A stretch of 44,756 bases of DNA from Deltaproteobacteria bacterium (lineage in GTDB: Bacteria > Desulfobacterota > Desulfobulbia > Desulfobulbales > Desulfurivibrionaceae), in the NCBI GenBank assembly GCA_021811385.1, contig JAJZPC010000015.1:1-44756 (forward strand), written 5' to 3'. The stretch's first letter is position 1. Every line of letters begins with the position of its first letter. A program made the translations under genes and the position numbers. Below the pieces are notes generated by a model. The model saw only the letters and a list, made by a program, of their open reading frames with translations, was not told the origin of the DNA and ran no database searches. Shown here piece after piece: positions 1 to 44,756 of the stretch.

Positions 1-1204
1 TCAGGATAACGAGAACCTCGTCGCGGCCGAAATGCGGTACAATCTCGGCGCCCTCGGAAAGGGCCTTACGCAGCTTGGTGCCGGAGAGGATAACGCGATC
101 CTCCTTGGAGTGCGGGCAGGTACGCAGAGAAGCCATACCGTCGCACTTGTGGCAGTAGAAGGTCCAGTCGATCTTCAGCGGCATGCACTTCAGAGCCTTG
201 CCTTCGGCCAGATTCTGGGGGATTTTGTCGAAGATGGTCTGAGCCTCGAACAAGCCGTAGAAATCGCCAACGCCGGCATGGTCACGACCGATGATCATCT
301 TGGTGATGCCGTAGTTCTGACGGAAGGTTGCATGGAGCAGAGCCTCGCGAGGACCGGCGTAACGCATATCCAGGGGGTAACCGGCCTGGATGACGTTGTC
401 TTTTACGAAGTAATGCTCAACCAGGCAGTCGATAGCCTTTACGCGAACCTCAGCGGGGATATCGCCCTTCTTCAGGTTGCCGATCAGAGAGTGGATCAGA
501 ACGCCGTCACATACTTCAATGGCGATCTTGGCCAGGAACTCATGGGAGCGGTGCATGGGGTTACGCAGCTGCAGGGCGGCAACGTCGGACCAGCCGCGCT
601 CTTCGAACATGGCGCGAACTTCAGCGGGGGTCAGGTAAACGCCCTTGTACTTGGCAGGATACTCGCCCTCGGAGAGAACCTTTACCGGACCAGCCAGGTT
701 CACTTCCTTCTGAGCCATAACCATCTTGACGCCCGGATGATCTTCCATGGCGATCTTCCAGAACTTGTCGTCGGCAGACTCTTCGCCTTCGCCCTTGAAG
801 ACCTTCTCACACTCCCACTTCTTGTCAGCCTCGGTCATCTCGAACTTCTCGGTGATCTTCATGGTGGCGTAGATCTCGCCATCAGCCTCAAGAGCAACCT
901 CGTCGCCAACCTTGATCGCATCGGCATCGGCCCTGGAAACATCCAGGGTGATGGGCAGGGGCCAGAAGGTGCCGTCAGCCATGGTGAAATTCTCAACAAC
1001 GCCCTTCCAATCCGCCTTGCCCATGAAGCCATTCAGCGGAGAAAAACCGCCGATGCCCATCATGATCAGGTCGCCTTTGGCGCGGGCGCTGATTTTGATC
1101 TTCTTGAGGCCTTTGGCTTTTTCCTGCTCAGCGGTACGCTCACTGCCGTGCAGCAAACAGCATACCAGACCTTTTCCACCATGGGGAGCGACTAACTTAG
1201 ACAT
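1..1204 (-). CDS. sat: Sulfate adenylyltransferase (ATP sulfurylase), 3' end cut by the window
   Basis: Makes adenosine 5'-phosphosulfate from sulfate and ATP, the activation step of dissimilatory sulfate reduction in the cytoplasm (the reverse direction operates in sulfur oxidisers). About 401 codons are visible and only the last few tens of residues appear to be missing. The translation shows the nucleotide-binding motif [10 protein letters not shown], the motif [12 protein letters not shown], and a CHKC...RTCPH cluster like the zinc site of archaeal and SRB-type ATP sulfurylases. The ATG at 1204 follows AAGGAG at a normal distance. A clear sigma-70 promoter lies upstream (1290-1318). The gene stands alone on its strand; what follows it is outside the window. 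A long open frame on the opposite strand is a shadow of its strong codon bias. Confidence 0.97.
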
Positions 1205-1289
1205 GATCGAGTCTCCTTTTTATAATGATAAAGAAAATATTGAAAGAATGCACAATTGCACAATGAACACGGATTCAGTTTGACGATCA

Positions 1290-1318
1290 GGTATACGAGA
1301 GGCCCAAATGATTGTCAA
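1290..1318 (-). promoter_or_regulatory. Sigma-70 promoter of sat
   Basis: On the minus strand TTGACA (1313-1318) is separated by exactly 17 bases from TATACC (1290-1295). This gives an untranslated leader of about 80 bases before the sat ATG. The leader holds two tandem copies of ATTGTGCA near 1242-1258, of unknown role. A perfect -35 and good spacing suit a strongly expressed core-metabolism gene. Confidence 0.8.
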
Positions 1319-1324
1319 GCAAAA

Positions 1325-1382
1325 AGTCGTCCGTAAAAAAAACAAAAAACGCCTTGCCGCCAGATTCCTGGCGTTGGGGCGC
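1325..1382 (-). terminator. Rho-independent terminator after flaG
   Basis: An inverted repeat at 1350-1381 (arms CGCC..CGCCAG and CTGGCG..GGCG, four-base loop, with G-U pairs and one mismatch) is followed on the minus strand by two runs of T (1325-1349). It closes the fliD-fliS-fliT-like-flaG operon. The plus-strand side also has a T-rich tract, but no plus-strand gene needs it. Apart from this and the sat promoter, nothing else is recognised in the gap 1205-1539. Confidence 0.75.
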
Positions 1383-1539
1383 TTTTCTTTTCGGGCTATT
1401 AATGAACGGGGAAATCAGGAGGGTGGACCGCATGCCCAGAAGTCTCTGGACGCATCTCTAGTGTTCGTTGCCTGACCGCCGTTTTTTTCATTGCAGGATC
1501 AGACAACGCTTTCGAAGCATCAACTACAGGGACAGGGTT

Positions 1540-1944
1540 TTACGCCTGTTCGTCAAAAAGCAGACCGGTCAATTCCTGGAGCTTTGCCCGCAGCTTGAGC
1601 GCCTCTTCCGAGGGGAACTGCCTCACCAACTCGCCGCTCTTGCTGTCGCTGACTTGCACCACGACCTCGTTTGGCTTCTCGAGCACCCGGAAATTAAGCC
1701 TGGTGTTCCCCAACGCGTCGAGACGCTGTTGCATCTCTTCCACCGCCTTGGCGATCTCCTTGGCGTCGGCAGGCTTCGCCTGTGCCTTGGGATGCAGCTC
1801 TTTTTCCCCCAGGGCGGGACGGGACGATTCACCGCCCTTGGCCACTGCGGTTACCTGGGGTTTCACCCGGTCTTCCCTTTCCACTGCCGCAGGTGTTACC
1901 GCTACGCCAATTCCCTTGACTTCGGTATTTACGCTGACGTCCAT
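1540..1944 (-). CDS. flaG: FlaG family flagellar protein
   Basis: A 134-residue FlaG-family protein. In other bacteria FlaG affects flagellar filament length and is encoded next to fliD; its biochemical role is poorly defined. The first 60 residues are polar and low in complexity. The family core follows: a helix (AKAVEEMQQRLDAL), then LNFRVLEKPNEVVVQVSD and the signature GELVRQFPSEE. The ATG at 1944 has GGAGG six bases upstream. It is the last gene of the fliD operon and sits directly before a terminator. Confidence 0.9.
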   Translation of the reverse strand: MDVSVNTEVKGIGVAVTPAAVEREDRVKPQVTAVAKGGESSRPALGEKELHPKAQAKPADAKEIAKAVEEMQQRLDALGNTRLNFRVLEKPNEVVVQVSDSKSGELVRQFPSEEALKLRAKLQELTGLLFDEQA

Positions 1945-1976
1945 GACATACCTCCACCCGTTTTTTCCATTTTCCC

Positions 1977-2405
1977 CTACATTCTGCTGCTGAGATATCT
2001 GGGCCGGGGAACAAGGCCCTTGTTAATATTGTACCCCTGCAATGCCTCCTTTCCCTTGCGCATTGCCTGGAGCTGCTCTTTCAATTTCAGCTGGTGAGCC
2101 AGGATAAGCTTTCGCAGCACATCCTCCTCGGCCAGCAATTTTGCCATGATTTCCCGGACACGGACGACACACCCATGGTCATCCTGCCCCCAAGTAACAA
2201 CCATCTCAAGCATCCGGGCCAGCCCCCTGAAGGCCTGCTCCCTGCCCTGCCGCCAGGAAAGAAGATCTTTACACTCTCCGGCAAGAAGGGCGTCCCGATG
2301 CTCCTGCTGCATGGCGCCAAAATCGTCCGCCGCCCGGAGAAACTCCTCCAGCAGGCCATGGACAGGCGCGTCGCCCATCACTTCGTTCGGAGCCGACATC
2401 TTCAT
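1977..2405 (-). CDS. FliT-like flagellar export chaperone (putative)
   Basis: A mostly helical, charged protein of about 142 residues lying between fliS and flaG. No strong family motif is visible. Size, helical content and the position directly after fliS are those of FliT/FlgN-type chaperones, which bind the cap protein FliD before export. The assignment rests mainly on context. The ATG at 2405 is preferred because AGGT lies about eight bases upstream; a GTG at 2414 in the same frame is possible. It starts 14 bases after the fliS stop, so translation is probably coupled. Confidence 0.6.
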   Translation of the reverse strand: MKMSAPNEVMGDAPVHGLLEEFLRAADDFGAMQQEHRDALLAGECKDLLSWRQGREQAFRGLARMLEMVVTWGQDDHGCVVRVREIMAKLLAEEDVLRKLILAHQLKLKEQLQAMRKGKEALQGYNINKGLVPRPRYLSSRM

Positions 2406-2419
2406 CGCAAGCACCTGAT

Positions 2420-2962
2420 TTAGATGGAAACAGAGAGCCCGCCCACGGCCATCTGGGGCTGACAGTTATCATAATCCGGCCGCTTGTTGGTTCTCGGCGC
2501 AACGACCGGCCTCGCTGCGGCAGCCTTCGCCGCGACCTCATCACTGCCGGCCTCCACGGCATTAACACCATTCAGCTCCACGCCCGACTCCCGCATGGCG
2601 GTTTCCTCCCAGATCTGCTTGAGCCGCTCCAGGTAGGACCGGGCCTGACGCAGCACCTTCACATCCTGGGACACCGAAACCCTGGGCAGCTCGGTCAGGA
2701 TTGCCCCATACAGCCCCCGCAAAAACCGGGCTGCCTCGGAATGATCCTCGGACTTGATCGATGCCTGAAGCTCGGTGATGATGGCAATGGCCTTGCCCAG
2801 ATTTTCCCCGCGTTTTTTGGGGGTCTGTTCCCGGATCCCTTCCTCGGCAAGCTCCAGATGCACCAGCACCCGTTCATACAGCATGTGGATCAGCTTCACA
2901 GGCTGGATCTCCGCCTGCTTTTCCGTCGTCCGATAGGCATCCAGCACTTTTTGCCCGACCAT
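2420..2962 (-). CDS. fliS: Flagellin-specific chaperone FliS
   Basis: Binds unfolded flagellin in the cytoplasm and delivers it to the flagellar export gate. Residues 1-125 show the FliS helical bundle, including the segment KLIHMLYERVLVHLELAEEG. The last 50 residues are Ala/Pro/Asn-rich and appear disordered, making this 180-residue protein longer than the usual 130. The ATG at 2962 was chosen because GAGGAGGAAG lies just upstream and because the family begins here. An ATG at 3019, overlapping the fliD stop codon, would add 19 residues without resemblance to FliS. It lies in the fliD operon. Confidence 0.92.
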   Translation of the reverse strand: MVGQKVLDAYRTTEKQAEIQPVKLIHMLYERVLVHLELAEEGIREQTPKKRGENLGKAIAIITELQASIKSEDHSEAARFLRGLYGAILTELPRVSVSQDVKVLRQARSYLERLKQIWEETAMRESGVELNGVNAVEAGSDEVAAKAAAARPVVAPRTNKRPDYDNCQPQMAVGGLSVSI

Positions 2963-3018
2963 GCGCACTTCCTCCTCATCAGGTTGTAATTGATACACAG
3001 CCACTCGCCCCGGTCTCA

Positions 3019-4743
3019 TTATTGGGAACTGTCGGACAGCAAATTGCTCAGGCTGCTAAACTGCCCGGTCAGATAGCTGCCCATTGACTTCATTTGGCTC
3101 ATGTACTGATCCAAAGAAACAAACTGCTTGGTCAAAATGTCATAGCGCCTATCGAGCCGTTCCGTCTCGGTTTCGATTCTCAGTTGAAGATCGTCGATGC
3201 GGGTCTGGGCTGCGGTTTTTTCCGCCGCGATCTGGCCGCTGCCGCCGGTCACCTCCCGGAGATAGTCATTGACCGTATCCGCAAGACCCGTAATCCCGGC
3301 GGCCTCGTCGCCCAGAAAAAAGGCGGAGACACTGTCCGGCGCTCCGGAAATGGCCGCGGCGATGGTGGCTTCATCGATGGAGATGGTGCCGTCGCGGTTA
3401 AACTCAAGGCCCAGATCGAACAGGGTCGTGACCAGCCCTTTGCTGTCCGCCTTGATCGAGCTTGTCATGATATTCTGAAGCACATAGGGCAGATCCCGCA
3501 AGGTGGTGCGCGCCAGGATGCCGAAATCCTCGGTTGCCTCGTCATAGCCGGTGTTTCTGGCGATCTCCTGCACCGCGGCATTATAGGCGTCCACCAGATC
3601 AACGATCATCTCCTGGATGGAGGCGTTGTTATTGGCCACCGAGACCGTGGAAGGTCCAGTGGCCTGCAAAGTCAAGGTAATGCCGGACAACACATCGCTT
3701 ATGGTATTGGTCTGCCGCTGGTAGCTTACGCCATCAATGGTAATCTTGGCGTTCAGGGTCTCGCCGGTCGCCCCGCCCACAGGCACGGCCATGGTCAGAT
3801 CAGGCACCTGCGCCAGCATGGTGATTTCCTTGTCCTTCCCGGTGCTGTTGGCCTTGAGCACAAGCTTATAGGGATTGGTGGCCGAGCCGTCGTTGATGAT
3901 GGAGGCGGTCACGCCCGGATTGCTCGTGCTGTTGTTGATCAGATCCCGCAACTGGCTCATGGTGGTGTCGGCGGCGACGCTCAACGTCATGGTCCCGGTT
4001 CCGACATTGAGGGCAAAGGTTTTTGCCGGGGGGGTAAAGGCCAGGGTCGTATTATTGGTGGTGATGGCGACCCGATGGGATTCACCTGTTGCCCCAACCG
4101 TGTCGGAGGCGATACGCAGATAGGTTTGCCCGCTCAGCACATAGGTGGAGGCGGTTACCTTGCGGCCATTTGCACCGGCGCCGACATTTTCCGGGTCGCT
4201 ATTGATGGCCGAGACCAGCTCGTTCATGGTATCGACCGTGGAAGTGGGGCCCACCGGAACCGTGATGGTGCTGGAACCGCCATAGGTGATGACCAAATTG
4301 CCGTCCGCAGGGGCAATATTAGTTACGGCCGGATCGGCCACGCCGGTGGTGGATTCCTGGGTGGTGGGCACATAGATCTTGGCGGTCTCGGAGGCTACTC
4401 CACCGGACATCCAGGTGCTCTTGGTGGCGATCCGGTCAACGGTCACCGGGGTGGACTGTACTGCGGTGCCGTCCGCTACCGTGGCGCTGAGCACGGATGT
4501 GCTGGAGCTGGAAACCGTTCTGGAGATAAAGGTGGAGGAGAGGGAGAGATCGAGCGCCGCGCTCTTCATGGTCAGCAGCTTGTTGTTGACCACGGTGAAC
4601 TCGTTGAGCTGGGACTCTATTGCCGTCACCTCGCTTTTCTTGCGGGTAATGGCCTGTTCGTCCACAGCGCGCAACTGCTCGAGCATGCTTTGCAGCTCAA
4701 GTCCGGAGCCAACTCCGAGCGATGAAATCGTACCTGTTGCCAT
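3019..4743 (-). CDS. fliD: Flagellar hook-associated protein 2 (filament cap)
   Basis: Forms the pentameric cap at the filament tip that helps exported flagellin fold into place. It has 574 residues with the conserved N-terminus (SLGVGSGLELQSMLEQL), Ser/Thr-rich central domains containing flagellin-IN-like stretches (around AKITIDGVSYQRQTNTISDVLSGITLTL), and a C-terminal coiled coil ending near the SSLSNLL segment. The ATG at 4743 follows AAGGAAGG. A sigma-28-like promoter lies upstream at 4836-4862, and the gene heads the operon fliD-fliS-fliT-like-flaG. There is no signal peptide, as expected for a type III flagellar export substrate. Confidence 0.96.
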   Translation of the reverse strand: MATGTISSLGVGSGLELQSMLEQLRAVDEQAITRKKSEVTAIESQLNEFTVVNNKLLTMKSAALDLSLSSTFISRTVSSSSTSVLSATVADGTAVQSTPVTVDRIATKSTWMSGGVASETAKIYVPTTQESTTGVADPAVTNIAPADGNLVITYGGSSTITVPVGPTSTVDTMNELVSAINSDPENVGAGANGRKVTASTYVLSGQTYLRIASDTVGATGESHRVAITTNNTTLAFTPPAKTFALNVGTGTMTLSVAADTTMSQLRDLINNSTSNPGVTASIINDGSATNPYKLVLKANSTGKDKEITMLAQVPDLTMAVPVGGATGETLNAKITIDGVSYQRQTNTISDVLSGITLTLQATGPSTVSVANNNASIQEMIVDLVDAYNAAVQEIARNTGYDEATEDFGILARTTLRDLPYVLQNIMTSSIKADSKGLVTTLFDLGLEFNRDGTISIDEATIAAAISGAPDSVSAFFLGDEAAGITGLADTVNDYLREVTGGSGQIAAEKTAAQTRIDDLQLRIETETERLDRRYDILTKQFVSLDQYMSQMKSMGSYLTGQFSSLSNLLSDSSQ

Positions 4744-4835
4744 GGGAACCTTCCTTATTCAGCGGGCAGTCCGGCATCCGCACAAGATGAAAAAATCCTC
4801 TCAAACAGACGCAACCATATCTTCCCCTGATAATC

Positions 4836-4862
4836 GTATCGGCATTCCCAGCCCGTTCTTGA
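4836..4862 (-). promoter_or_regulatory. Sigma-28 (FliA)-like promoter of the fliD operon
   Basis: On the minus strand TCAAGAAC (4855-4862), 11 bases, then GCCGATAC (4836-4843). The published enteric FliA consensus is TAAAGTTT-N11-GCCGATAA, so the -10 matches 7 of 8 and the spacing is exact. The expected transcript start is about 85 bases before the fliD ATG. The fliC promoter uses the same TCAAG form of the -35, which supports both. Confidence 0.8.
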
Positions 4863-4871
4863 ATATTTTCA

Positions 4872-4909
4872 CAAAAAAAGGGGCGGCAGCTGTTTCCAGC
4901 CACCGCCCC
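4872..4909 (-). terminator. Rho-independent terminator of fliC
   Basis: GGGGCGG (4880-4886) pairs perfectly with CCGCCCC (4903-4909). On the minus strand the hairpin is followed by an uninterrupted run of T from 4879 downward. It lies about 95 bases past the fliC stop codon and upstream of the fliD promoter, so fliC is transcribed on its own. Confidence 0.9.
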
Positions 4910-4964
4910 CTGTTGAGATTTCTGTTTCACCAAGATCGGTCCGTGGTGTCCAGCCCTTGAATTT

Positions 4965-5006
4965 ACCTTGAACCTTTCACCTCGGACCTTTCTCCTTCTC
5001 CCCTTA
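4965..5006. repeat. Heptanucleotide repeat array at the fliC 3' end
   Basis: Read on the plus strand, the segment is a run of imperfect 7-mers: ACCTTGA, ACCTTTC, ACCTCGG, ACCTTTC, TCCTTCT, CCCCTTA. The last overlaps the fliC stop codon. The same 7-base period and the shared word CCTTGAACCTTT recur at 43394-43508, so this is a dispersed short-tandem-repeat family rather than chance. Confidence 0.65.
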
Positions 5007-7430
5007 CCCCTGCAGCAGGCTCAAAACGGTCTTCGAGCTGGCATTGGCCTGGGCCATGGCAAAGGAGCTTGCCTGGTTCAGGATCTGCATCTTGGAGAAG
5101 TTCGCAGCTTCCTCGGCAAAGTCAACGTCGCGGATGGAAGATTCAGCCGAAGCGATGTTTACTTTGGTGGCAGAAAGGTTGGCAATGGTGGAGGTCAACT
5201 GGTTCTGTACAGAACCGAGGTCGGACCGCACCTTGTCCAGATCCTTCAGTGCCGAGTCGGCAACCGAGATCGCAACCTGGGCGCCTTCCTGGGTGAGAAC
5301 GCTGACGTCAGCCAGACGGCTGGTCGTGGTCCCTCCCACCTTGGTGCCGGCTACACCACCGGCATTGGCAGCCAGGGTGGAGCCCGCCGCGATGATCGAA
5401 TCCTTGGCAAGGGTCTGAATAAAGGCCAGGGTATTGGTCCCTGAAGACTTATAATCAGTTTCCAAGGTGGTTCCGGCCTTGAGCAGGAACCCGCCGGACG
5501 CATAGATATCGTTGGCGAGAATCGTGCCCTGCTGCATGGTTGAACCAGAGAAGAGAATGGAGCCTTCCGTCAGGGTTACCGCACTCTGCAGGGTCAAGGC
5601 ATTCGTTGTCTTTACCGCGCCACCGAGGGTCGAACCGTTGGCCAGGGTCGAACCGGAAATGATGGTTGATCCAGATTCCAAGGTCATGGACACCGTGGTA
5701 GTGATAAGACCAGCACCAGAGCCTACTGTCACATCGCCGCCCAGGGTCGAACCGGCCTTGAGCGTCAAGGTGGCGTCGTCGGAATCGATCAAGATACTAC
5801 CGGTCTTGAGCGTCATGTCTTCGGTCACCGTAATGGCACTGGAGGCTACGATATCGCCGTAGAGATACGAACCAGCCGCAAGTGAACCGTTTGCGGCACC
5901 TCCGGCAAAAACAGAATCCTTGGCAATAACCATATCGGCGGCCAAGGTGAAGTCCCCGCTGGTCACAATATCAGCGGAGAGCATCGAACCGGCAGCAATG
6001 GTGGAGCCGCTGGAATCCCGGATCGCGGTGGTAACCAAGGTGCCGGCCTTCAGGGTGCTGCCACTGGCGAGTACGGACCCTGTAGCCAGCTTGCTGGCCT
6101 GGGTAACGGTGACATCGGCATTATTCAGCACTGTGCCGCCCAGGATGGTGCCGGATTTAAGGGTCGAGGCCGAGCTGATCGAAGAGCCGGCCTTGATCGT
6201 TGAATCCACTGTGGTGGTGATATTACCACCGCTCGCGATGACACCGGTAATGTCGACACCGGCGGTTGACCCTGCCTTGAATACCGACCCAGACGCAATG
6301 TACGACCCGGCAGTCAAAGTGGAATCGATGGAGGTGGTAAAAGTAGCAGACGCAGCCAAACTCGCGGTAAAGCTGGTTGCCGAACCAGAGGCAAGATCCG
6401 TGACCAGCAACTCGTTGGAGCCGGCCTGGTTGAGCTTCACATAGCCAAAGGTCGATAGCTGGGATGCGCCCAAAGCCGTGCCGGTGGAGCCGCTTACCTT
6501 GATAGCCCGGCCATCGATGGAGCTCAGGGTCATTTTGCCGTCGGCGCCGACACTGGCGATAACACCATGGTCCGCGGTCTTGTTGTTGATCGCCTTGGCC
6601 AAGGCGCCGTCGCTGTCATTGGCAGCAACGTTTACCGCGCCGATGGTCACACCGTTGATGGAAAAATCAGACCCGGTGGTGCCAACTGCCACGGCGGCAT
6701 CGGTTGTGGACTTCACTACCGCCGAAGCGGAAATTCCGAGAACATCGGAAAGCTTGTTGATGGCGTCGGCCAGAGCGCCCATGCCGTTGCCGGCCTTGTT
6801 GCTCGCCTGAATATCCACCGCCTGCAAGGTAAAAGATTTGCTCTGCAGATTGCTGTAGATGGAAAGCTGCACCGTACCGCCAGCCGTGTTAGTCAGCTCC
6901 AGCTTACCGGTGGTAACATGACCAACCTTGGTGGACTCGGATGTGCCGATGGAGATATTGACTGTTTCACCAGAATACGCGCCCACCTGGAATTTTTTAT
7001 TAACAAAGTTCCCGGAAAGCAGTTTCTGGTTGTTGAACGCCGTTGTTTTGGCGATGGTGTCAAGCTCTTCCAGGAGCTTGGTGATGTCGGACTGAATCGC
7101 CTTGCGGGATTCAGTGGTCTGCCCGTCCTGGGCAGCCTGAATTGCCTTGGTCTTAACGGTGTTAACGATCTTGATGGATTCATCAAGAGCGCCGTCAGCG
7201 GTCTGGACCATGGAAATACCATCATTGGCGTTTCTGACGGCCTGACCAAGACCCAAAAACTGGGACTTCAGGGAGTCGGCAATGGCCATGCCCGCGGAGT
7301 CATCCGCCGCACGGTTAATACGCAGACCAGACGACAATTTCTCAAGAGACGCGCTCAAACCGCTGTCATTCTTGATCATATTGGTGTGGGCCGACAATGC
7401 TGCTATGTTGGTGTTAATTCGAAGAGCCAT
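5004..7430 (-). CDS. fliC: Flagellin with a large hexapeptide-repeat central domain
   Basis: Filament subunit of 808 residues, against roughly 270-500 for most flagellins. Residues 1-170 and about 715-808 are the conserved D0/D1 coiled-coil regions (LRINTNIAAL, LSSGLRINRAADDSAGMAI; end SSFAMAQANASSKTVLSLL). Residues 253-313 resemble a flagellin hook-IN motif. Residues 365-690 are a long run of six-residue units of the form L/I-x-x-G-S/T-x, which resemble a left-handed beta-helix and are rich in Ser/Thr. The ATG at 7430 follows GGAGGA. There is a sigma-28-like promoter at 7589-7615, a 150-base leader with several GGA triplets, and a terminator at 4872-4909. The gene is monocistronic. The adjacent Maf gene and pseudaminic acid genes suggest that the protein is O-glycosylated. 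Confidence 0.96.
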   Translation of the reverse strand: MALRINTNIAALSAHTNMIKNDSGLSASLEKLSSGLRINRAADDSAGMAIADSLKSQFLGLGQAVRNANDGISMVQTADGALDESIKIVNTVKTKAIQAAQDGQTTESRKAIQSDITKLLEELDTIAKTTAFNNQKLLSGNFVNKKFQVGAYSGETVNISIGTSESTKVGHVTTGKLELTNTAGGTVQLSIYSNLQSKSFTLQAVDIQASNKAGNGMGALADAINKLSDVLGISASAVVKSTTDAAVAVGTTGSDFSINGVTIGAVNVAANDSDGALAKAINNKTADHGVIASVGADGKMTLSSIDGRAIKVSGSTGTALGASQLSTFGYVKLNQAGSNELLVTDLASGSATSFTASLAASATFTTSIDSTLTAGSYIASGSVFKAGSTAGVDITGVIASGGNITTTVDSTIKAGSSISSASTLKSGTILGGTVLNNADVTVTQASKLATGSVLASGSTLKAGTLVTTAIRDSSGSTIAAGSMLSADIVTSGDFTLAADMVIAKDSVFAGGAANGSLAAGSYLYGDIVASSAITVTEDMTLKTGSILIDSDDATLTLKAGSTLGGDVTVGSGAGLITTTVSMTLESGSTIISGSTLANGSTLGGAVKTTNALTLQSAVTLTEGSILFSGSTMQQGTILANDIYASGGFLLKAGTTLETDYKSSGTNTLAFIQTLAKDSIIAAGSTLAANAGGVAGTKVGGTTTSRLADVSVLTQEGAQVAISVADSALKDLDKVRSDLGSVQNQLTSTIANLSATKVNIASAESSIRDVDFAEEAANFSKMQILNQASSFAMAQANASSKTVLSLLQG
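5361..6338 (-). repeat. Hexapeptide-repeat (beta-helix-like) coding region inside fliC
   Basis: Encodes flagellin residues 365-690. Units such as IKAGSS, ISSAST and LKSGTI follow one another without a break: a hydrophobic residue, then Gly or Ala three later and Ser or Thr four later. Units group into blocks of about 36 residues that restart with a V/L-T-V/L strand (near residues 403, 440, 493, 532, 575 and 611). Eighteen residues per turn is what a left-handed beta-helix would give, so each block may be two turns. The fold is inference from periodicity. Confidence 0.7.
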
Positions 7431-7588
7431 TTTCTTCCTCCATGATTTTTAACTGATCGGGAATCCGTTCCCTTCTTTTCGCCTTACATCACATCCATAA
7501 ATTCTTCGTCGAAGATTATCTCCGTGGGCAGCACCTCCTTCGCCGGTTTCCTGTCGCTTTTATTTATTCGGGTGGGTTTCGTTAAGTC

Positions 7589-7615
7589 ATATCGACACAG
7601 GCGGCCAATACTTGA
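7589..7615 (-). promoter_or_regulatory. Sigma-28 (FliA)-like promoter of fliC
   Basis: On the minus strand TCAAGTAT (7608-7615), 11 bases, then GTCGATAT (7589-7596), against the enteric consensus TAAAGTTT-N11-GCCGATAA. It leaves a leader of about 150 bases before the fliC ATG. The leader has at least six GGA triplets, one pair forming the ribosome binding site, as in CsrA-controlled flagellin mRNAs. It could also hold a 16-codon leader frame (7484-7534, GTG start). Together with the maf promoter this accounts for the fliC-maf gap at 7431-7791. Confidence 0.75.
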
Positions 7616-7711
7616 TTCTTTTTTTTTCACTTTCTCTTTTTTCGTTGAGAGGATTAGCCGTATCGGTTTAGCTCGAAAGTGAACTGAATTGAAAAAAATG
7701 AATGCCTTCCT

Positions 7712-7739
7712 TAAAGATTCCCGGAGACAACACCGATAG
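7712..7739 (+). promoter_or_regulatory. Sigma-28 (FliA)-like promoter of the maf operon
   Basis: On the plus strand TAAAGATT (7712-7719, 7 of 8 to the enteric -35), 12 bases, then ACCGATAG (7732-7739, core CCGATA). The spacing is one base longer than consensus. The start site would lie about 45 bases before the maf GTG. It is divergent from the fliC promoter, so both could be served by the same sigma factor. Confidence 0.65.
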
Positions 7740-7791
7740 AACCAGCGTGCGTTACAACTCTTTTTTTTACCCCTCATGAGAGGAATAAACC

Positions 7792-10659
7792 GTGAGTCAT
7801 CCCGACGAGAGTCTGTTCACCCGCAATCTCGACCTGCTGCGCCGCAATCACCCAGCCATCCATGAATCGCTCAATCAGGATCAAGAACCCATTGGCGAGA
7901 TTTTCACCTCCCCCTCGGGCAAACCCAATTTGCGAGCCAAAACCAGCCGGAATCAGGATGTAATTTTCCATGATCAGCCGGACCCGGAAACAGAAATCCA
8001 CACCTACCTCGAAAAAGTAGCCCCAGCCTTTACCGGCGTCGTGATCATGATCGGCATGGGACTCGGATACTCCCCCCTGGCCCTTGTCACCCTGCGAAAA
8101 AGCATCCGCAATTTCATCCTGTGTGAACCTGACATGGGCATCTTCAGGCAGGCCTTGGGGGCGCTCGATCTTGCCCCTCTGCTGTCAGATCCCAGAGTCA
8201 CGTTGAATATCGGCCCGACAGTAGTGGAAAACATCGAACAGGCGCTCCAGCCTGCGGCCAGGACGCTCCAGCTGGAAACCGCCCATATCCTGCGGCACCT
8301 TCCCTCGTTTCAATACGATGCCGCTTACGAAGCTTTAAACAAAAAAATCTTCGACTATGCAAACAACCTTAATGTAAGCGGCGCAACGGTCATGAAGCAG
8401 GGCAAAAATTTCTTTGCCAACCGCTTTCAGAATATAACAGCCTTGAAGCACCACCGCTTGATCGACGATTTGGCCGGGGCATTCAAGGGGGTGCCCGCAA
8501 TCCTGGTGGCAGCCGGGCCCTCCCTTGATAAAAACATCCACCTCTTACGGAATATCCAACAGAATGTTCTGATCATGGCCGTGGACACCGCCCTCCCCGC
8601 CTTGCTGGCCCATGGCATCCGGCCGCACTTCGTGGCGGCCATTGACGGCGACGAGGTTATCTACGAAAAAATCGCCGCCTGCGCCTCCAGCGCCCGAGGC
8701 ACCTCGCTCCTGTGCCAAGGCCACGTCACGCCGAAAATTGTAAAAACCTTTCCCGCGGATACGATCTTCTGGGCCTTTTCAGGCAACGAACTGGAACAGT
8801 GGCTCTATGAATCGCTGTTTGGCCGCAGGCACACCCTGGAGATGGGCGCCTGGTCCGTGGCCCATTTTAATCTGGCCGCCGCAGTGCTCATGGGCGCATC
8901 GCCCATCATCTTTATCGGCCAGGATCTGGCCTACAGCCAAAACCGGGACCATGCCGCCCACACGGTGCTGACCGAAAGCAACCACATGGCCAAAATCCTG
9001 CGCGAACAAAATGACGATCTGGTCTGGGTTGACGGCTGGGATGGCGGCAAGGTGCCGACCCACCGGGGGTTTTACGGCGTAAAACGTTTTTTTGAGGAGA
9101 TGCTGAGCCAGTATTCTGACCTCCATTTCATCAATGCCACCGAGGGAGGCGCCCGGCTGGAAGGCGCCGAACATATCCCGCTTTCCGCAGCCCTGGCCAG
9201 CCACTGCGCCGATCAACTTGGTCTCAGCGACACTCTCCGCCTGGCCCTTGAAAGATCTTCCCCGCCGCCCATGGAGAAATTTCACCGGCACGCTTCGGCC
9301 ATTTTCAAGGATGTCACCGCCCTCCACAAAGCTCTCAAAGAAAACAAAACACGGACTGAACAGGCTATAAAACAGGTAAGCAAACTGGCCCGATCTTCCA
9401 AGAAATACCAACAATTCGATGCACTCCCCCTGCCGCTCCGCAAAACGCTGCAAGCCTTGGACGATTCAAACAAAAAAACCGACAGCGCCGGGATAATCTG
9501 GCCGCTGCTCTGCGAAATCACCCTGCCCGGACTCAAGGAAAACGAACGGTTGCGGCATGCGCTTTCCGCCTTGGATAACAACCCGCAACGATACCTCGAA
9601 TGGCTGCAAGGGCATCTCCATCGCTTACAGATTGTCAACAATACCCAGATGGATGCTTTGAATTTCTTCTCAGACCAGCTTTCGGTCTTCCTTGCTTTTC
9701 AGGAAAAAGAACAACAACTGAGCAAACCAACCAAGACGACCGATGCGGATGACGACACGCTGTTGGATTTGGCCCGGCTTTACATGGATAGCGGCTACCT
9801 GACCCTTGCCGCTCCTGTGCTTGAAAAAATGAAGAGCGCCACAGGCGCCGCGCGACCGGAAGTTCTCTTCTTCCTTGGTTGCATCGCCTCGGAACAACGC
9901 GAGGAAGAACGATGCCAGGCTTTGTTTCAAGAGGCGCTGGATCTTGCCCCGGCAATGGAGTCCCGGATCAAAGACTTCCGCACATGGCAAGGAGACAATT
10001 TCCTCCGCTATGCCGAAGAATACAGAAAATTTGACAAGGGAACATTCCGCGCCCTCCTTTTCAAGGGCCTGAACTTTTGTTCGGACCATCCCCAGATACT
10101 CCATGAGTTGCAAACAGCTTTTGAAGAAGAGATGCAAACATCTGCCTCCATTACGGAGGAAGGCAAAACCGCCATCTTGTACTGGCATGAACATCTCCAG
10201 CGCCATCCTTCTCTGTCCGCAAAACTCACCGCGGAACAGCAGGCCATTTTCAGACATGGATACGGCTGCCTCCTCGCCGAGCAAGGCCGACACCAAGAAG
10301 CTCTCCCCTGGCTGGAACAGGCCGTCTCGCTCCAAGCAGGCAATCCTGAATATCAGGCATCCTTGACATCGGTACTCTTCGATCTTGGCGATTTTGCAAA
10401 CGGGGTTCAGCACCTCAAGGCGGCAGTGGAACTCGAGCCAAGCTATGCTTTCCACTGGGAGGAAATCGGCGACTCGTTGCAGGAGGCAGGGCAACATGTT
10501 GATGCCCTTGCGGCATACGAGCAATGCATCCTTGCCTTGCCAGCCCGCTCGGGGGTATTAAAGAAAATCGGCGACTGCTATTTACACCTGGGACAACTGG
10601 AAGCGGCAAAAACGACCTATGAGCAATTCAAGGCAGCATACGCCCAGAAGGCCTGTTAA
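7792..10659 (+). CDS. Maf-type motility-associated glycosyltransferase with C-terminal TPR repeats
   Basis: A 955-residue protein. Residues about 80-480 are the Maf/MptE-like (DUF115) glycosyltransferase fold, with the motifs MIGMGLGYSP (86-95) and AAGPSLDKN (240-248), then FVAAIDGDEV and FIGQDLAYSQ. Maf proteins transfer nonulosonic acids such as pseudaminic acid from the CMP-sugar to Ser/Thr of flagellin in the cytoplasm before export. Residues about 650-955 form several TPR units (for example HGYGCLLAEQGRHQEALPWL), likely for binding flagellin or partner proteins. The start is GTG at 7792, after AGAGGA. It lies divergent from fliC and heads a plus-strand operon of sugar genes. The acceptor and the exact sugar are inferred from the neighbourhood. 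Confidence 0.88.
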   Translation: MSHPDESLFTRNLDLLRRNHPAIHESLNQDQEPIGEIFTSPSGKPNLRAKTSRNQDVIFHDQPDPETEIHTYLEKVAPAFTGVVIMIGMGLGYSPLALVTLRKSIRNFILCEPDMGIFRQALGALDLAPLLSDPRVTLNIGPTVVENIEQALQPAARTLQLETAHILRHLPSFQYDAAYEALNKKIFDYANNLNVSGATVMKQGKNFFANRFQNITALKHHRLIDDLAGAFKGVPAILVAAGPSLDKNIHLLRNIQQNVLIMAVDTALPALLAHGIRPHFVAAIDGDEVIYEKIAACASSARGTSLLCQGHVTPKIVKTFPADTIFWAFSGNELEQWLYESLFGRRHTLEMGAWSVAHFNLAAAVLMGASPIIFIGQDLAYSQNRDHAAHTVLTESNHMAKILREQNDDLVWVDGWDGGKVPTHRGFYGVKRFFEEMLSQYSDLHFINATEGGARLEGAEHIPLSAALASHCADQLGLSDTLRLALERSSPPPMEKFHRHASAIFKDVTALHKALKENKTRTEQAIKQVSKLARSSKKYQQFDALPLPLRKTLQALDDSNKKTDSAGIIWPLLCEITLPGLKENERLRHALSALDNNPQRYLEWLQGHLHRLQIVNNTQMDALNFFSDQLSVFLAFQEKEQQLSKPTKTTDADDDTLLDLARLYMDSGYLTLAAPVLEKMKSATGAARPEVLFFLGCIASEQREEERCQALFQEALDLAPAMESRIKDFRTWQGDNFLRYAEEYRKFDKGTFRALLFKGLNFCSDHPQILHELQTAFEEEMQTSASITEEGKTAILYWHEHLQRHPSLSAKLTAEQQAIFRHGYGCLLAEQGRHQEALPWLEQAVSLQAGNPEYQASLTSVLFDLGDFANGVQHLKAAVELEPSYAFHWEEIGDSLQEAGQHVDALAAYEQCILALPARSGVLKKIGDCYLHLGQLEAAKTTYEQFKAAYAQKAC

Positions 10660-10689
10660 GCCGCAGACAGAAATGGATTGGTGTCTTCC

Positions 10690-11427
10690 ATGAAAACAAC
10701 GGCCATTGTTGAAGCCCGCATGACCAGCACCAGACTGCCGGGCAAGGTCCTTATGACGGCTGGCGGGAAGCCGTTGCTGCAAATCCTCCTGGAACGGCTT
10801 TCCCGCGCGAGCCATCTCAACGCCATTACCGTCGCCACCACCGTAAACCAGGCGGATGAGCCCATCGTTTCTCTCTGTAGGGAACTCGGCTTCCCCTGTT
10901 TTCGCGGCAGCGAAATGAACGTATTGGAGCGGGTCTGCGGCGCTGCCGCATCCATGAATGCCGACATTGTGGTCGAGATCACCGGGGATTGCCCCCTGCT
11001 CGATCCCCGCTTGGTGGATGAGGCGATCGAAACCTTTCTGGCCAGATTCCCGGCCACTCGCTATGTCAGCAACAGCGGGCCGGAGATTTCCATGCCCTGG
11101 GGTTTCGACGTGCAGGTGTTCATGGCCGCCGACCTCTACGCCATCAAAGCCGACAACCCGGATGACCAGGATCGGGAACACGTTTCCTGCAGCTTTTACC
11201 AGCCGGAAAACAAGGGGAGGTACAACCCCTTCTTTATCCGGTACACAGGGGAACTCAACCGACCGGACCTCCGGGTCACCCTCGATTACCGGGCGGATTA
11301 CGAGCTGATCCGGGCCGCATACGAAGACCTTGCCCCCAAGAATCCAAACTTCACGGCCATCGAGGTGATCCGCTGGCTGGACGCCCACCCGCAACTGCGT
11401 GATGCGGCCATCGCCTGCCGCCCTTGA
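10690..11427 (+). CDS. SpsF/PseF-type cytidylyltransferase
   Basis: A CTP-dependent sugar nucleotidyltransferase of 245 residues (SpsF/NeuA-like superfamily), expected to form a CMP-sugar. The N-terminal nucleotide-binding loop is IVEARMTSTRLPGKVL, and the conserved EITGDCPLLDP follows near residue 100. The ATG at 10690 matches the family start; an in-frame TTG at 10678 would add four residues. No clear ribosome binding site is seen. It lies 30 bases after maf and five bases before the next gene. It may supply the CMP-sugar for Maf, or activate a second sugar made by the four genes after it. A related domain is fused to an aminotransferase at 22784-24853. Confidence 0.85.
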   Translation: MKTTAIVEARMTSTRLPGKVLMTAGGKPLLQILLERLSRASHLNAITVATTVNQADEPIVSLCRELGFPCFRGSEMNVLERVCGAAASMNADIVVEITGDCPLLDPRLVDEAIETFLARFPATRYVSNSGPEISMPWGFDVQVFMAADLYAIKADNPDDQDREHVSCSFYQPENKGRYNPFFIRYTGELNRPDLRVTLDYRADYELIRAAYEDLAPKNPNFTAIEVIRWLDAHPQLRDAAIACRP

Positions 11428-11431
11428 TACC

Positions 11432-12412
11432 ATGATCTTACGCGCCGCAGTCATAGGAGCAGGCAACATTGCCCAAGGATTTGACAACCCGCAGGATGAA
11501 ACTATCCTCACCCATGTCAAGGGATATCAGAAAAACCCGGCCTTTGAGCTGATCGCCATCCAGGACAGCGACACAGACAAGGCGCAACAAGCAGCTCAGC
11601 GCTGGAATATCCCGCTTGCCTGCCGGAATGAGGCAGAGCTTTTCGCCCAAGAACCAGACGTCATCAGCATCTGCACCCCGGACCATACCCATCAGGCCTT
11701 GCTGTGGAAATGTTTGGAAAGCAGCGCCAGGCTGATGTTCTGCGAAAAGCCCTTGTGCCATGATACTGCCGATGCCGCTCGATTGGTGGAGGCCTATGCC
11801 CAGGCGGGCAAAAGCCTGGCGGTCAACTATTCCCGGCGCTGGCTGCCGTCCATCATGGAGCTTTGCGCCAAGTCACAGGAACAATACGGTCGACTGCTTT
11901 CGGCGCGGATCAAATACTACAAAGGCTTTTTTCACAACGGCTCGCATCTCGTCGACCTGCTCGCGGCCTTTGCCACACCGCAGCTCAAAGACGGCGTTAT
12001 TGTCGCCGCGCTTAATGATTACCAAACCGCAGACCAAACCATCACCGCCGCCTGCACCCTTGCCTCGCCGCTTGGCGATTTCACCTTGATGATCGAAGGC
12101 TACGACGGCCGCAAGATGTCACCGCTGGAGCTGGAACTGATCTTCGAACACAAACGGATTCTGCTGGAAGAACTCAATGGCACACACCTTACGGAATCCT
12201 CCCTGTGCGCCAACACCTTGTATCCCGATTTCTTTGAATTCTCGGCAAGCCGCACCACAGCGATAGCCTCCGAACAGGCCATGGGCAATGCAATGCGCAA
12301 CATAGCCGCGCATTGCAACAACGGGGCAGCTTTGGCGTCCACCGGCGAAACCGCCCTGGCGACCCTGCGGCTCTGCCGGCAAATATATTCCCTCAACCAC
12401 CTGCGTTCCTAA
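11432..12412 (+). CDS. Gfo/Idh/MocA-family NAD(P)-dependent oxidoreductase
   Basis: A 326-residue sugar dehydrogenase of the Gfo/Idh/MocA family. The Rossmann motif AVIGAGNIAQGF is at the N-terminus, and the conserved CEKPLCHDTADAARLVEAY lies near residue 110. The ATG at 11432 is used because the nucleotide-binding strand starts there; frames further upstream run into the previous gene. It starts five bases after the cytidylyltransferase stop, so the two are coupled. Its substrate is not known. With the aminotransferase that follows, it could make an amino sugar by oxidation followed by transamination. Confidence 0.85.
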   Translation: MILRAAVIGAGNIAQGFDNPQDETILTHVKGYQKNPAFELIAIQDSDTDKAQQAAQRWNIPLACRNEAELFAQEPDVISICTPDHTHQALLWKCLESSARLMFCEKPLCHDTADAARLVEAYAQAGKSLAVNYSRRWLPSIMELCAKSQEQYGRLLSARIKYYKGFFHNGSHLVDLLAAFATPQLKDGVIVAALNDYQTADQTITAACTLASPLGDFTLMIEGYDGRKMSPLELELIFEHKRILLEELNGTHLTESSLCANTLYPDFFEFSASRTTAIASEQAMGNAMRNIAAHCNNGAALASTGETALATLRLCRQIYSLNHLRS

Positions 12413-12423
12413 GGAGTCCTGCC

Positions 12424-13728
12424 ATGGCACAACTGGCGATATTGGGCGGCAAACCGATCCGGACCAAACTTTTTCCCGCTTACAACACCATTACAAAAAA
12501 GGAGGAAGAGGCTGCGCTGGCGGTCTTGCGCAGCGGCAATCTTTCGCAATTCATCGGTGACTGGTGCGATGATTTCTTTGGCGGCCCCAAGGTCCGGGAG
12601 TTTGAAACTGCCTGGTCGCAAAAATTCCAGGCTCGCCACACCGTCAGTGTCAATTCGGCCACCAGCGGGCTCATTGCCGCCATCGGCGCGGCAGGAATCG
12701 GCCCAGGCGACGAAGTCATCGTCTCCCCTTACACCATGAGCGCCTCCGCTTCCTGCGCCTTCGCCTACGGTGCGGTGCCGGTCTTTGCCGACATTCAGGA
12801 AGACATCTTCACCCTGGACCCGGCCAGCATCGAAGAAAAAATCACCCCCCAAAGCAAGGCCATTGTGGTGGTGCACATCTTCGGCCATCCGGCGGACATG
12901 GACCCCATCCTGGCCCTTGCCCGCCGACATCAGCTGACGGTTATCGAAGATTGCGCGCAGGCGCCGCTGGCCACCTACAAGGGCAGGCCGGTGGGCACAC
13001 TGGGCGACATGGGTATTTTCAGCCTGAATTACCACAAACACATCCACACCGGCGAAGGCGGCATGATCACCACCAACGACGACGCCCTGGCGGAACGCCT
13101 CTGCCTGATCCGCAACCACGGCGAAGTGGCAATCGACTCCCTGCCCCACCTCCACGACCTGACCAATCTGTGGGGGCAAAACTACCGGCTCACCGAACTG
13201 CAATGCGCCATCGGCATCGAACAACTGAAGCGCCTCGACGGCTACCTGGCGCAGCGCATCAATAACTGCGGCTATCTCGCCCAACAACTCGCCAAACTCC
13301 CCGGCATACTCCCGCCGGTTGAATACGCCGACTGCCGTCATGTGTATTATGTGCAGCCGTATAAGTTTCGGCAGGAGCTGGTCGGCGTGCCGCGCAATCT
13401 CTTTGTCCAGGCGGTGGCCGCCGAGCTGCCTTCCGCCTATCTGCGGGAAACCACCGGCAAACTCATCGGGGCCGGTTATGTCAAGCCTCTCTACCTGCAA
13501 CGGATTTATCAAGAAAAAACCGTCAGCCGCTGCTCGTTCAACTGCCCCCGCTACCAAGGCAAGACGTCATACGCCAAGGGCCTCTGTCCCGTGACGGAGC
13601 GCATGCACGAAGAAGAACTCTTTACCCATGAATACATGCGCCCTCCCATGGATAAGACAGATCTTGACGATGTGGTGCGCGCCTTTGAAAAAGTATATGA
13701 ACACCGACATACCCTGCTGGCGCCATGA
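12424..13728 (+). CDS. DegT/DnrJ/EryC1/StrS-family sugar aminotransferase
   Basis: A 434-residue PLP enzyme of the family that transaminates keto-sugars. It has the entry segment TVSVNSATSGLIAAIGA, the PLP aspartate in VIEDCAQA, and the lysine in NYHKHIHTGEGG that should form the Schiff base. The ATG at 12424 follows AAGGAG. It overlaps the next gene by four bases (ATGA). It differs from the PseC homologue at 18966-20192 and therefore probably acts on a different keto-sugar, perhaps the product of the oxidoreductase before it. Confidence 0.88.
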   Translation: MAQLAILGGKPIRTKLFPAYNTITKKEEEAALAVLRSGNLSQFIGDWCDDFFGGPKVREFETAWSQKFQARHTVSVNSATSGLIAAIGAAGIGPGDEVIVSPYTMSASASCAFAYGAVPVFADIQEDIFTLDPASIEEKITPQSKAIVVVHIFGHPADMDPILALARRHQLTVIEDCAQAPLATYKGRPVGTLGDMGIFSLNYHKHIHTGEGGMITTNDDALAERLCLIRNHGEVAIDSLPHLHDLTNLWGQNYRLTELQCAIGIEQLKRLDGYLAQRINNCGYLAQQLAKLPGILPPVEYADCRHVYYVQPYKFRQELVGVPRNLFVQAVAAELPSAYLRETTGKLIGAGYVKPLYLQRIYQEKTVSRCSFNCPRYQGKTSYAKGLCPVTERMHEEELFTHEYMRPPMDKTDLDDVVRAFEKVYEHRHTLLAP

Positions 13729-14807
13729 AAAAAATCCTCTTTGCCGCCCATGATCCGGGAGGAATGAACGTTCTTGCCCCAGTGATCGACTTCTTCGCAA
13801 CGCAGGAAGAATATGAGGTGCTGCTGGTCCTGCTCGGACCGGCCAGGGGCAAGCACCGCATCCCCGCGGGACGCGCCCGGCTTCTCGACATCCCCAGCGC
13901 GCCGCTGCCGGAGTTCCCCAACGAACAGGGGGTGGACCAAAACGACGTTGCCAGGTTGCTGCAAGCCCATGCGCCTGACTGCATCTTCACGGCCACCAGC
14001 TACAACAGCACCCTGGAAAAACACCTGATTGCCCTGGGCAGGCAACTCCGTATCCCCACCGCAGCAATCCTCGATTTCTGGGGCAATTACCGGCTCCGCT
14101 TTACCGCGGGCCATGACACGCATTTTCCTGATATCATTTTTGTCGCCGACCAGAAAATGGCGACCGGCTTGCAGCAGGAAGGGGTTGATGTCGACATTGT
14201 CCTCTGCGGCAATCCCCACCTCAGCCGACTGGCGGCAACCCATGTCCGCCCATCCGCCGCACCGAATCCCACAAAAAAAACATTCCGCTTTTTCTCGGAA
14301 AACATCGCCCATTATTTCCCAGACAAACCGCTGAACGAATTTGTCATCGTCGCGCACATCCTCCGCTTCTTGGAGCAAGCGACAATTGAGGCCACCTTCA
14401 TCATCCGGCCCCACCCCATGGAATCCCCAGCTCCATGGCAGGCTTTTATCAACAAACAGAAACCGGCCAACGCCATTGATCTTTGCCTCGACACCCTGGA
14501 CTTCAACGCCCTTCTCTCCCAACCATTTACCGCCATCGGCCTGACCTCCATGGCCTTGATCGAAACCGCGGTCCGTGGTATCCCGACCTTCAGCTACCAA
14601 ATTGCCGTGCCGGATGACGGATATCTTTTTCTTCCTTACGAAGAGTATGGCATCATCCGGTTGCGAGATGAAAAAGATTTGGAGATGCTTCTCGCAACTG
14701 ATAACATCTTCGCAAGGAAGCTTGCAGACAAAAAACGCGATGAACCTCTGAAGGTAATCCGGCAACATATTACAAATCTATTGGCCGCCCCGAAGCGGAC
14801 ATACTGA
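13725..14807 (+). CDS. Putative GT-B-like sugar-modifying protein, function unknown
   Basis: A 360-residue soluble protein that I do not assign to a named family. It begins with a strand-loop segment (ILFAAHDPGGMNVLAPVI) like the nucleotide-sugar-binding first domain of GT-B glycosyltransferases or UDP-GlcNAc 2-epimerases. It contains TFIIRPHPME near residue 223, a motif common in capsule and glycerophosphate transferases, and ends with a helix-rich domain (LTSMALIETAVRGIPTFSYQ) typical of the GT-B second half. It is translationally coupled to the aminotransferase (ATGA overlap). Context suggests a transferase or epimerase acting on the second sugar of this locus. Confidence 0.7.
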   Translation: MKKILFAAHDPGGMNVLAPVIDFFATQEEYEVLLVLLGPARGKHRIPAGRARLLDIPSAPLPEFPNEQGVDQNDVARLLQAHAPDCIFTATSYNSTLEKHLIALGRQLRIPTAAILDFWGNYRLRFTAGHDTHFPDIIFVADQKMATGLQQEGVDVDIVLCGNPHLSRLAATHVRPSAAPNPTKKTFRFFSENIAHYFPDKPLNEFVIVAHILRFLEQATIEATFIIRPHPMESPAPWQAFINKQKPANAIDLCLDTLDFNALLSQPFTAIGLTSMALIETAVRGIPTFSYQIAVPDDGYLFLPYEEYGIIRLRDEKDLEMLLATDNIFARKLADKKRDEPLKVIRQHITNLLAAPKRTY

Positions 14808-14820
14808 GAGGGGAAAAAAG

Positions 14821-15381
14821 ATGGACTCTCGAGATGTTTTTATCCAGGGAAAAAATGTCGCTCTAAAGGCTTTGTCCGAGGATGACGTGACCAACTCCGG
14901 CTGGTATGGCTGGTTTAACGATGCCGAGACCACCCAGTTCATGCAGCAGCGCTATTTCCCCAACACCTTGCAAAAACAGCGGAAACATTTTCAGGATGCC
15001 ATCCTGGGTGCAGCCAACAAGATACAGCTGGGCATCCTGCCCAAAGGCGAAAAGCAGATTGCTGGCGTGATCAGCCTGGATAATATCGATTTTTTAAACC
15101 GCAAGGCCGACATCTCCATCCTTATCGGTGAAAGGAGATTTCTTGGCAAAGGGTTGGGAACGGAAGCCATCACACTGTTACTCGGCCACGCCTTCGGGAA
15201 ATTAAGTCTCCACAAGGTTGGGCTTGGCGTTCTTTCCGGACATACAGCAGCAATCCGCTCCTATGAAAAAGCAGGATTCGTGATTGAAGGAATATTGAAG
15301 GATGAGATTTTGCTGGATGGCAAATACCACGACGTCACCAGAATGGGAATTCTGGCTGGGGATTTCAAGGCAAGCCTGTAA
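14821..15381 (+). CDS. GNAT-family N-acetyltransferase (RimJ/PseH-like)
   Basis: A 186-residue acetyl-CoA-dependent transferase. The coenzyme-A loop is FLGKGLGTEA (near residue 105), followed by the typical SLHKVGLGVLSGHTAAIRSY and EKAGFVIEG. The ATG at 14821 follows GAGGGGA. It is the last gene of the maf operon and converges on pseI. It would be expected to N-acetylate an amino sugar made by the aminotransferase upstream. A second member of the family sits in the pse operon (18400-18957), so the two probably have different substrates. Confidence 0.85.
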   Translation: MDSRDVFIQGKNVALKALSEDDVTNSGWYGWFNDAETTQFMQQRYFPNTLQKQRKHFQDAILGAANKIQLGILPKGEKQIAGVISLDNIDFLNRKADISILIGERRFLGKGLGTEAITLLLGHAFGKLSLHKVGLGVLSGHTAAIRSYEKAGFVIEGILKDEILLDGKYHDVTRMGILAGDFKASL

Positions 15382-15454
15382 CCGGAGCAAAGCAATCCGA
15401 TCTTTTTTATAGCATCCACAGGGTTTCCAGGCCCTGCCCAACACCCACACCTGG

Positions 15455-16516
15455 CTACGCCAAAAGCCCCCAAGCCAGGGGAGTGCCTCTTTCGATGTCC
15501 CGAGTAGCCCGGCGACCGAGCACCGTGTCGAAATAACGGGGCGCCAAGCCGTAGCCGGGCCGAATGGAACGGACATTGTCGCGGGTAAACAGTTCCCCGG
15601 CCCGGACATCCCGAACCACGAAGAGCGACCGCCGAAAAACGCGGCTGGCCTGCTCCTCTTCCGTGAGGGTGTAGCGTACCTCACCCAGGGCTTGTTCCGC
15701 CTCGCGCACTGCGCTCACCATCGCCTTAAACTCCGCCGGCTCCAGGGAAAATCCGCTGTCCGGCCCACCGGTGGCACGGGAGAGGGTAAGATGCTTCTCG
15801 ATGACGCAGGCCCCTAATGCCACGGCAGCCACCGGCACAGCAAACCCCAAGGTATGATCGGAAAGGCCTGCAACCACGCCGAAAGCTTCCGCCAGATGCT
15901 GAATGGTGCGGAGATTCATGGCCGCTGCCGAAGCGGGGTAGGCGCTGGTGCACTTAAGCAGGGCAACTTCCCGGCTTCCGGCTTGGCGCAAGGTGGCCAC
16001 CGCTTCATCGATCTCGGCGAGGGTAGCCATGCCTGTGGACATGATCACCGGTTTGCCGGTGGTCCCGATTTTTTTGAGCAACGGCAGGTCAACCAGCTCA
16101 AACGAGGCGACCTTGTGGGCCGCCACCCCGATTCCTTCGAGAAAATCCACCGCCGTGGCATCAAAGGGGGTGGAGAAACAGGCAAGCCCCATGCCAGTCG
16201 CCGCTTCCAGCAGACGCGGCTGCCATTCCCAGGGAGTGGCGGCCTCTCGGTACAGATCGTAAAGATTCCTGCCCTGCCAGGCAGTACCCTTGATCCGAAA
16301 CCATTCCTTGTCGCTGTTGATGGTCAAAGTGTCGGCGGTATAGGTCTGGAGCTTGACTGCATCCACGCCCGCCTCTTTCGCCGCCTCGATGATCCGCAGA
16401 GCCTGGTCGAAGTCCTGCCCGTGGTTGGCCGACATTTCGGCAATGATGTAGGTCGGATATCCCGCGCCAATTTCACGGCCCTTGATCCTTATTTCCGGCG
16501 ATTGCATAGTGCTCAT
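15455..16516 (-). CDS. pseI: Pseudaminic acid synthase
   Basis: Condenses phosphoenolpyruvate with 2,4-diacetamido-2,4,6-trideoxy-L-altrose to give pseudaminic acid. It has 353 residues: an NeuB-type TIM barrel (YIIAEMSANHGQ, AVKLQTYTADTLTI, STGMATLAEID, KCTSAYPA, IEKHLTLSR) and a C-terminal antifreeze-like SAF domain (SLFVVRDVRAGELFT). AEMSANH, KLQTYTADT and the TPWEWQP segment fit PseI better than NeuB or LegI. The start is ATG at 16516; an ATG three codons later is equally possible. It is the last gene of the 11-gene operon. Confidence 0.93.
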   Translation of the reverse strand: MSTMQSPEIRIKGREIGAGYPTYIIAEMSANHGQDFDQALRIIEAAKEAGVDAVKLQTYTADTLTINSDKEWFRIKGTAWQGRNLYDLYREAATPWEWQPRLLEAATGMGLACFSTPFDATAVDFLEGIGVAAHKVASFELVDLPLLKKIGTTGKPVIMSTGMATLAEIDEAVATLRQAGSREVALLKCTSAYPASAAAMNLRTIQHLAEAFGVVAGLSDHTLGFAVPVAAVALGACVIEKHLTLSRATGGPDSGFSLEPAEFKAMVSAVREAEQALGEVRYTLTEEEQASRVFRRSLFVVRDVRAGELFTRDNVRSIRPGYGLAPRYFDTVLGRRATRDIERGTPLAWGLLA

Positions 16517-16534
16517 CTCGTCTCTCTGCTCCGG

Positions 16535-17329
16535 TCAATTATCACTCTGCTGTTTTCGCCACAGCCAGATCCGTCCCTGCGCCGTATCCCCGAGCGCCGG
16601 CAACTTGAGCGCCAACCTGTTTACCGCAGCATCGTAGGACGGCTCCTGCCCCTCTTCCTGTGCCAGCCAAGCGTTCACCACGCGACTCAAAAAATAATAT
16701 GTAGCACTGTAGCAATCGACTTTTTCCAGCTGTATCCCTGGAATCTTGAGTTCCCGCAGATCATCGTCCCGAAAATAGATATTGTGCCACGGCGGCGTGA
16801 TAGCCGGAAGCCCTACCAACTCGCGCAACTCATTGATTTTACCCAACCCGTCCACACTGTTTTCACACATCGCATACACGCCACCCGGCCGCAACAGGCC
16901 GGTGATGTCAGCGATGGCTTTCTTCTGAGCCTCCCAGCTCTCGAGGTTAATCAATACTCTTTCCGTATAAATCAGATCATAGCGGGTTTCCAATTCGGGA
17001 AGCATGCCAACATCCCCAACCATGAAATCGATCTTGCCCAAAAGCGTTTCTTTGGCGACCAGCGATCTTGCCGCCTGCACCATTTTTTGGGCATAATCAA
17101 GTCCGAGAATATCTACCTGAAAACGTTTGGCCAACTCAATCGCCGTAATACCGTTACCGCAGCCAATCTCCAGAATACGCATGCCCTCTTTGACATACTT
17201 GGCAATCGCCTCAATTTCGATCACCTTGGCGATCACATCCCTGGAGCCAGACTCTTGACCAAGAACCGCGCGTTCTTCCCAATATTGCTGTATCTCGGCG
17301 ATGGAACGTTCCTGTTTCTCTTGCATCAT
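16535..17329 (-). CDS. SAM-dependent class I methyltransferase
   Basis: A 264-residue methyltransferase with the SAM-binding motif ILEIGCGNGITAIELA (near residue 52), an acidic residue after the next strand (DILGLDYA), and post-motif DLIYTERVLINLESW. Its position between pseG and pseI, with 14- and 18-base gaps, points to O- or N-methylation of the pseudaminic acid or its precursor; methylated nonulosonates are known in other bacteria. The substrate cannot be read from the sequence. The ATG at 17329 follows AAGGGGA. Confidence 0.85.
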   Translation of the reverse strand: MMQEKQERSIAEIQQYWEERAVLGQESGSRDVIAKVIEIEAIAKYVKEGMRILEIGCGNGITAIELAKRFQVDILGLDYAQKMVQAARSLVAKETLLGKIDFMVGDVGMLPELETRYDLIYTERVLINLESWEAQKKAIADITGLLRPGGVYAMCENSVDGLGKINELRELVGLPAITPPWHNIYFRDDDLRELKIPGIQLEKVDCYSATYYFLSRVVNAWLAQEEGQEPSYDAAVNRLALKLPALGDTAQGRIWLWRKQQSDN

Positions 17330-17342
17330 AATCCCCTTCTCC

Positions 17343-18383
17343 CTAGCTGGAGAGCATCATCTCAACGACCCGGCCACACCCCATGCCATCCACCACACCT
17401 TGACCGTTTCCCGCCATCCGCCCACGTTGTCCCTGATCCACCAGAAGGACTTCGAGCACATCCGCCACCTGTTTCGTCTGCCATCCATCAAACCAGCCAA
17501 GATTGATCGCTGCACCATGCGCTTCCAAATACGCCGCCACTCGTTCCTGGTTATCGGCTAGTACGGTCACCAGCATGGGAACCCCCATAGCTGCCAATTC
17601 CCAACAGGTGGATCCGGCCGCGCTGATGGCAAGATCGGCCCATTGCATGAGCGGAGCCATCTCCGTCACCGTCACCATCAACTCTGCGTCAAATGGCGCC
17701 TTTTCCAGACGCTTGACCAAATCCTGATGATGAGGATTGAGAGAGCCGCTCACAATCTTCACTTCAAGGTCACTTCTGTCCATGGCCAAAAGCGCATCCA
17801 CCACCCGGCCACAGACGTTATTCTGATCAGCCCCTCCCATGGTGACGAGAATACGACGGCCTCGTGGGGCTGCAATCCGCTTCTCTTCACGGGCCACGCG
17901 AAATTCCCGTCGCAACAGAGCATAACGTGCTCCCAAAAGACGAAGCGTCTCAACACCGGTGTTGTATGTCAACTCCCCCGCATAGGCATTGGGGTTAAGC
18001 AGAATATCGGCCTGATACTCCGGCAGATGTCCATAATCATCAATAACCAGCAACGGCCAGCCGCTAGCTCGGAGAGCATCATGGTAATCGGCGGTAAAAT
18101 GATACCCGTCCAACACCACCCAACCTGATTGTTCCTGCGCTTCTCGCAGCCAGACAAGAACGGCGGCACAATCTGCTGGGTCGGGATGTGAGGCCGACAA
18201 AAGATGCAATTGGCAGCCTTCGGCCACAATACGCGCACGCAGCGGTCCGGCGCTGATCCTCCCCCAAAAAACCGCTTTCCCTCCACGCTCTTGCCATTCC
18301 CGGGCCAATGCCAGACAACGCATCACATGGCCGGAGCCGATTGCAACATCGGCATCCGCACGAATCACAAGCAGAGGCGCCAT
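17343..18383 (-). CDS. pseG: UDP-2,4-diacetamido-2,4,6-trideoxy-beta-L-altropyranose hydrolase
   Basis: Removes UDP from the sugar nucleotide in the step before PseI. It has 346 residues with a GT-B-like fold. The signature IGSGHVMRCLALA near the N-terminus carries the catalytic histidine; VVLDGYHF, LVIDDYGH, LVTMGGADQNN and ISAAGSTCWELAAMGVP follow. The ATG at 18383 is used because the family begins with the strand LLVIRADA; an upstream in-frame start at 18440 would add 19 unrelated residues. It lies 16 bases after the pseH-like gene. Confidence 0.92.
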   Translation of the reverse strand: MAPLLVIRADADVAIGSGHVMRCLALAREWQERGGKAVFWGRISAGPLRARIVAEGCQLHLLSASHPDPADCAAVLVWLREAQEQSGWVVLDGYHFTADYHDALRASGWPLLVIDDYGHLPEYQADILLNPNAYAGELTYNTGVETLRLLGARYALLRREFRVAREEKRIAAPRGRRILVTMGGADQNNVCGRVVDALLAMDRSDLEVKIVSGSLNPHHQDLVKRLEKAPFDAELMVTVTEMAPLMQWADLAISAAGSTCWELAAMGVPMLVTVLADNQERVAAYLEAHGAAINLGWFDGWQTKQVADVLEVLLVDQGQRGRMAGNGQGVVDGMGCGRVVEMMLSS

Positions 18384-18399
18384 TAGGGCAGATCCTTGG

Positions 18400-18957
18400 T
18401 CATTTGCAAGCAATGGGCAAGGACTCGGAAAATTTCGCATAGGAATAGCTGTTCACCCAGGCATCTTCCGAAAAATATTGTTTCTTGAAAACAGCCTCCC
18501 GTTCATAGCCTAGCTTTTCAAATACCCGCTTCGAGCCAAGATTGGTGCTGTAGCATCCGGCCGTCACCTTGACCAGGGATAACTGACCGAGGGCATACTC
18601 CGTCAACAATCCCACCGCTTCCGTGGCATATCCCTTACCCCAGCAACTTTTTTCTCCTATAAAGAACGAGATCTCCCCGCGTTGGTGATGTTGCAATATT
18701 GGCCCCAGCTTGATATTGCCGATATGGAGATCCGTGTTTTTCTCGATGATCGCCAAAAAAATGTTGTCCGGAGCTGCGGTTACGGTTGCGACATAACTCC
18801 GCACCGAGGCCAAGGTCTGCACAACAAAACGTGTTTCGAGATAACGGTTGACCTCCGGATCATTCAGCCAATGGCAATATGTGTCTGTGACATCTGCCTG
18901 GGTTACAGGGCGCAGAGAAATCTTTTCTCCGAGCAGATGTATTTCCTTCTCCAGCAT
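18400..18957 (-). CDS. pseH: GNAT N-acetyltransferase, likely PseH
   Basis: A 185-residue RimJ/RimL-type acetyltransferase, with SLRPVTQADVTDTYCHWLND at the start and the acetyl-CoA loop CWGKGYATEA (near residue 115), then NLGSKRVFEKLGYE. In the pathway PseH N-acetylates the C4 amino group made by PseC, and the gene sits between pseC and pseG, as that step requires. The ATG at 18957 has GAGG six bases upstream; the ATG at 18963 directly abuts that site. The gene follows the pseC stop almost without a gap. Assignment as PseH is by context plus family. Confidence 0.82.
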   Translation of the reverse strand: MLEKEIHLLGEKISLRPVTQADVTDTYCHWLNDPEVNRYLETRFVVQTLASVRSYVATVTAAPDNIFLAIIEKNTDLHIGNIKLGPILQHHQRGEISFFIGEKSCWGKGYATEAVGLLTEYALGQLSLVKVTAGCYSTNLGSKRVFEKLGYEREAVFKKQYFSEDAWVNSYSYAKFSESLPIACK

Positions 18958-18965
18958 CTTCATCC

Positions 18966-20192
18966 TCAGTCCAAGGATTCTTGCAAAGCAGCAACAACCC
19001 TGTCCACATCTCTCTTGGTCATGGACGGGAAAAGCGGCAGGGACAGGCACCTTTCATAATACGCCTCTGCCACTGGGAGATCACCGCGTTTCAACCCAGC
19101 ATGTTGCCGGTAATAGGGTTGAAGATGCACGGGGATATAGTGGACCTGGGTTCCGACACCTTTGGCATGCAAACGCCGCACCAGTTCAGGCCGGGAAACA
19201 CCTGCCCCGTCAAAATCCACCTGCACCACAAAAAGATGCCAGGCGTGCCGGACAGAATCAGCCACCTCCAAGGGTTTCACCAGCGCAGACAAGCGGGGGG
19301 ATTCGGCCAGGCCCGCCCTGTAGCACTCGGCCAGGCGTGCTTTTGCTGCAAGGAAATGATCAACCTTTGCAAGTTGACTTCGCCCCAAAGCGCATTGAAA
19401 ATCCGTGATCCGATAATTATAGCCCAAGGCCTGCATTTCATAATACCAGGGGACAACGTTGCCGGAATCATCGTGCGCCATCTCAGTGTTTTTGAAAGAA
19501 AAACCCGAGGCCTCGTTGCGAACCATCCCGTGACCGCGAAAGAGTACCATCCGCTCATACAGAGCACGATCATTGGTCGTTACCGCCCCGCCTTCCCCGG
19601 TTGTGATGCCCTTTACGGGATGAAAGGAGAAAACGGTCATCGCGGAATGGCGGCAGCTACCAATCCTGACCATTTCCCCGGAATTGTCCAGATATTCGGC
19701 GCCAAGGGCGTGACACGCATCTTCGACTATGCTGACTCCATGTTTGGCAGTCAAAGCAAAGAACTCCTCCATCCTGGCCGGATGCCCACCAAAATGAACC
19801 GGCAGTACAACCTTTATGCGGCCATCACTTTGCGCAAGCATCCGCTCGACTTGGTGAGGATCAAGATTGACCGTAAGGGGATCGATATCGGCAAAGTGAA
19901 CATCCGCCCCGACAAAACGGGCGGCATTTGCGGTGGCCAGAAAGGTGATGGGGCTGGTGACGACACCATCCCCCGGCTGCACATCAAGCGCCATCATGGC
20001 CAGATGCAGAGCTGCGGTACCATTGGCGCAGACCACTGCATATCGCGCCCCGCAGTAAGAGGCCAACGCCTCCTCAAAACGTCCGACTTCCGGACCGGTG
20101 GTCAGCCAGTCGCCGCGCAGGACACGAGCCACTTCGGCAATGTCCTCTTCGGTAATTTCCTGTCTGCTGTAAGGCAAGAATCTTTCATTCAT
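18966..20192 (-). CDS. pseC: UDP-4-amino-4,6-dideoxy-N-acetyl-beta-L-altrosamine transaminase
   Basis: A PLP-dependent aminotransferase of 408 residues that acts on the keto-sugar made by PseB. Characteristic segments are FLPYSRQEITEEDI, VLRGDWLTTGPEV, CANGTAALHLAMMAL, SIVEDACHALGAEY and the Schiff-base lysine in HPVKGITTGEGG. The C-terminal QVHYIPVHLQPYY is typical of PseC. The ATG at 20192 lies three bases after the hisF-like stop codon, indicating coupling. Confidence 0.93.
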   Translation of the reverse strand: MNERFLPYSRQEITEEDIAEVARVLRGDWLTTGPEVGRFEEALASYCGARYAVVCANGTAALHLAMMALDVQPGDGVVTSPITFLATANAARFVGADVHFADIDPLTVNLDPHQVERMLAQSDGRIKVVLPVHFGGHPARMEEFFALTAKHGVSIVEDACHALGAEYLDNSGEMVRIGSCRHSAMTVFSFHPVKGITTGEGGAVTTNDRALYERMVLFRGHGMVRNEASGFSFKNTEMAHDDSGNVVPWYYEMQALGYNYRITDFQCALGRSQLAKVDHFLAAKARLAECYRAGLAESPRLSALVKPLEVADSVRHAWHLFVVQVDFDGAGVSRPELVRRLHAKGVGTQVHYIPVHLQPYYRQHAGLKRGDLPVAEAYYERCLSLPLFPSMTKRDVDRVVAALQESLD

Positions 20193-20195
20193 AGG

Positions 20196-20960
20196 TTATT
20201 GACCGACACGGACATCGACCCCCTCACCCTTCAGGTAAAACTGACACTTGATGGGACTCTGATCGGTAAAATGAAACAGGCTGCCCACGGCCAGGGCGGA
20301 AGCATGCCCGTCCTTGAAGCCCTCCGCCAGATGCGCCAAAGAGCCCACCCCGCCGGAGGCGATTACCGGAACATCAACGGCATCCGCCACGTTGCGGGTG
20401 AGATCAAGATCAAGACCCGTGTTGGTTCCGTCCCGGTCAATGGAGGTGAGCAGAATCTCCCCCACCCCAAGCTCCTGCAACTCATGGCACCAGGCCAGGG
20501 GATCTTTTTCAACCTGCACGGTGCCGCCGTGGGTGTAAATCCGATATTCGCCGTTACTTTCTTTTTTAAAATCAACAGCCCCAACCATGCATTGCCGTCC
20601 AAACCGTTGCGCAGCCTCGCGCATGAACTCGGGATGCTCCACCGCCGCCGTATTGACCGAGACCTTATCCGCCCCGGCGAGGAGCAGTTGCCGGACATCT
20701 TCCAGCGACCGCACTCCACCGCCCGCGGTAAAAGGCATGAAACACTCTTCCGCTGTCCGGGCGATAATATCGTACAAGATGTTTCGCTTCTCCTGGCTTG
20801 CGGTAATATCCAGAAAAATCAGCTCATCCGCCCCCTGAGCGTTATAAATGCGTGCGTTGGTAACGGGATTTCCCACGTCACGCAAATCCTGGAAGGCAAC
20901 GCCCTTGACCGTGCGTCCTTCCTTTAACAGCAGCTTGGGGATCAATCTTTTTTTCAGCAT
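20196..20960 (-). CDS. HisF-like synthase subunit of the sugar amidotransferase system
   Basis: A 254-residue (beta/alpha)8 barrel close to HisF, the cyclase subunit of imidazole glycerol phosphate synthase. Two things argue against histidine synthesis: it is next to a HisH-like and a WbpG/PseA-like gene, and the first catalytic aspartate of HisF (in CLDV of true HisF) is replaced in PKLLLKEG. The second aspartate is kept (VGAVDFKKE), as are the phosphate loops GGGVRS and GGVGS. This matches the HisF2 type that passes ammonia to an N-acetyl sugar amidotransferase. The ATG at 20960 follows GGGGAAAG. It lies 14 bases after the hisH-like gene. Confidence 0.88.
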   Translation of the reverse strand: MLKKRLIPKLLLKEGRTVKGVAFQDLRDVGNPVTNARIYNAQGADELIFLDITASQEKRNILYDIIARTAEECFMPFTAGGGVRSLEDVRQLLLAGADKVSVNTAAVEHPEFMREAAQRFGRQCMVGAVDFKKESNGEYRIYTHGGTVQVEKDPLAWCHELQELGVGEILLTSIDRDGTNTGLDLDLTRNVADAVDVPVIASGGVGSLAHLAEGFKDGHASALAVGSLFHFTDQSPIKCQFYLKGEGVDVRVGQ

Positions 20961-20974
20961 TCTTTCCCCTGCGG

Positions 20975-21595
20975 TCATGCCCCTCGGTAGGCAAGAAAAT
21001 TTTCCAATACCTTGAGGCCGTTGTCCTGACTTTTTTCCGGATGAAACTGGGTGGCAAATATATTGCCCCTCCTGATCGCCGCAGGAAAAGGATAGCCATA
21101 ATCGCAATACGCCGCGATGTCTGCCGTGTCCTCGCAAATCATGTGGTAGCTGTGGACAAAATAAAAGGTCGCCCCTGGCCCCAGGCCTCGAAACAATAAC
21201 GAGTCATCCACCGGGGTAATTTCGTTCCAGCCGACATGTGGAACCTTATACTGCTTCGGGTTCAGCACAAAACGCTTCACCCCTCCCCGAATCCAGGCAA
21301 GCCCTGGACAATGAACATTCTCCTCTCCGAACTCAGCCAACAGCTGCATGCCAAGGCAGACTCCCAAAAATGGCTTCCCGCCCTCGACAACCTCCCGCTG
21401 CATGGCATCAACCCAGCCATTTTTGTTAAGGGCAGCCATGGCGTCAGGAAAAGCGCCAACACCGGGCAAAACGACATGAGTCGCCTCTGCAAGCCCCGCA
21501 GGAGTTGCGATCACCCTGGCTTCTTCGCCAAGATGCTCAAAGGCCTTAAGCACGGACAGCAGATTGCCCATGCCATAGTCGATTATGGCAATCAT
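20975..21595 (-). CDS. HisH-like glutamine amidotransferase of the sugar amidotransferase system
   Basis: A class I glutamine amidotransferase of 206 residues that releases ammonia from glutamine. The start IAIIDYGMGNLLSVLKAF, the nucleophile in FLGVCLGMQLL, and the His/Glu pair in ATQFHPEKSQDNG give a complete catalytic triad. The ATG at 21595 is used because the family strand starts there; an upstream ATG at 21637 lies within the preceding gene. It sits between the PseA-like and HisF-like genes, the same order as the trio that makes amidino sugars in Pseudomonas O-antigens. Confidence 0.9.
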   Translation of the reverse strand: MIAIIDYGMGNLLSVLKAFEHLGEEARVIATPAGLAEATHVVLPGVGAFPDAMAALNKNGWVDAMQREVVEGGKPFLGVCLGMQLLAEFGEENVHCPGLAWIRGGVKRFVLNPKQYKVPHVGWNEITPVDDSLLFRGLGPGATFYFVHSYHMICEDTADIAAYCDYGYPFPAAIRRGNIFATQFHPEKSQDNGLKVLENFLAYRGA

Positions 21596-21608
21596 CCAGA
21601 GAACCTTT

Positions 21609-22742
21609 TCATGGCTTGGGCCAGAGATCCTGATCATGCAATTTCTCGCCCCGGGGAAGGGATGAGGGCTCGGGCCATTGGTGCGGGCTTACCACATGCT
21701 TCCGCAGTATCCCGTTAAATTCTTCTTCAGTTATGTCCAGAAGATTGAGAAAATAATCAAGGCTTGCCGGCCTGTTGCCTTCATACCTTTTGACCGCCGC
21801 AACCGCCGCCTCCCTGGAAAGCCTGCCGTTGCGGATATCAATACTCATCAAGTGGGACACCCTGGCGTATCCGCGTTTCAAATACTTGCAATAGTCGCGG
21901 ACCCCCTGCAGCATGCACTCCACTTTTTCATAACGGTAGTCCGGAGGCACGCCTTCCACATCATCCTCCTGCCAGCCCAACTCTCTCTTGATGATTGCAA
22001 CATTCTGCTTCACATCCCAGGGGATATAGCTGCCCAAACAAACGGAACGGTAGCCGATGCCGCGCAACTCCTTCAGCTTCGGATACTTGAAAGGCTCAAG
22101 GTCACGCATGGCAATAGACCCATCCAGCATGCCCAGCATGTCCTCCGCGGCAATGCCGAGATTGACGAACCGGTTGAATCGTTTCTCATCCACCTCTTCC
22201 GGATTATCATACGAATAATATGAAGTATATTCGGCGCTTGGCTCCCCCCAGAAAATAAGAGGGATATTGTGCTTCACGGCAATCTGCATGGGATAGGCAA
22301 ATATCCCCGTATGGCAATGCCAACAAAAATCCCCTTTGCGCCTGAGGCTTTCCAGCATTATTTTTCTTACCACCTGCCAGTTGGGGGTAAATTTGAGGAA
22401 ATCAACACCCAACTTTCTCATGGTTCTGACATTATTCTCGATTATTCGAGGGCGCAAAAAACCATGATCAAAGGAAACAACCAGCGGCTTCACTTTATAC
22501 TCAGTGACCAGCTTATACACCGTATAGGTTGAATCCTTGCCGCCGCTGAAAGGAATCAGGCAGTCATACTCGTTCTTGCCTCGGTACTGCTCGATGAGTT
22601 CAACAAGATCCCTGCCACGCGTGGCCCAATCTATCTTCTCCTGCTTTACCTCCTGCTGACGGCAAACATTACAAACCCCCTCTCCATCAAACATGATGGT
22701 TTCATGGGTTTCCGGAATCATACAGCGCGAGCATATTCTCAT
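21609..22742 (-). CDS. pseA: N-acetyl sugar amidotransferase (PseA/WbpG-like)
   Basis: An ATP-pyrophosphatase-fold enzyme of 377 residues that turns an N-acetyl group into an acetamidino group using ammonia from HisH/HisF partners. An N-terminal zinc-ribbon-like cluster (RICSRCMIPET, CNVCRQQ) precedes the PP-loop CLIPFSGGKDSTYTVYKL (near residue 62). CWHCHTGI and the IPWDVKQNVAIIKRELGW segment follow. The C-terminal 50 residues contain helices like those of the family. The neighbours pseC, pseG and pseI make amidinated pseudaminic acid the likeliest product; a legionaminic derivative is not excluded. Confidence 0.9.
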   Translation of the reverse strand: MRICSRCMIPETHETIMFDGEGVCNVCRQQEVKQEKIDWATRGRDLVELIEQYRGKNEYDCLIPFSGGKDSTYTVYKLVTEYKVKPLVVSFDHGFLRPRIIENNVRTMRKLGVDFLKFTPNWQVVRKIMLESLRRKGDFCWHCHTGIFAYPMQIAVKHNIPLIFWGEPSAEYTSYYSYDNPEEVDEKRFNRFVNLGIAAEDMLGMLDGSIAMRDLEPFKYPKLKELRGIGYRSVCLGSYIPWDVKQNVAIIKRELGWQEDDVEGVPPDYRYEKVECMLQGVRDYCKYLKRGYARVSHLMSIDIRNGRLSREAAVAAVKRYEGNRPASLDYFLNLLDITEEEFNGILRKHVVSPHQWPEPSSLPRGEKLHDQDLWPKP

Positions 22743-22783
22743 AACCGCTCCAGATATCTATATTTTTTTTGCTTGGGACAACC

Positions 22784-24853
22784 TCATATCTTACGGAAAA
22801 CAGGCTGCAAACCTTTTCCCTCAAGAAATTTCTCTGGAGCTCCACTTTCCAAGGCAGCCGCAACCACGGGCAAGGTCGCCCGATACGCCCGGAGAACATG
22901 CATGACATCAGCCTCGGTCATGCTAAAACAGACATTATGGTATCCTGCCCAAAGGACCCCTCTGCGAACCATTTCCTGCTGCAAAATCCCTTTGATGAGC
23001 AGAGGGTCGATCCCGTCCGGGACGTTAATGTCTATGATGGTTCGGGGGGATAAGCCCTTGCAGGTAAAATACTGTGACAACCCAAGGCCGGCCGCCAGGA
23101 CATTAAAACCCTCCTGAAGCCGCTCCCCCTGTTCCCACAAAACCCCAATGACATCCTTATCCATTAAAGTCTGCATGGTTGCACTTGCCGCAGCCAAAGA
23201 AATCGTTTCTCCGCCGAAGGTGAACGAATAGAATATTTCATCAAACACCTTCATCAGATCCCTCTGCCCTGCAATGGCAGCCAGCGGAAACCCATTCGCC
23301 ATGGCCTTGCCAAAACAAGCCATATCCGGAGTGACACCAAAATACTCCTGCGCTCCCCCCTTGGTCAGACGAAAGCCGGTGATCATTTCATCAAAAATCA
23401 GCACCGCGCCATTGGCATGGGCAAGATCCCGCACCTTTTCCAGGAAATTATCGCGGGGAAGATCGACAGAGATCGGCTCCATGATAACAGCGGCAATCTG
23501 CCCAGAATACCGGGAAAAAATATCCTCCAATGAGGAGATCGCATTATAGGAAAACGTTTTAGTCAGTTCGCAGGTACCCTTTGGCACTCCACCGTTACGG
23601 GTTGTTGTGCCGATATACCAATCCTGCCAGCCGTGGTAGCCACAGCAAGCAACCATTTCCCTGCCGGTAAAAGCCCGCGCCGCGCGTATGGCCCCGGAGG
23701 TCGCATCAGAACCATTCTTCCCAAACCGGACCATCTCCGCACAGGGGATCATCGCAACCAGTTTTTCGGCAACCTCGATCTCCAGACGGTGCGGCAACGA
23801 GAAACTAATCCCTTTTTTCAATTGTTCCTGTACCGCTCCATCAACACAAGGATCACAATAGCCCAATATTATTGGCGCCAGAGCCAAAACAGTATCGACA
23901 TATTCGTTCCCGTCAACATCCCAGACATGGGCCTTTTCTCCCCGTTCCAGGTAAACAGGGGCAACCCCTTGAACAAACTGACTCGGACCTTTACTGAATG
24001 TTTGGCTACATGACGGGATGAGCTTTTCCGCCTTCGCTTTTAATGCCAGCGAATTATGCAGTGACAGTTTTCTGGCCTCGATAGGTTTTTCAGCCAGGAG
24101 GCTCTTGTATAACCCTTCGTTTTTCATGATATTCTGATTAACCTCCATCAGATCAGGCTCCTGTTGCAGTAAATGCAGTACTTCCCGCAAACCAAAGAAA
24201 GGATGTTGCTTCCCCAATCGTGCGTAAATAAGCCTGGCAAAATCGAGATCTACCTGCTCATCAACAGTCAAACGCAATCGTGCCGGAACGGCCTCTTTTT
24301 TATTCTCGACATTGATGATGGAAAAAATTGGCCTTCCCGCTTTTATTGCTGTTCTGATGTACGGGGTGACATGCTCTCTCTCCAAAGGACTTTTCGCCTG
24401 TTCTCTGGCCAGAGTTAGGGCTGCAGCGGAAAACACTTCCACATCAAGCCCATCAGGATACGTATAGTGCAAGGTGTTTGAGGCATAATCACATCCGGGC
24501 GTTGCGACAAACGCCTCAACAACCCTGTCAACAACCTCCGGATCAATAAACGGACAATCAGAAGTTATTCGCACAACAACATCGGCCTGCGCAATCGCCG
24601 CTGCCTGGAAATATCTTTCCAGCACATCATGTTCCGGACCACGCACACAGAGAATCCCTTCTGCTTTGCAAAACGAGTCTATCGGATCATCCTGTCTGTT
24701 TGTTGTTGTGGCGACCATCACCTGATCAATATTCCGGCAACGGCGCGCCCTGTGGACAACATGCCACAACATGGGATGGCCACCGATATCCGCCAGTACC
24801 TTCCCAGGCAAACGGCTGGATCCCATCCGAGCCTGAATGATTGCCGCAATCAC
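22784..24853 (-). CDS. Fused cytidylyltransferase and class III aminotransferase
   Basis: A 689-residue protein with two enzymes in one chain. Residues 1-240 are an SpsF/PseF-like cytidylyltransferase (AAIIQARMGSSRLPGKVL; RITSDCPFIDP near 95-105; RLTVDEQVDLDFARL). Residues about 265-689 are a class III PLP aminotransferase of the glutamate-1-semialdehyde aminomutase type (WDVDGNEYVD; RFGKNGSDATSGAIRAAR; IFDEMITGFR; Schiff-base lysine 516 in CFGKAMANGFPLAA). The start is GTG at 24853, overlapping the stop of the preceding gene (GTGA); a longer frame upstream lies inside that gene. As the only cytidylyltransferase in the pse operon, the N-terminal half may act as PseF. The role of the aminotransferase half is unknown. 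Confidence 0.9.
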   Translation of the reverse strand: MIAAIIQARMGSSRLPGKVLADIGGHPMLWHVVHRARRCRNIDQVMVATTTNRQDDPIDSFCKAEGILCVRGPEHDVLERYFQAAAIAQADVVVRITSDCPFIDPEVVDRVVEAFVATPGCDYASNTLHYTYPDGLDVEVFSAAALTLAREQAKSPLEREHVTPYIRTAIKAGRPIFSIINVENKKEAVPARLRLTVDEQVDLDFARLIYARLGKQHPFFGLREVLHLLQQEPDLMEVNQNIMKNEGLYKSLLAEKPIEARKLSLHNSLALKAKAEKLIPSCSQTFSKGPSQFVQGVAPVYLERGEKAHVWDVDGNEYVDTVLALAPIILGYCDPCVDGAVQEQLKKGISFSLPHRLEIEVAEKLVAMIPCAEMVRFGKNGSDATSGAIRAARAFTGREMVACCGYHGWQDWYIGTTTRNGGVPKGTCELTKTFSYNAISSLEDIFSRYSGQIAAVIMEPISVDLPRDNFLEKVRDLAHANGAVLIFDEMITGFRLTKGGAQEYFGVTPDMACFGKAMANGFPLAAIAGQRDLMKVFDEIFYSFTFGGETISLAAASATMQTLMDKDVIGVLWEQGERLQEGFNVLAAGLGLSQYFTCKGLSPRTIIDINVPDGIDPLLIKGILQQEMVRRGVLWAGYHNVCFSMTEADVMHVLRAYRATLPVVAAALESGAPEKFLEGKGLQPVFRKI

Positions 24854-25785
24854 TGTTGTGGCCCCCAAAGAGAGGGATTGACAATGGACTTGTCCTGGAC
24901 CCATAAAACATTGTCGACCTGGCGGGCAAGTTGCTCCAGATCTTCCTCGCTGAATGCCAATACCGACTTCATGTCCCTGCAATTTTCCTGGATCTGCTCT
25001 GGAGTCTCGGCCCCAACCACCAACGGAAAAGGTTTGGCACGCCAATACGCATAGGCCAGAGCCACCTCTCTTTTGGACAGACCAACCTTGTGGCACAAAG
25101 CAGCAAACTGTGTTGCCCAAGGCACAGCATTCTTTAAAAAAGAAGGAAATTCCTCCGGCTCCATCAGCAATAACCCCTGCAAAAAGACGCTCCGAACATG
25201 AAGAAGACACTCACCTTTTTGGGCCGCACAAAAAAAACCTTTCTGATAAGCGTCTTGATCAAATACGTTGAATGGCAGCTGCAATAGGGAAATCCCCGAC
25301 ATGGCCAGGCATTGCATCCCCTCCTCCACGGAATACACCGAAGCCCCGACCCGCGTCGTCAAGCCGACGCGTTGAATTTCCGCCAAACTGGCACCCAACC
25401 CACCATGCCACGCTCCAGCTCCTGCCGGATTATGCACCAACAACCCCTCAAATCTTGGCACACCCAAGTTTTCCAGGGAAGACCGCACTGACTCCAAAAT
25501 TATTTCATTTTTTTGGCCGTGGAGGCCAGGGGAAAGCTTTGATACCACCTTGGCAGCCCTATCAATCTTCAACTCCTTAAAAGCTCTGCCAAGAATCTTC
25601 TCACTTTCGCCATAGGCCTGTGCAGTATCAAAATACCGGACACCTTCTGCCCACGCAGCCGCGACAATGGCGATGGCTTGCGAAGTTGCAGGCCTCCCTG
25701 TCTTGTTAGCCACGCCGTACTCTAGACCCAGCTGCACCGTCCCCAAAACCAGCGGGAGAGTCGAATCTGTCTGCTCAATGCTCAT
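24850..25785 (-). CDS. Aldo/keto reductase family protein
   Basis: A 311-residue (beta/alpha)8 NADPH-dependent reductase. The start LPLVLGTVQLGLEYGVAN, the catalytic aspartate and tyrosine in RYFDTAQAYGESEKIL, the lysine in VVSKLSPG, and the histidine in LLVHNPAG make a complete active site. The C-terminal segment PLVVGAETPEQIQEN is the cofactor-binding loop. It lies 16 bases after pseB and overlaps the fused cytidylyltransferase by four bases. AKR genes occur in other nonulosonate clusters, and reduction of a sugar or linked three-carbon compound is plausible, but the substrate is unknown. Confidence 0.88.
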   Translation of the reverse strand: MSIEQTDSTLPLVLGTVQLGLEYGVANKTGRPATSQAIAIVAAAWAEGVRYFDTAQAYGESEKILGRAFKELKIDRAAKVVSKLSPGLHGQKNEIILESVRSSLENLGVPRFEGLLVHNPAGAGAWHGGLGASLAEIQRVGLTTRVGASVYSVEEGMQCLAMSGISLLQLPFNVFDQDAYQKGFFCAAQKGECLLHVRSVFLQGLLLMEPEEFPSFLKNAVPWATQFAALCHKVGLSKREVALAYAYWRAKPFPLVVGAETPEQIQENCRDMKSVLAFSEEDLEQLARQVDNVLWVQDKSIVNPSLWGPQQ

Positions 25786-25801
25786 GTCTTTTCTAGGAAA
25801 A

Positions 25802-27064
25802 TCAACCTGCCGCAGAGACCAAACAAAGGCCAGCGACCTCTTTTTCCTGCCGATCGCACCCGAAAATGATCTCTTGCAACTCTGCCACAGACATCAATTC
25901 CTCATTGTTGTCGCTTGTATACATAAAATTTTCGGGCAATTTGACCCCGTCGACATAATTTTCCCGTTTCCACCAAGTGTGATTCGGCAATACGACATAC
26001 ATCCCCTTATACGATATGGTATTTCGCGCTTCATCCTCTCCGGTCAGGGCCTCGTGGAGTTTTTCTCCGGGCCGGATGCCAAGGATTTCTATCTCGCACT
26101 CAGGTCCAATGGCTTTCGCCAGATCCATAATCCGCATACTGGGAATTTTAGGGATAAAAATCTCCCCCCCCTGCATGTGTTTGAATCCAGTGACAACAAG
26201 ATCAACCGCCTGATCCAGAGTGATCCAAAAACGGGTCATGCGATCATCGGTCACTGTCAATTTTCCGCTTTTTCTTTGCTCCAGAAAAAGCGGGATGACA
26301 CTCCCTCGGCTGCCAATCACGTTGCCATAGCGAACACAGGCAAATTTTGTCCCACGCCCGCCAGCATAGGCATTCCCTTGGGTAAAAAGTTTATCGGAGC
26401 ACAATTTGGTCGCACCGTACAGATTCACCGGATTCACGGCCTTGTCGGTGCTCAGGGCAATAACCTTTTTAACGCCGGTATCGATTGCGGCATCAATCAC
26501 ATTCTGTGCGCCATGGACATTGGTCTTCACCGCCTCAAAGGGGTTGTATTCACAGGCTGGCACCTGCTTGAGCGCCGCAGCGTGCACAACCATATCCACC
26601 CCCTCCATGGCGCGCCGTAATCTATCAGCATCCCGGACATCACCAATAAGGTAGGTTATTCTTTCCTCACCAAAACTTTGCCGCATTTCATGTTGCTTGA
26701 GCTCGTCACGGCTATACACCCGAATTCCTTTAACTTTATATTTATCAAGCATCATCCGGCAAAAATGCTTGCCAAATGAGCCGGTTCCACCGGTCACGAG
26801 AATAGTCTGCTGTGTCCAATCAATGCCTGGACGGCCAGAGGCTTTCCCTTTCAACATCTCCCGGACAGAGTCAATGCTTCGCTTCTGCCGGTAAACATAT
26901 TCCTTGATCTGCAAGAACTTCTCAACATCCTGCTTTGAGTAGCGACGTTGGCCGCCATTTGTTCTTTCCGGATTCACAAAATCCGCAAATTCCTTTTGCC
27001 AATATCTAATAGTGGAAACGGGAACCCCTAACTCCAAACCAATCTCTTTAATTCGATATTTCAT
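25802..27064 (-). CDS. pseB: PseB (UDP-GlcNAc 4,6-dehydratase/5-epimerase) fused to an N-terminal MerR-type HTH domain
   Basis: First enzyme of the pseudaminic acid pathway. It has 420 residues where PseB normally has about 330. Residues 1-70 are a winged HTH of the MerR type (YRIKEIGLELGVPVSTIRYW, then NGGQRRYSKQDVEKFLQIKE). Residues 85-420 are PseB: the Rossmann motif TGGTGSFGK (91-99), HAAALKQVPACEYNP, and the catalytic STDKAVNPVNLYGATK (Asp207, Lys208, Tyr216). The fusion is continuous: no stop codon or good internal ribosome binding site separates the parts. The ATG at 27064 follows GAGGTG, and an ATG at 27103 is out of context. It heads the 11-gene operon behind a possible sigma-28 promoter. 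The DNA target of the HTH is unknown. Confidence 0.92.
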   Translation of the reverse strand: MKYRIKEIGLELGVPVSTIRYWQKEFADFVNPERTNGGQRRYSKQDVEKFLQIKEYVYRQKRSIDSVREMLKGKASGRPGIDWTQQTILVTGGTGSFGKHFCRMMLDKYKVKGIRVYSRDELKQHEMRQSFGEERITYLIGDVRDADRLRRAMEGVDMVVHAAALKQVPACEYNPFEAVKTNVHGAQNVIDAAIDTGVKKVIALSTDKAVNPVNLYGATKLCSDKLFTQGNAYAGGRGTKFACVRYGNVIGSRGSVIPLFLEQRKSGKLTVTDDRMTRFWITLDQAVDLVVTGFKHMQGGEIFIPKIPSMRIMDLAKAIGPECEIEILGIRPGEKLHEALTGEDEARNTISYKGMYVVLPNHTWWKRENYVDGVKLPENFMYTSDNNEELMSVAELQEIIFGCDRQEKEVAGLCLVSAAG

Positions 27065-27135
27065 ATCGCACCTCATCTGTTTTCCGGGAAACGCCTTCAT
27101 CATGCAACTGGCGATTATTTTTCCCTTTGCATAGT

Positions 27136-27162
27136 ATATCGGCCTGCTGGCAAAAAAGCTGA
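27136..27162 (-). promoter_or_regulatory. Possible sigma-28 (FliA)-like promoter of the pseB operon
   Basis: On the minus strand TCAGCTTT (27155-27162, 5 of 8), exactly 11 bases, then GCCGATAT (27136-27143, 7 of 8 to GCCGATAA). The start would be about 65 bases before the pseB ATG. The -10 is as good as at fliD but the -35 is weaker. The rest of the gap 27065-27487 is AT-rich and holds a 14-base inverted repeat at 27321-27334. No clear terminator of tatC is seen there. Confidence 0.6.
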
Positions 27163-27487
27163 ACTAAAAATTTCAGCGAACTTCACGTTTAACCTAAAGC
27201 AAAAACCATGCCGACGCAAAAGAAGAAAATATTTCCCACATACGGAGACAGGCAGCCCGCACTATTCTTCACAAGTTGCAGGCCCGCCCACAAAGCAGAT
27301 TTTTCACAAAAAGAATAATCGTCAAGATTTTGACAAGACGCGAAGAGAACAAGAAAATACTCGGCAAATCATCGAGAATTCTCCTGTCATGAACGGGAAG
27401 GCCACCGGCGGCGCCAGTGATTAATCTCTTTCCTGTTATCTAACAAGCTACACAAGATGCACAACGGAACATGTTATTGCACACCCC

Positions 27488-28239
27488 TTACTTTTCCTTA
27501 GCCCCAAACCCGGCCAACCGCTTTCTCCCCAGCAACCAGACCGCGACGATACTCACCTCATAGAGCACGATCAAGGGCAGGGCCATGAGGCACTGGTTGA
27601 TCACATCCGGGGTGGGGGTAAGGATGGCGGCGATGACAAAGGAAAGCAGGATGGCATACTTGCGGTGCCGGTTCAGGAACGCGGCGTTCACCACGCCCAT
27701 TTTTGCCAGCAGCACCATGAAGATGGGAAGCTCGAAGATAACGCCGAAGGCAATGAGCAAACGCAGGCAGAGGGAAAAATATTCCTTTACCGTGGGCATG
27801 GGGCTTAAAAAATCGTTGGAATAGCCAAGCAGGAACTTGAAGGCCGGAGGGAAAACAACGAAATAGCCAAAGGCCGCCCCGCCGAAAAAGAAGAGCGAGG
27901 AAAGCAGAGTGAAGGGCAGGATCACCCGTTTTTCATGCTGATACAGTCCGGGGGCGACAAACCGCCAGAGCTGGTAAAAAATCACCGGGCTGGCCAAAAA
28001 AAGCCCTGCAACCAGGGAAAGCTTCAGATAAAAAAAAACCCTTCCTGATACGAGGTGAAGATCAGGCTGGAGTTTTCCGGCATTGCCGCATACAGGGGCT
28101 TGAACAGCAGCTGCCCAAGCTCTTTACTGTAGGAATAGGCCACACCGAATCCCGCCACCGTGGCAAGCACCGAATAGATCAGGCATTTGCGCAACTCAGT
28201 GAGATGTTCCGTAAGAGCCTGTTTTTGAAAATCATCCAT
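27488..28239 (-). CDS. tatC: Twin-arginine translocase subunit TatC, disrupted by a one-base frameshift
   Basis: TatC is the membrane receptor of the Tat system for folded proteins. The N-terminal part (28024-28239) reads LTEHLTELRKCLIYSVLA...SYQEGFFF and then hits a stop. The rest (27488-28023, other frame) continues with LKLSLVAGLFLASPVIFYQLW and five more membrane segments to the end. The break falls in a run of nine T on the minus strand (28030-28038); ten T would restore the family sequence EGFFFYLKLS. Everything else looks intact, so a sequencing error, a recent mutation or polymerase slippage are all possible. The ATG at 28239 has only a weak GGGT upstream. Confidence 0.88.
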
Positions 28240-28360
28240 ACCCGACACCCAAAACGTTTCGTTTCCAAAGATACAAACCACGCCACAATACCCCTTCCCC
28301 CCAACCCGGTCAAGAAAGAGCATCGGTAACATACGGCCTGAGCGAAAGACACCCCTCCCG

Positions 28361-29065
28361 TCACTGGCCAGTCTCCTCCATCGCGGCCAATGCATCCTTG
28401 TTGTACATGTTCAATTTCCACAACGGGGTTATCTTCCGGATTCTTTTCGGCGGCAGCAGATCCCACAAAACCCGCCGGTCTGCTTGGGCGCCTGAATTCC
28501 TCTGGGCAATACCCTCCGGAGTTATGAAGCCATTGAAACGGACATCCCAGGCGCCATGCTCGATTTGCTGAGCAAGAATCTGCTCCTGTTCTCCCAGCCC
28601 GTACGCCTCCGCCTCGGGGGAAAGCCCATGCAGCTCGGCAAGGATTGCGACCGCGAGGTCGAAAAAGCCCTTGCCCTCGCCGACAAAAAAACCCTCCGGA
28701 TCCACGGCCAGACAATCGGTGATCAGCAGGCCGACAGGCCCAGAGCAAAGCTCTTCCACCGCAACACGACGGCCGTATTGCGCCAGCCCCTTGTAGCCCA
28801 CGGCATAGGCCAAATGCTTAAACGGGATTTCATAGGGCGCCAGGAGATAGAACCCCTCCTTCAGGCCGGGCGCGGGCACCAACAGCTCCTTGCCGTCGGT
28901 CAGGGCGTTGATCCTGACCTGCTGCAATCTCGCGGTAGGCCCTACGAATATCCTTTTAGCGTCCCGATACCGCTCGAGACGCCGAACCAATTCCGCCGAT
29001 TTACCGGAGGCCTTCCCCTCCGGCGCACCCAGAAACCCAGCCCTCACCTCTTCCTTGCTAAGCAT
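28361..29065 (-). CDS. 5-formyltetrahydrofolate cyclo-ligase-like protein
   Basis: A 234-residue protein of the MTHFS (5-FCL) superfamily. True members convert 5-formyl-THF to methenyl-THF with ATP. Visible family features are the basic N-terminal helix region, the GKELLVPAPGLKEGFYLLAP strand region, and the phosphate-binding part LAVDPEGFFVGEGKGFFDL. The usual GYGKGYYD signature appears as VGEGKGFFD, so this is a divergent, 5-FCL-like member and its substrate may differ. The ATG at 29065 lacks a clear ribosome binding site. It may share a transcript with tatC, with a gap of about 120 bases. Confidence 0.8.
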   Translation of the reverse strand: MLSKEEVRAGFLGAPEGKASGKSAELVRRLERYRDAKRIFVGPTARLQQVRINALTDGKELLVPAPGLKEGFYLLAPYEIPFKHLAYAVGYKGLAQYGRRVAVEELCSGPVGLLITDCLAVDPEGFFVGEGKGFFDLAVAILAELHGLSPEAEAYGLGEQEQILAQQIEHGAWDVRFNGFITPEGIAQRNSGAQADRRVLWDLLPPKRIRKITPLWKLNMYNKDALAAMEETGQ

Positions 29066-29086
29066 GAATCCACACGACAAGTTCAA

Positions 29087-29120
29087 CAAAAAAAGCCGGC
29101 AGGCTGATTCCTGTCGGCTT
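29087..29120 (-). terminator. Rho-independent terminator of the D,D-carboxypeptidase gene
   Basis: AGCCGGCAGG (29094-29103) pairs with CCTGTCGGCT (29110-29119) with one G-U pair and a six-base loop. On the minus strand the hairpin runs straight into TTTTTTT. It lies 24 bases past the stop codon of the upstream gene and separates it from the cyclo-ligase-like gene. Confidence 0.9.
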
Positions 29121-29143
29121 TGATCCTGTTATTGCGATCATTC

Positions 29144-30247
29144 CTACAACGCGTCTTTCTTCTTTTGCTCGGTCAACATGACGTAGTGCGCATGCCTTTG
29201 CGCCATATCCTTTCCGTTGACCAGCGAAACCCGAACGCCACCGACGGAATCCTCATAGTGCCGCGCGGCCATTTCCTGTTTGGCGAAACCGTGCTCGACC
29301 AGGGTGGCGATATCATTCCACATGGAGGCGCTACCGAGCAAGGCAACAATAATGGCTTGGCCATCACGCTGGAATTTGCCGACATAGGTTTTTCCCGCAG
29401 CCACCGTGTACCCGGTTTTTCCGCCGACCGCGCCATCAAGGGTCCACAACGCCTTGTTGTGGCTCCGCAACACCTTGCCGTCGCTGGTGCGCACCTGGGT
29501 GGTGGACATGCGCTCGGCAAACTCGGGATTCCGCATGGCCCGGTTGAAAACCGTGGCCAGATCGCGGGCCGTGGTCTGCTGACCGGGCCGGGTCAAGCCA
29601 TTGGCGCTCTTGCAGATGGTATTTTGCGCGCCAAGGGATTCGGCTTTCTTGGTCATCAAGCGGGCAAAGGCATCTTCGGAACCGGCAACCTTTTCCGCCA
29701 GCGCCACGCTGGCATCGTTTGCCGAAGCCAGCAACACGGCGTTGATCAGGTCGTTGGCCTGATAGGACTCGCCTTGTTTCAGATAGATCTTCGAAGCCGG
29801 CATGTTCGCGGCATAGGCACTGGCGCGCACCATCTCGTTGCCGTTAAGACTTTCAACCGCGATGAGCCCGGTGATGACTTTAATCGTGCTTGCCGGCTGG
29901 CCGGGGCGGTCAGCACTGCGGTCGTACAAAACCTTGCCTGTTTTGGCATCCATGATGTAAGCGCTACGGCAGGTAAGTTTCCCTTGCAGCTCAGAGGGAG
30001 CCTCAGCCGCGACACTGTGCTGCTCCTCCACTTTTCGTTTCAGGTCTTCTACGGGAATAAGCTTGACTACTTCCGCGCGTCTTTCCGGCTTTTCCTTAGC
30101 ATTGCTTTGCTCGGGCGCAAACTTGTGCATCGAACGCAAGGACACAATCTTTGTATTTTTCACATGTTTTTGCGCAACTGCAGGAGAAGCAAACAAAAAA
30201 ACAAGCAATGCGATAGAGAGGAGCTGTCGGTAAGAAAAAAAACCCAT
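29144..30247 (-). CDS. Serine-type D-Ala-D-Ala carboxypeptidase (peptidase S11, PBP5/6-like)
   Basis: Trims the terminal D-alanine of peptidoglycan peptides in the periplasm. A signal peptide covers residues 1-25 (SIALLVFLFASPAVA). A 60-residue linker follows. The catalytic motifs are complete: STIK (Ser120, Lys123), SAN (175-177) and KTG (277-279). The C-terminal part after residue 330 is short, so the usual PBP5 second domain and membrane-anchoring helix appear to be missing, and the enzyme may be soluble. It has its own terminator and an AT-rich upstream region. Confidence 0.92.
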   Translation of the reverse strand: MGFFSYRQLLSIALLVFLFASPAVAQKHVKNTKIVSLRSMHKFAPEQSNAKEKPERRAEVVKLIPVEDLKRKVEEQHSVAAEAPSELQGKLTCRSAYIMDAKTGKVLYDRSADRPGQPASTIKVITGLIAVESLNGNEMVRASAYAANMPASKIYLKQGESYQANDLINAVLLASANDASVALAEKVAGSEDAFARLMTKKAESLGAQNTICKSANGLTRPGQQTTARDLATVFNRAMRNPEFAERMSTTQVRTSDGKVLRSHNKALWTLDGAVGGKTGYTVAAGKTYVGKFQRDGQAIIVALLGSASMWNDIATLVEHGFAKQEMAARHYEDSVGGVRVSLVNGKDMAQRHAHYVMLTEQKKKDAL

Positions 30248-30570
30248 AATGTATCCACATTCCGGCTAAAAATTTATTCAAAAAAGACTTATAATTTCAA
30301 ATCACTAGATCTATAATTAGCTATAATTTATACCTGCTTACAAAATCAAGTTTTTTTTGAGGTTATTGCTCCATCTTGTTGATTTATTGTTTTTCCGACC
30401 ACAAAAAAAATACAATCAGGCCCAGCCGGCAGCCCGTACCATACCATGCGGGCACAGCACCTGCTCCAAAAACTGCCGACACGGACGACGGCGAGGTCTT
30501 TTACCTTACTTATCGTGCCTGACATCCTTTTCGGTTAATAAAAGCACCAAACACCCCCAGGAGAACAACA
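30248..30570. other. AT-rich intergenic region between divergent genes
   Basis: About 320 bases between the carboxypeptidase (minus) and the alkyltransferase (plus). The part 30280-30335 is very AT-rich and carries three copies of CTATAATT or TTATAATT, two of them exactly ten bases apart. Several -10-like hexamers can be read on both strands. On the minus strand TTGATT near 30350 is the best -35 candidate for the carboxypeptidase. No small gene or clear RNA structure was recognised in the rest. Confidence 0.5.
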
Positions 30571-31116
30571 ATGCAAGATCCTGCAGGGAAATACCTCAGC
30601 CTCACGTTCACCTTCCAAAAAATCAGCGTCCAGGCCATCTGCATCGGCAACCTTCCAATCCACCTCTCCTTCTCCCTTGAAGGACACGAAATGGCAAAAC
30701 AATGGCTCAGGAAATACCACACCCCTGCCTGCATAGAGCACACCGATCGCCATTCCTTTGCCGATCTGCTTAAGGAATTTTTCGAGGGGCGGTGTCGGAA
30801 ATTTCCGCCGCCGGCCAAATCGCCGTTTGTGGAAAAGGGTACCGGGTTCCAAAGATGCGTCTGGGAACGGATTGCTGAAATTCCTTACGGGGAAACAAAA
30901 ACCTATGGAGATTTGGCTCGATCCTTGGGCAACCCCGGCGCTGCCCGGGCGGTGGGACAGGCCTGCAACGCCAATCCGTTGCCCCTGATCGTGCCATGCC
31001 ATCGGGTGGTAGGAGTTTCCGGACTGGGAGGATTTGCCGGCGGATGCGCCGTGAAGAAGGCATTGCACCTTCTGGAACAGCAAAACATAATGCGGGAAAA
31101 CAGAAAACTGCCGTAG
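30571..31116 (+). CDS. ogt: Methylated-DNA--protein-cysteine methyltransferase
   Basis: Suicide DNA repair protein that takes alkyl groups from O6-alkylguanine onto its own cysteine. It has 181 residues. The acceptor is Cys143 in LIVPCHRVVG, preceded by the DNA-binding segment IPYGETKTYGDLA and NPGAARAVGQACNANPLP. The N-terminal 90 residues are the variable family domain. The ATG at 30571 follows AGGAG. It stands alone on the plus strand and converges with cheB, with only nine bases between the stop codons. Confidence 0.93.
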   Translation: MQDPAGKYLSLTFTFQKISVQAICIGNLPIHLSFSLEGHEMAKQWLRKYHTPACIEHTDRHSFADLLKEFFEGRCRKFPPPAKSPFVEKGTGFQRCVWERIAEIPYGETKTYGDLARSLGNPGAARAVGQACNANPLPLIVPCHRVVGVSGLGGFAGGCAVKKALHLLEQQNIMRENRKLP

Positions 31117-31125
31117 CAAGAATGG

Positions 31126-32220
<1,095 letters not shown>

Positions 32221-32679
32221 CTATGCATGCGTTCCGACAACCCAGAGAATCCCAAATTCAGTGTTGAACATGCACAGGCCTGACTTTCCGAGCAGGGTCT
32301 CCGGGGAAAAATCGGCAAGCACACGGGCTTGCGGAATAGCCAGCGATGCCTTACCTGCGGGATCCAGCTTGCCCAGCAAACCGCCGATGGCCATGTTTGC
32401 CGTTTCCGCCGCCGTATCCTTGACCTGCCCCTCCTGCACCTCATCCTCGTCAACCCCGAGGAAATTCACGGTGATGTTCTTGCCGAGCTCCCAGGGAAAA
32501 TAAAAAAGGAAGCTCCCATTGCAACCGCCGGAATAACTGATCGTGGCCTCGACGAATCTGCCGCAAGCGAGCTCTTCCCTTCCCGGCGCCTCTTCGAGCG
32601 GCTCCAGAAAGGTGAAAAACATGGTCTCAAAGACCTCGGAAAAAGTTTCAAATATGATCCGCCGCAAATCCTCATCCAT
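32221..32679 (-). CDS. cheX: CheX-like chemotaxis phosphatase
   Basis: A 152-residue protein of the CheC/CheX/FliY family, which dephosphorylates CheY-P. The active-site pattern E-x2-N is present in DTAAETANMAIGGLLGKL. The strand ISYSGGCNGSFLFYF and the loop PQARVLADFSPET are typical of the CheX fold. There is one E-x2-N site, as in CheX. The ATG at 32679 follows GGAGG. It lies 14 bases after the cheY gene, so the kinase output and its phosphatase are made together. Confidence 0.85.
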   Translation of the reverse strand: MDEDLRRIIFETFSEVFETMFFTFLEPLEEAPGREELACGRFVEATISYSGGCNGSFLFYFPWELGKNITVNFLGVDEDEVQEGQVKDTAAETANMAIGGLLGKLDPAGKASLAIPQARVLADFSPETLLGKSGLCMFNTEFGILWVVGTHA

Positions 32680-32693
32680 TCAGCCATCCTCCT

Positions 32694-33131
32694 CTAGAAA
32701 TCACTTTCCTCACCAGCCTCTTCGCCCGCATTCTCTTCGAGCCTGTGCGCATAGGCCTTTTCCAAAACCTCGTAGAGGATCGCCTTGATGGTCTCGGGCT
32801 GGAACGGCTTTTTCACATAGCCGGCAACCCCGAGCTTCCGCGCCTCTTCCTTGCGGGCATCGCTGGCCTCGGTGGTAATGAAGATCAGCGGAATCTTTCT
32901 CAGCTCCTCATCCTCGCTGATCTTCTTCAGAAGCTCCATCCCGCCCATTTCCGGCATGTTGATGTCTGAAAGAATGACATCGATCCACGTTTCCGCCAAA
33001 ACCGCCAGAGCCTCTTTTCCGTTGGCCGCCTCATGAAACTCCCCGACCGGCACGCCGGACATGCTCACGGTCTTCTTGATCACGGCCCGCATGGTTTCAG
33101 AATCATCTGCCACCAAAATATTGAAAGCCAT
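32694..33131 (-). CDS. cheY: CheY-type single-domain response regulator
   Basis: A 145-residue receiver-only protein that carries the phosphoryl signal from CheA. Acidic pocket ADDSE (residues 8-12), phospho-acceptor Asp56 in VILSDINMPEMGG, Thr in IFITTEAS and Lys in YVKKPF are all present. The last 20 residues form an acidic tail rich in Glu that ordinary CheY lacks. The ATG at 33131 follows GGGAGAG. It is separated from the HDOD gene by about 170 bases with no obvious signal, so an internal promoter is possible. Confidence 0.92.
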   Translation of the reverse strand: MAFNILVADDSETMRAVIKKTVSMSGVPVGEFHEAANGKEALAVLAETWIDVILSDINMPEMGGMELLKKISEDEELRKIPLIFITTEASDARKEEARKLGVAGYVKKPFQPETIKAILYEVLEKAYAHRLEENAGEEAGEESDF

Positions 33132-33298
33132 CGCCCTCTCTCCCGCTTCCTTGAATTATTCCCTCTTGGACATTCGCCGTTTTCCGCGTTGCCCTGCTCC
33201 CCATCTGTTTCAGCCAGTCCGACAGGCGCTGAATACACCGGGGATGAATCTAATCCTGCCAAGCCATTGCTCAAAGAAACCTTTATGCGCAACGGCCC

Positions 33299-34144
33299 CT
33301 AAATATGAAAAAGCTCCTGGGCGCGGTCGATCTCCATGAGAAGATTGGCCATGCACAGTTCGAGATGCATTGGGGTAATGCCGAACCTCTTCAAGCCTCC
33401 CCCCTGCATTTTCACCGACAAACCGTCTGCGCCGACCCCGATCCCCATGCTGATGACCAAGGCATTGGCCAAGGCCACGATAGCGGTAAGGGAATCCTTT
33501 TCCAAGGCATCCGGGTCATGGTGTTGCAACACTGCCAGCTCTATCTCCTTGGGAAAATCCCACTGACTCATGATCATGCCGCCAAGTTCGGCATGGGATG
33601 CCCCCACGATCTCCTTCTCCGCCTCGACAAAAGAACAGCTGTCCTGAACCACCTTCATCATGATCTTTTTAAAATCATCGGCAACAAAACTGCTCAAAAA
33701 CCGTTTGCCGATATCATGCAGCAATCCTGCGGTGTAGGCGCTTCCCGGCTCCACATCCTTGACATACTTGACCAGCTCCTTGGCCATTATGCCGACGGCG
33801 ATGGAATGCATCCACAGCTCGCCCTGATCCAGTTTGTAGCCTTCCCCGGCCGCGCCTTTATAAAAACGAGCGCTGCTGCTGGTTATAATGATGTCCTTGA
33901 GGGTATCATTACCCACTATCACCAGTGCCTCGTCCAGGGAGGACACCTTGCGGGGCAAACCAAAATACGCGGCGTTGCAGATCTTCAGCACATTGGCCGT
34001 AATCACCTGATCGTATTGAATGACCTCGGCCAGCGCCGAGGCGCTCACCTCCGGATCGTTCAACATCTCCGAAACCCGCTGGGCCACCTTGGGAAAAGGC
34101 GGGACATGCTTTACCAGGGAAAGTATCTCATCCAGACGGCTCAT
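33299..34144 (-). CDS. HDOD domain signalling protein
   Basis: A 281-residue protein with an HDOD domain, a degenerate relative of HD phosphohydrolases found in regulatory proteins. Family features are VPPFPKVAQRVSEML, ICNAAYFGLPRKVSSLDEAL and HSIAVGIMAKEL. It keeps a real HD pair in AGLLHDIGKR and a further HH in VLQHHDPDAL, so some metal binding may remain. It overlaps cheD by four bases (ATGA) and is therefore part of the chemotaxis operon. Its role there is not known. Confidence 0.88.
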   Translation of the reverse strand: MSRLDEILSLVKHVPPFPKVAQRVSEMLNDPEVSASALAEVIQYDQVITANVLKICNAAYFGLPRKVSSLDEALVIVGNDTLKDIIITSSSARFYKGAAGEGYKLDQGELWMHSIAVGIMAKELVKYVKDVEPGSAYTAGLLHDIGKRFLSSFVADDFKKIMMKVVQDSCSFVEAEKEIVGASHAELGGMIMSQWDFPKEIELAVLQHHDPDALEKDSLTAIVALANALVISMGIGVGADGLSVKMQGGGLKRFGITPMHLELCMANLLMEIDRAQELFHI

Positions 34145-34620
34145 AACTCAAACTCTCCTCTTCCTGAAACCTTCAAATGGGTGATCCCTGTCCCGACTTC
34201 CAAGCTCACCGTGCGGTTCCCTGTACCACCTACATCTTCCTTGGCAAGCATGATCTGATTCTTCCAGAACATCTTCCGGAGAACCGCCTGGTTTCGCTTG
34301 CCGATGTTGAAGATCCCCGCGTTGTCCATGATCTGCGAGCCGCCCACCACCTTGACGATCAGACGATTCTTGATTGCGCCGAACTTGTAGGTTTCCTTGA
34401 ACAACCTGGGGATGCCGGTGTCCGCGAACATGAACGGCTTGGCCTCGGCCTTTTCCTTATCAAGGGAGGAATCCGGAAGCATATAGTGCAGCAGCCCCCC
34501 GACCTTCGCCACCGGATCCCAGATAACCACTCCGATGCAGGAGCCGAGAGAATAGGTGATCAGAACATCGTCAGGTTTGTTGCTGACCTTCATGTCTGAA
34601 ATGCCAACGATTATCTTCAT
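34141..34620 (-). CDS. cheD: Chemoreceptor glutamine deamidase CheD
   Basis: Deamidates receptor glutamines and in some bacteria pairs with CheC to tune CheY-P. It has 159 residues. The catalytic Cys28 lies in YSLGSCIGVVIWD and His45 in GGLLHYMLPDS; the KVVGGSQIMDNAGIFNIGKRN segment is typical. The ATG at 34620 has GGGA upstream. It lies between cheR (57-base gap) and the overlapping HDOD gene. Confidence 0.95.
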   Translation of the reverse strand: MKIIVGISDMKVSNKPDDVLITYSLGSCIGVVIWDPVAKVGGLLHYMLPDSSLDKEKAEAKPFMFADTGIPRLFKETYKFGAIKNRLIVKVVGGSQIMDNAGIFNIGKRNQAVLRKMFWKNQIMLAKEDVGGTGNRTVSLEVGTGITHLKVSGRGEFEL

Positions 34621-34676
34621 GCGTTCCCTGTCCCGTCACCGCCATTGCCCAGGCCCTGCAGCCCGGGCGACGGACT

Positions 34677-35537
34677 TCATCGTTTCAGATATGCGGTCGC
34701 ATCAATCTGGGTGAATTTATGCTTCAAGCCGCTGATGCTCTCGGAATGGCCGATAAAAAGATATCCCCCCGGGGTAAGGGCCTGATGAAATTTGTTCACC
34801 AGCTCCTGTTGCGTTTCCCGGTTGAAATAGATCATGACGTTTCGGCAGAAAATGACATCGATTGCCTCGCGCCAGGGGAAGTCCCCCATGAGATTGAACC
34901 GGTCAAAGTGCACCATCCGCCGGAGGTCTTCCTTCACCTTCACATAGCCATCGGAGCTCCCCACCCCTTTCTGGAAATATCTTTTCAATAAAGGTTTGGG
35001 CACCTTTGCCACCCTTTCGTCGGCATACACCCCCCTCTTCGCTTGCGCCAAAACCCGGGTGGAGATGTCCGTGGCCATGATGCGATAGCGTATCCCCGGA
35101 TGTTGGCTGACGAAATCATCCACCACCATGGCCATGGTGTATGGTTCCTCCCCGGACGAGCTGGCGGAGGACCAGAAAAGGATCTCCTTGCTTCTGCCCC
35201 GCCCCTCCTTGACAAAGGTGGGCAAAACAGTGGATTTCAGTATCTCGAAATGGGAGTTTTCCCTGAAGAATGAGGTGAAATTGGTGGAAACGTTATCAAT
35301 GAGATGAACGAGTTCGTCGCCGGATCTATCGTGGATGACAAACTCATAGTACTCTTTAAACGAATCAATGCCGGTGGCACGCAATCTCTTGCCCAAGCGG
35401 GCGTTCAACAACTCCTTTTTTTCCGGCTTCAGAAAGATCCCGGTTTTTTCATAGACCAGATCGCTGAATTTCTGAAACAACACATCGCTGAGCTGCTGAT
35501 AGCGGATACCGCCTGCTCCGTCATTGTTCAATGCCAC
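34677..35537 (-). CDS. cheR: Chemoreceptor methyltransferase CheR
   Basis: Methylates glutamates of the chemoreceptors with SAM. It has 286 residues: an N-terminal helical domain (VYEKTGIFLKPEKKELLNARL) and a SAM-binding domain. NVSTNFTSFFRE and IFCRNVMIYFNRETQQEL are conserved. The usual WSAGCSTGEEPYS appears as WSSASSSGEEPYT, a small variation in the SAM loop. The start is GTG at 35537, after AAGGGAG. The 185 bases before it carry no recognised gene. Confidence 0.95.
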   Translation of the reverse strand: MALNNDGAGGIRYQQLSDVLFQKFSDLVYEKTGIFLKPEKKELLNARLGKRLRATGIDSFKEYYEFVIHDRSGDELVHLIDNVSTNFTSFFRENSHFEILKSTVLPTFVKEGRGRSKEILFWSSASSSGEEPYTMAMVVDDFVSQHPGIRYRIMATDISTRVLAQAKRGVYADERVAKVPKPLLKRYFQKGVGSSDGYVKVKEDLRRMVHFDRFNLMGDFPWREAIDVIFCRNVMIYFNRETQQELVNKFHQALTPGGYLFIGHSESISGLKHKFTQIDATAYLKR

Positions 35538-35722
35538 AAAGCCGCTCCCTTGTTATCCTGGCAGAAAATCCACGACCATCTGCAAAGAGACACTACTCTT
35601 TTCCGGCCTGATTCAGGGTTTGCAACAAAACAAACCCCGCAGCCAAGTCCCACTGGTTCTGCCCGCCCCCCACAGGCAACGCAAACACCTCTTCGGAAAG
35701 CTTGCTCGCTGTATCCTTGTTA

Positions 35723-36223
35723 CTACGCGGCGAACTGCTGCAAAAGCCCTTCGCCGACGACCCTGTCCACATCAAGGAGAATCTTGACCTCGCCCTTGAC
35801 CTTCGCCATGCCCAGAATATTCTCGGTTTCAGACGAGGAACCCAGGGAAGGCGGAGGCTCAATCTCGCCCGCGGCGATATTCAGCACTTCCGCAACCGAA
35901 TCGACGACCATGCCGACCTGCACCGGAGCTGTTTGCCCCTGCACTTCGACCACGATGATACAGGTTCTTTCGTCATATTCCTTGTGATTCATGTTGAATT
36001 TAAGCCGCAGATCCAGCACCGGAATAACCTTGCCCCGCAGATTGATTACCCCCTTGATATAAGAGGGGGTGTGGGGCACAGCCGTAATCTCCATGACCCC
36101 AATGATCTCCCTGACGCTGAGAATCCCGACCCCATAGTCCTCGTTTCCCAAGGAAAAGGTGAGATATTTCCCTGCCAGCTCAGCCCCTTGGCCTAGATTC
36201 TGCGCTACGCTTGCCGCTTCCAT
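35723..36223 (-). CDS. cheW: Chemotaxis coupling protein CheW
   Basis: Links the chemoreceptors to CheA. It has 166 residues with the CheW SH3-like core: YLTFSLGNEDYGVGILSVRE, PSYIKGVINLRGKVIPVLDL and VQVGMVVDSVAEVL. The ATG at 36223 is preferred because AAGGAGG lies six bases upstream; the ATG at 36229 abuts that site and would add two residues. It follows cheA by about 90 bases. Confidence 0.95.
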   Translation of the reverse strand: MEAASVAQNLGQGAELAGKYLTFSLGNEDYGVGILSVREIIGVMEITAVPHTPSYIKGVINLRGKVIPVLDLRLKFNMNHKEYDERTCIIVVEVQGQTAPVQVGMVVDSVAEVLNIAAGEIEPPPSLGSSSETENILGMAKVKGEVKILLDVDRVVGEGLLQQFAA

Positions 36224-36316
36224 CAACATCCTCCTTTTTCATGAAAGGCCCACAGGGCGATCCTTCAGCCCCTGGGGATGAAAACATTCCCCAACTTCCG
36301 CTTGCTTGCGAAAAAA

Positions 36317-38614
36317 TCAATCCGCCGTATTGGCCATAACCCCGGCCAGATCAAGAATGAGACCAACCCTGCCATCGCCGAGAATGGTCCCGCCGGCAAC
36401 GCCGGGCACGTCAAGGCCGCCGAGATTCTTGATAACGACCTCCTCCTTGCCCAGGAGTTCATCAACCATCAAGGCGCGCCGCCTGCCCTCGTTCTCCACC
36501 ACCACGACAATGGCGTCACAGGGATCCGTATAGGTGGATTCCACCCCGAATTTTTCATACAGCCTGATAATGGGCACCAGCTCGCCGCGCACCATGAGGT
36601 TCTCTCCACGACCGTGCACCGTGCTGTAGTTTTGCCGCTCGGGATGCATGGATTCCTGGATGGCAATGGTCGGGATGATATACCGTTCACTGCCGACCCG
36701 GACAATGATCCCATCGATGATCGCCAGGGTCAAGGGCAGACGGATCATGAACAAGGATCCCTTGCCCGACTGGCTTTGCACCTCCACCTTGCCCCGCAGC
36801 TTTTCCACCGCTTTCTTTACAACATCCATGCCCACGCCACGGCCGGAAACGTCGGTAATCTTGTCCGCCGTGGAAAACCCGGGAAGAAAAATAAGATTGT
36901 TCAATTCAAAATCAGACAGGTTCTCGGATTCGCCGATCAGACCACGCTCAATGGCTTTTTTCCTGATTTTCTGGGTATTGAGCCCTTCGCCATCGTCCTC
37001 GATCTCGATCATCATGCTGCCGCCCTTTTGGTAGGCGCGGAGAAAAACGGTGCCGGTTTCCGGCTTGCCGACCTTCTCCCGATCAGCCGGGGGCGAGATG
37101 CCATGGTCCACGGAATTACGCATCATGTGGACAAGCGGGTCATAGATCGAGTCCACCATGTTGCGGTCGATCTCGGTATCGGCGCCCTCCATGATCAGAT
37201 CAACCTTTTTCCCTGATTTTTTGGAAAGATCCCGGACCAGCCGAATCATCTTATCAAAGGTTTGCTTGATGGGAACCATGCGCATGGACATGGCCGTGCG
37301 CTGCAACTCGGAGGTGATCCGGGTCAGCTGGGAAAAATCCTTGGTGAGCTTTGGATCGGCGATGCGGGAAACAAGCCGGTTTTGGCGGACCAGCGATTGC
37401 ATGATCACCAGTTCGCCCACCGCGTTCACCAGGGCATCGAGCTTTTCCACATCGACCTTGATGGAGGCGCCGATCTTTTTCTGCCCCGAATCGGCAGCCG
37501 GGCGTCCCGAAGGACTTGCCGTGGCCTCGGCTCTCGGAGAGGCGACAGGCCGCGCAGCCTTGGCGATGGCCGACCTGGCCGGGGCAACGGGCTCGGCTTC
37601 CTCGCCGGCCTGGGGTTCCGCTTCTTCACTTTCCACAACTTCCGGCAGGGCCTCCAGCTCCGGCGCAACAACAGATTCGGCCGGCGGAGCCCCGTTATCC
37701 CCTTCCTGCAACTGGGTGATGCTCGCCAGAAAGCCGCTGATATCGGTATCCTTGTAATTGGCTGGTCCATGCTGCAAAACATTCTTGATGTCTTCAACCA
37801 TGGATTTCAACGCATCGCCGACAGTCAGAACAATGTCAATGACCGCGGAATCCATGGCTCGCTTGCCGTTGCGCACGTCATCCAGCAGATTCTCCGTGGC
37901 ATGGGCAAGCCTGTTGATGGTTTTCAGATTGAGAAAGCCGGAAACACCCTTGATCGTGTGGAACGGCCGGAAGATATTATTGATGATCTCCATGTCGTCC
38001 GGGCTTTGCTCCAGCTCGAGCACGTTGACCTCGATGGATTCCAGATGTTCGAACGCCTCCTCGATAAAGCCGGCCAGCAGGTCCGTGTCCTGCAAGAAAT
38101 CGGGAATCGCTTCCTGGCTCGGCAACCCGGACGCAGGAGCCTGGCCGGCGTCGACCCGCGGCGAGACAACGGCGCATTCTTTCTCAACCGGGGTATCATG
38201 TTCAGCCTCGCCCGTCCCGGCGGCCGTTGCGCCTTGCCCCCCAAGAAGCGTTGATGGCTCCAGGAAAAACCCGATCTTTTTCATGTTATCGCAGAACTGC
38301 CCGAGGATCTTCTCGCCGGGCTGCCCCTCCTTCCGGACCGATTCCTGCATCTCGGTTATGCACTGGCCGAGAAGATCATAATTTTCCGCGGAATCGGCCA
38401 ACTCGCCCATGATAAATTTCTCAAGGGCGCCCTTAAAAGCGGCGGCCATGTGCTGAACAACCATCGGTGTATCCGCGGCGGCGCGCCCGGGCAGCAATTT
38501 CTCGATCAGATCGAGCAGCTCGCCGACAATGGAAAGATCTCCCGGCTCGATCATCAGTATCTTCAAAGCCATTTCGTCCAAAAGCTCGGACAATGGTTTA
38601 TGCCCTGCTGCCAT
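36317..38614 (-). CDS. cheA: Chemotaxis histidine kinase CheA
   Basis: Histidine kinase of the chemoreceptor array, 765 residues. Residues 1-130 form a helical domain with no recognised phosphorylation motif. The HPt domain follows, with phosphorylated His219 in FRPFHTIKGVSGFL. A long Pro/Ala/Glu linker (about 310-400) leads to the dimerisation helices, the kinase domain with HMMRNSVDHGISPP (N box), EIEDDGEGLN and VSGRGVGMDVV, and a C-terminal CheW-like domain (EKFGVESTYTDP, VDELLGKEEVVIKNLG). The ATG at 38614 follows AAGGAG. No separate P2 domain for CheY/CheB docking was recognised. Confidence 0.96.
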   Translation of the reverse strand: MAAGHKPLSELLDEMALKILMIEPGDLSIVGELLDLIEKLLPGRAAADTPMVVQHMAAAFKGALEKFIMGELADSAENYDLLGQCITEMQESVRKEGQPGEKILGQFCDNMKKIGFFLEPSTLLGGQGATAAGTGEAEHDTPVEKECAVVSPRVDAGQAPASGLPSQEAIPDFLQDTDLLAGFIEEAFEHLESIEVNVLELEQSPDDMEIINNIFRPFHTIKGVSGFLNLKTINRLAHATENLLDDVRNGKRAMDSAVIDIVLTVGDALKSMVEDIKNVLQHGPANYKDTDISGFLASITQLQEGDNGAPPAESVVAPELEALPEVVESEEAEPQAGEEAEPVAPARSAIAKAARPVASPRAEATASPSGRPAADSGQKKIGASIKVDVEKLDALVNAVGELVIMQSLVRQNRLVSRIADPKLTKDFSQLTRITSELQRTAMSMRMVPIKQTFDKMIRLVRDLSKKSGKKVDLIMEGADTEIDRNMVDSIYDPLVHMMRNSVDHGISPPADREKVGKPETGTVFLRAYQKGGSMMIEIEDDGEGLNTQKIRKKAIERGLIGESENLSDFELNNLIFLPGFSTADKITDVSGRGVGMDVVKKAVEKLRGKVEVQSQSGKGSLFMIRLPLTLAIIDGIIVRVGSERYIIPTIAIQESMHPERQNYSTVHGRGENLMVRGELVPIIRLYEKFGVESTYTDPCDAIVVVVENEGRRRALMVDELLGKEEVVIKNLGGLDVPGVAGGTILGDGRVGLILDLAGVMANTAD

Positions 38615-38829
38615 ACATACGCTCCTTGCAAAACGAGAAAAGCGAATACCCACGGACACCCGCGCACGGAAAACGGAAACTCAGTGCCATATTATGCTTC
38701 CATACTGTGCAAACATCAATGAATATTGCAAGTTATTTCTTGCCGCGCCGCTGCTGTCCGGGCGCACCAGCATGCCATGCCCGCCTTGTCCACTGATAGC
38801 CGAGAGATCCTGCAATACCCAGATTTTCG

Positions 38830-40455
38830 TCAAAAATCCTCGAAATCATCACCCATGGGGATAATATCCTCCGGCTTGGACGGGGCTGCCGGCTTCCCGG
38901 CTGCGGGCGGCAGCGCCTTTCGCGCAGGCGCCGGCTTATTCGGGGCCGAGAGCTTAACCGCCGAGCGCTTGAGCCGGCTCACCCTGGAGGCGGTGCTTCG
39001 ACCGCTTGCCGATTCCGACCCGGCGGCGCCGCCCGCTATTTCCAGCAGATGCGCCACCGAGCCTTTCAGCATCTCCGCCTGGGCGTTCAGTTCTTCGGAG
39101 GCGGAGGCCGATTCTTCCGCCGCCGCCGCATTGCTTTGGGTTACGGTGTCGATCTCGTGAATGGCCTTGGAAACCTGATTGATGGCGTTGGCCTGCTGGC
39201 TTGCCGCCCCGGCAATCTCCGTAATGATCGTACCGATCCGGATGGTGGACCGGGCGGCTCCATTGAACGATTCGCTGGTCTCGCTGACCAGGGCGTTGCC
39301 GCTGTTGATCTTCTGCACCGTGCCCTCAATGAGGTTTGAGGTGTTTTTCGCCGCTTCCGCAGCCCGCATGGCCAGGTTGCGAACCTCATCGGCAACCACT
39401 GCGAATCCGGCCCCGGCCTCGCCTGCCCTGGCGGCCTCCACCGCGGCATTCAGGGCCAGTAGGTTGGTCTGAAAGGCGATTTCGTCGATGGTTTTCACGA
39501 TCTTCTGGGTTTCGGCGCTGGCCGCCGAAATTTCATGCATGGAGGCGGTGAGTTTTTTCATGGATTCGTCAGCCCCCTGAATAACCTGATTCGCTTCCCG
39601 CATCAGCTCGTCCGCCTGACGGGCGTTATCCGCGTCCTGCTTGATCATGGCCCCCACCTCTTCCAGGGAGGCGGAAGTCTCTTCCACTGCCGCAGCCTGT
39701 TCGGACGCGCCCTCTGCCAGGGACTGGCTGGAAGAGGAAACCTCCCCTGCCGCCGCGGCCACCTGGTTGGAGGACTCATCGAGTTCCCGGCTGATGCCGG
39801 TTACAACTCGAATCACCGAACGGCTGATCAGAATGAGTGACGTTATAATCAAGGCCAGGGCGAGAACAAAAAACACCACGGCAATCACTGTGGCGCGTGA
39901 TACGACAGAGGATGCCTTGTCCATGGCCTCCTTGATCTCTCCGCCCACCGAGGCGTCAAGCCTGTCGAGACTCACCTCGATGGCGGCGGCGTTGTTATCG
40001 ATGGCGTCGTCGATCTTTGTGTATTCCGCCTCTTCGGCCCGCGTTTCGATGAGCCGGGGGAGATCTTTCTGGATAGCCGTAGCCAGCTTGTCAAACTGAG
40101 CAGCAATATCCTGGACAAGTTGTTTTTCTTCCGCCGTGTCGGCAAGCCGGGCAAGGTCTTCCAAATGCTTCCGGATATAGGCCGTATCCGTATTGATCTT
40201 CTCAAAACGTTCGGGAGCAATCTTCCCCTCCTCCCGGTCAACAATGGAATCCATGGCCGCCAGCACGAGATGCAGCTGGGCGCGGGCCATCCCGTTGACC
40301 ACGGTTATCTGCTCGTACCGCAATTTCAATTGGTCAAAATCCCGCTGCACCCTGAAGTTCGTGGTAAGGGTCGTTGTCCCGAACACCAGCAGAATCAAGA
40401 CGATTCCGCCTCCCAAAACCGACATTTTCTTGCCGATGGTCCATCCCGCCTTCAT
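38830..40455 (-). CDS. Methyl-accepting chemotaxis protein
   Basis: A chemoreceptor of 541 residues. A transmembrane helix at residues 12-30 is followed by a periplasmic four-helix-bundle-like sensor (31-185), a second transmembrane helix near 188-212, and the cytoplasmic signalling bundle. The signalling tip [21 protein letters not shown] is intact. A typical HAMP domain is shorter than usual or absent. The C-terminal 65 residues are a flexible Pro/Ala/Lys linker ending in [10 protein letters not shown], which could tether CheR or CheB. The ATG at 40455 follows GAGGAGGTG. The ligand is not known. Confidence 0.95.
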
Positions 40456-40960
40456 AACGACACCTCCTCTTGACCAAAATTCTTTCCTGCTCCGCGCGCC
40501 TTCACGCCGGAGAGATACAATCCCTCCTGCCCCACCAGGAGAAAACGAATATGCCCTTCCCCACGATCATCCCTATACAACATGAGAGCAGTTTATAGGA
40601 ATTTTTACCAGAGACTTTTTTTGCTGTTCTCGTCTTTTTCCGACCCCCACCCCGCTCTCCCGGGAACAAGGATCTTCTTCATACGCCTCCCTGTTCTGCC
40701 AAGAAGAGCCCGACGATAAAGATTTAACATATTGAAATCACAGACTAAAGCACACAGCCCATCTCGCGTCCCCGTGTTTTTTCCATTGCAGTAACCCTGG
40801 TTCTCCGGTAAAAGTGGCTGAACATTAGTTTTGGCGTATCGCGTTATTTCTCCGCTGGAAGAATCCGGCATCCCTTTGAACTGCCTGTAGCGCCATGCGA
40901 TGACCGCCCAGCCCACGGGCTGAACGTCACCGGAATACTCCCAGTGCAGGGGAACACGGT
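40456..40960. other. Intergenic region between mcp and the transglycosylase gene
   Basis: About 500 bases between two divergent genes. Both promoters must lie here, but I could not assign either with confidence; TATAAA and TTGTATAG motifs near 40575-40600 are candidates for mcp on the minus strand. A 103-codon frame on the minus strand (40605-40916) has odd composition and no family resemblance, and I do not accept it as a gene. No terminator or RNA gene was recognised. Confidence 0.5.
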
Positions 40961-42538
40961 TTGTATACTCATCCAGAAATTTTCAAATTTCGATTTCTTC
41001 CCCTGTCCAGGCTTTTTCTGATCCTAGCGGTTGCCTCCCTGGCCATGGGTGGCTTCACAGCCTGCGCCCCGTTGGAAAATCCCGGCATTACCAGAGTCAG
41101 CGCGGAAGCCGGACCCAAGGCTCCGGAACCAAAAATCGCCCTCCCCGCCTTAAAACAGGAAAGTTCTCCCCCTCGGGAAGAAAACCCGGCTCCAGAGCAA
41201 AAAGAGGCTGATCCCCAAGCGCTTAAACTGGTGATCAGCCCGGAAATAAGCGAACTGGCGCAACTCAGCGCCTGGGATGTGCTTCCCTTGCTCAGCACGG
41301 GTGAAGAAGCCGAATCCTACGATTTCCCCCTCGCGATGAATGATCAGGTTGAATACTACCTGGATTTCTTCCAGAACCGCCATCGCAAGACCTTTGCCCG
41401 CTGGCTTGCCCGCTCCTCCCGGTATCTGCCCATGATCAAGGAAGAGTTCGCCAAGGCAGGACTCCCCCTGGATCTCGCCTATCTGCCCATGATCGAAAGC
41501 GGCTTCAACACCACGGTCTCTTCCCGGGCCAGCGCGGTGGGAACCTGGCAGTTCATGCGGGCCACCGGCCAGAACTACGGCCTGAAGGTCAACGATTATG
41601 TCGACGAACGGCGCGATCCGGTAAAATCGACCAAGGCGGCGGCAGCCTATCTTTCAAAGCTGTACAAGGATTTCGATTCGTGGCATCTGGCGGTTGCCGC
41701 CTATAATGCCGGGGAAGGCAAAATCAAGAAGGCCATGAAGCAGTCCGATACCGACGATTTCTGGGAGATTGCCCAGAGCCAATACATCCATTCGGAAACC
41801 AAGCTCTATGTCCCGCAGCTCATCGCCGCCATCATGATCGCCAAGGATCCGGAAAAGTACGGGTTTGACGGAATTGATTACGACGAGCCGCTGGAGTACG
41901 AAACCGTCCATGTGCCACGCGGCACCCCGATCAAGGCCGTCGCCCTGGCCTGCAATCTTCCCGACGAGGAGATCCTCGCCCTCAACCGGCACCTGTCCAA
42001 GGCCATCACCCCTCCCACCGAAGCGGATTACCCGTTGCGGGTGCCGCCGGGGAAAAAGGATCTGGTAACCCGAAACCTTCCCAAGGTCCGCCAGGTAACG
42101 GTTACCGAGTTTAACGACCACGAAGTGCGGCGCGGGGAAACCCTGACCACCATCTGCAGAAAATACAAACTGAGCAAAACCACGCTGTTGAAGGCGAACC
42201 ACCTCGAACAGGAACGGCTCTCCCTGGGGCAACGGTTGAGAATCCCCTACCAGACCACGGCTTACAAACTCAGCGATGAGCCGTTGCATTTCGATCGGGC
42301 CGGGGCGTCCAACATCCCCTTGCTTTCCATCCGCATGGAAACGGACGACGACGGCAAAGCCGGCAAGAAAAAGAAATCGCGCTCCGGCAAAAAGGAGAAG
42401 CAATCGGAAAAATCCAAAAAACGGGTTCTTTCCTTCCCGGGCAAGGAAAAAAAATCCGCTCCTCCAGCCACGAAAGACAAGAGCAAGAAATCTCCGGAGC
42501 CATCTCCTAAAAAACCAGGCTCCGGCAAAAAGAGATAA
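40961..42538 (+). CDS. mltD: MltD-like membrane-bound lytic transglycosylase with LysM domain
   Basis: Cleaves peptidoglycan glycan strands in the periplasm. It has 525 residues. The signal sequence spans 12-30, with Cys35 in GGFTAC as the probable lipid-modified residue, although the lipobox is not classical. The SLT domain has catalytic Glu179 in LPMIESGFNTTVSSRASAVG and the motifs GTWQFMRATGQNYGL and AVAAYNAGEGKI. One LysM repeat follows (HEVRRGETLTTICRKYKL). The last 70 residues are a Lys/Ser/Pro-rich tail, strongly basic. The start appears to be TTG at 40961, after AGGGGA; no in-frame ATG would keep the signal peptide. Confidence 0.9.
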   Translation: MYTHPEIFKFRFLPLSRLFLILAVASLAMGGFTACAPLENPGITRVSAEAGPKAPEPKIALPALKQESSPPREENPAPEQKEADPQALKLVISPEISELAQLSAWDVLPLLSTGEEAESYDFPLAMNDQVEYYLDFFQNRHRKTFARWLARSSRYLPMIKEEFAKAGLPLDLAYLPMIESGFNTTVSSRASAVGTWQFMRATGQNYGLKVNDYVDERRDPVKSTKAAAAYLSKLYKDFDSWHLAVAAYNAGEGKIKKAMKQSDTDDFWEIAQSQYIHSETKLYVPQLIAAIMIAKDPEKYGFDGIDYDEPLEYETVHVPRGTPIKAVALACNLPDEEILALNRHLSKAITPPTEADYPLRVPPGKKDLVTRNLPKVRQVTVTEFNDHEVRRGETLTTICRKYKLSKTTLLKANHLEQERLSLGQRLRIPYQTTAYKLSDEPLHFDRAGASNIPLLSIRMETDDDGKAGKKKKSRSGKKEKQSEKSKKRVLSFPGKEKKSAPPATKDKSKKSPEPSPKKPGSGKKR

Positions 42539-42575
42539 ACCGCACGCAGGCAACAGCCCGAGGCTCGGATCGCTG

Positions 42576-43394
42576 ATGAAACTTCAAGGCAGAACAGCCC
42601 TTGTTCTCGGAGGGGCAAAGGGAATCGGCAAGGCCATCGGCCTCGCCCTGGCCAGGGCCGGGGCCACGGTTGTGCTCACGCACCATGACTGGCCCGAAGA
42701 AGCCGCCCTCATGCAGGAGGAGCTTGCCGCCCTTGGCAACGACCATCTGGCGGTCAAGGTCGACCTGCGGGATCCTGCGGCCATCCAGGAACTTTTCGCC
42801 ACCATCCGCGCACGCTACGGCACCCTCCATATCCTGATCAACAATATCGAACGCGGCGGCATGCCCATTGTCCACGGCCACTACACCCCGGAGCAATGGG
42901 AGCTGGAGATGGCCACCACCCTGCGGGCCAAATGGTGGGTCATGCGTTCAGCCCTGCCCCTGTTGCAAGAAAACGGAGAGGGTGCGGTCATCACCCTCTC
43001 TTCCATTGCCGGTATTGTCGGCCGCTCCGGCCCGGCGGGGCTCATCTTCAACGATGGCTACTCCGCGGCCAACCGCGCCATCTCCTCCTTTACGGAAACC
43101 TGGGCCAGGGAAGGCGCGCCCACGGTGCGGGTCAATGAGTTGATGCTGGGATTTTTTGAGACCAGACACGGTGAACAGACCCGGGGATGGAACCTGCTCA
43201 GCGGGGAACAACAGACCGCGATCCGCGAACATATCCTGCTCAAACGGACCGGGAAAATCGAAGAAATCATCGCGGCGGTTTTCTTTCTGCTACAGGAGGC
43301 CACTTACATGACAGGATCGGTGCTGCGGATGGACGGCGGCTATGTGCTGGGCGGGGAGAAAATCCCGCCCATGCCGGTGGGGGTAGAAAAATAG
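42576..43394 (+). CDS. SDR-family protein with altered catalytic motif
   Basis: A short-chain dehydrogenase/reductase-like protein of 272 residues. The cofactor motif is LGGAKGIGKAIG (10-22), the middle motif ILINNIERGG, and the catalytic Ser lies in LSSIAG (142-143). The active site reads YSAAN, not YxxxK: Tyr162 is present but the lysine four residues on is Asn166. The end (YMTGSVLRMDGGYVLGG) is typical. The protein may be inactive, may use another lysine, or may have another role. The ATG at 42576 has a weak GGAT upstream. It follows the transglycosylase by 37 bases and may be cotranscribed. Confidence 0.85.
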   Translation: MKLQGRTALVLGGAKGIGKAIGLALARAGATVVLTHHDWPEEAALMQEELAALGNDHLAVKVDLRDPAAIQELFATIRARYGTLHILINNIERGGMPIVHGHYTPEQWELEMATTLRAKWWVMRSALPLLQENGEGAVITLSSIAGIVGRSGPAGLIFNDGYSAANRAISSFTETWAREGAPTVRVNELMLGFFETRHGEQTRGWNLLSGEQQTAIREHILLKRTGKIEEIIAAVFFLLQEATYMTGSVLRMDGGYVLGGEKIPPMPVGVEK

Positions 43395-43508
43395 GCTAAA
43401 GGTTAAAGGTTCAAGGCGAAAGGATTGAGACAGAGATAACATTATTCTTTGAAATTAGTTACCTTTCGCCTTTCACCTTCAACCTTACGCCTTTCACCCT
43501 GCCCCTTA
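43394..43508. repeat. Inverted heptanucleotide repeat arrays
   Basis: The right arm (43461-43508, plus) reads ACCTTTC, GCCTTTC, ACCTTCA, ACCTTAC, GCCTTTC, ACCCTGC, CCCTTAC. The left arm (43394-43423) is the same type on the minus strand: CCTTTCG, CCTTGAA, CCTTTAA, CCTTTAG. The arms flank an AT-rich stretch and could pair into a long hairpin. It spans from the SDR stop to the stop of the next gene, so it may serve as a convergent terminator. It is related to 4965-5006. Confidence 0.65.
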
Positions 43509-43808
43509 CTTCTTTTCCAGCCCCATCCTTATCAACAAATCCTCCACCGCCCATTTCGGAATCTGATGCAGGATCAGCTCCACGGCCTTGGCCTTCATGT
43601 CATCGTCGTTTTTAGGAATGCCGCCCTCGCTCTCCGCCATCTCGGCGAAGATATCCTCGGCGTCGAACCAGCAGATCTCCTTGTCGTTGGTGCTGTAAAC
43701 GGTCAACACCCGCCGGTTGGCCTCATGCAGATGCTCCTCTTCCATCACCGCGCCGACCAGCTTCTTGGCCACCTCATAGGGAATGCATTGCGTATCTTCC
43801 GCGCTCAT
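43506..43808 (-). CDS. Small conserved-looking protein of unknown function
   Basis: A 100-residue soluble, acidic protein with no signal peptide or membrane segment. I do not recognise its family. It begins MSAEDTQCIPYEVAKKLVGA, has a strand-like centre (RRVLTVYSTNDKEICWFDAEDIF) and ends in a helix (AVEDLLIRMGLEKK). A strong ribosome binding site (GAGGAG) lies before the ATG at 43808, and codon use looks like the neighbours, so it is probably a real gene. It converges with the SDR gene. Confidence 0.75.
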   Translation of the reverse strand: MSAEDTQCIPYEVAKKLVGAVMEEEHLHEANRRVLTVYSTNDKEICWFDAEDIFAEMAESEGGIPKNDDDMKAKAVELILHQIPKWAVEDLLIRMGLEKK

Positions 43809-43957
43809 TGATTTCTCCTCGCTCTTTTTTGATGTGCAGCGCACTCAATACTTTATTTTTGGGCGTTTTTCAAGCATTCCCTGATCCTCGCCAGCATGGA
43901 TTTCCGCCCGCTTTCCGGCTTGACGGCTTCCGGGCAGACTGGTAATACAAAACCACT

Positions 43958-44138
43958 TGAGCCTCTTGCAAAAATCCAAAAAGTTCCCTCCCCCTCGGAG
44001 TCTGCGCTTACCTGGCGGGGAGGGTTAGGGAAAGGGGGAAACAACTACGGAATCGGCAGGTTGCGACTTCACCCACCCCCTGGCCCCCTCCCGTCAAGGG
44101 AGGGGGATTCAATTGGGCGGAATTTTGCAAGAAGTTCA
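43958..44138. mobile_element. MITE-like non-coding element with 20-base terminal inverted repeats
   Basis: The ends TGAGCCTCTTGCAAAAATCC (43958-43977) and, inverted, TGAACTTCTTGCAAAATTCC (44119-44138) match at 17 of 20 positions. The inside has no gene and is full of G/C-rich hairpins: CCCTCCCC...GGGGAGGG near 43985-44030 and CCCCCTCCC...GGGAGGGGG near 44090-44106. Such structures are typical of non-autonomous insertion elements. No target-site duplication is obvious. It fills most of the gap 43809-44159. Small open frames across it are artefacts. Confidence 0.65.
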
Positions 44139-44159
44139 TTTCTCACTTAAAGGTTGCCC

Positions 44160-44669
44160 ATGCAGCACGAAACATTCATGCGCCTTGCCCTGCAACAGGC
44201 ACGACAGGCCCTGGCCGACAACGAATTTCCGGTGGGCGCCGTCATTGTTGCCGGAGACGAACCGGTGGCTTTTGGCAAGCGCGAGAACAGCCGGAACGAG
44301 ACCGCCAACGAGCTGGACCATGCCGAGATTGTCGCCCTGAGGGATCTGCTTGGCCGCAGGCCGGATATCGACCGGCAGAGTCTCACGGTCTACTCCACCA
44401 TGGAGCCTTGCCTCATGTGCTACTCCACCATGCTGCTCAACGGCATCCGCACCTTTGTCTATGGGTATGAGGACGCCATGGGCGGCGGCACCACCGTCGA
44501 GCTTGCACACCTCACCCCTCTCTACCAGGCCATGGAACCGGAGGTGCGCATCCTGCCCCATGTCCTGCGCCAGGAAAGTCTGGAGCTTTTCAAGGCCTTT
44601 TTTTCCAACCCGGACAACAACTACTGGCAGGACAGCCTGCTGGCAGATTACACCCTGGCCCAGTCCTGA
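44160..44669 (+). CDS. Cytidine/adenosine deaminase family protein (TadA/guanine deaminase-like)
   Basis: A zinc-dependent nucleoside or tRNA deaminase of 169 residues. The zinc ligands and proton shuttle are His54 and Glu56 in LDHAEIVAL, and Cys84 and Cys87 in STMEPCLMCYST. The N-terminus (MRLALQQARQALADNEFPVGAV) is like TadA. The C-terminus (FFSNPDNNYWQDSLLADYTL) differs from true TadA, and the loop after the active site is long. It could be a nucleobase deaminase instead. The ATG at 44160 follows AAAGG; an in-frame TTG at 44154 is less likely. Confidence 0.85.
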   Translation: MQHETFMRLALQQARQALADNEFPVGAVIVAGDEPVAFGKRENSRNETANELDHAEIVALRDLLGRRPDIDRQSLTVYSTMEPCLMCYSTMLLNGIRTFVYGYEDAMGGGTTVELAHLTPLYQAMEPEVRILPHVLRQESLELFKAFFSNPDNNYWQDSLLADYTLAQS

Positions 44670-44681
44670 ACAGCCCGCGCC

Positions 44682-44756
44682 ATGAACCAGCCTGTCGCCA
44701 AGACCCTGCATTTCAAGCCCCACGAGCGCAACATCTTCTTCCACATCCTGACCGCG
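44682..44756 (+). CDS. Start of an unidentified gene, cut by the window
   Basis: Twenty-five codons from the ATG at 44682 to the window edge (MNQPVAKTLHF... FFHILTA). It starts 12 bases after the deaminase stop, which suggests cotranscription. Too little is visible to assign a family. Confidence 0.5.
   Translation, partial: MNQPVAKTLHFKPHERNIFFHILTA

Follow-up and report, generated by a model that had tools for sequence, protein, structure and literature searches.

A MerR-type helix-turn-helix domain joined to the dehydratase PseB: a candidate enzyme and regulator of a glycan operon

Whether an enzyme of nucleotide-sugar biosynthesis also controls transcription of the operon that encodes it is the question raised by one gene of the window, the whole 44,756-nucleotide stretch of DNA analysed here. 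To our knowledge, little is understood of the way in which bacteria adjust nonulosonic-acid supply to flagellin production, and at this locus the committed enzyme of the sugar pathway seems to carry the sensor itself. An initial annotation had described an intact PseB, with its DK...Y active site, in one frame with a MerR-type helix-turn-helix (HTH) domain, and had suggested that the enzyme might control its own operon.

Architecture of the fused protein

The coding sequence of HTH-PseB was located on the minus strand at 25802 to 27064 (420 amino acids plus stop) using the ORF list, profile matches and conservation of the start. A single open frame runs from the ATG at 27064 to the stop at 25802, and no stop codon interrupts the HTH and PseB parts. 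The ORF list placed the start at 27103 (433-amino-acid form), but protein conservation begins only at the ATG at 27064, which makes this position, also chosen in the initial annotation, the likelier start; in that comparison some starts of other loci were assigned by a fixed rule to non-start codons. The MerR-type winged HTH, comprising residues 1-72 (26849 to 27064, minus strand) with a PVSTIRYWQ helix and a GGQRRY wing, was recognised by profile, AlphaFold2 model, fold match and alignment, and MerR_1 (PF13411) matched residues 16-86 of the 433-amino-acid form with an E value of 3.9e-16 and 59.4 bits (cut-off 21.6). A short, flexible linker (residues 73-84; 26813 to 26848, minus strand) leads to the PseB part, an inverting UDP-GlcNAc 4,6-dehydratase at about residues 85-404 (25853 to 26812, minus strand), which matched TIGR03589 with an E value of 4.2e-150 and 499 bits (curated cut-off 408). 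The best PDB match of this part was FlaA1 (2gn4; profile E value 4.1e-108, superposition TMt 0.90), which resembles HTH-PseB over the whole enzyme domain, whereas its solved chain of 344 residues has no HTH. Within the catalytic segment DK-x7-Y-x3-K (D207 to K220; 26405 to 26446, minus strand), D207, K208, Y216 and K220 were invariant in the 22 aligned fusions of the 27 copies known, and the first three match D132, K133 and Y141, given as the catalytic residues of FlaA1 in the available portion of PMC5774825.

The methionine closest to the HTH/PseB junction, residue 70, is not conserved, being methionine in 3 of the 22 aligned fusions. The AlphaFold2 model, built from the alignment of 22 fused sequences, had a mean pLDDT of 82.9, with blocks of 74-92 over residues 1-70, values below 50 at residues 73-79 and, past residue 80, values above 85 in 21 of 34 ten-residue blocks, the C-terminal tail being lowest. 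Judged from its sequence, HTH-PseB contains a complete PseB, for which inverting dehydratase activity on UDP-GlcNAc is predicted.

The HTH positions P15, S17, T18, R20, W22 and G37-Y42 (GGQRRY) were invariant among the 22 aligned fusions. A lack of basic residues had been named beforehand as a reason to abandon DNA binding; residues 1-72 were found to contain 16 K+R and 10 D+E. The HTH dN/dS was 0.02-0.12 in the six of 10 pairs for which it was computable (PseB, 0.03-0.11 in eight of 10 pairs), which indicates that the HTH has been retained. Since HTH dN exceeded PseB dN in six of 10 pairs, the whole HTH is more variable than the enzyme, although none of the helix and wing positions listed above differs among the 22 aligned fusions.

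Foldseek with the HTH alone returned HiNmlR, RacA, GlnR, TnrA, CarH and MtaN. GlnR was the best solved relative in a profile search (7tea, E value 2.8e-8), with CarH also near the top, and was near the top by fold (4r4e, TMq 0.80). Proteins of the classical MerR superfamily have a long, dimer-forming coiled-coil helix behind the HTH. This helix is absent from HTH-PseB, in which only a short helix was modelled at residues 64-71 (64-75 in the HTH-only model), followed by the low-confidence linker. HTH-PseB is not a classical MerR regulator, although its reading of DNA may be MerR-like.

Gene neighbourhood and distribution of the fusion

The cluster that follows HTH-pseB in the window lies on the minus strand. 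An aldo/keto-reductase-like gene (24850 to 25785; ORF list and profile) is next in the cluster, followed by a single ORF (22784 to 25210) in which a sugar cytidylyltransferase part, identified by eye, is joined to an aminotransferase part that resembles GSA aminomutase and scored below the model cut-off; a joined cytidylyltransferase-aminotransferase match of the same extent was also seen in L160 to L163. Genes for WbuX, HisH-like and WbuZ/HisF-like sugar amidation proteins (20196 to 22742; profile), PseC aminotransferase (18966 to 20192; 489 bits, cut-off 424), PseG hydrolase (17343 to 18440; 224 bits, cut-off 154), a methyltransferase-like protein (16535 to 17329; profile) and PseI pseudaminic acid synthase (15455 to 16516; 496 bits, cut-off 340) complete the series. 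PseC, PseG and PseI thus accompany HTH-pseB here and likewise in relatives, as expected of a PseB. In each of the 23 fused loci examined besides the window, HTH-pseB is followed at +1223 to +2055 by a PseC homologue, and genes for PseG, PseI and amidation proteins often lie further downstream where the contig extends (the survey of relatives was run without HisF); the gene order of the window, as listed above, differs from that of the relatives.

Flagellar genes were found in the same window, with FliS, FliD, flagellin and a PseD-like gene (the last below the model cut-off) at 2420 to 10659, and three other fused loci (L152, L154 and L164) adjoin flagellar genes. All 21 fused genomes that were tested contained RpoN, and all 21 contained FliA, which scored above the cut-off in 20. 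The flagellin ORF (5004 to 7430, minus strand) encodes 808 amino acids, the middle of which appears by eye to be a long run of degenerate repeats. Beside the PseD-like gene, a second sugar set (10678 to 15381, plus strand) comprises KdsB-like, oxidoreductase and PseC-like genes and a PseH-matching acetyltransferase, all below cut-offs.

The fusion was detected in 16 of 97 genomes in a search for relatives (window counted), in 19 of the order's 257 genomes (20 copies, with two in G079), in five genomes outside the order within a 395-genome phylum sample (G112, G149, G131, G470 and G160), and in at least two named records, a Desulfosudis oleivorans MAG (L064) and a Myxococcales MAG (L065). The last two are absent from sets A4 and A5, and A5 is also without the near copies L161 and L163. 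The contig scan for relatives covered the best 80 of 130 matches and does not amount to a census, most of the 80 extending no further than the beginning of the Rossmann part. Full-length recurrence at 54-77% identity in other genomes places the fusion beyond chance or error, and an origin in a sequencing error or chance frame in this one assembly, raised earlier as a possible objection, was excluded on this ground. The initial annotation knew of no described PseB with such a domain, and no published description of a MerR-PseB fusion was found in a literature search limited to open-licence papers. The plasmid collection gave 95 records, all below 60% identity, with 19 of the 20 matches listed annotated as MerR regulators; the phage collection gave one record, also below 60% identity and without annotation.

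PseB was matched at E values of 1e-100 or less in 56 of the 257 genomes of the order, 37 of these having HTH-less matches only. In a tree of 63 PseBs, which does not contain L217, 23 of 24 fused rows fell in a single supported clade of 25 that also includes the HTH-less L165 and L166, and the fused L164 fell in the sister group among three HTH-less rows. At least two changes of HTH state are forced on this tree; two gains, or one gain plus losses, both fit it as read from the sequences. Three PseBs of the fused type lack the HTH: L165/L040 (77%), L166 (74%, truncated where its contig ends) and L217 (71%).

An HTH profile detected no HTH in the non-fused PseBs of 37 loci. When it was run (E value of 0.001 or less) over 54 loci, consisting of these 37, seven longer stretches partly repeating them and 10 named records, a separate HTH gene near pseB was found only in L066; the only other matches were the fusions L064 and L065. 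In L066, a Pseudobdellovibrio MAG, an ihfA-like gene, a separate merR and pseB are consecutive (2558 to 4116; one genome only), a layout that is a possible picture of the state before fusion. It would also be a possible source if the HTH were a passive relic of joining to an adjacent merR gene, retained solely because PseB needs it to fold or to stay stable. Such an origin without function is very improbable given the low HTH dN/dS where computable, the existence of fused-type PseBs that do without the HTH, and the conserved upstream element described below.

A conserved element upstream of HTH-pseB

In relatives, HTH-pseB is preceded by a GG-N10-GC sequence, the element GAAGTT-N6-AAAGTTTANTTAAACTTT and a -10-like box; the flanking sequences are predicted promoters, which we take by resemblance to consensus sequences to be of sigma54 and sigma28 type. 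The element was first spotted by eye upstream of 24 fused loci. A subsequent EM search gave a motif score of 209 versus 72-81 in eight order-1 Markov controls run with fewer starts, a score raised by the close kin among the 24 loci. In leave-group-out scoring, for which the matrix excluded close kin, the 24 fused loci had a median of 17.8 bits. By this measure 22 of 24 exceeded 7.0 bits, the best value among 37 non-fused pseB upstream regions, which form a loose control because their PseBs are more distant and some lie directly behind another gene. The 99th percentile of shuffles (9.7) was exceeded by 19 of 24 and the highest shuffle (15.7) by 13, with 11 below it. L152 (7.8), L163 (6.4) and L162 (-3.2) were weak, the latter two failing.

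The core, AAAGTTTA(N)TTAAACTTT, is near-palindromic, with at least seven of nine pairs in 10 of 24 sites versus 3.6% of shuffles, and an AAG[TCG] word stands 10-12 bases ahead of it in 17 of 24 sites (counted with no control). In 17 of 24 fused loci the GG-N10-GC sequence ahead of the element scored 14 or more of 16 points, versus 0.25% of shuffles, and in 18 of 24 a CCGATA-like box after it scored five or more of six, versus 16.7% of shuffles, both by scoring patterns chosen after the sequences had been seen. No element above 5.9 bits was found at the HTH-less fused-type loci L165/L040, L166 and L217; L166 nonetheless has a GGCAC...TTGCT stretch and a weak match of 10.8 bits to the R2 model described below.

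The window carries a diverged form of the element at 27151 to 27185 (minus strand; motif model), within the region 27065-27487 that the initial annotation had picked out as a candidate site. This copy lies below the median, with 10.6 bits leave-group-out and four of nine palindrome pairs. Ahead of it is the sigma54-type -24/-12 sequence CGGCATGGTTTTTGCT (GG-N10-GC; 27198 to 27213, minus strand; pattern score), and a predicted sigma28-like promoter occupies 27136 to 27162 (minus strand), its -35-like box (27155-27162) overlapping the element and its -10, GCCGATAT, lying at 27136-27143. The second region proposed earlier, 7431-7791, fared otherwise: the operator model, with filters off, found nothing there at E values up to 10.

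Model R2, comprising 72 positions and derived from 14 loci, was used to scan the order's 257 genomes, and scoring was confined to the top 19 candidates in each. At an E value below 1e-7 it matched 15 of 19 fused genomes and none of the 238 others; 12 of the 15 contributed sequences to R2, which makes this result partly circular. Of the seven held-out fused genomes, three matched upstream of the fusion gene (G632, 2.9e-8; G634, 1.8e-8; G635, 2.3e-12), at positions consistent with those from the order-wide search for the fusion, all of family f3 and kin of R2 model members, and four missed (G043, G067, G073 and G079), all of family f5, the loci of which scored 7.8 to 19.7 with the leave-group-out matrix. 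Among 45 genomes (21 fused), 14 fused genomes and none of the 24 others matched below 1e-7. Outside the order, G149, a near copy of a model member, matched R2, while G131, G160 and G470 did not reach an E value of 0.1.

Three weak matches (1e-4 to 1e-3) lay in genomes without the fusion (G550, G562 and G088). They were rejected as glycan operators, no glycan operon being recognised by eye; near the match in G088 a flagellin ORF starts on the opposite strand. G271, which has a fused-type PseB without HTH, gave a match of 1.1e-4 on C165, set aside since the downstream gene is not recognisable as a glycan gene, and a second weak match (10.8 bits, E value 0.96) near pseB.

A second strong site was found in four of the six fused f3 genomes (G041, G081, G635 and G632), at loci L202 (3286-9315), L203, L227 and L232, none of them used in R2. 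All precede the same GT9-type gene (58.6-100% identity), behind which G081 has methyltransferase, Ldh_2, sugar cytidylyltransferase and GFO/IDH enzyme genes, with like ORFs in G041. That one site stands before two first genes which are unrelated to each other points to a protein that acts in trans, on evidence from four genomes of one family.

Proposed regulation and comparison with known systems

Together with the conserved helix and wing, the conserved element at the protein's own promoter region makes it probable, as first suggested, that the enzyme controls its own operon. The reading we favour, and hold to be somewhat better than an even prospect, is that HTH-PseB is both enzyme and transcription factor, a CarH- or PutA-like autoregulator and probably a repressor of its glycan operon. 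The PseB part would make the first pseudaminic-acid intermediate, and its oligomer would join several MerR-type HTHs. Their targets would be the repeated AAGTT/TAAACTT half-sites, which have the expected sigma54 start on one side and the sigma28-type -35 box on the other, and bound HTH-PseB would most likely block both promoters, giving negative feedback on the operon; in some relatives a second glycan operon would be repressed as well. UDP-GlcNAc, NADP(H) or product in the PseB part would probably alter the oligomer state or HTH spacing and so set the degree of repression.

Many MerR-type regulators are activators, and the operators of the superfamily lie inside an overlong -35/-10 spacer. 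The HTH might likewise bind the element but activate, remodelling a sigma28-type promoter whenever substrate occupies PseB, and the operon would then be turned on by UDP-GlcNAc supply. The -10-like box abutting the element would suit such a role, which is nevertheless unlikely: relative to the predicted promoters, the element spans the -35-like box as well as the expected sigma54 start and does not sit between -35 and -10, and this placement argues for repression, as in the CarH operators including the -35 that are described in the available portion of PMC9304148.

A role apart from transcription was also weighed. In it the HTH would tether the enzyme to a DNA locus or to a protein partner (a glycosyltransferase or flagellar component), and the element would belong to another regulator travelling with the operon. 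RacA, a Foldseek match, is a MerR-fold protein with a DNA-tethering role, some fused loci stand beside flagellar genes (L152, L154 and L164, as above), and the element is weak at some of them. Such tethering is distinctly improbable given that the element was not found without the HTH, the three HTH-less fused-type PseBs included, and that all 22 aligned fusions share the same helix and wing residues.

The ligand-set change envisaged for the repressor would be reasonable by analogy with relatives. PseB hexamers in other bacteria had been invoked in the initial annotation, and the available text of PMC5774825 reports hexamers for the solved relatives FlaA1, CapE and WbjB and records that coenzyme contacts of WbjB were postulated by its authors as an oligomer-state switch. 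A wider version of the model, which we regard as tentative and doubtful, makes HTH-PseB a metabolite-gated master regulator of flagellar glycosylation, with a ligand-loaded oligomer reading the operator between the sigma54 and sigma28 promoters and co-ordinating several glycan operons; if so, the first enzyme of the pathway would match flagellin sugar supply to the flagellar assembly programme.

CarH and CarA are similar in having an N-terminal MerR-type HTH, a ligand-binding, oligomerising C-terminal domain and a repeat operator that includes the -35 (available portion of PMC9304148), features of which oligomer, ligand and binding are predicted for HTH-PseB. Their C-terminal domain is a B12 photoreceptor, whereas that of HTH-PseB is a nucleotide-sugar dehydratase, and no B12-binding domain was among the 19 families matched. 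The CarH operator consists of tandem 11-bp repeats, whereas the present element has two repeats at a distance of about 12 bp and, in addition, a half-site in inverted orientation. PutA and BirA have folds and pathways other than those of HTH-PseB. They resemble it in joining a pathway enzyme and a repressor in one polypeptide, regulation by HTH-PseB being predicted; enzymes that repress their own operon are already known (PutA and BirA, in the available portion of PMC6978683). The same portion of that source describes TnrA as governed by a metabolic enzyme; in the GlnR/TnrA systems with glutamine synthetase, HTH and enzyme are separate proteins, whereas in HTH-PseB they are fused. If the favoured reading is true, a nucleotide-sugar dehydratase joins the enzymes that regulate their own genes. 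With a concrete protein, a site of 35 bp and, for controls, relatives that naturally lack the HTH, feedback control of the sugar pathway is directly testable.

A minor observation concerns the tatC gene of the window (27488 to 28245, minus strand), in which the reading frame shifts at a run of exactly nine T, with ATCTGA or ATCTAA next, so that the gene is split. No paper on this frame change was found by title in the literature search. Among 24 fused loci tried, tatC was present in 11, and all 11 showed the same T run and frame offset, which suggests conserved recoding or polymerase slippage instead of an error.
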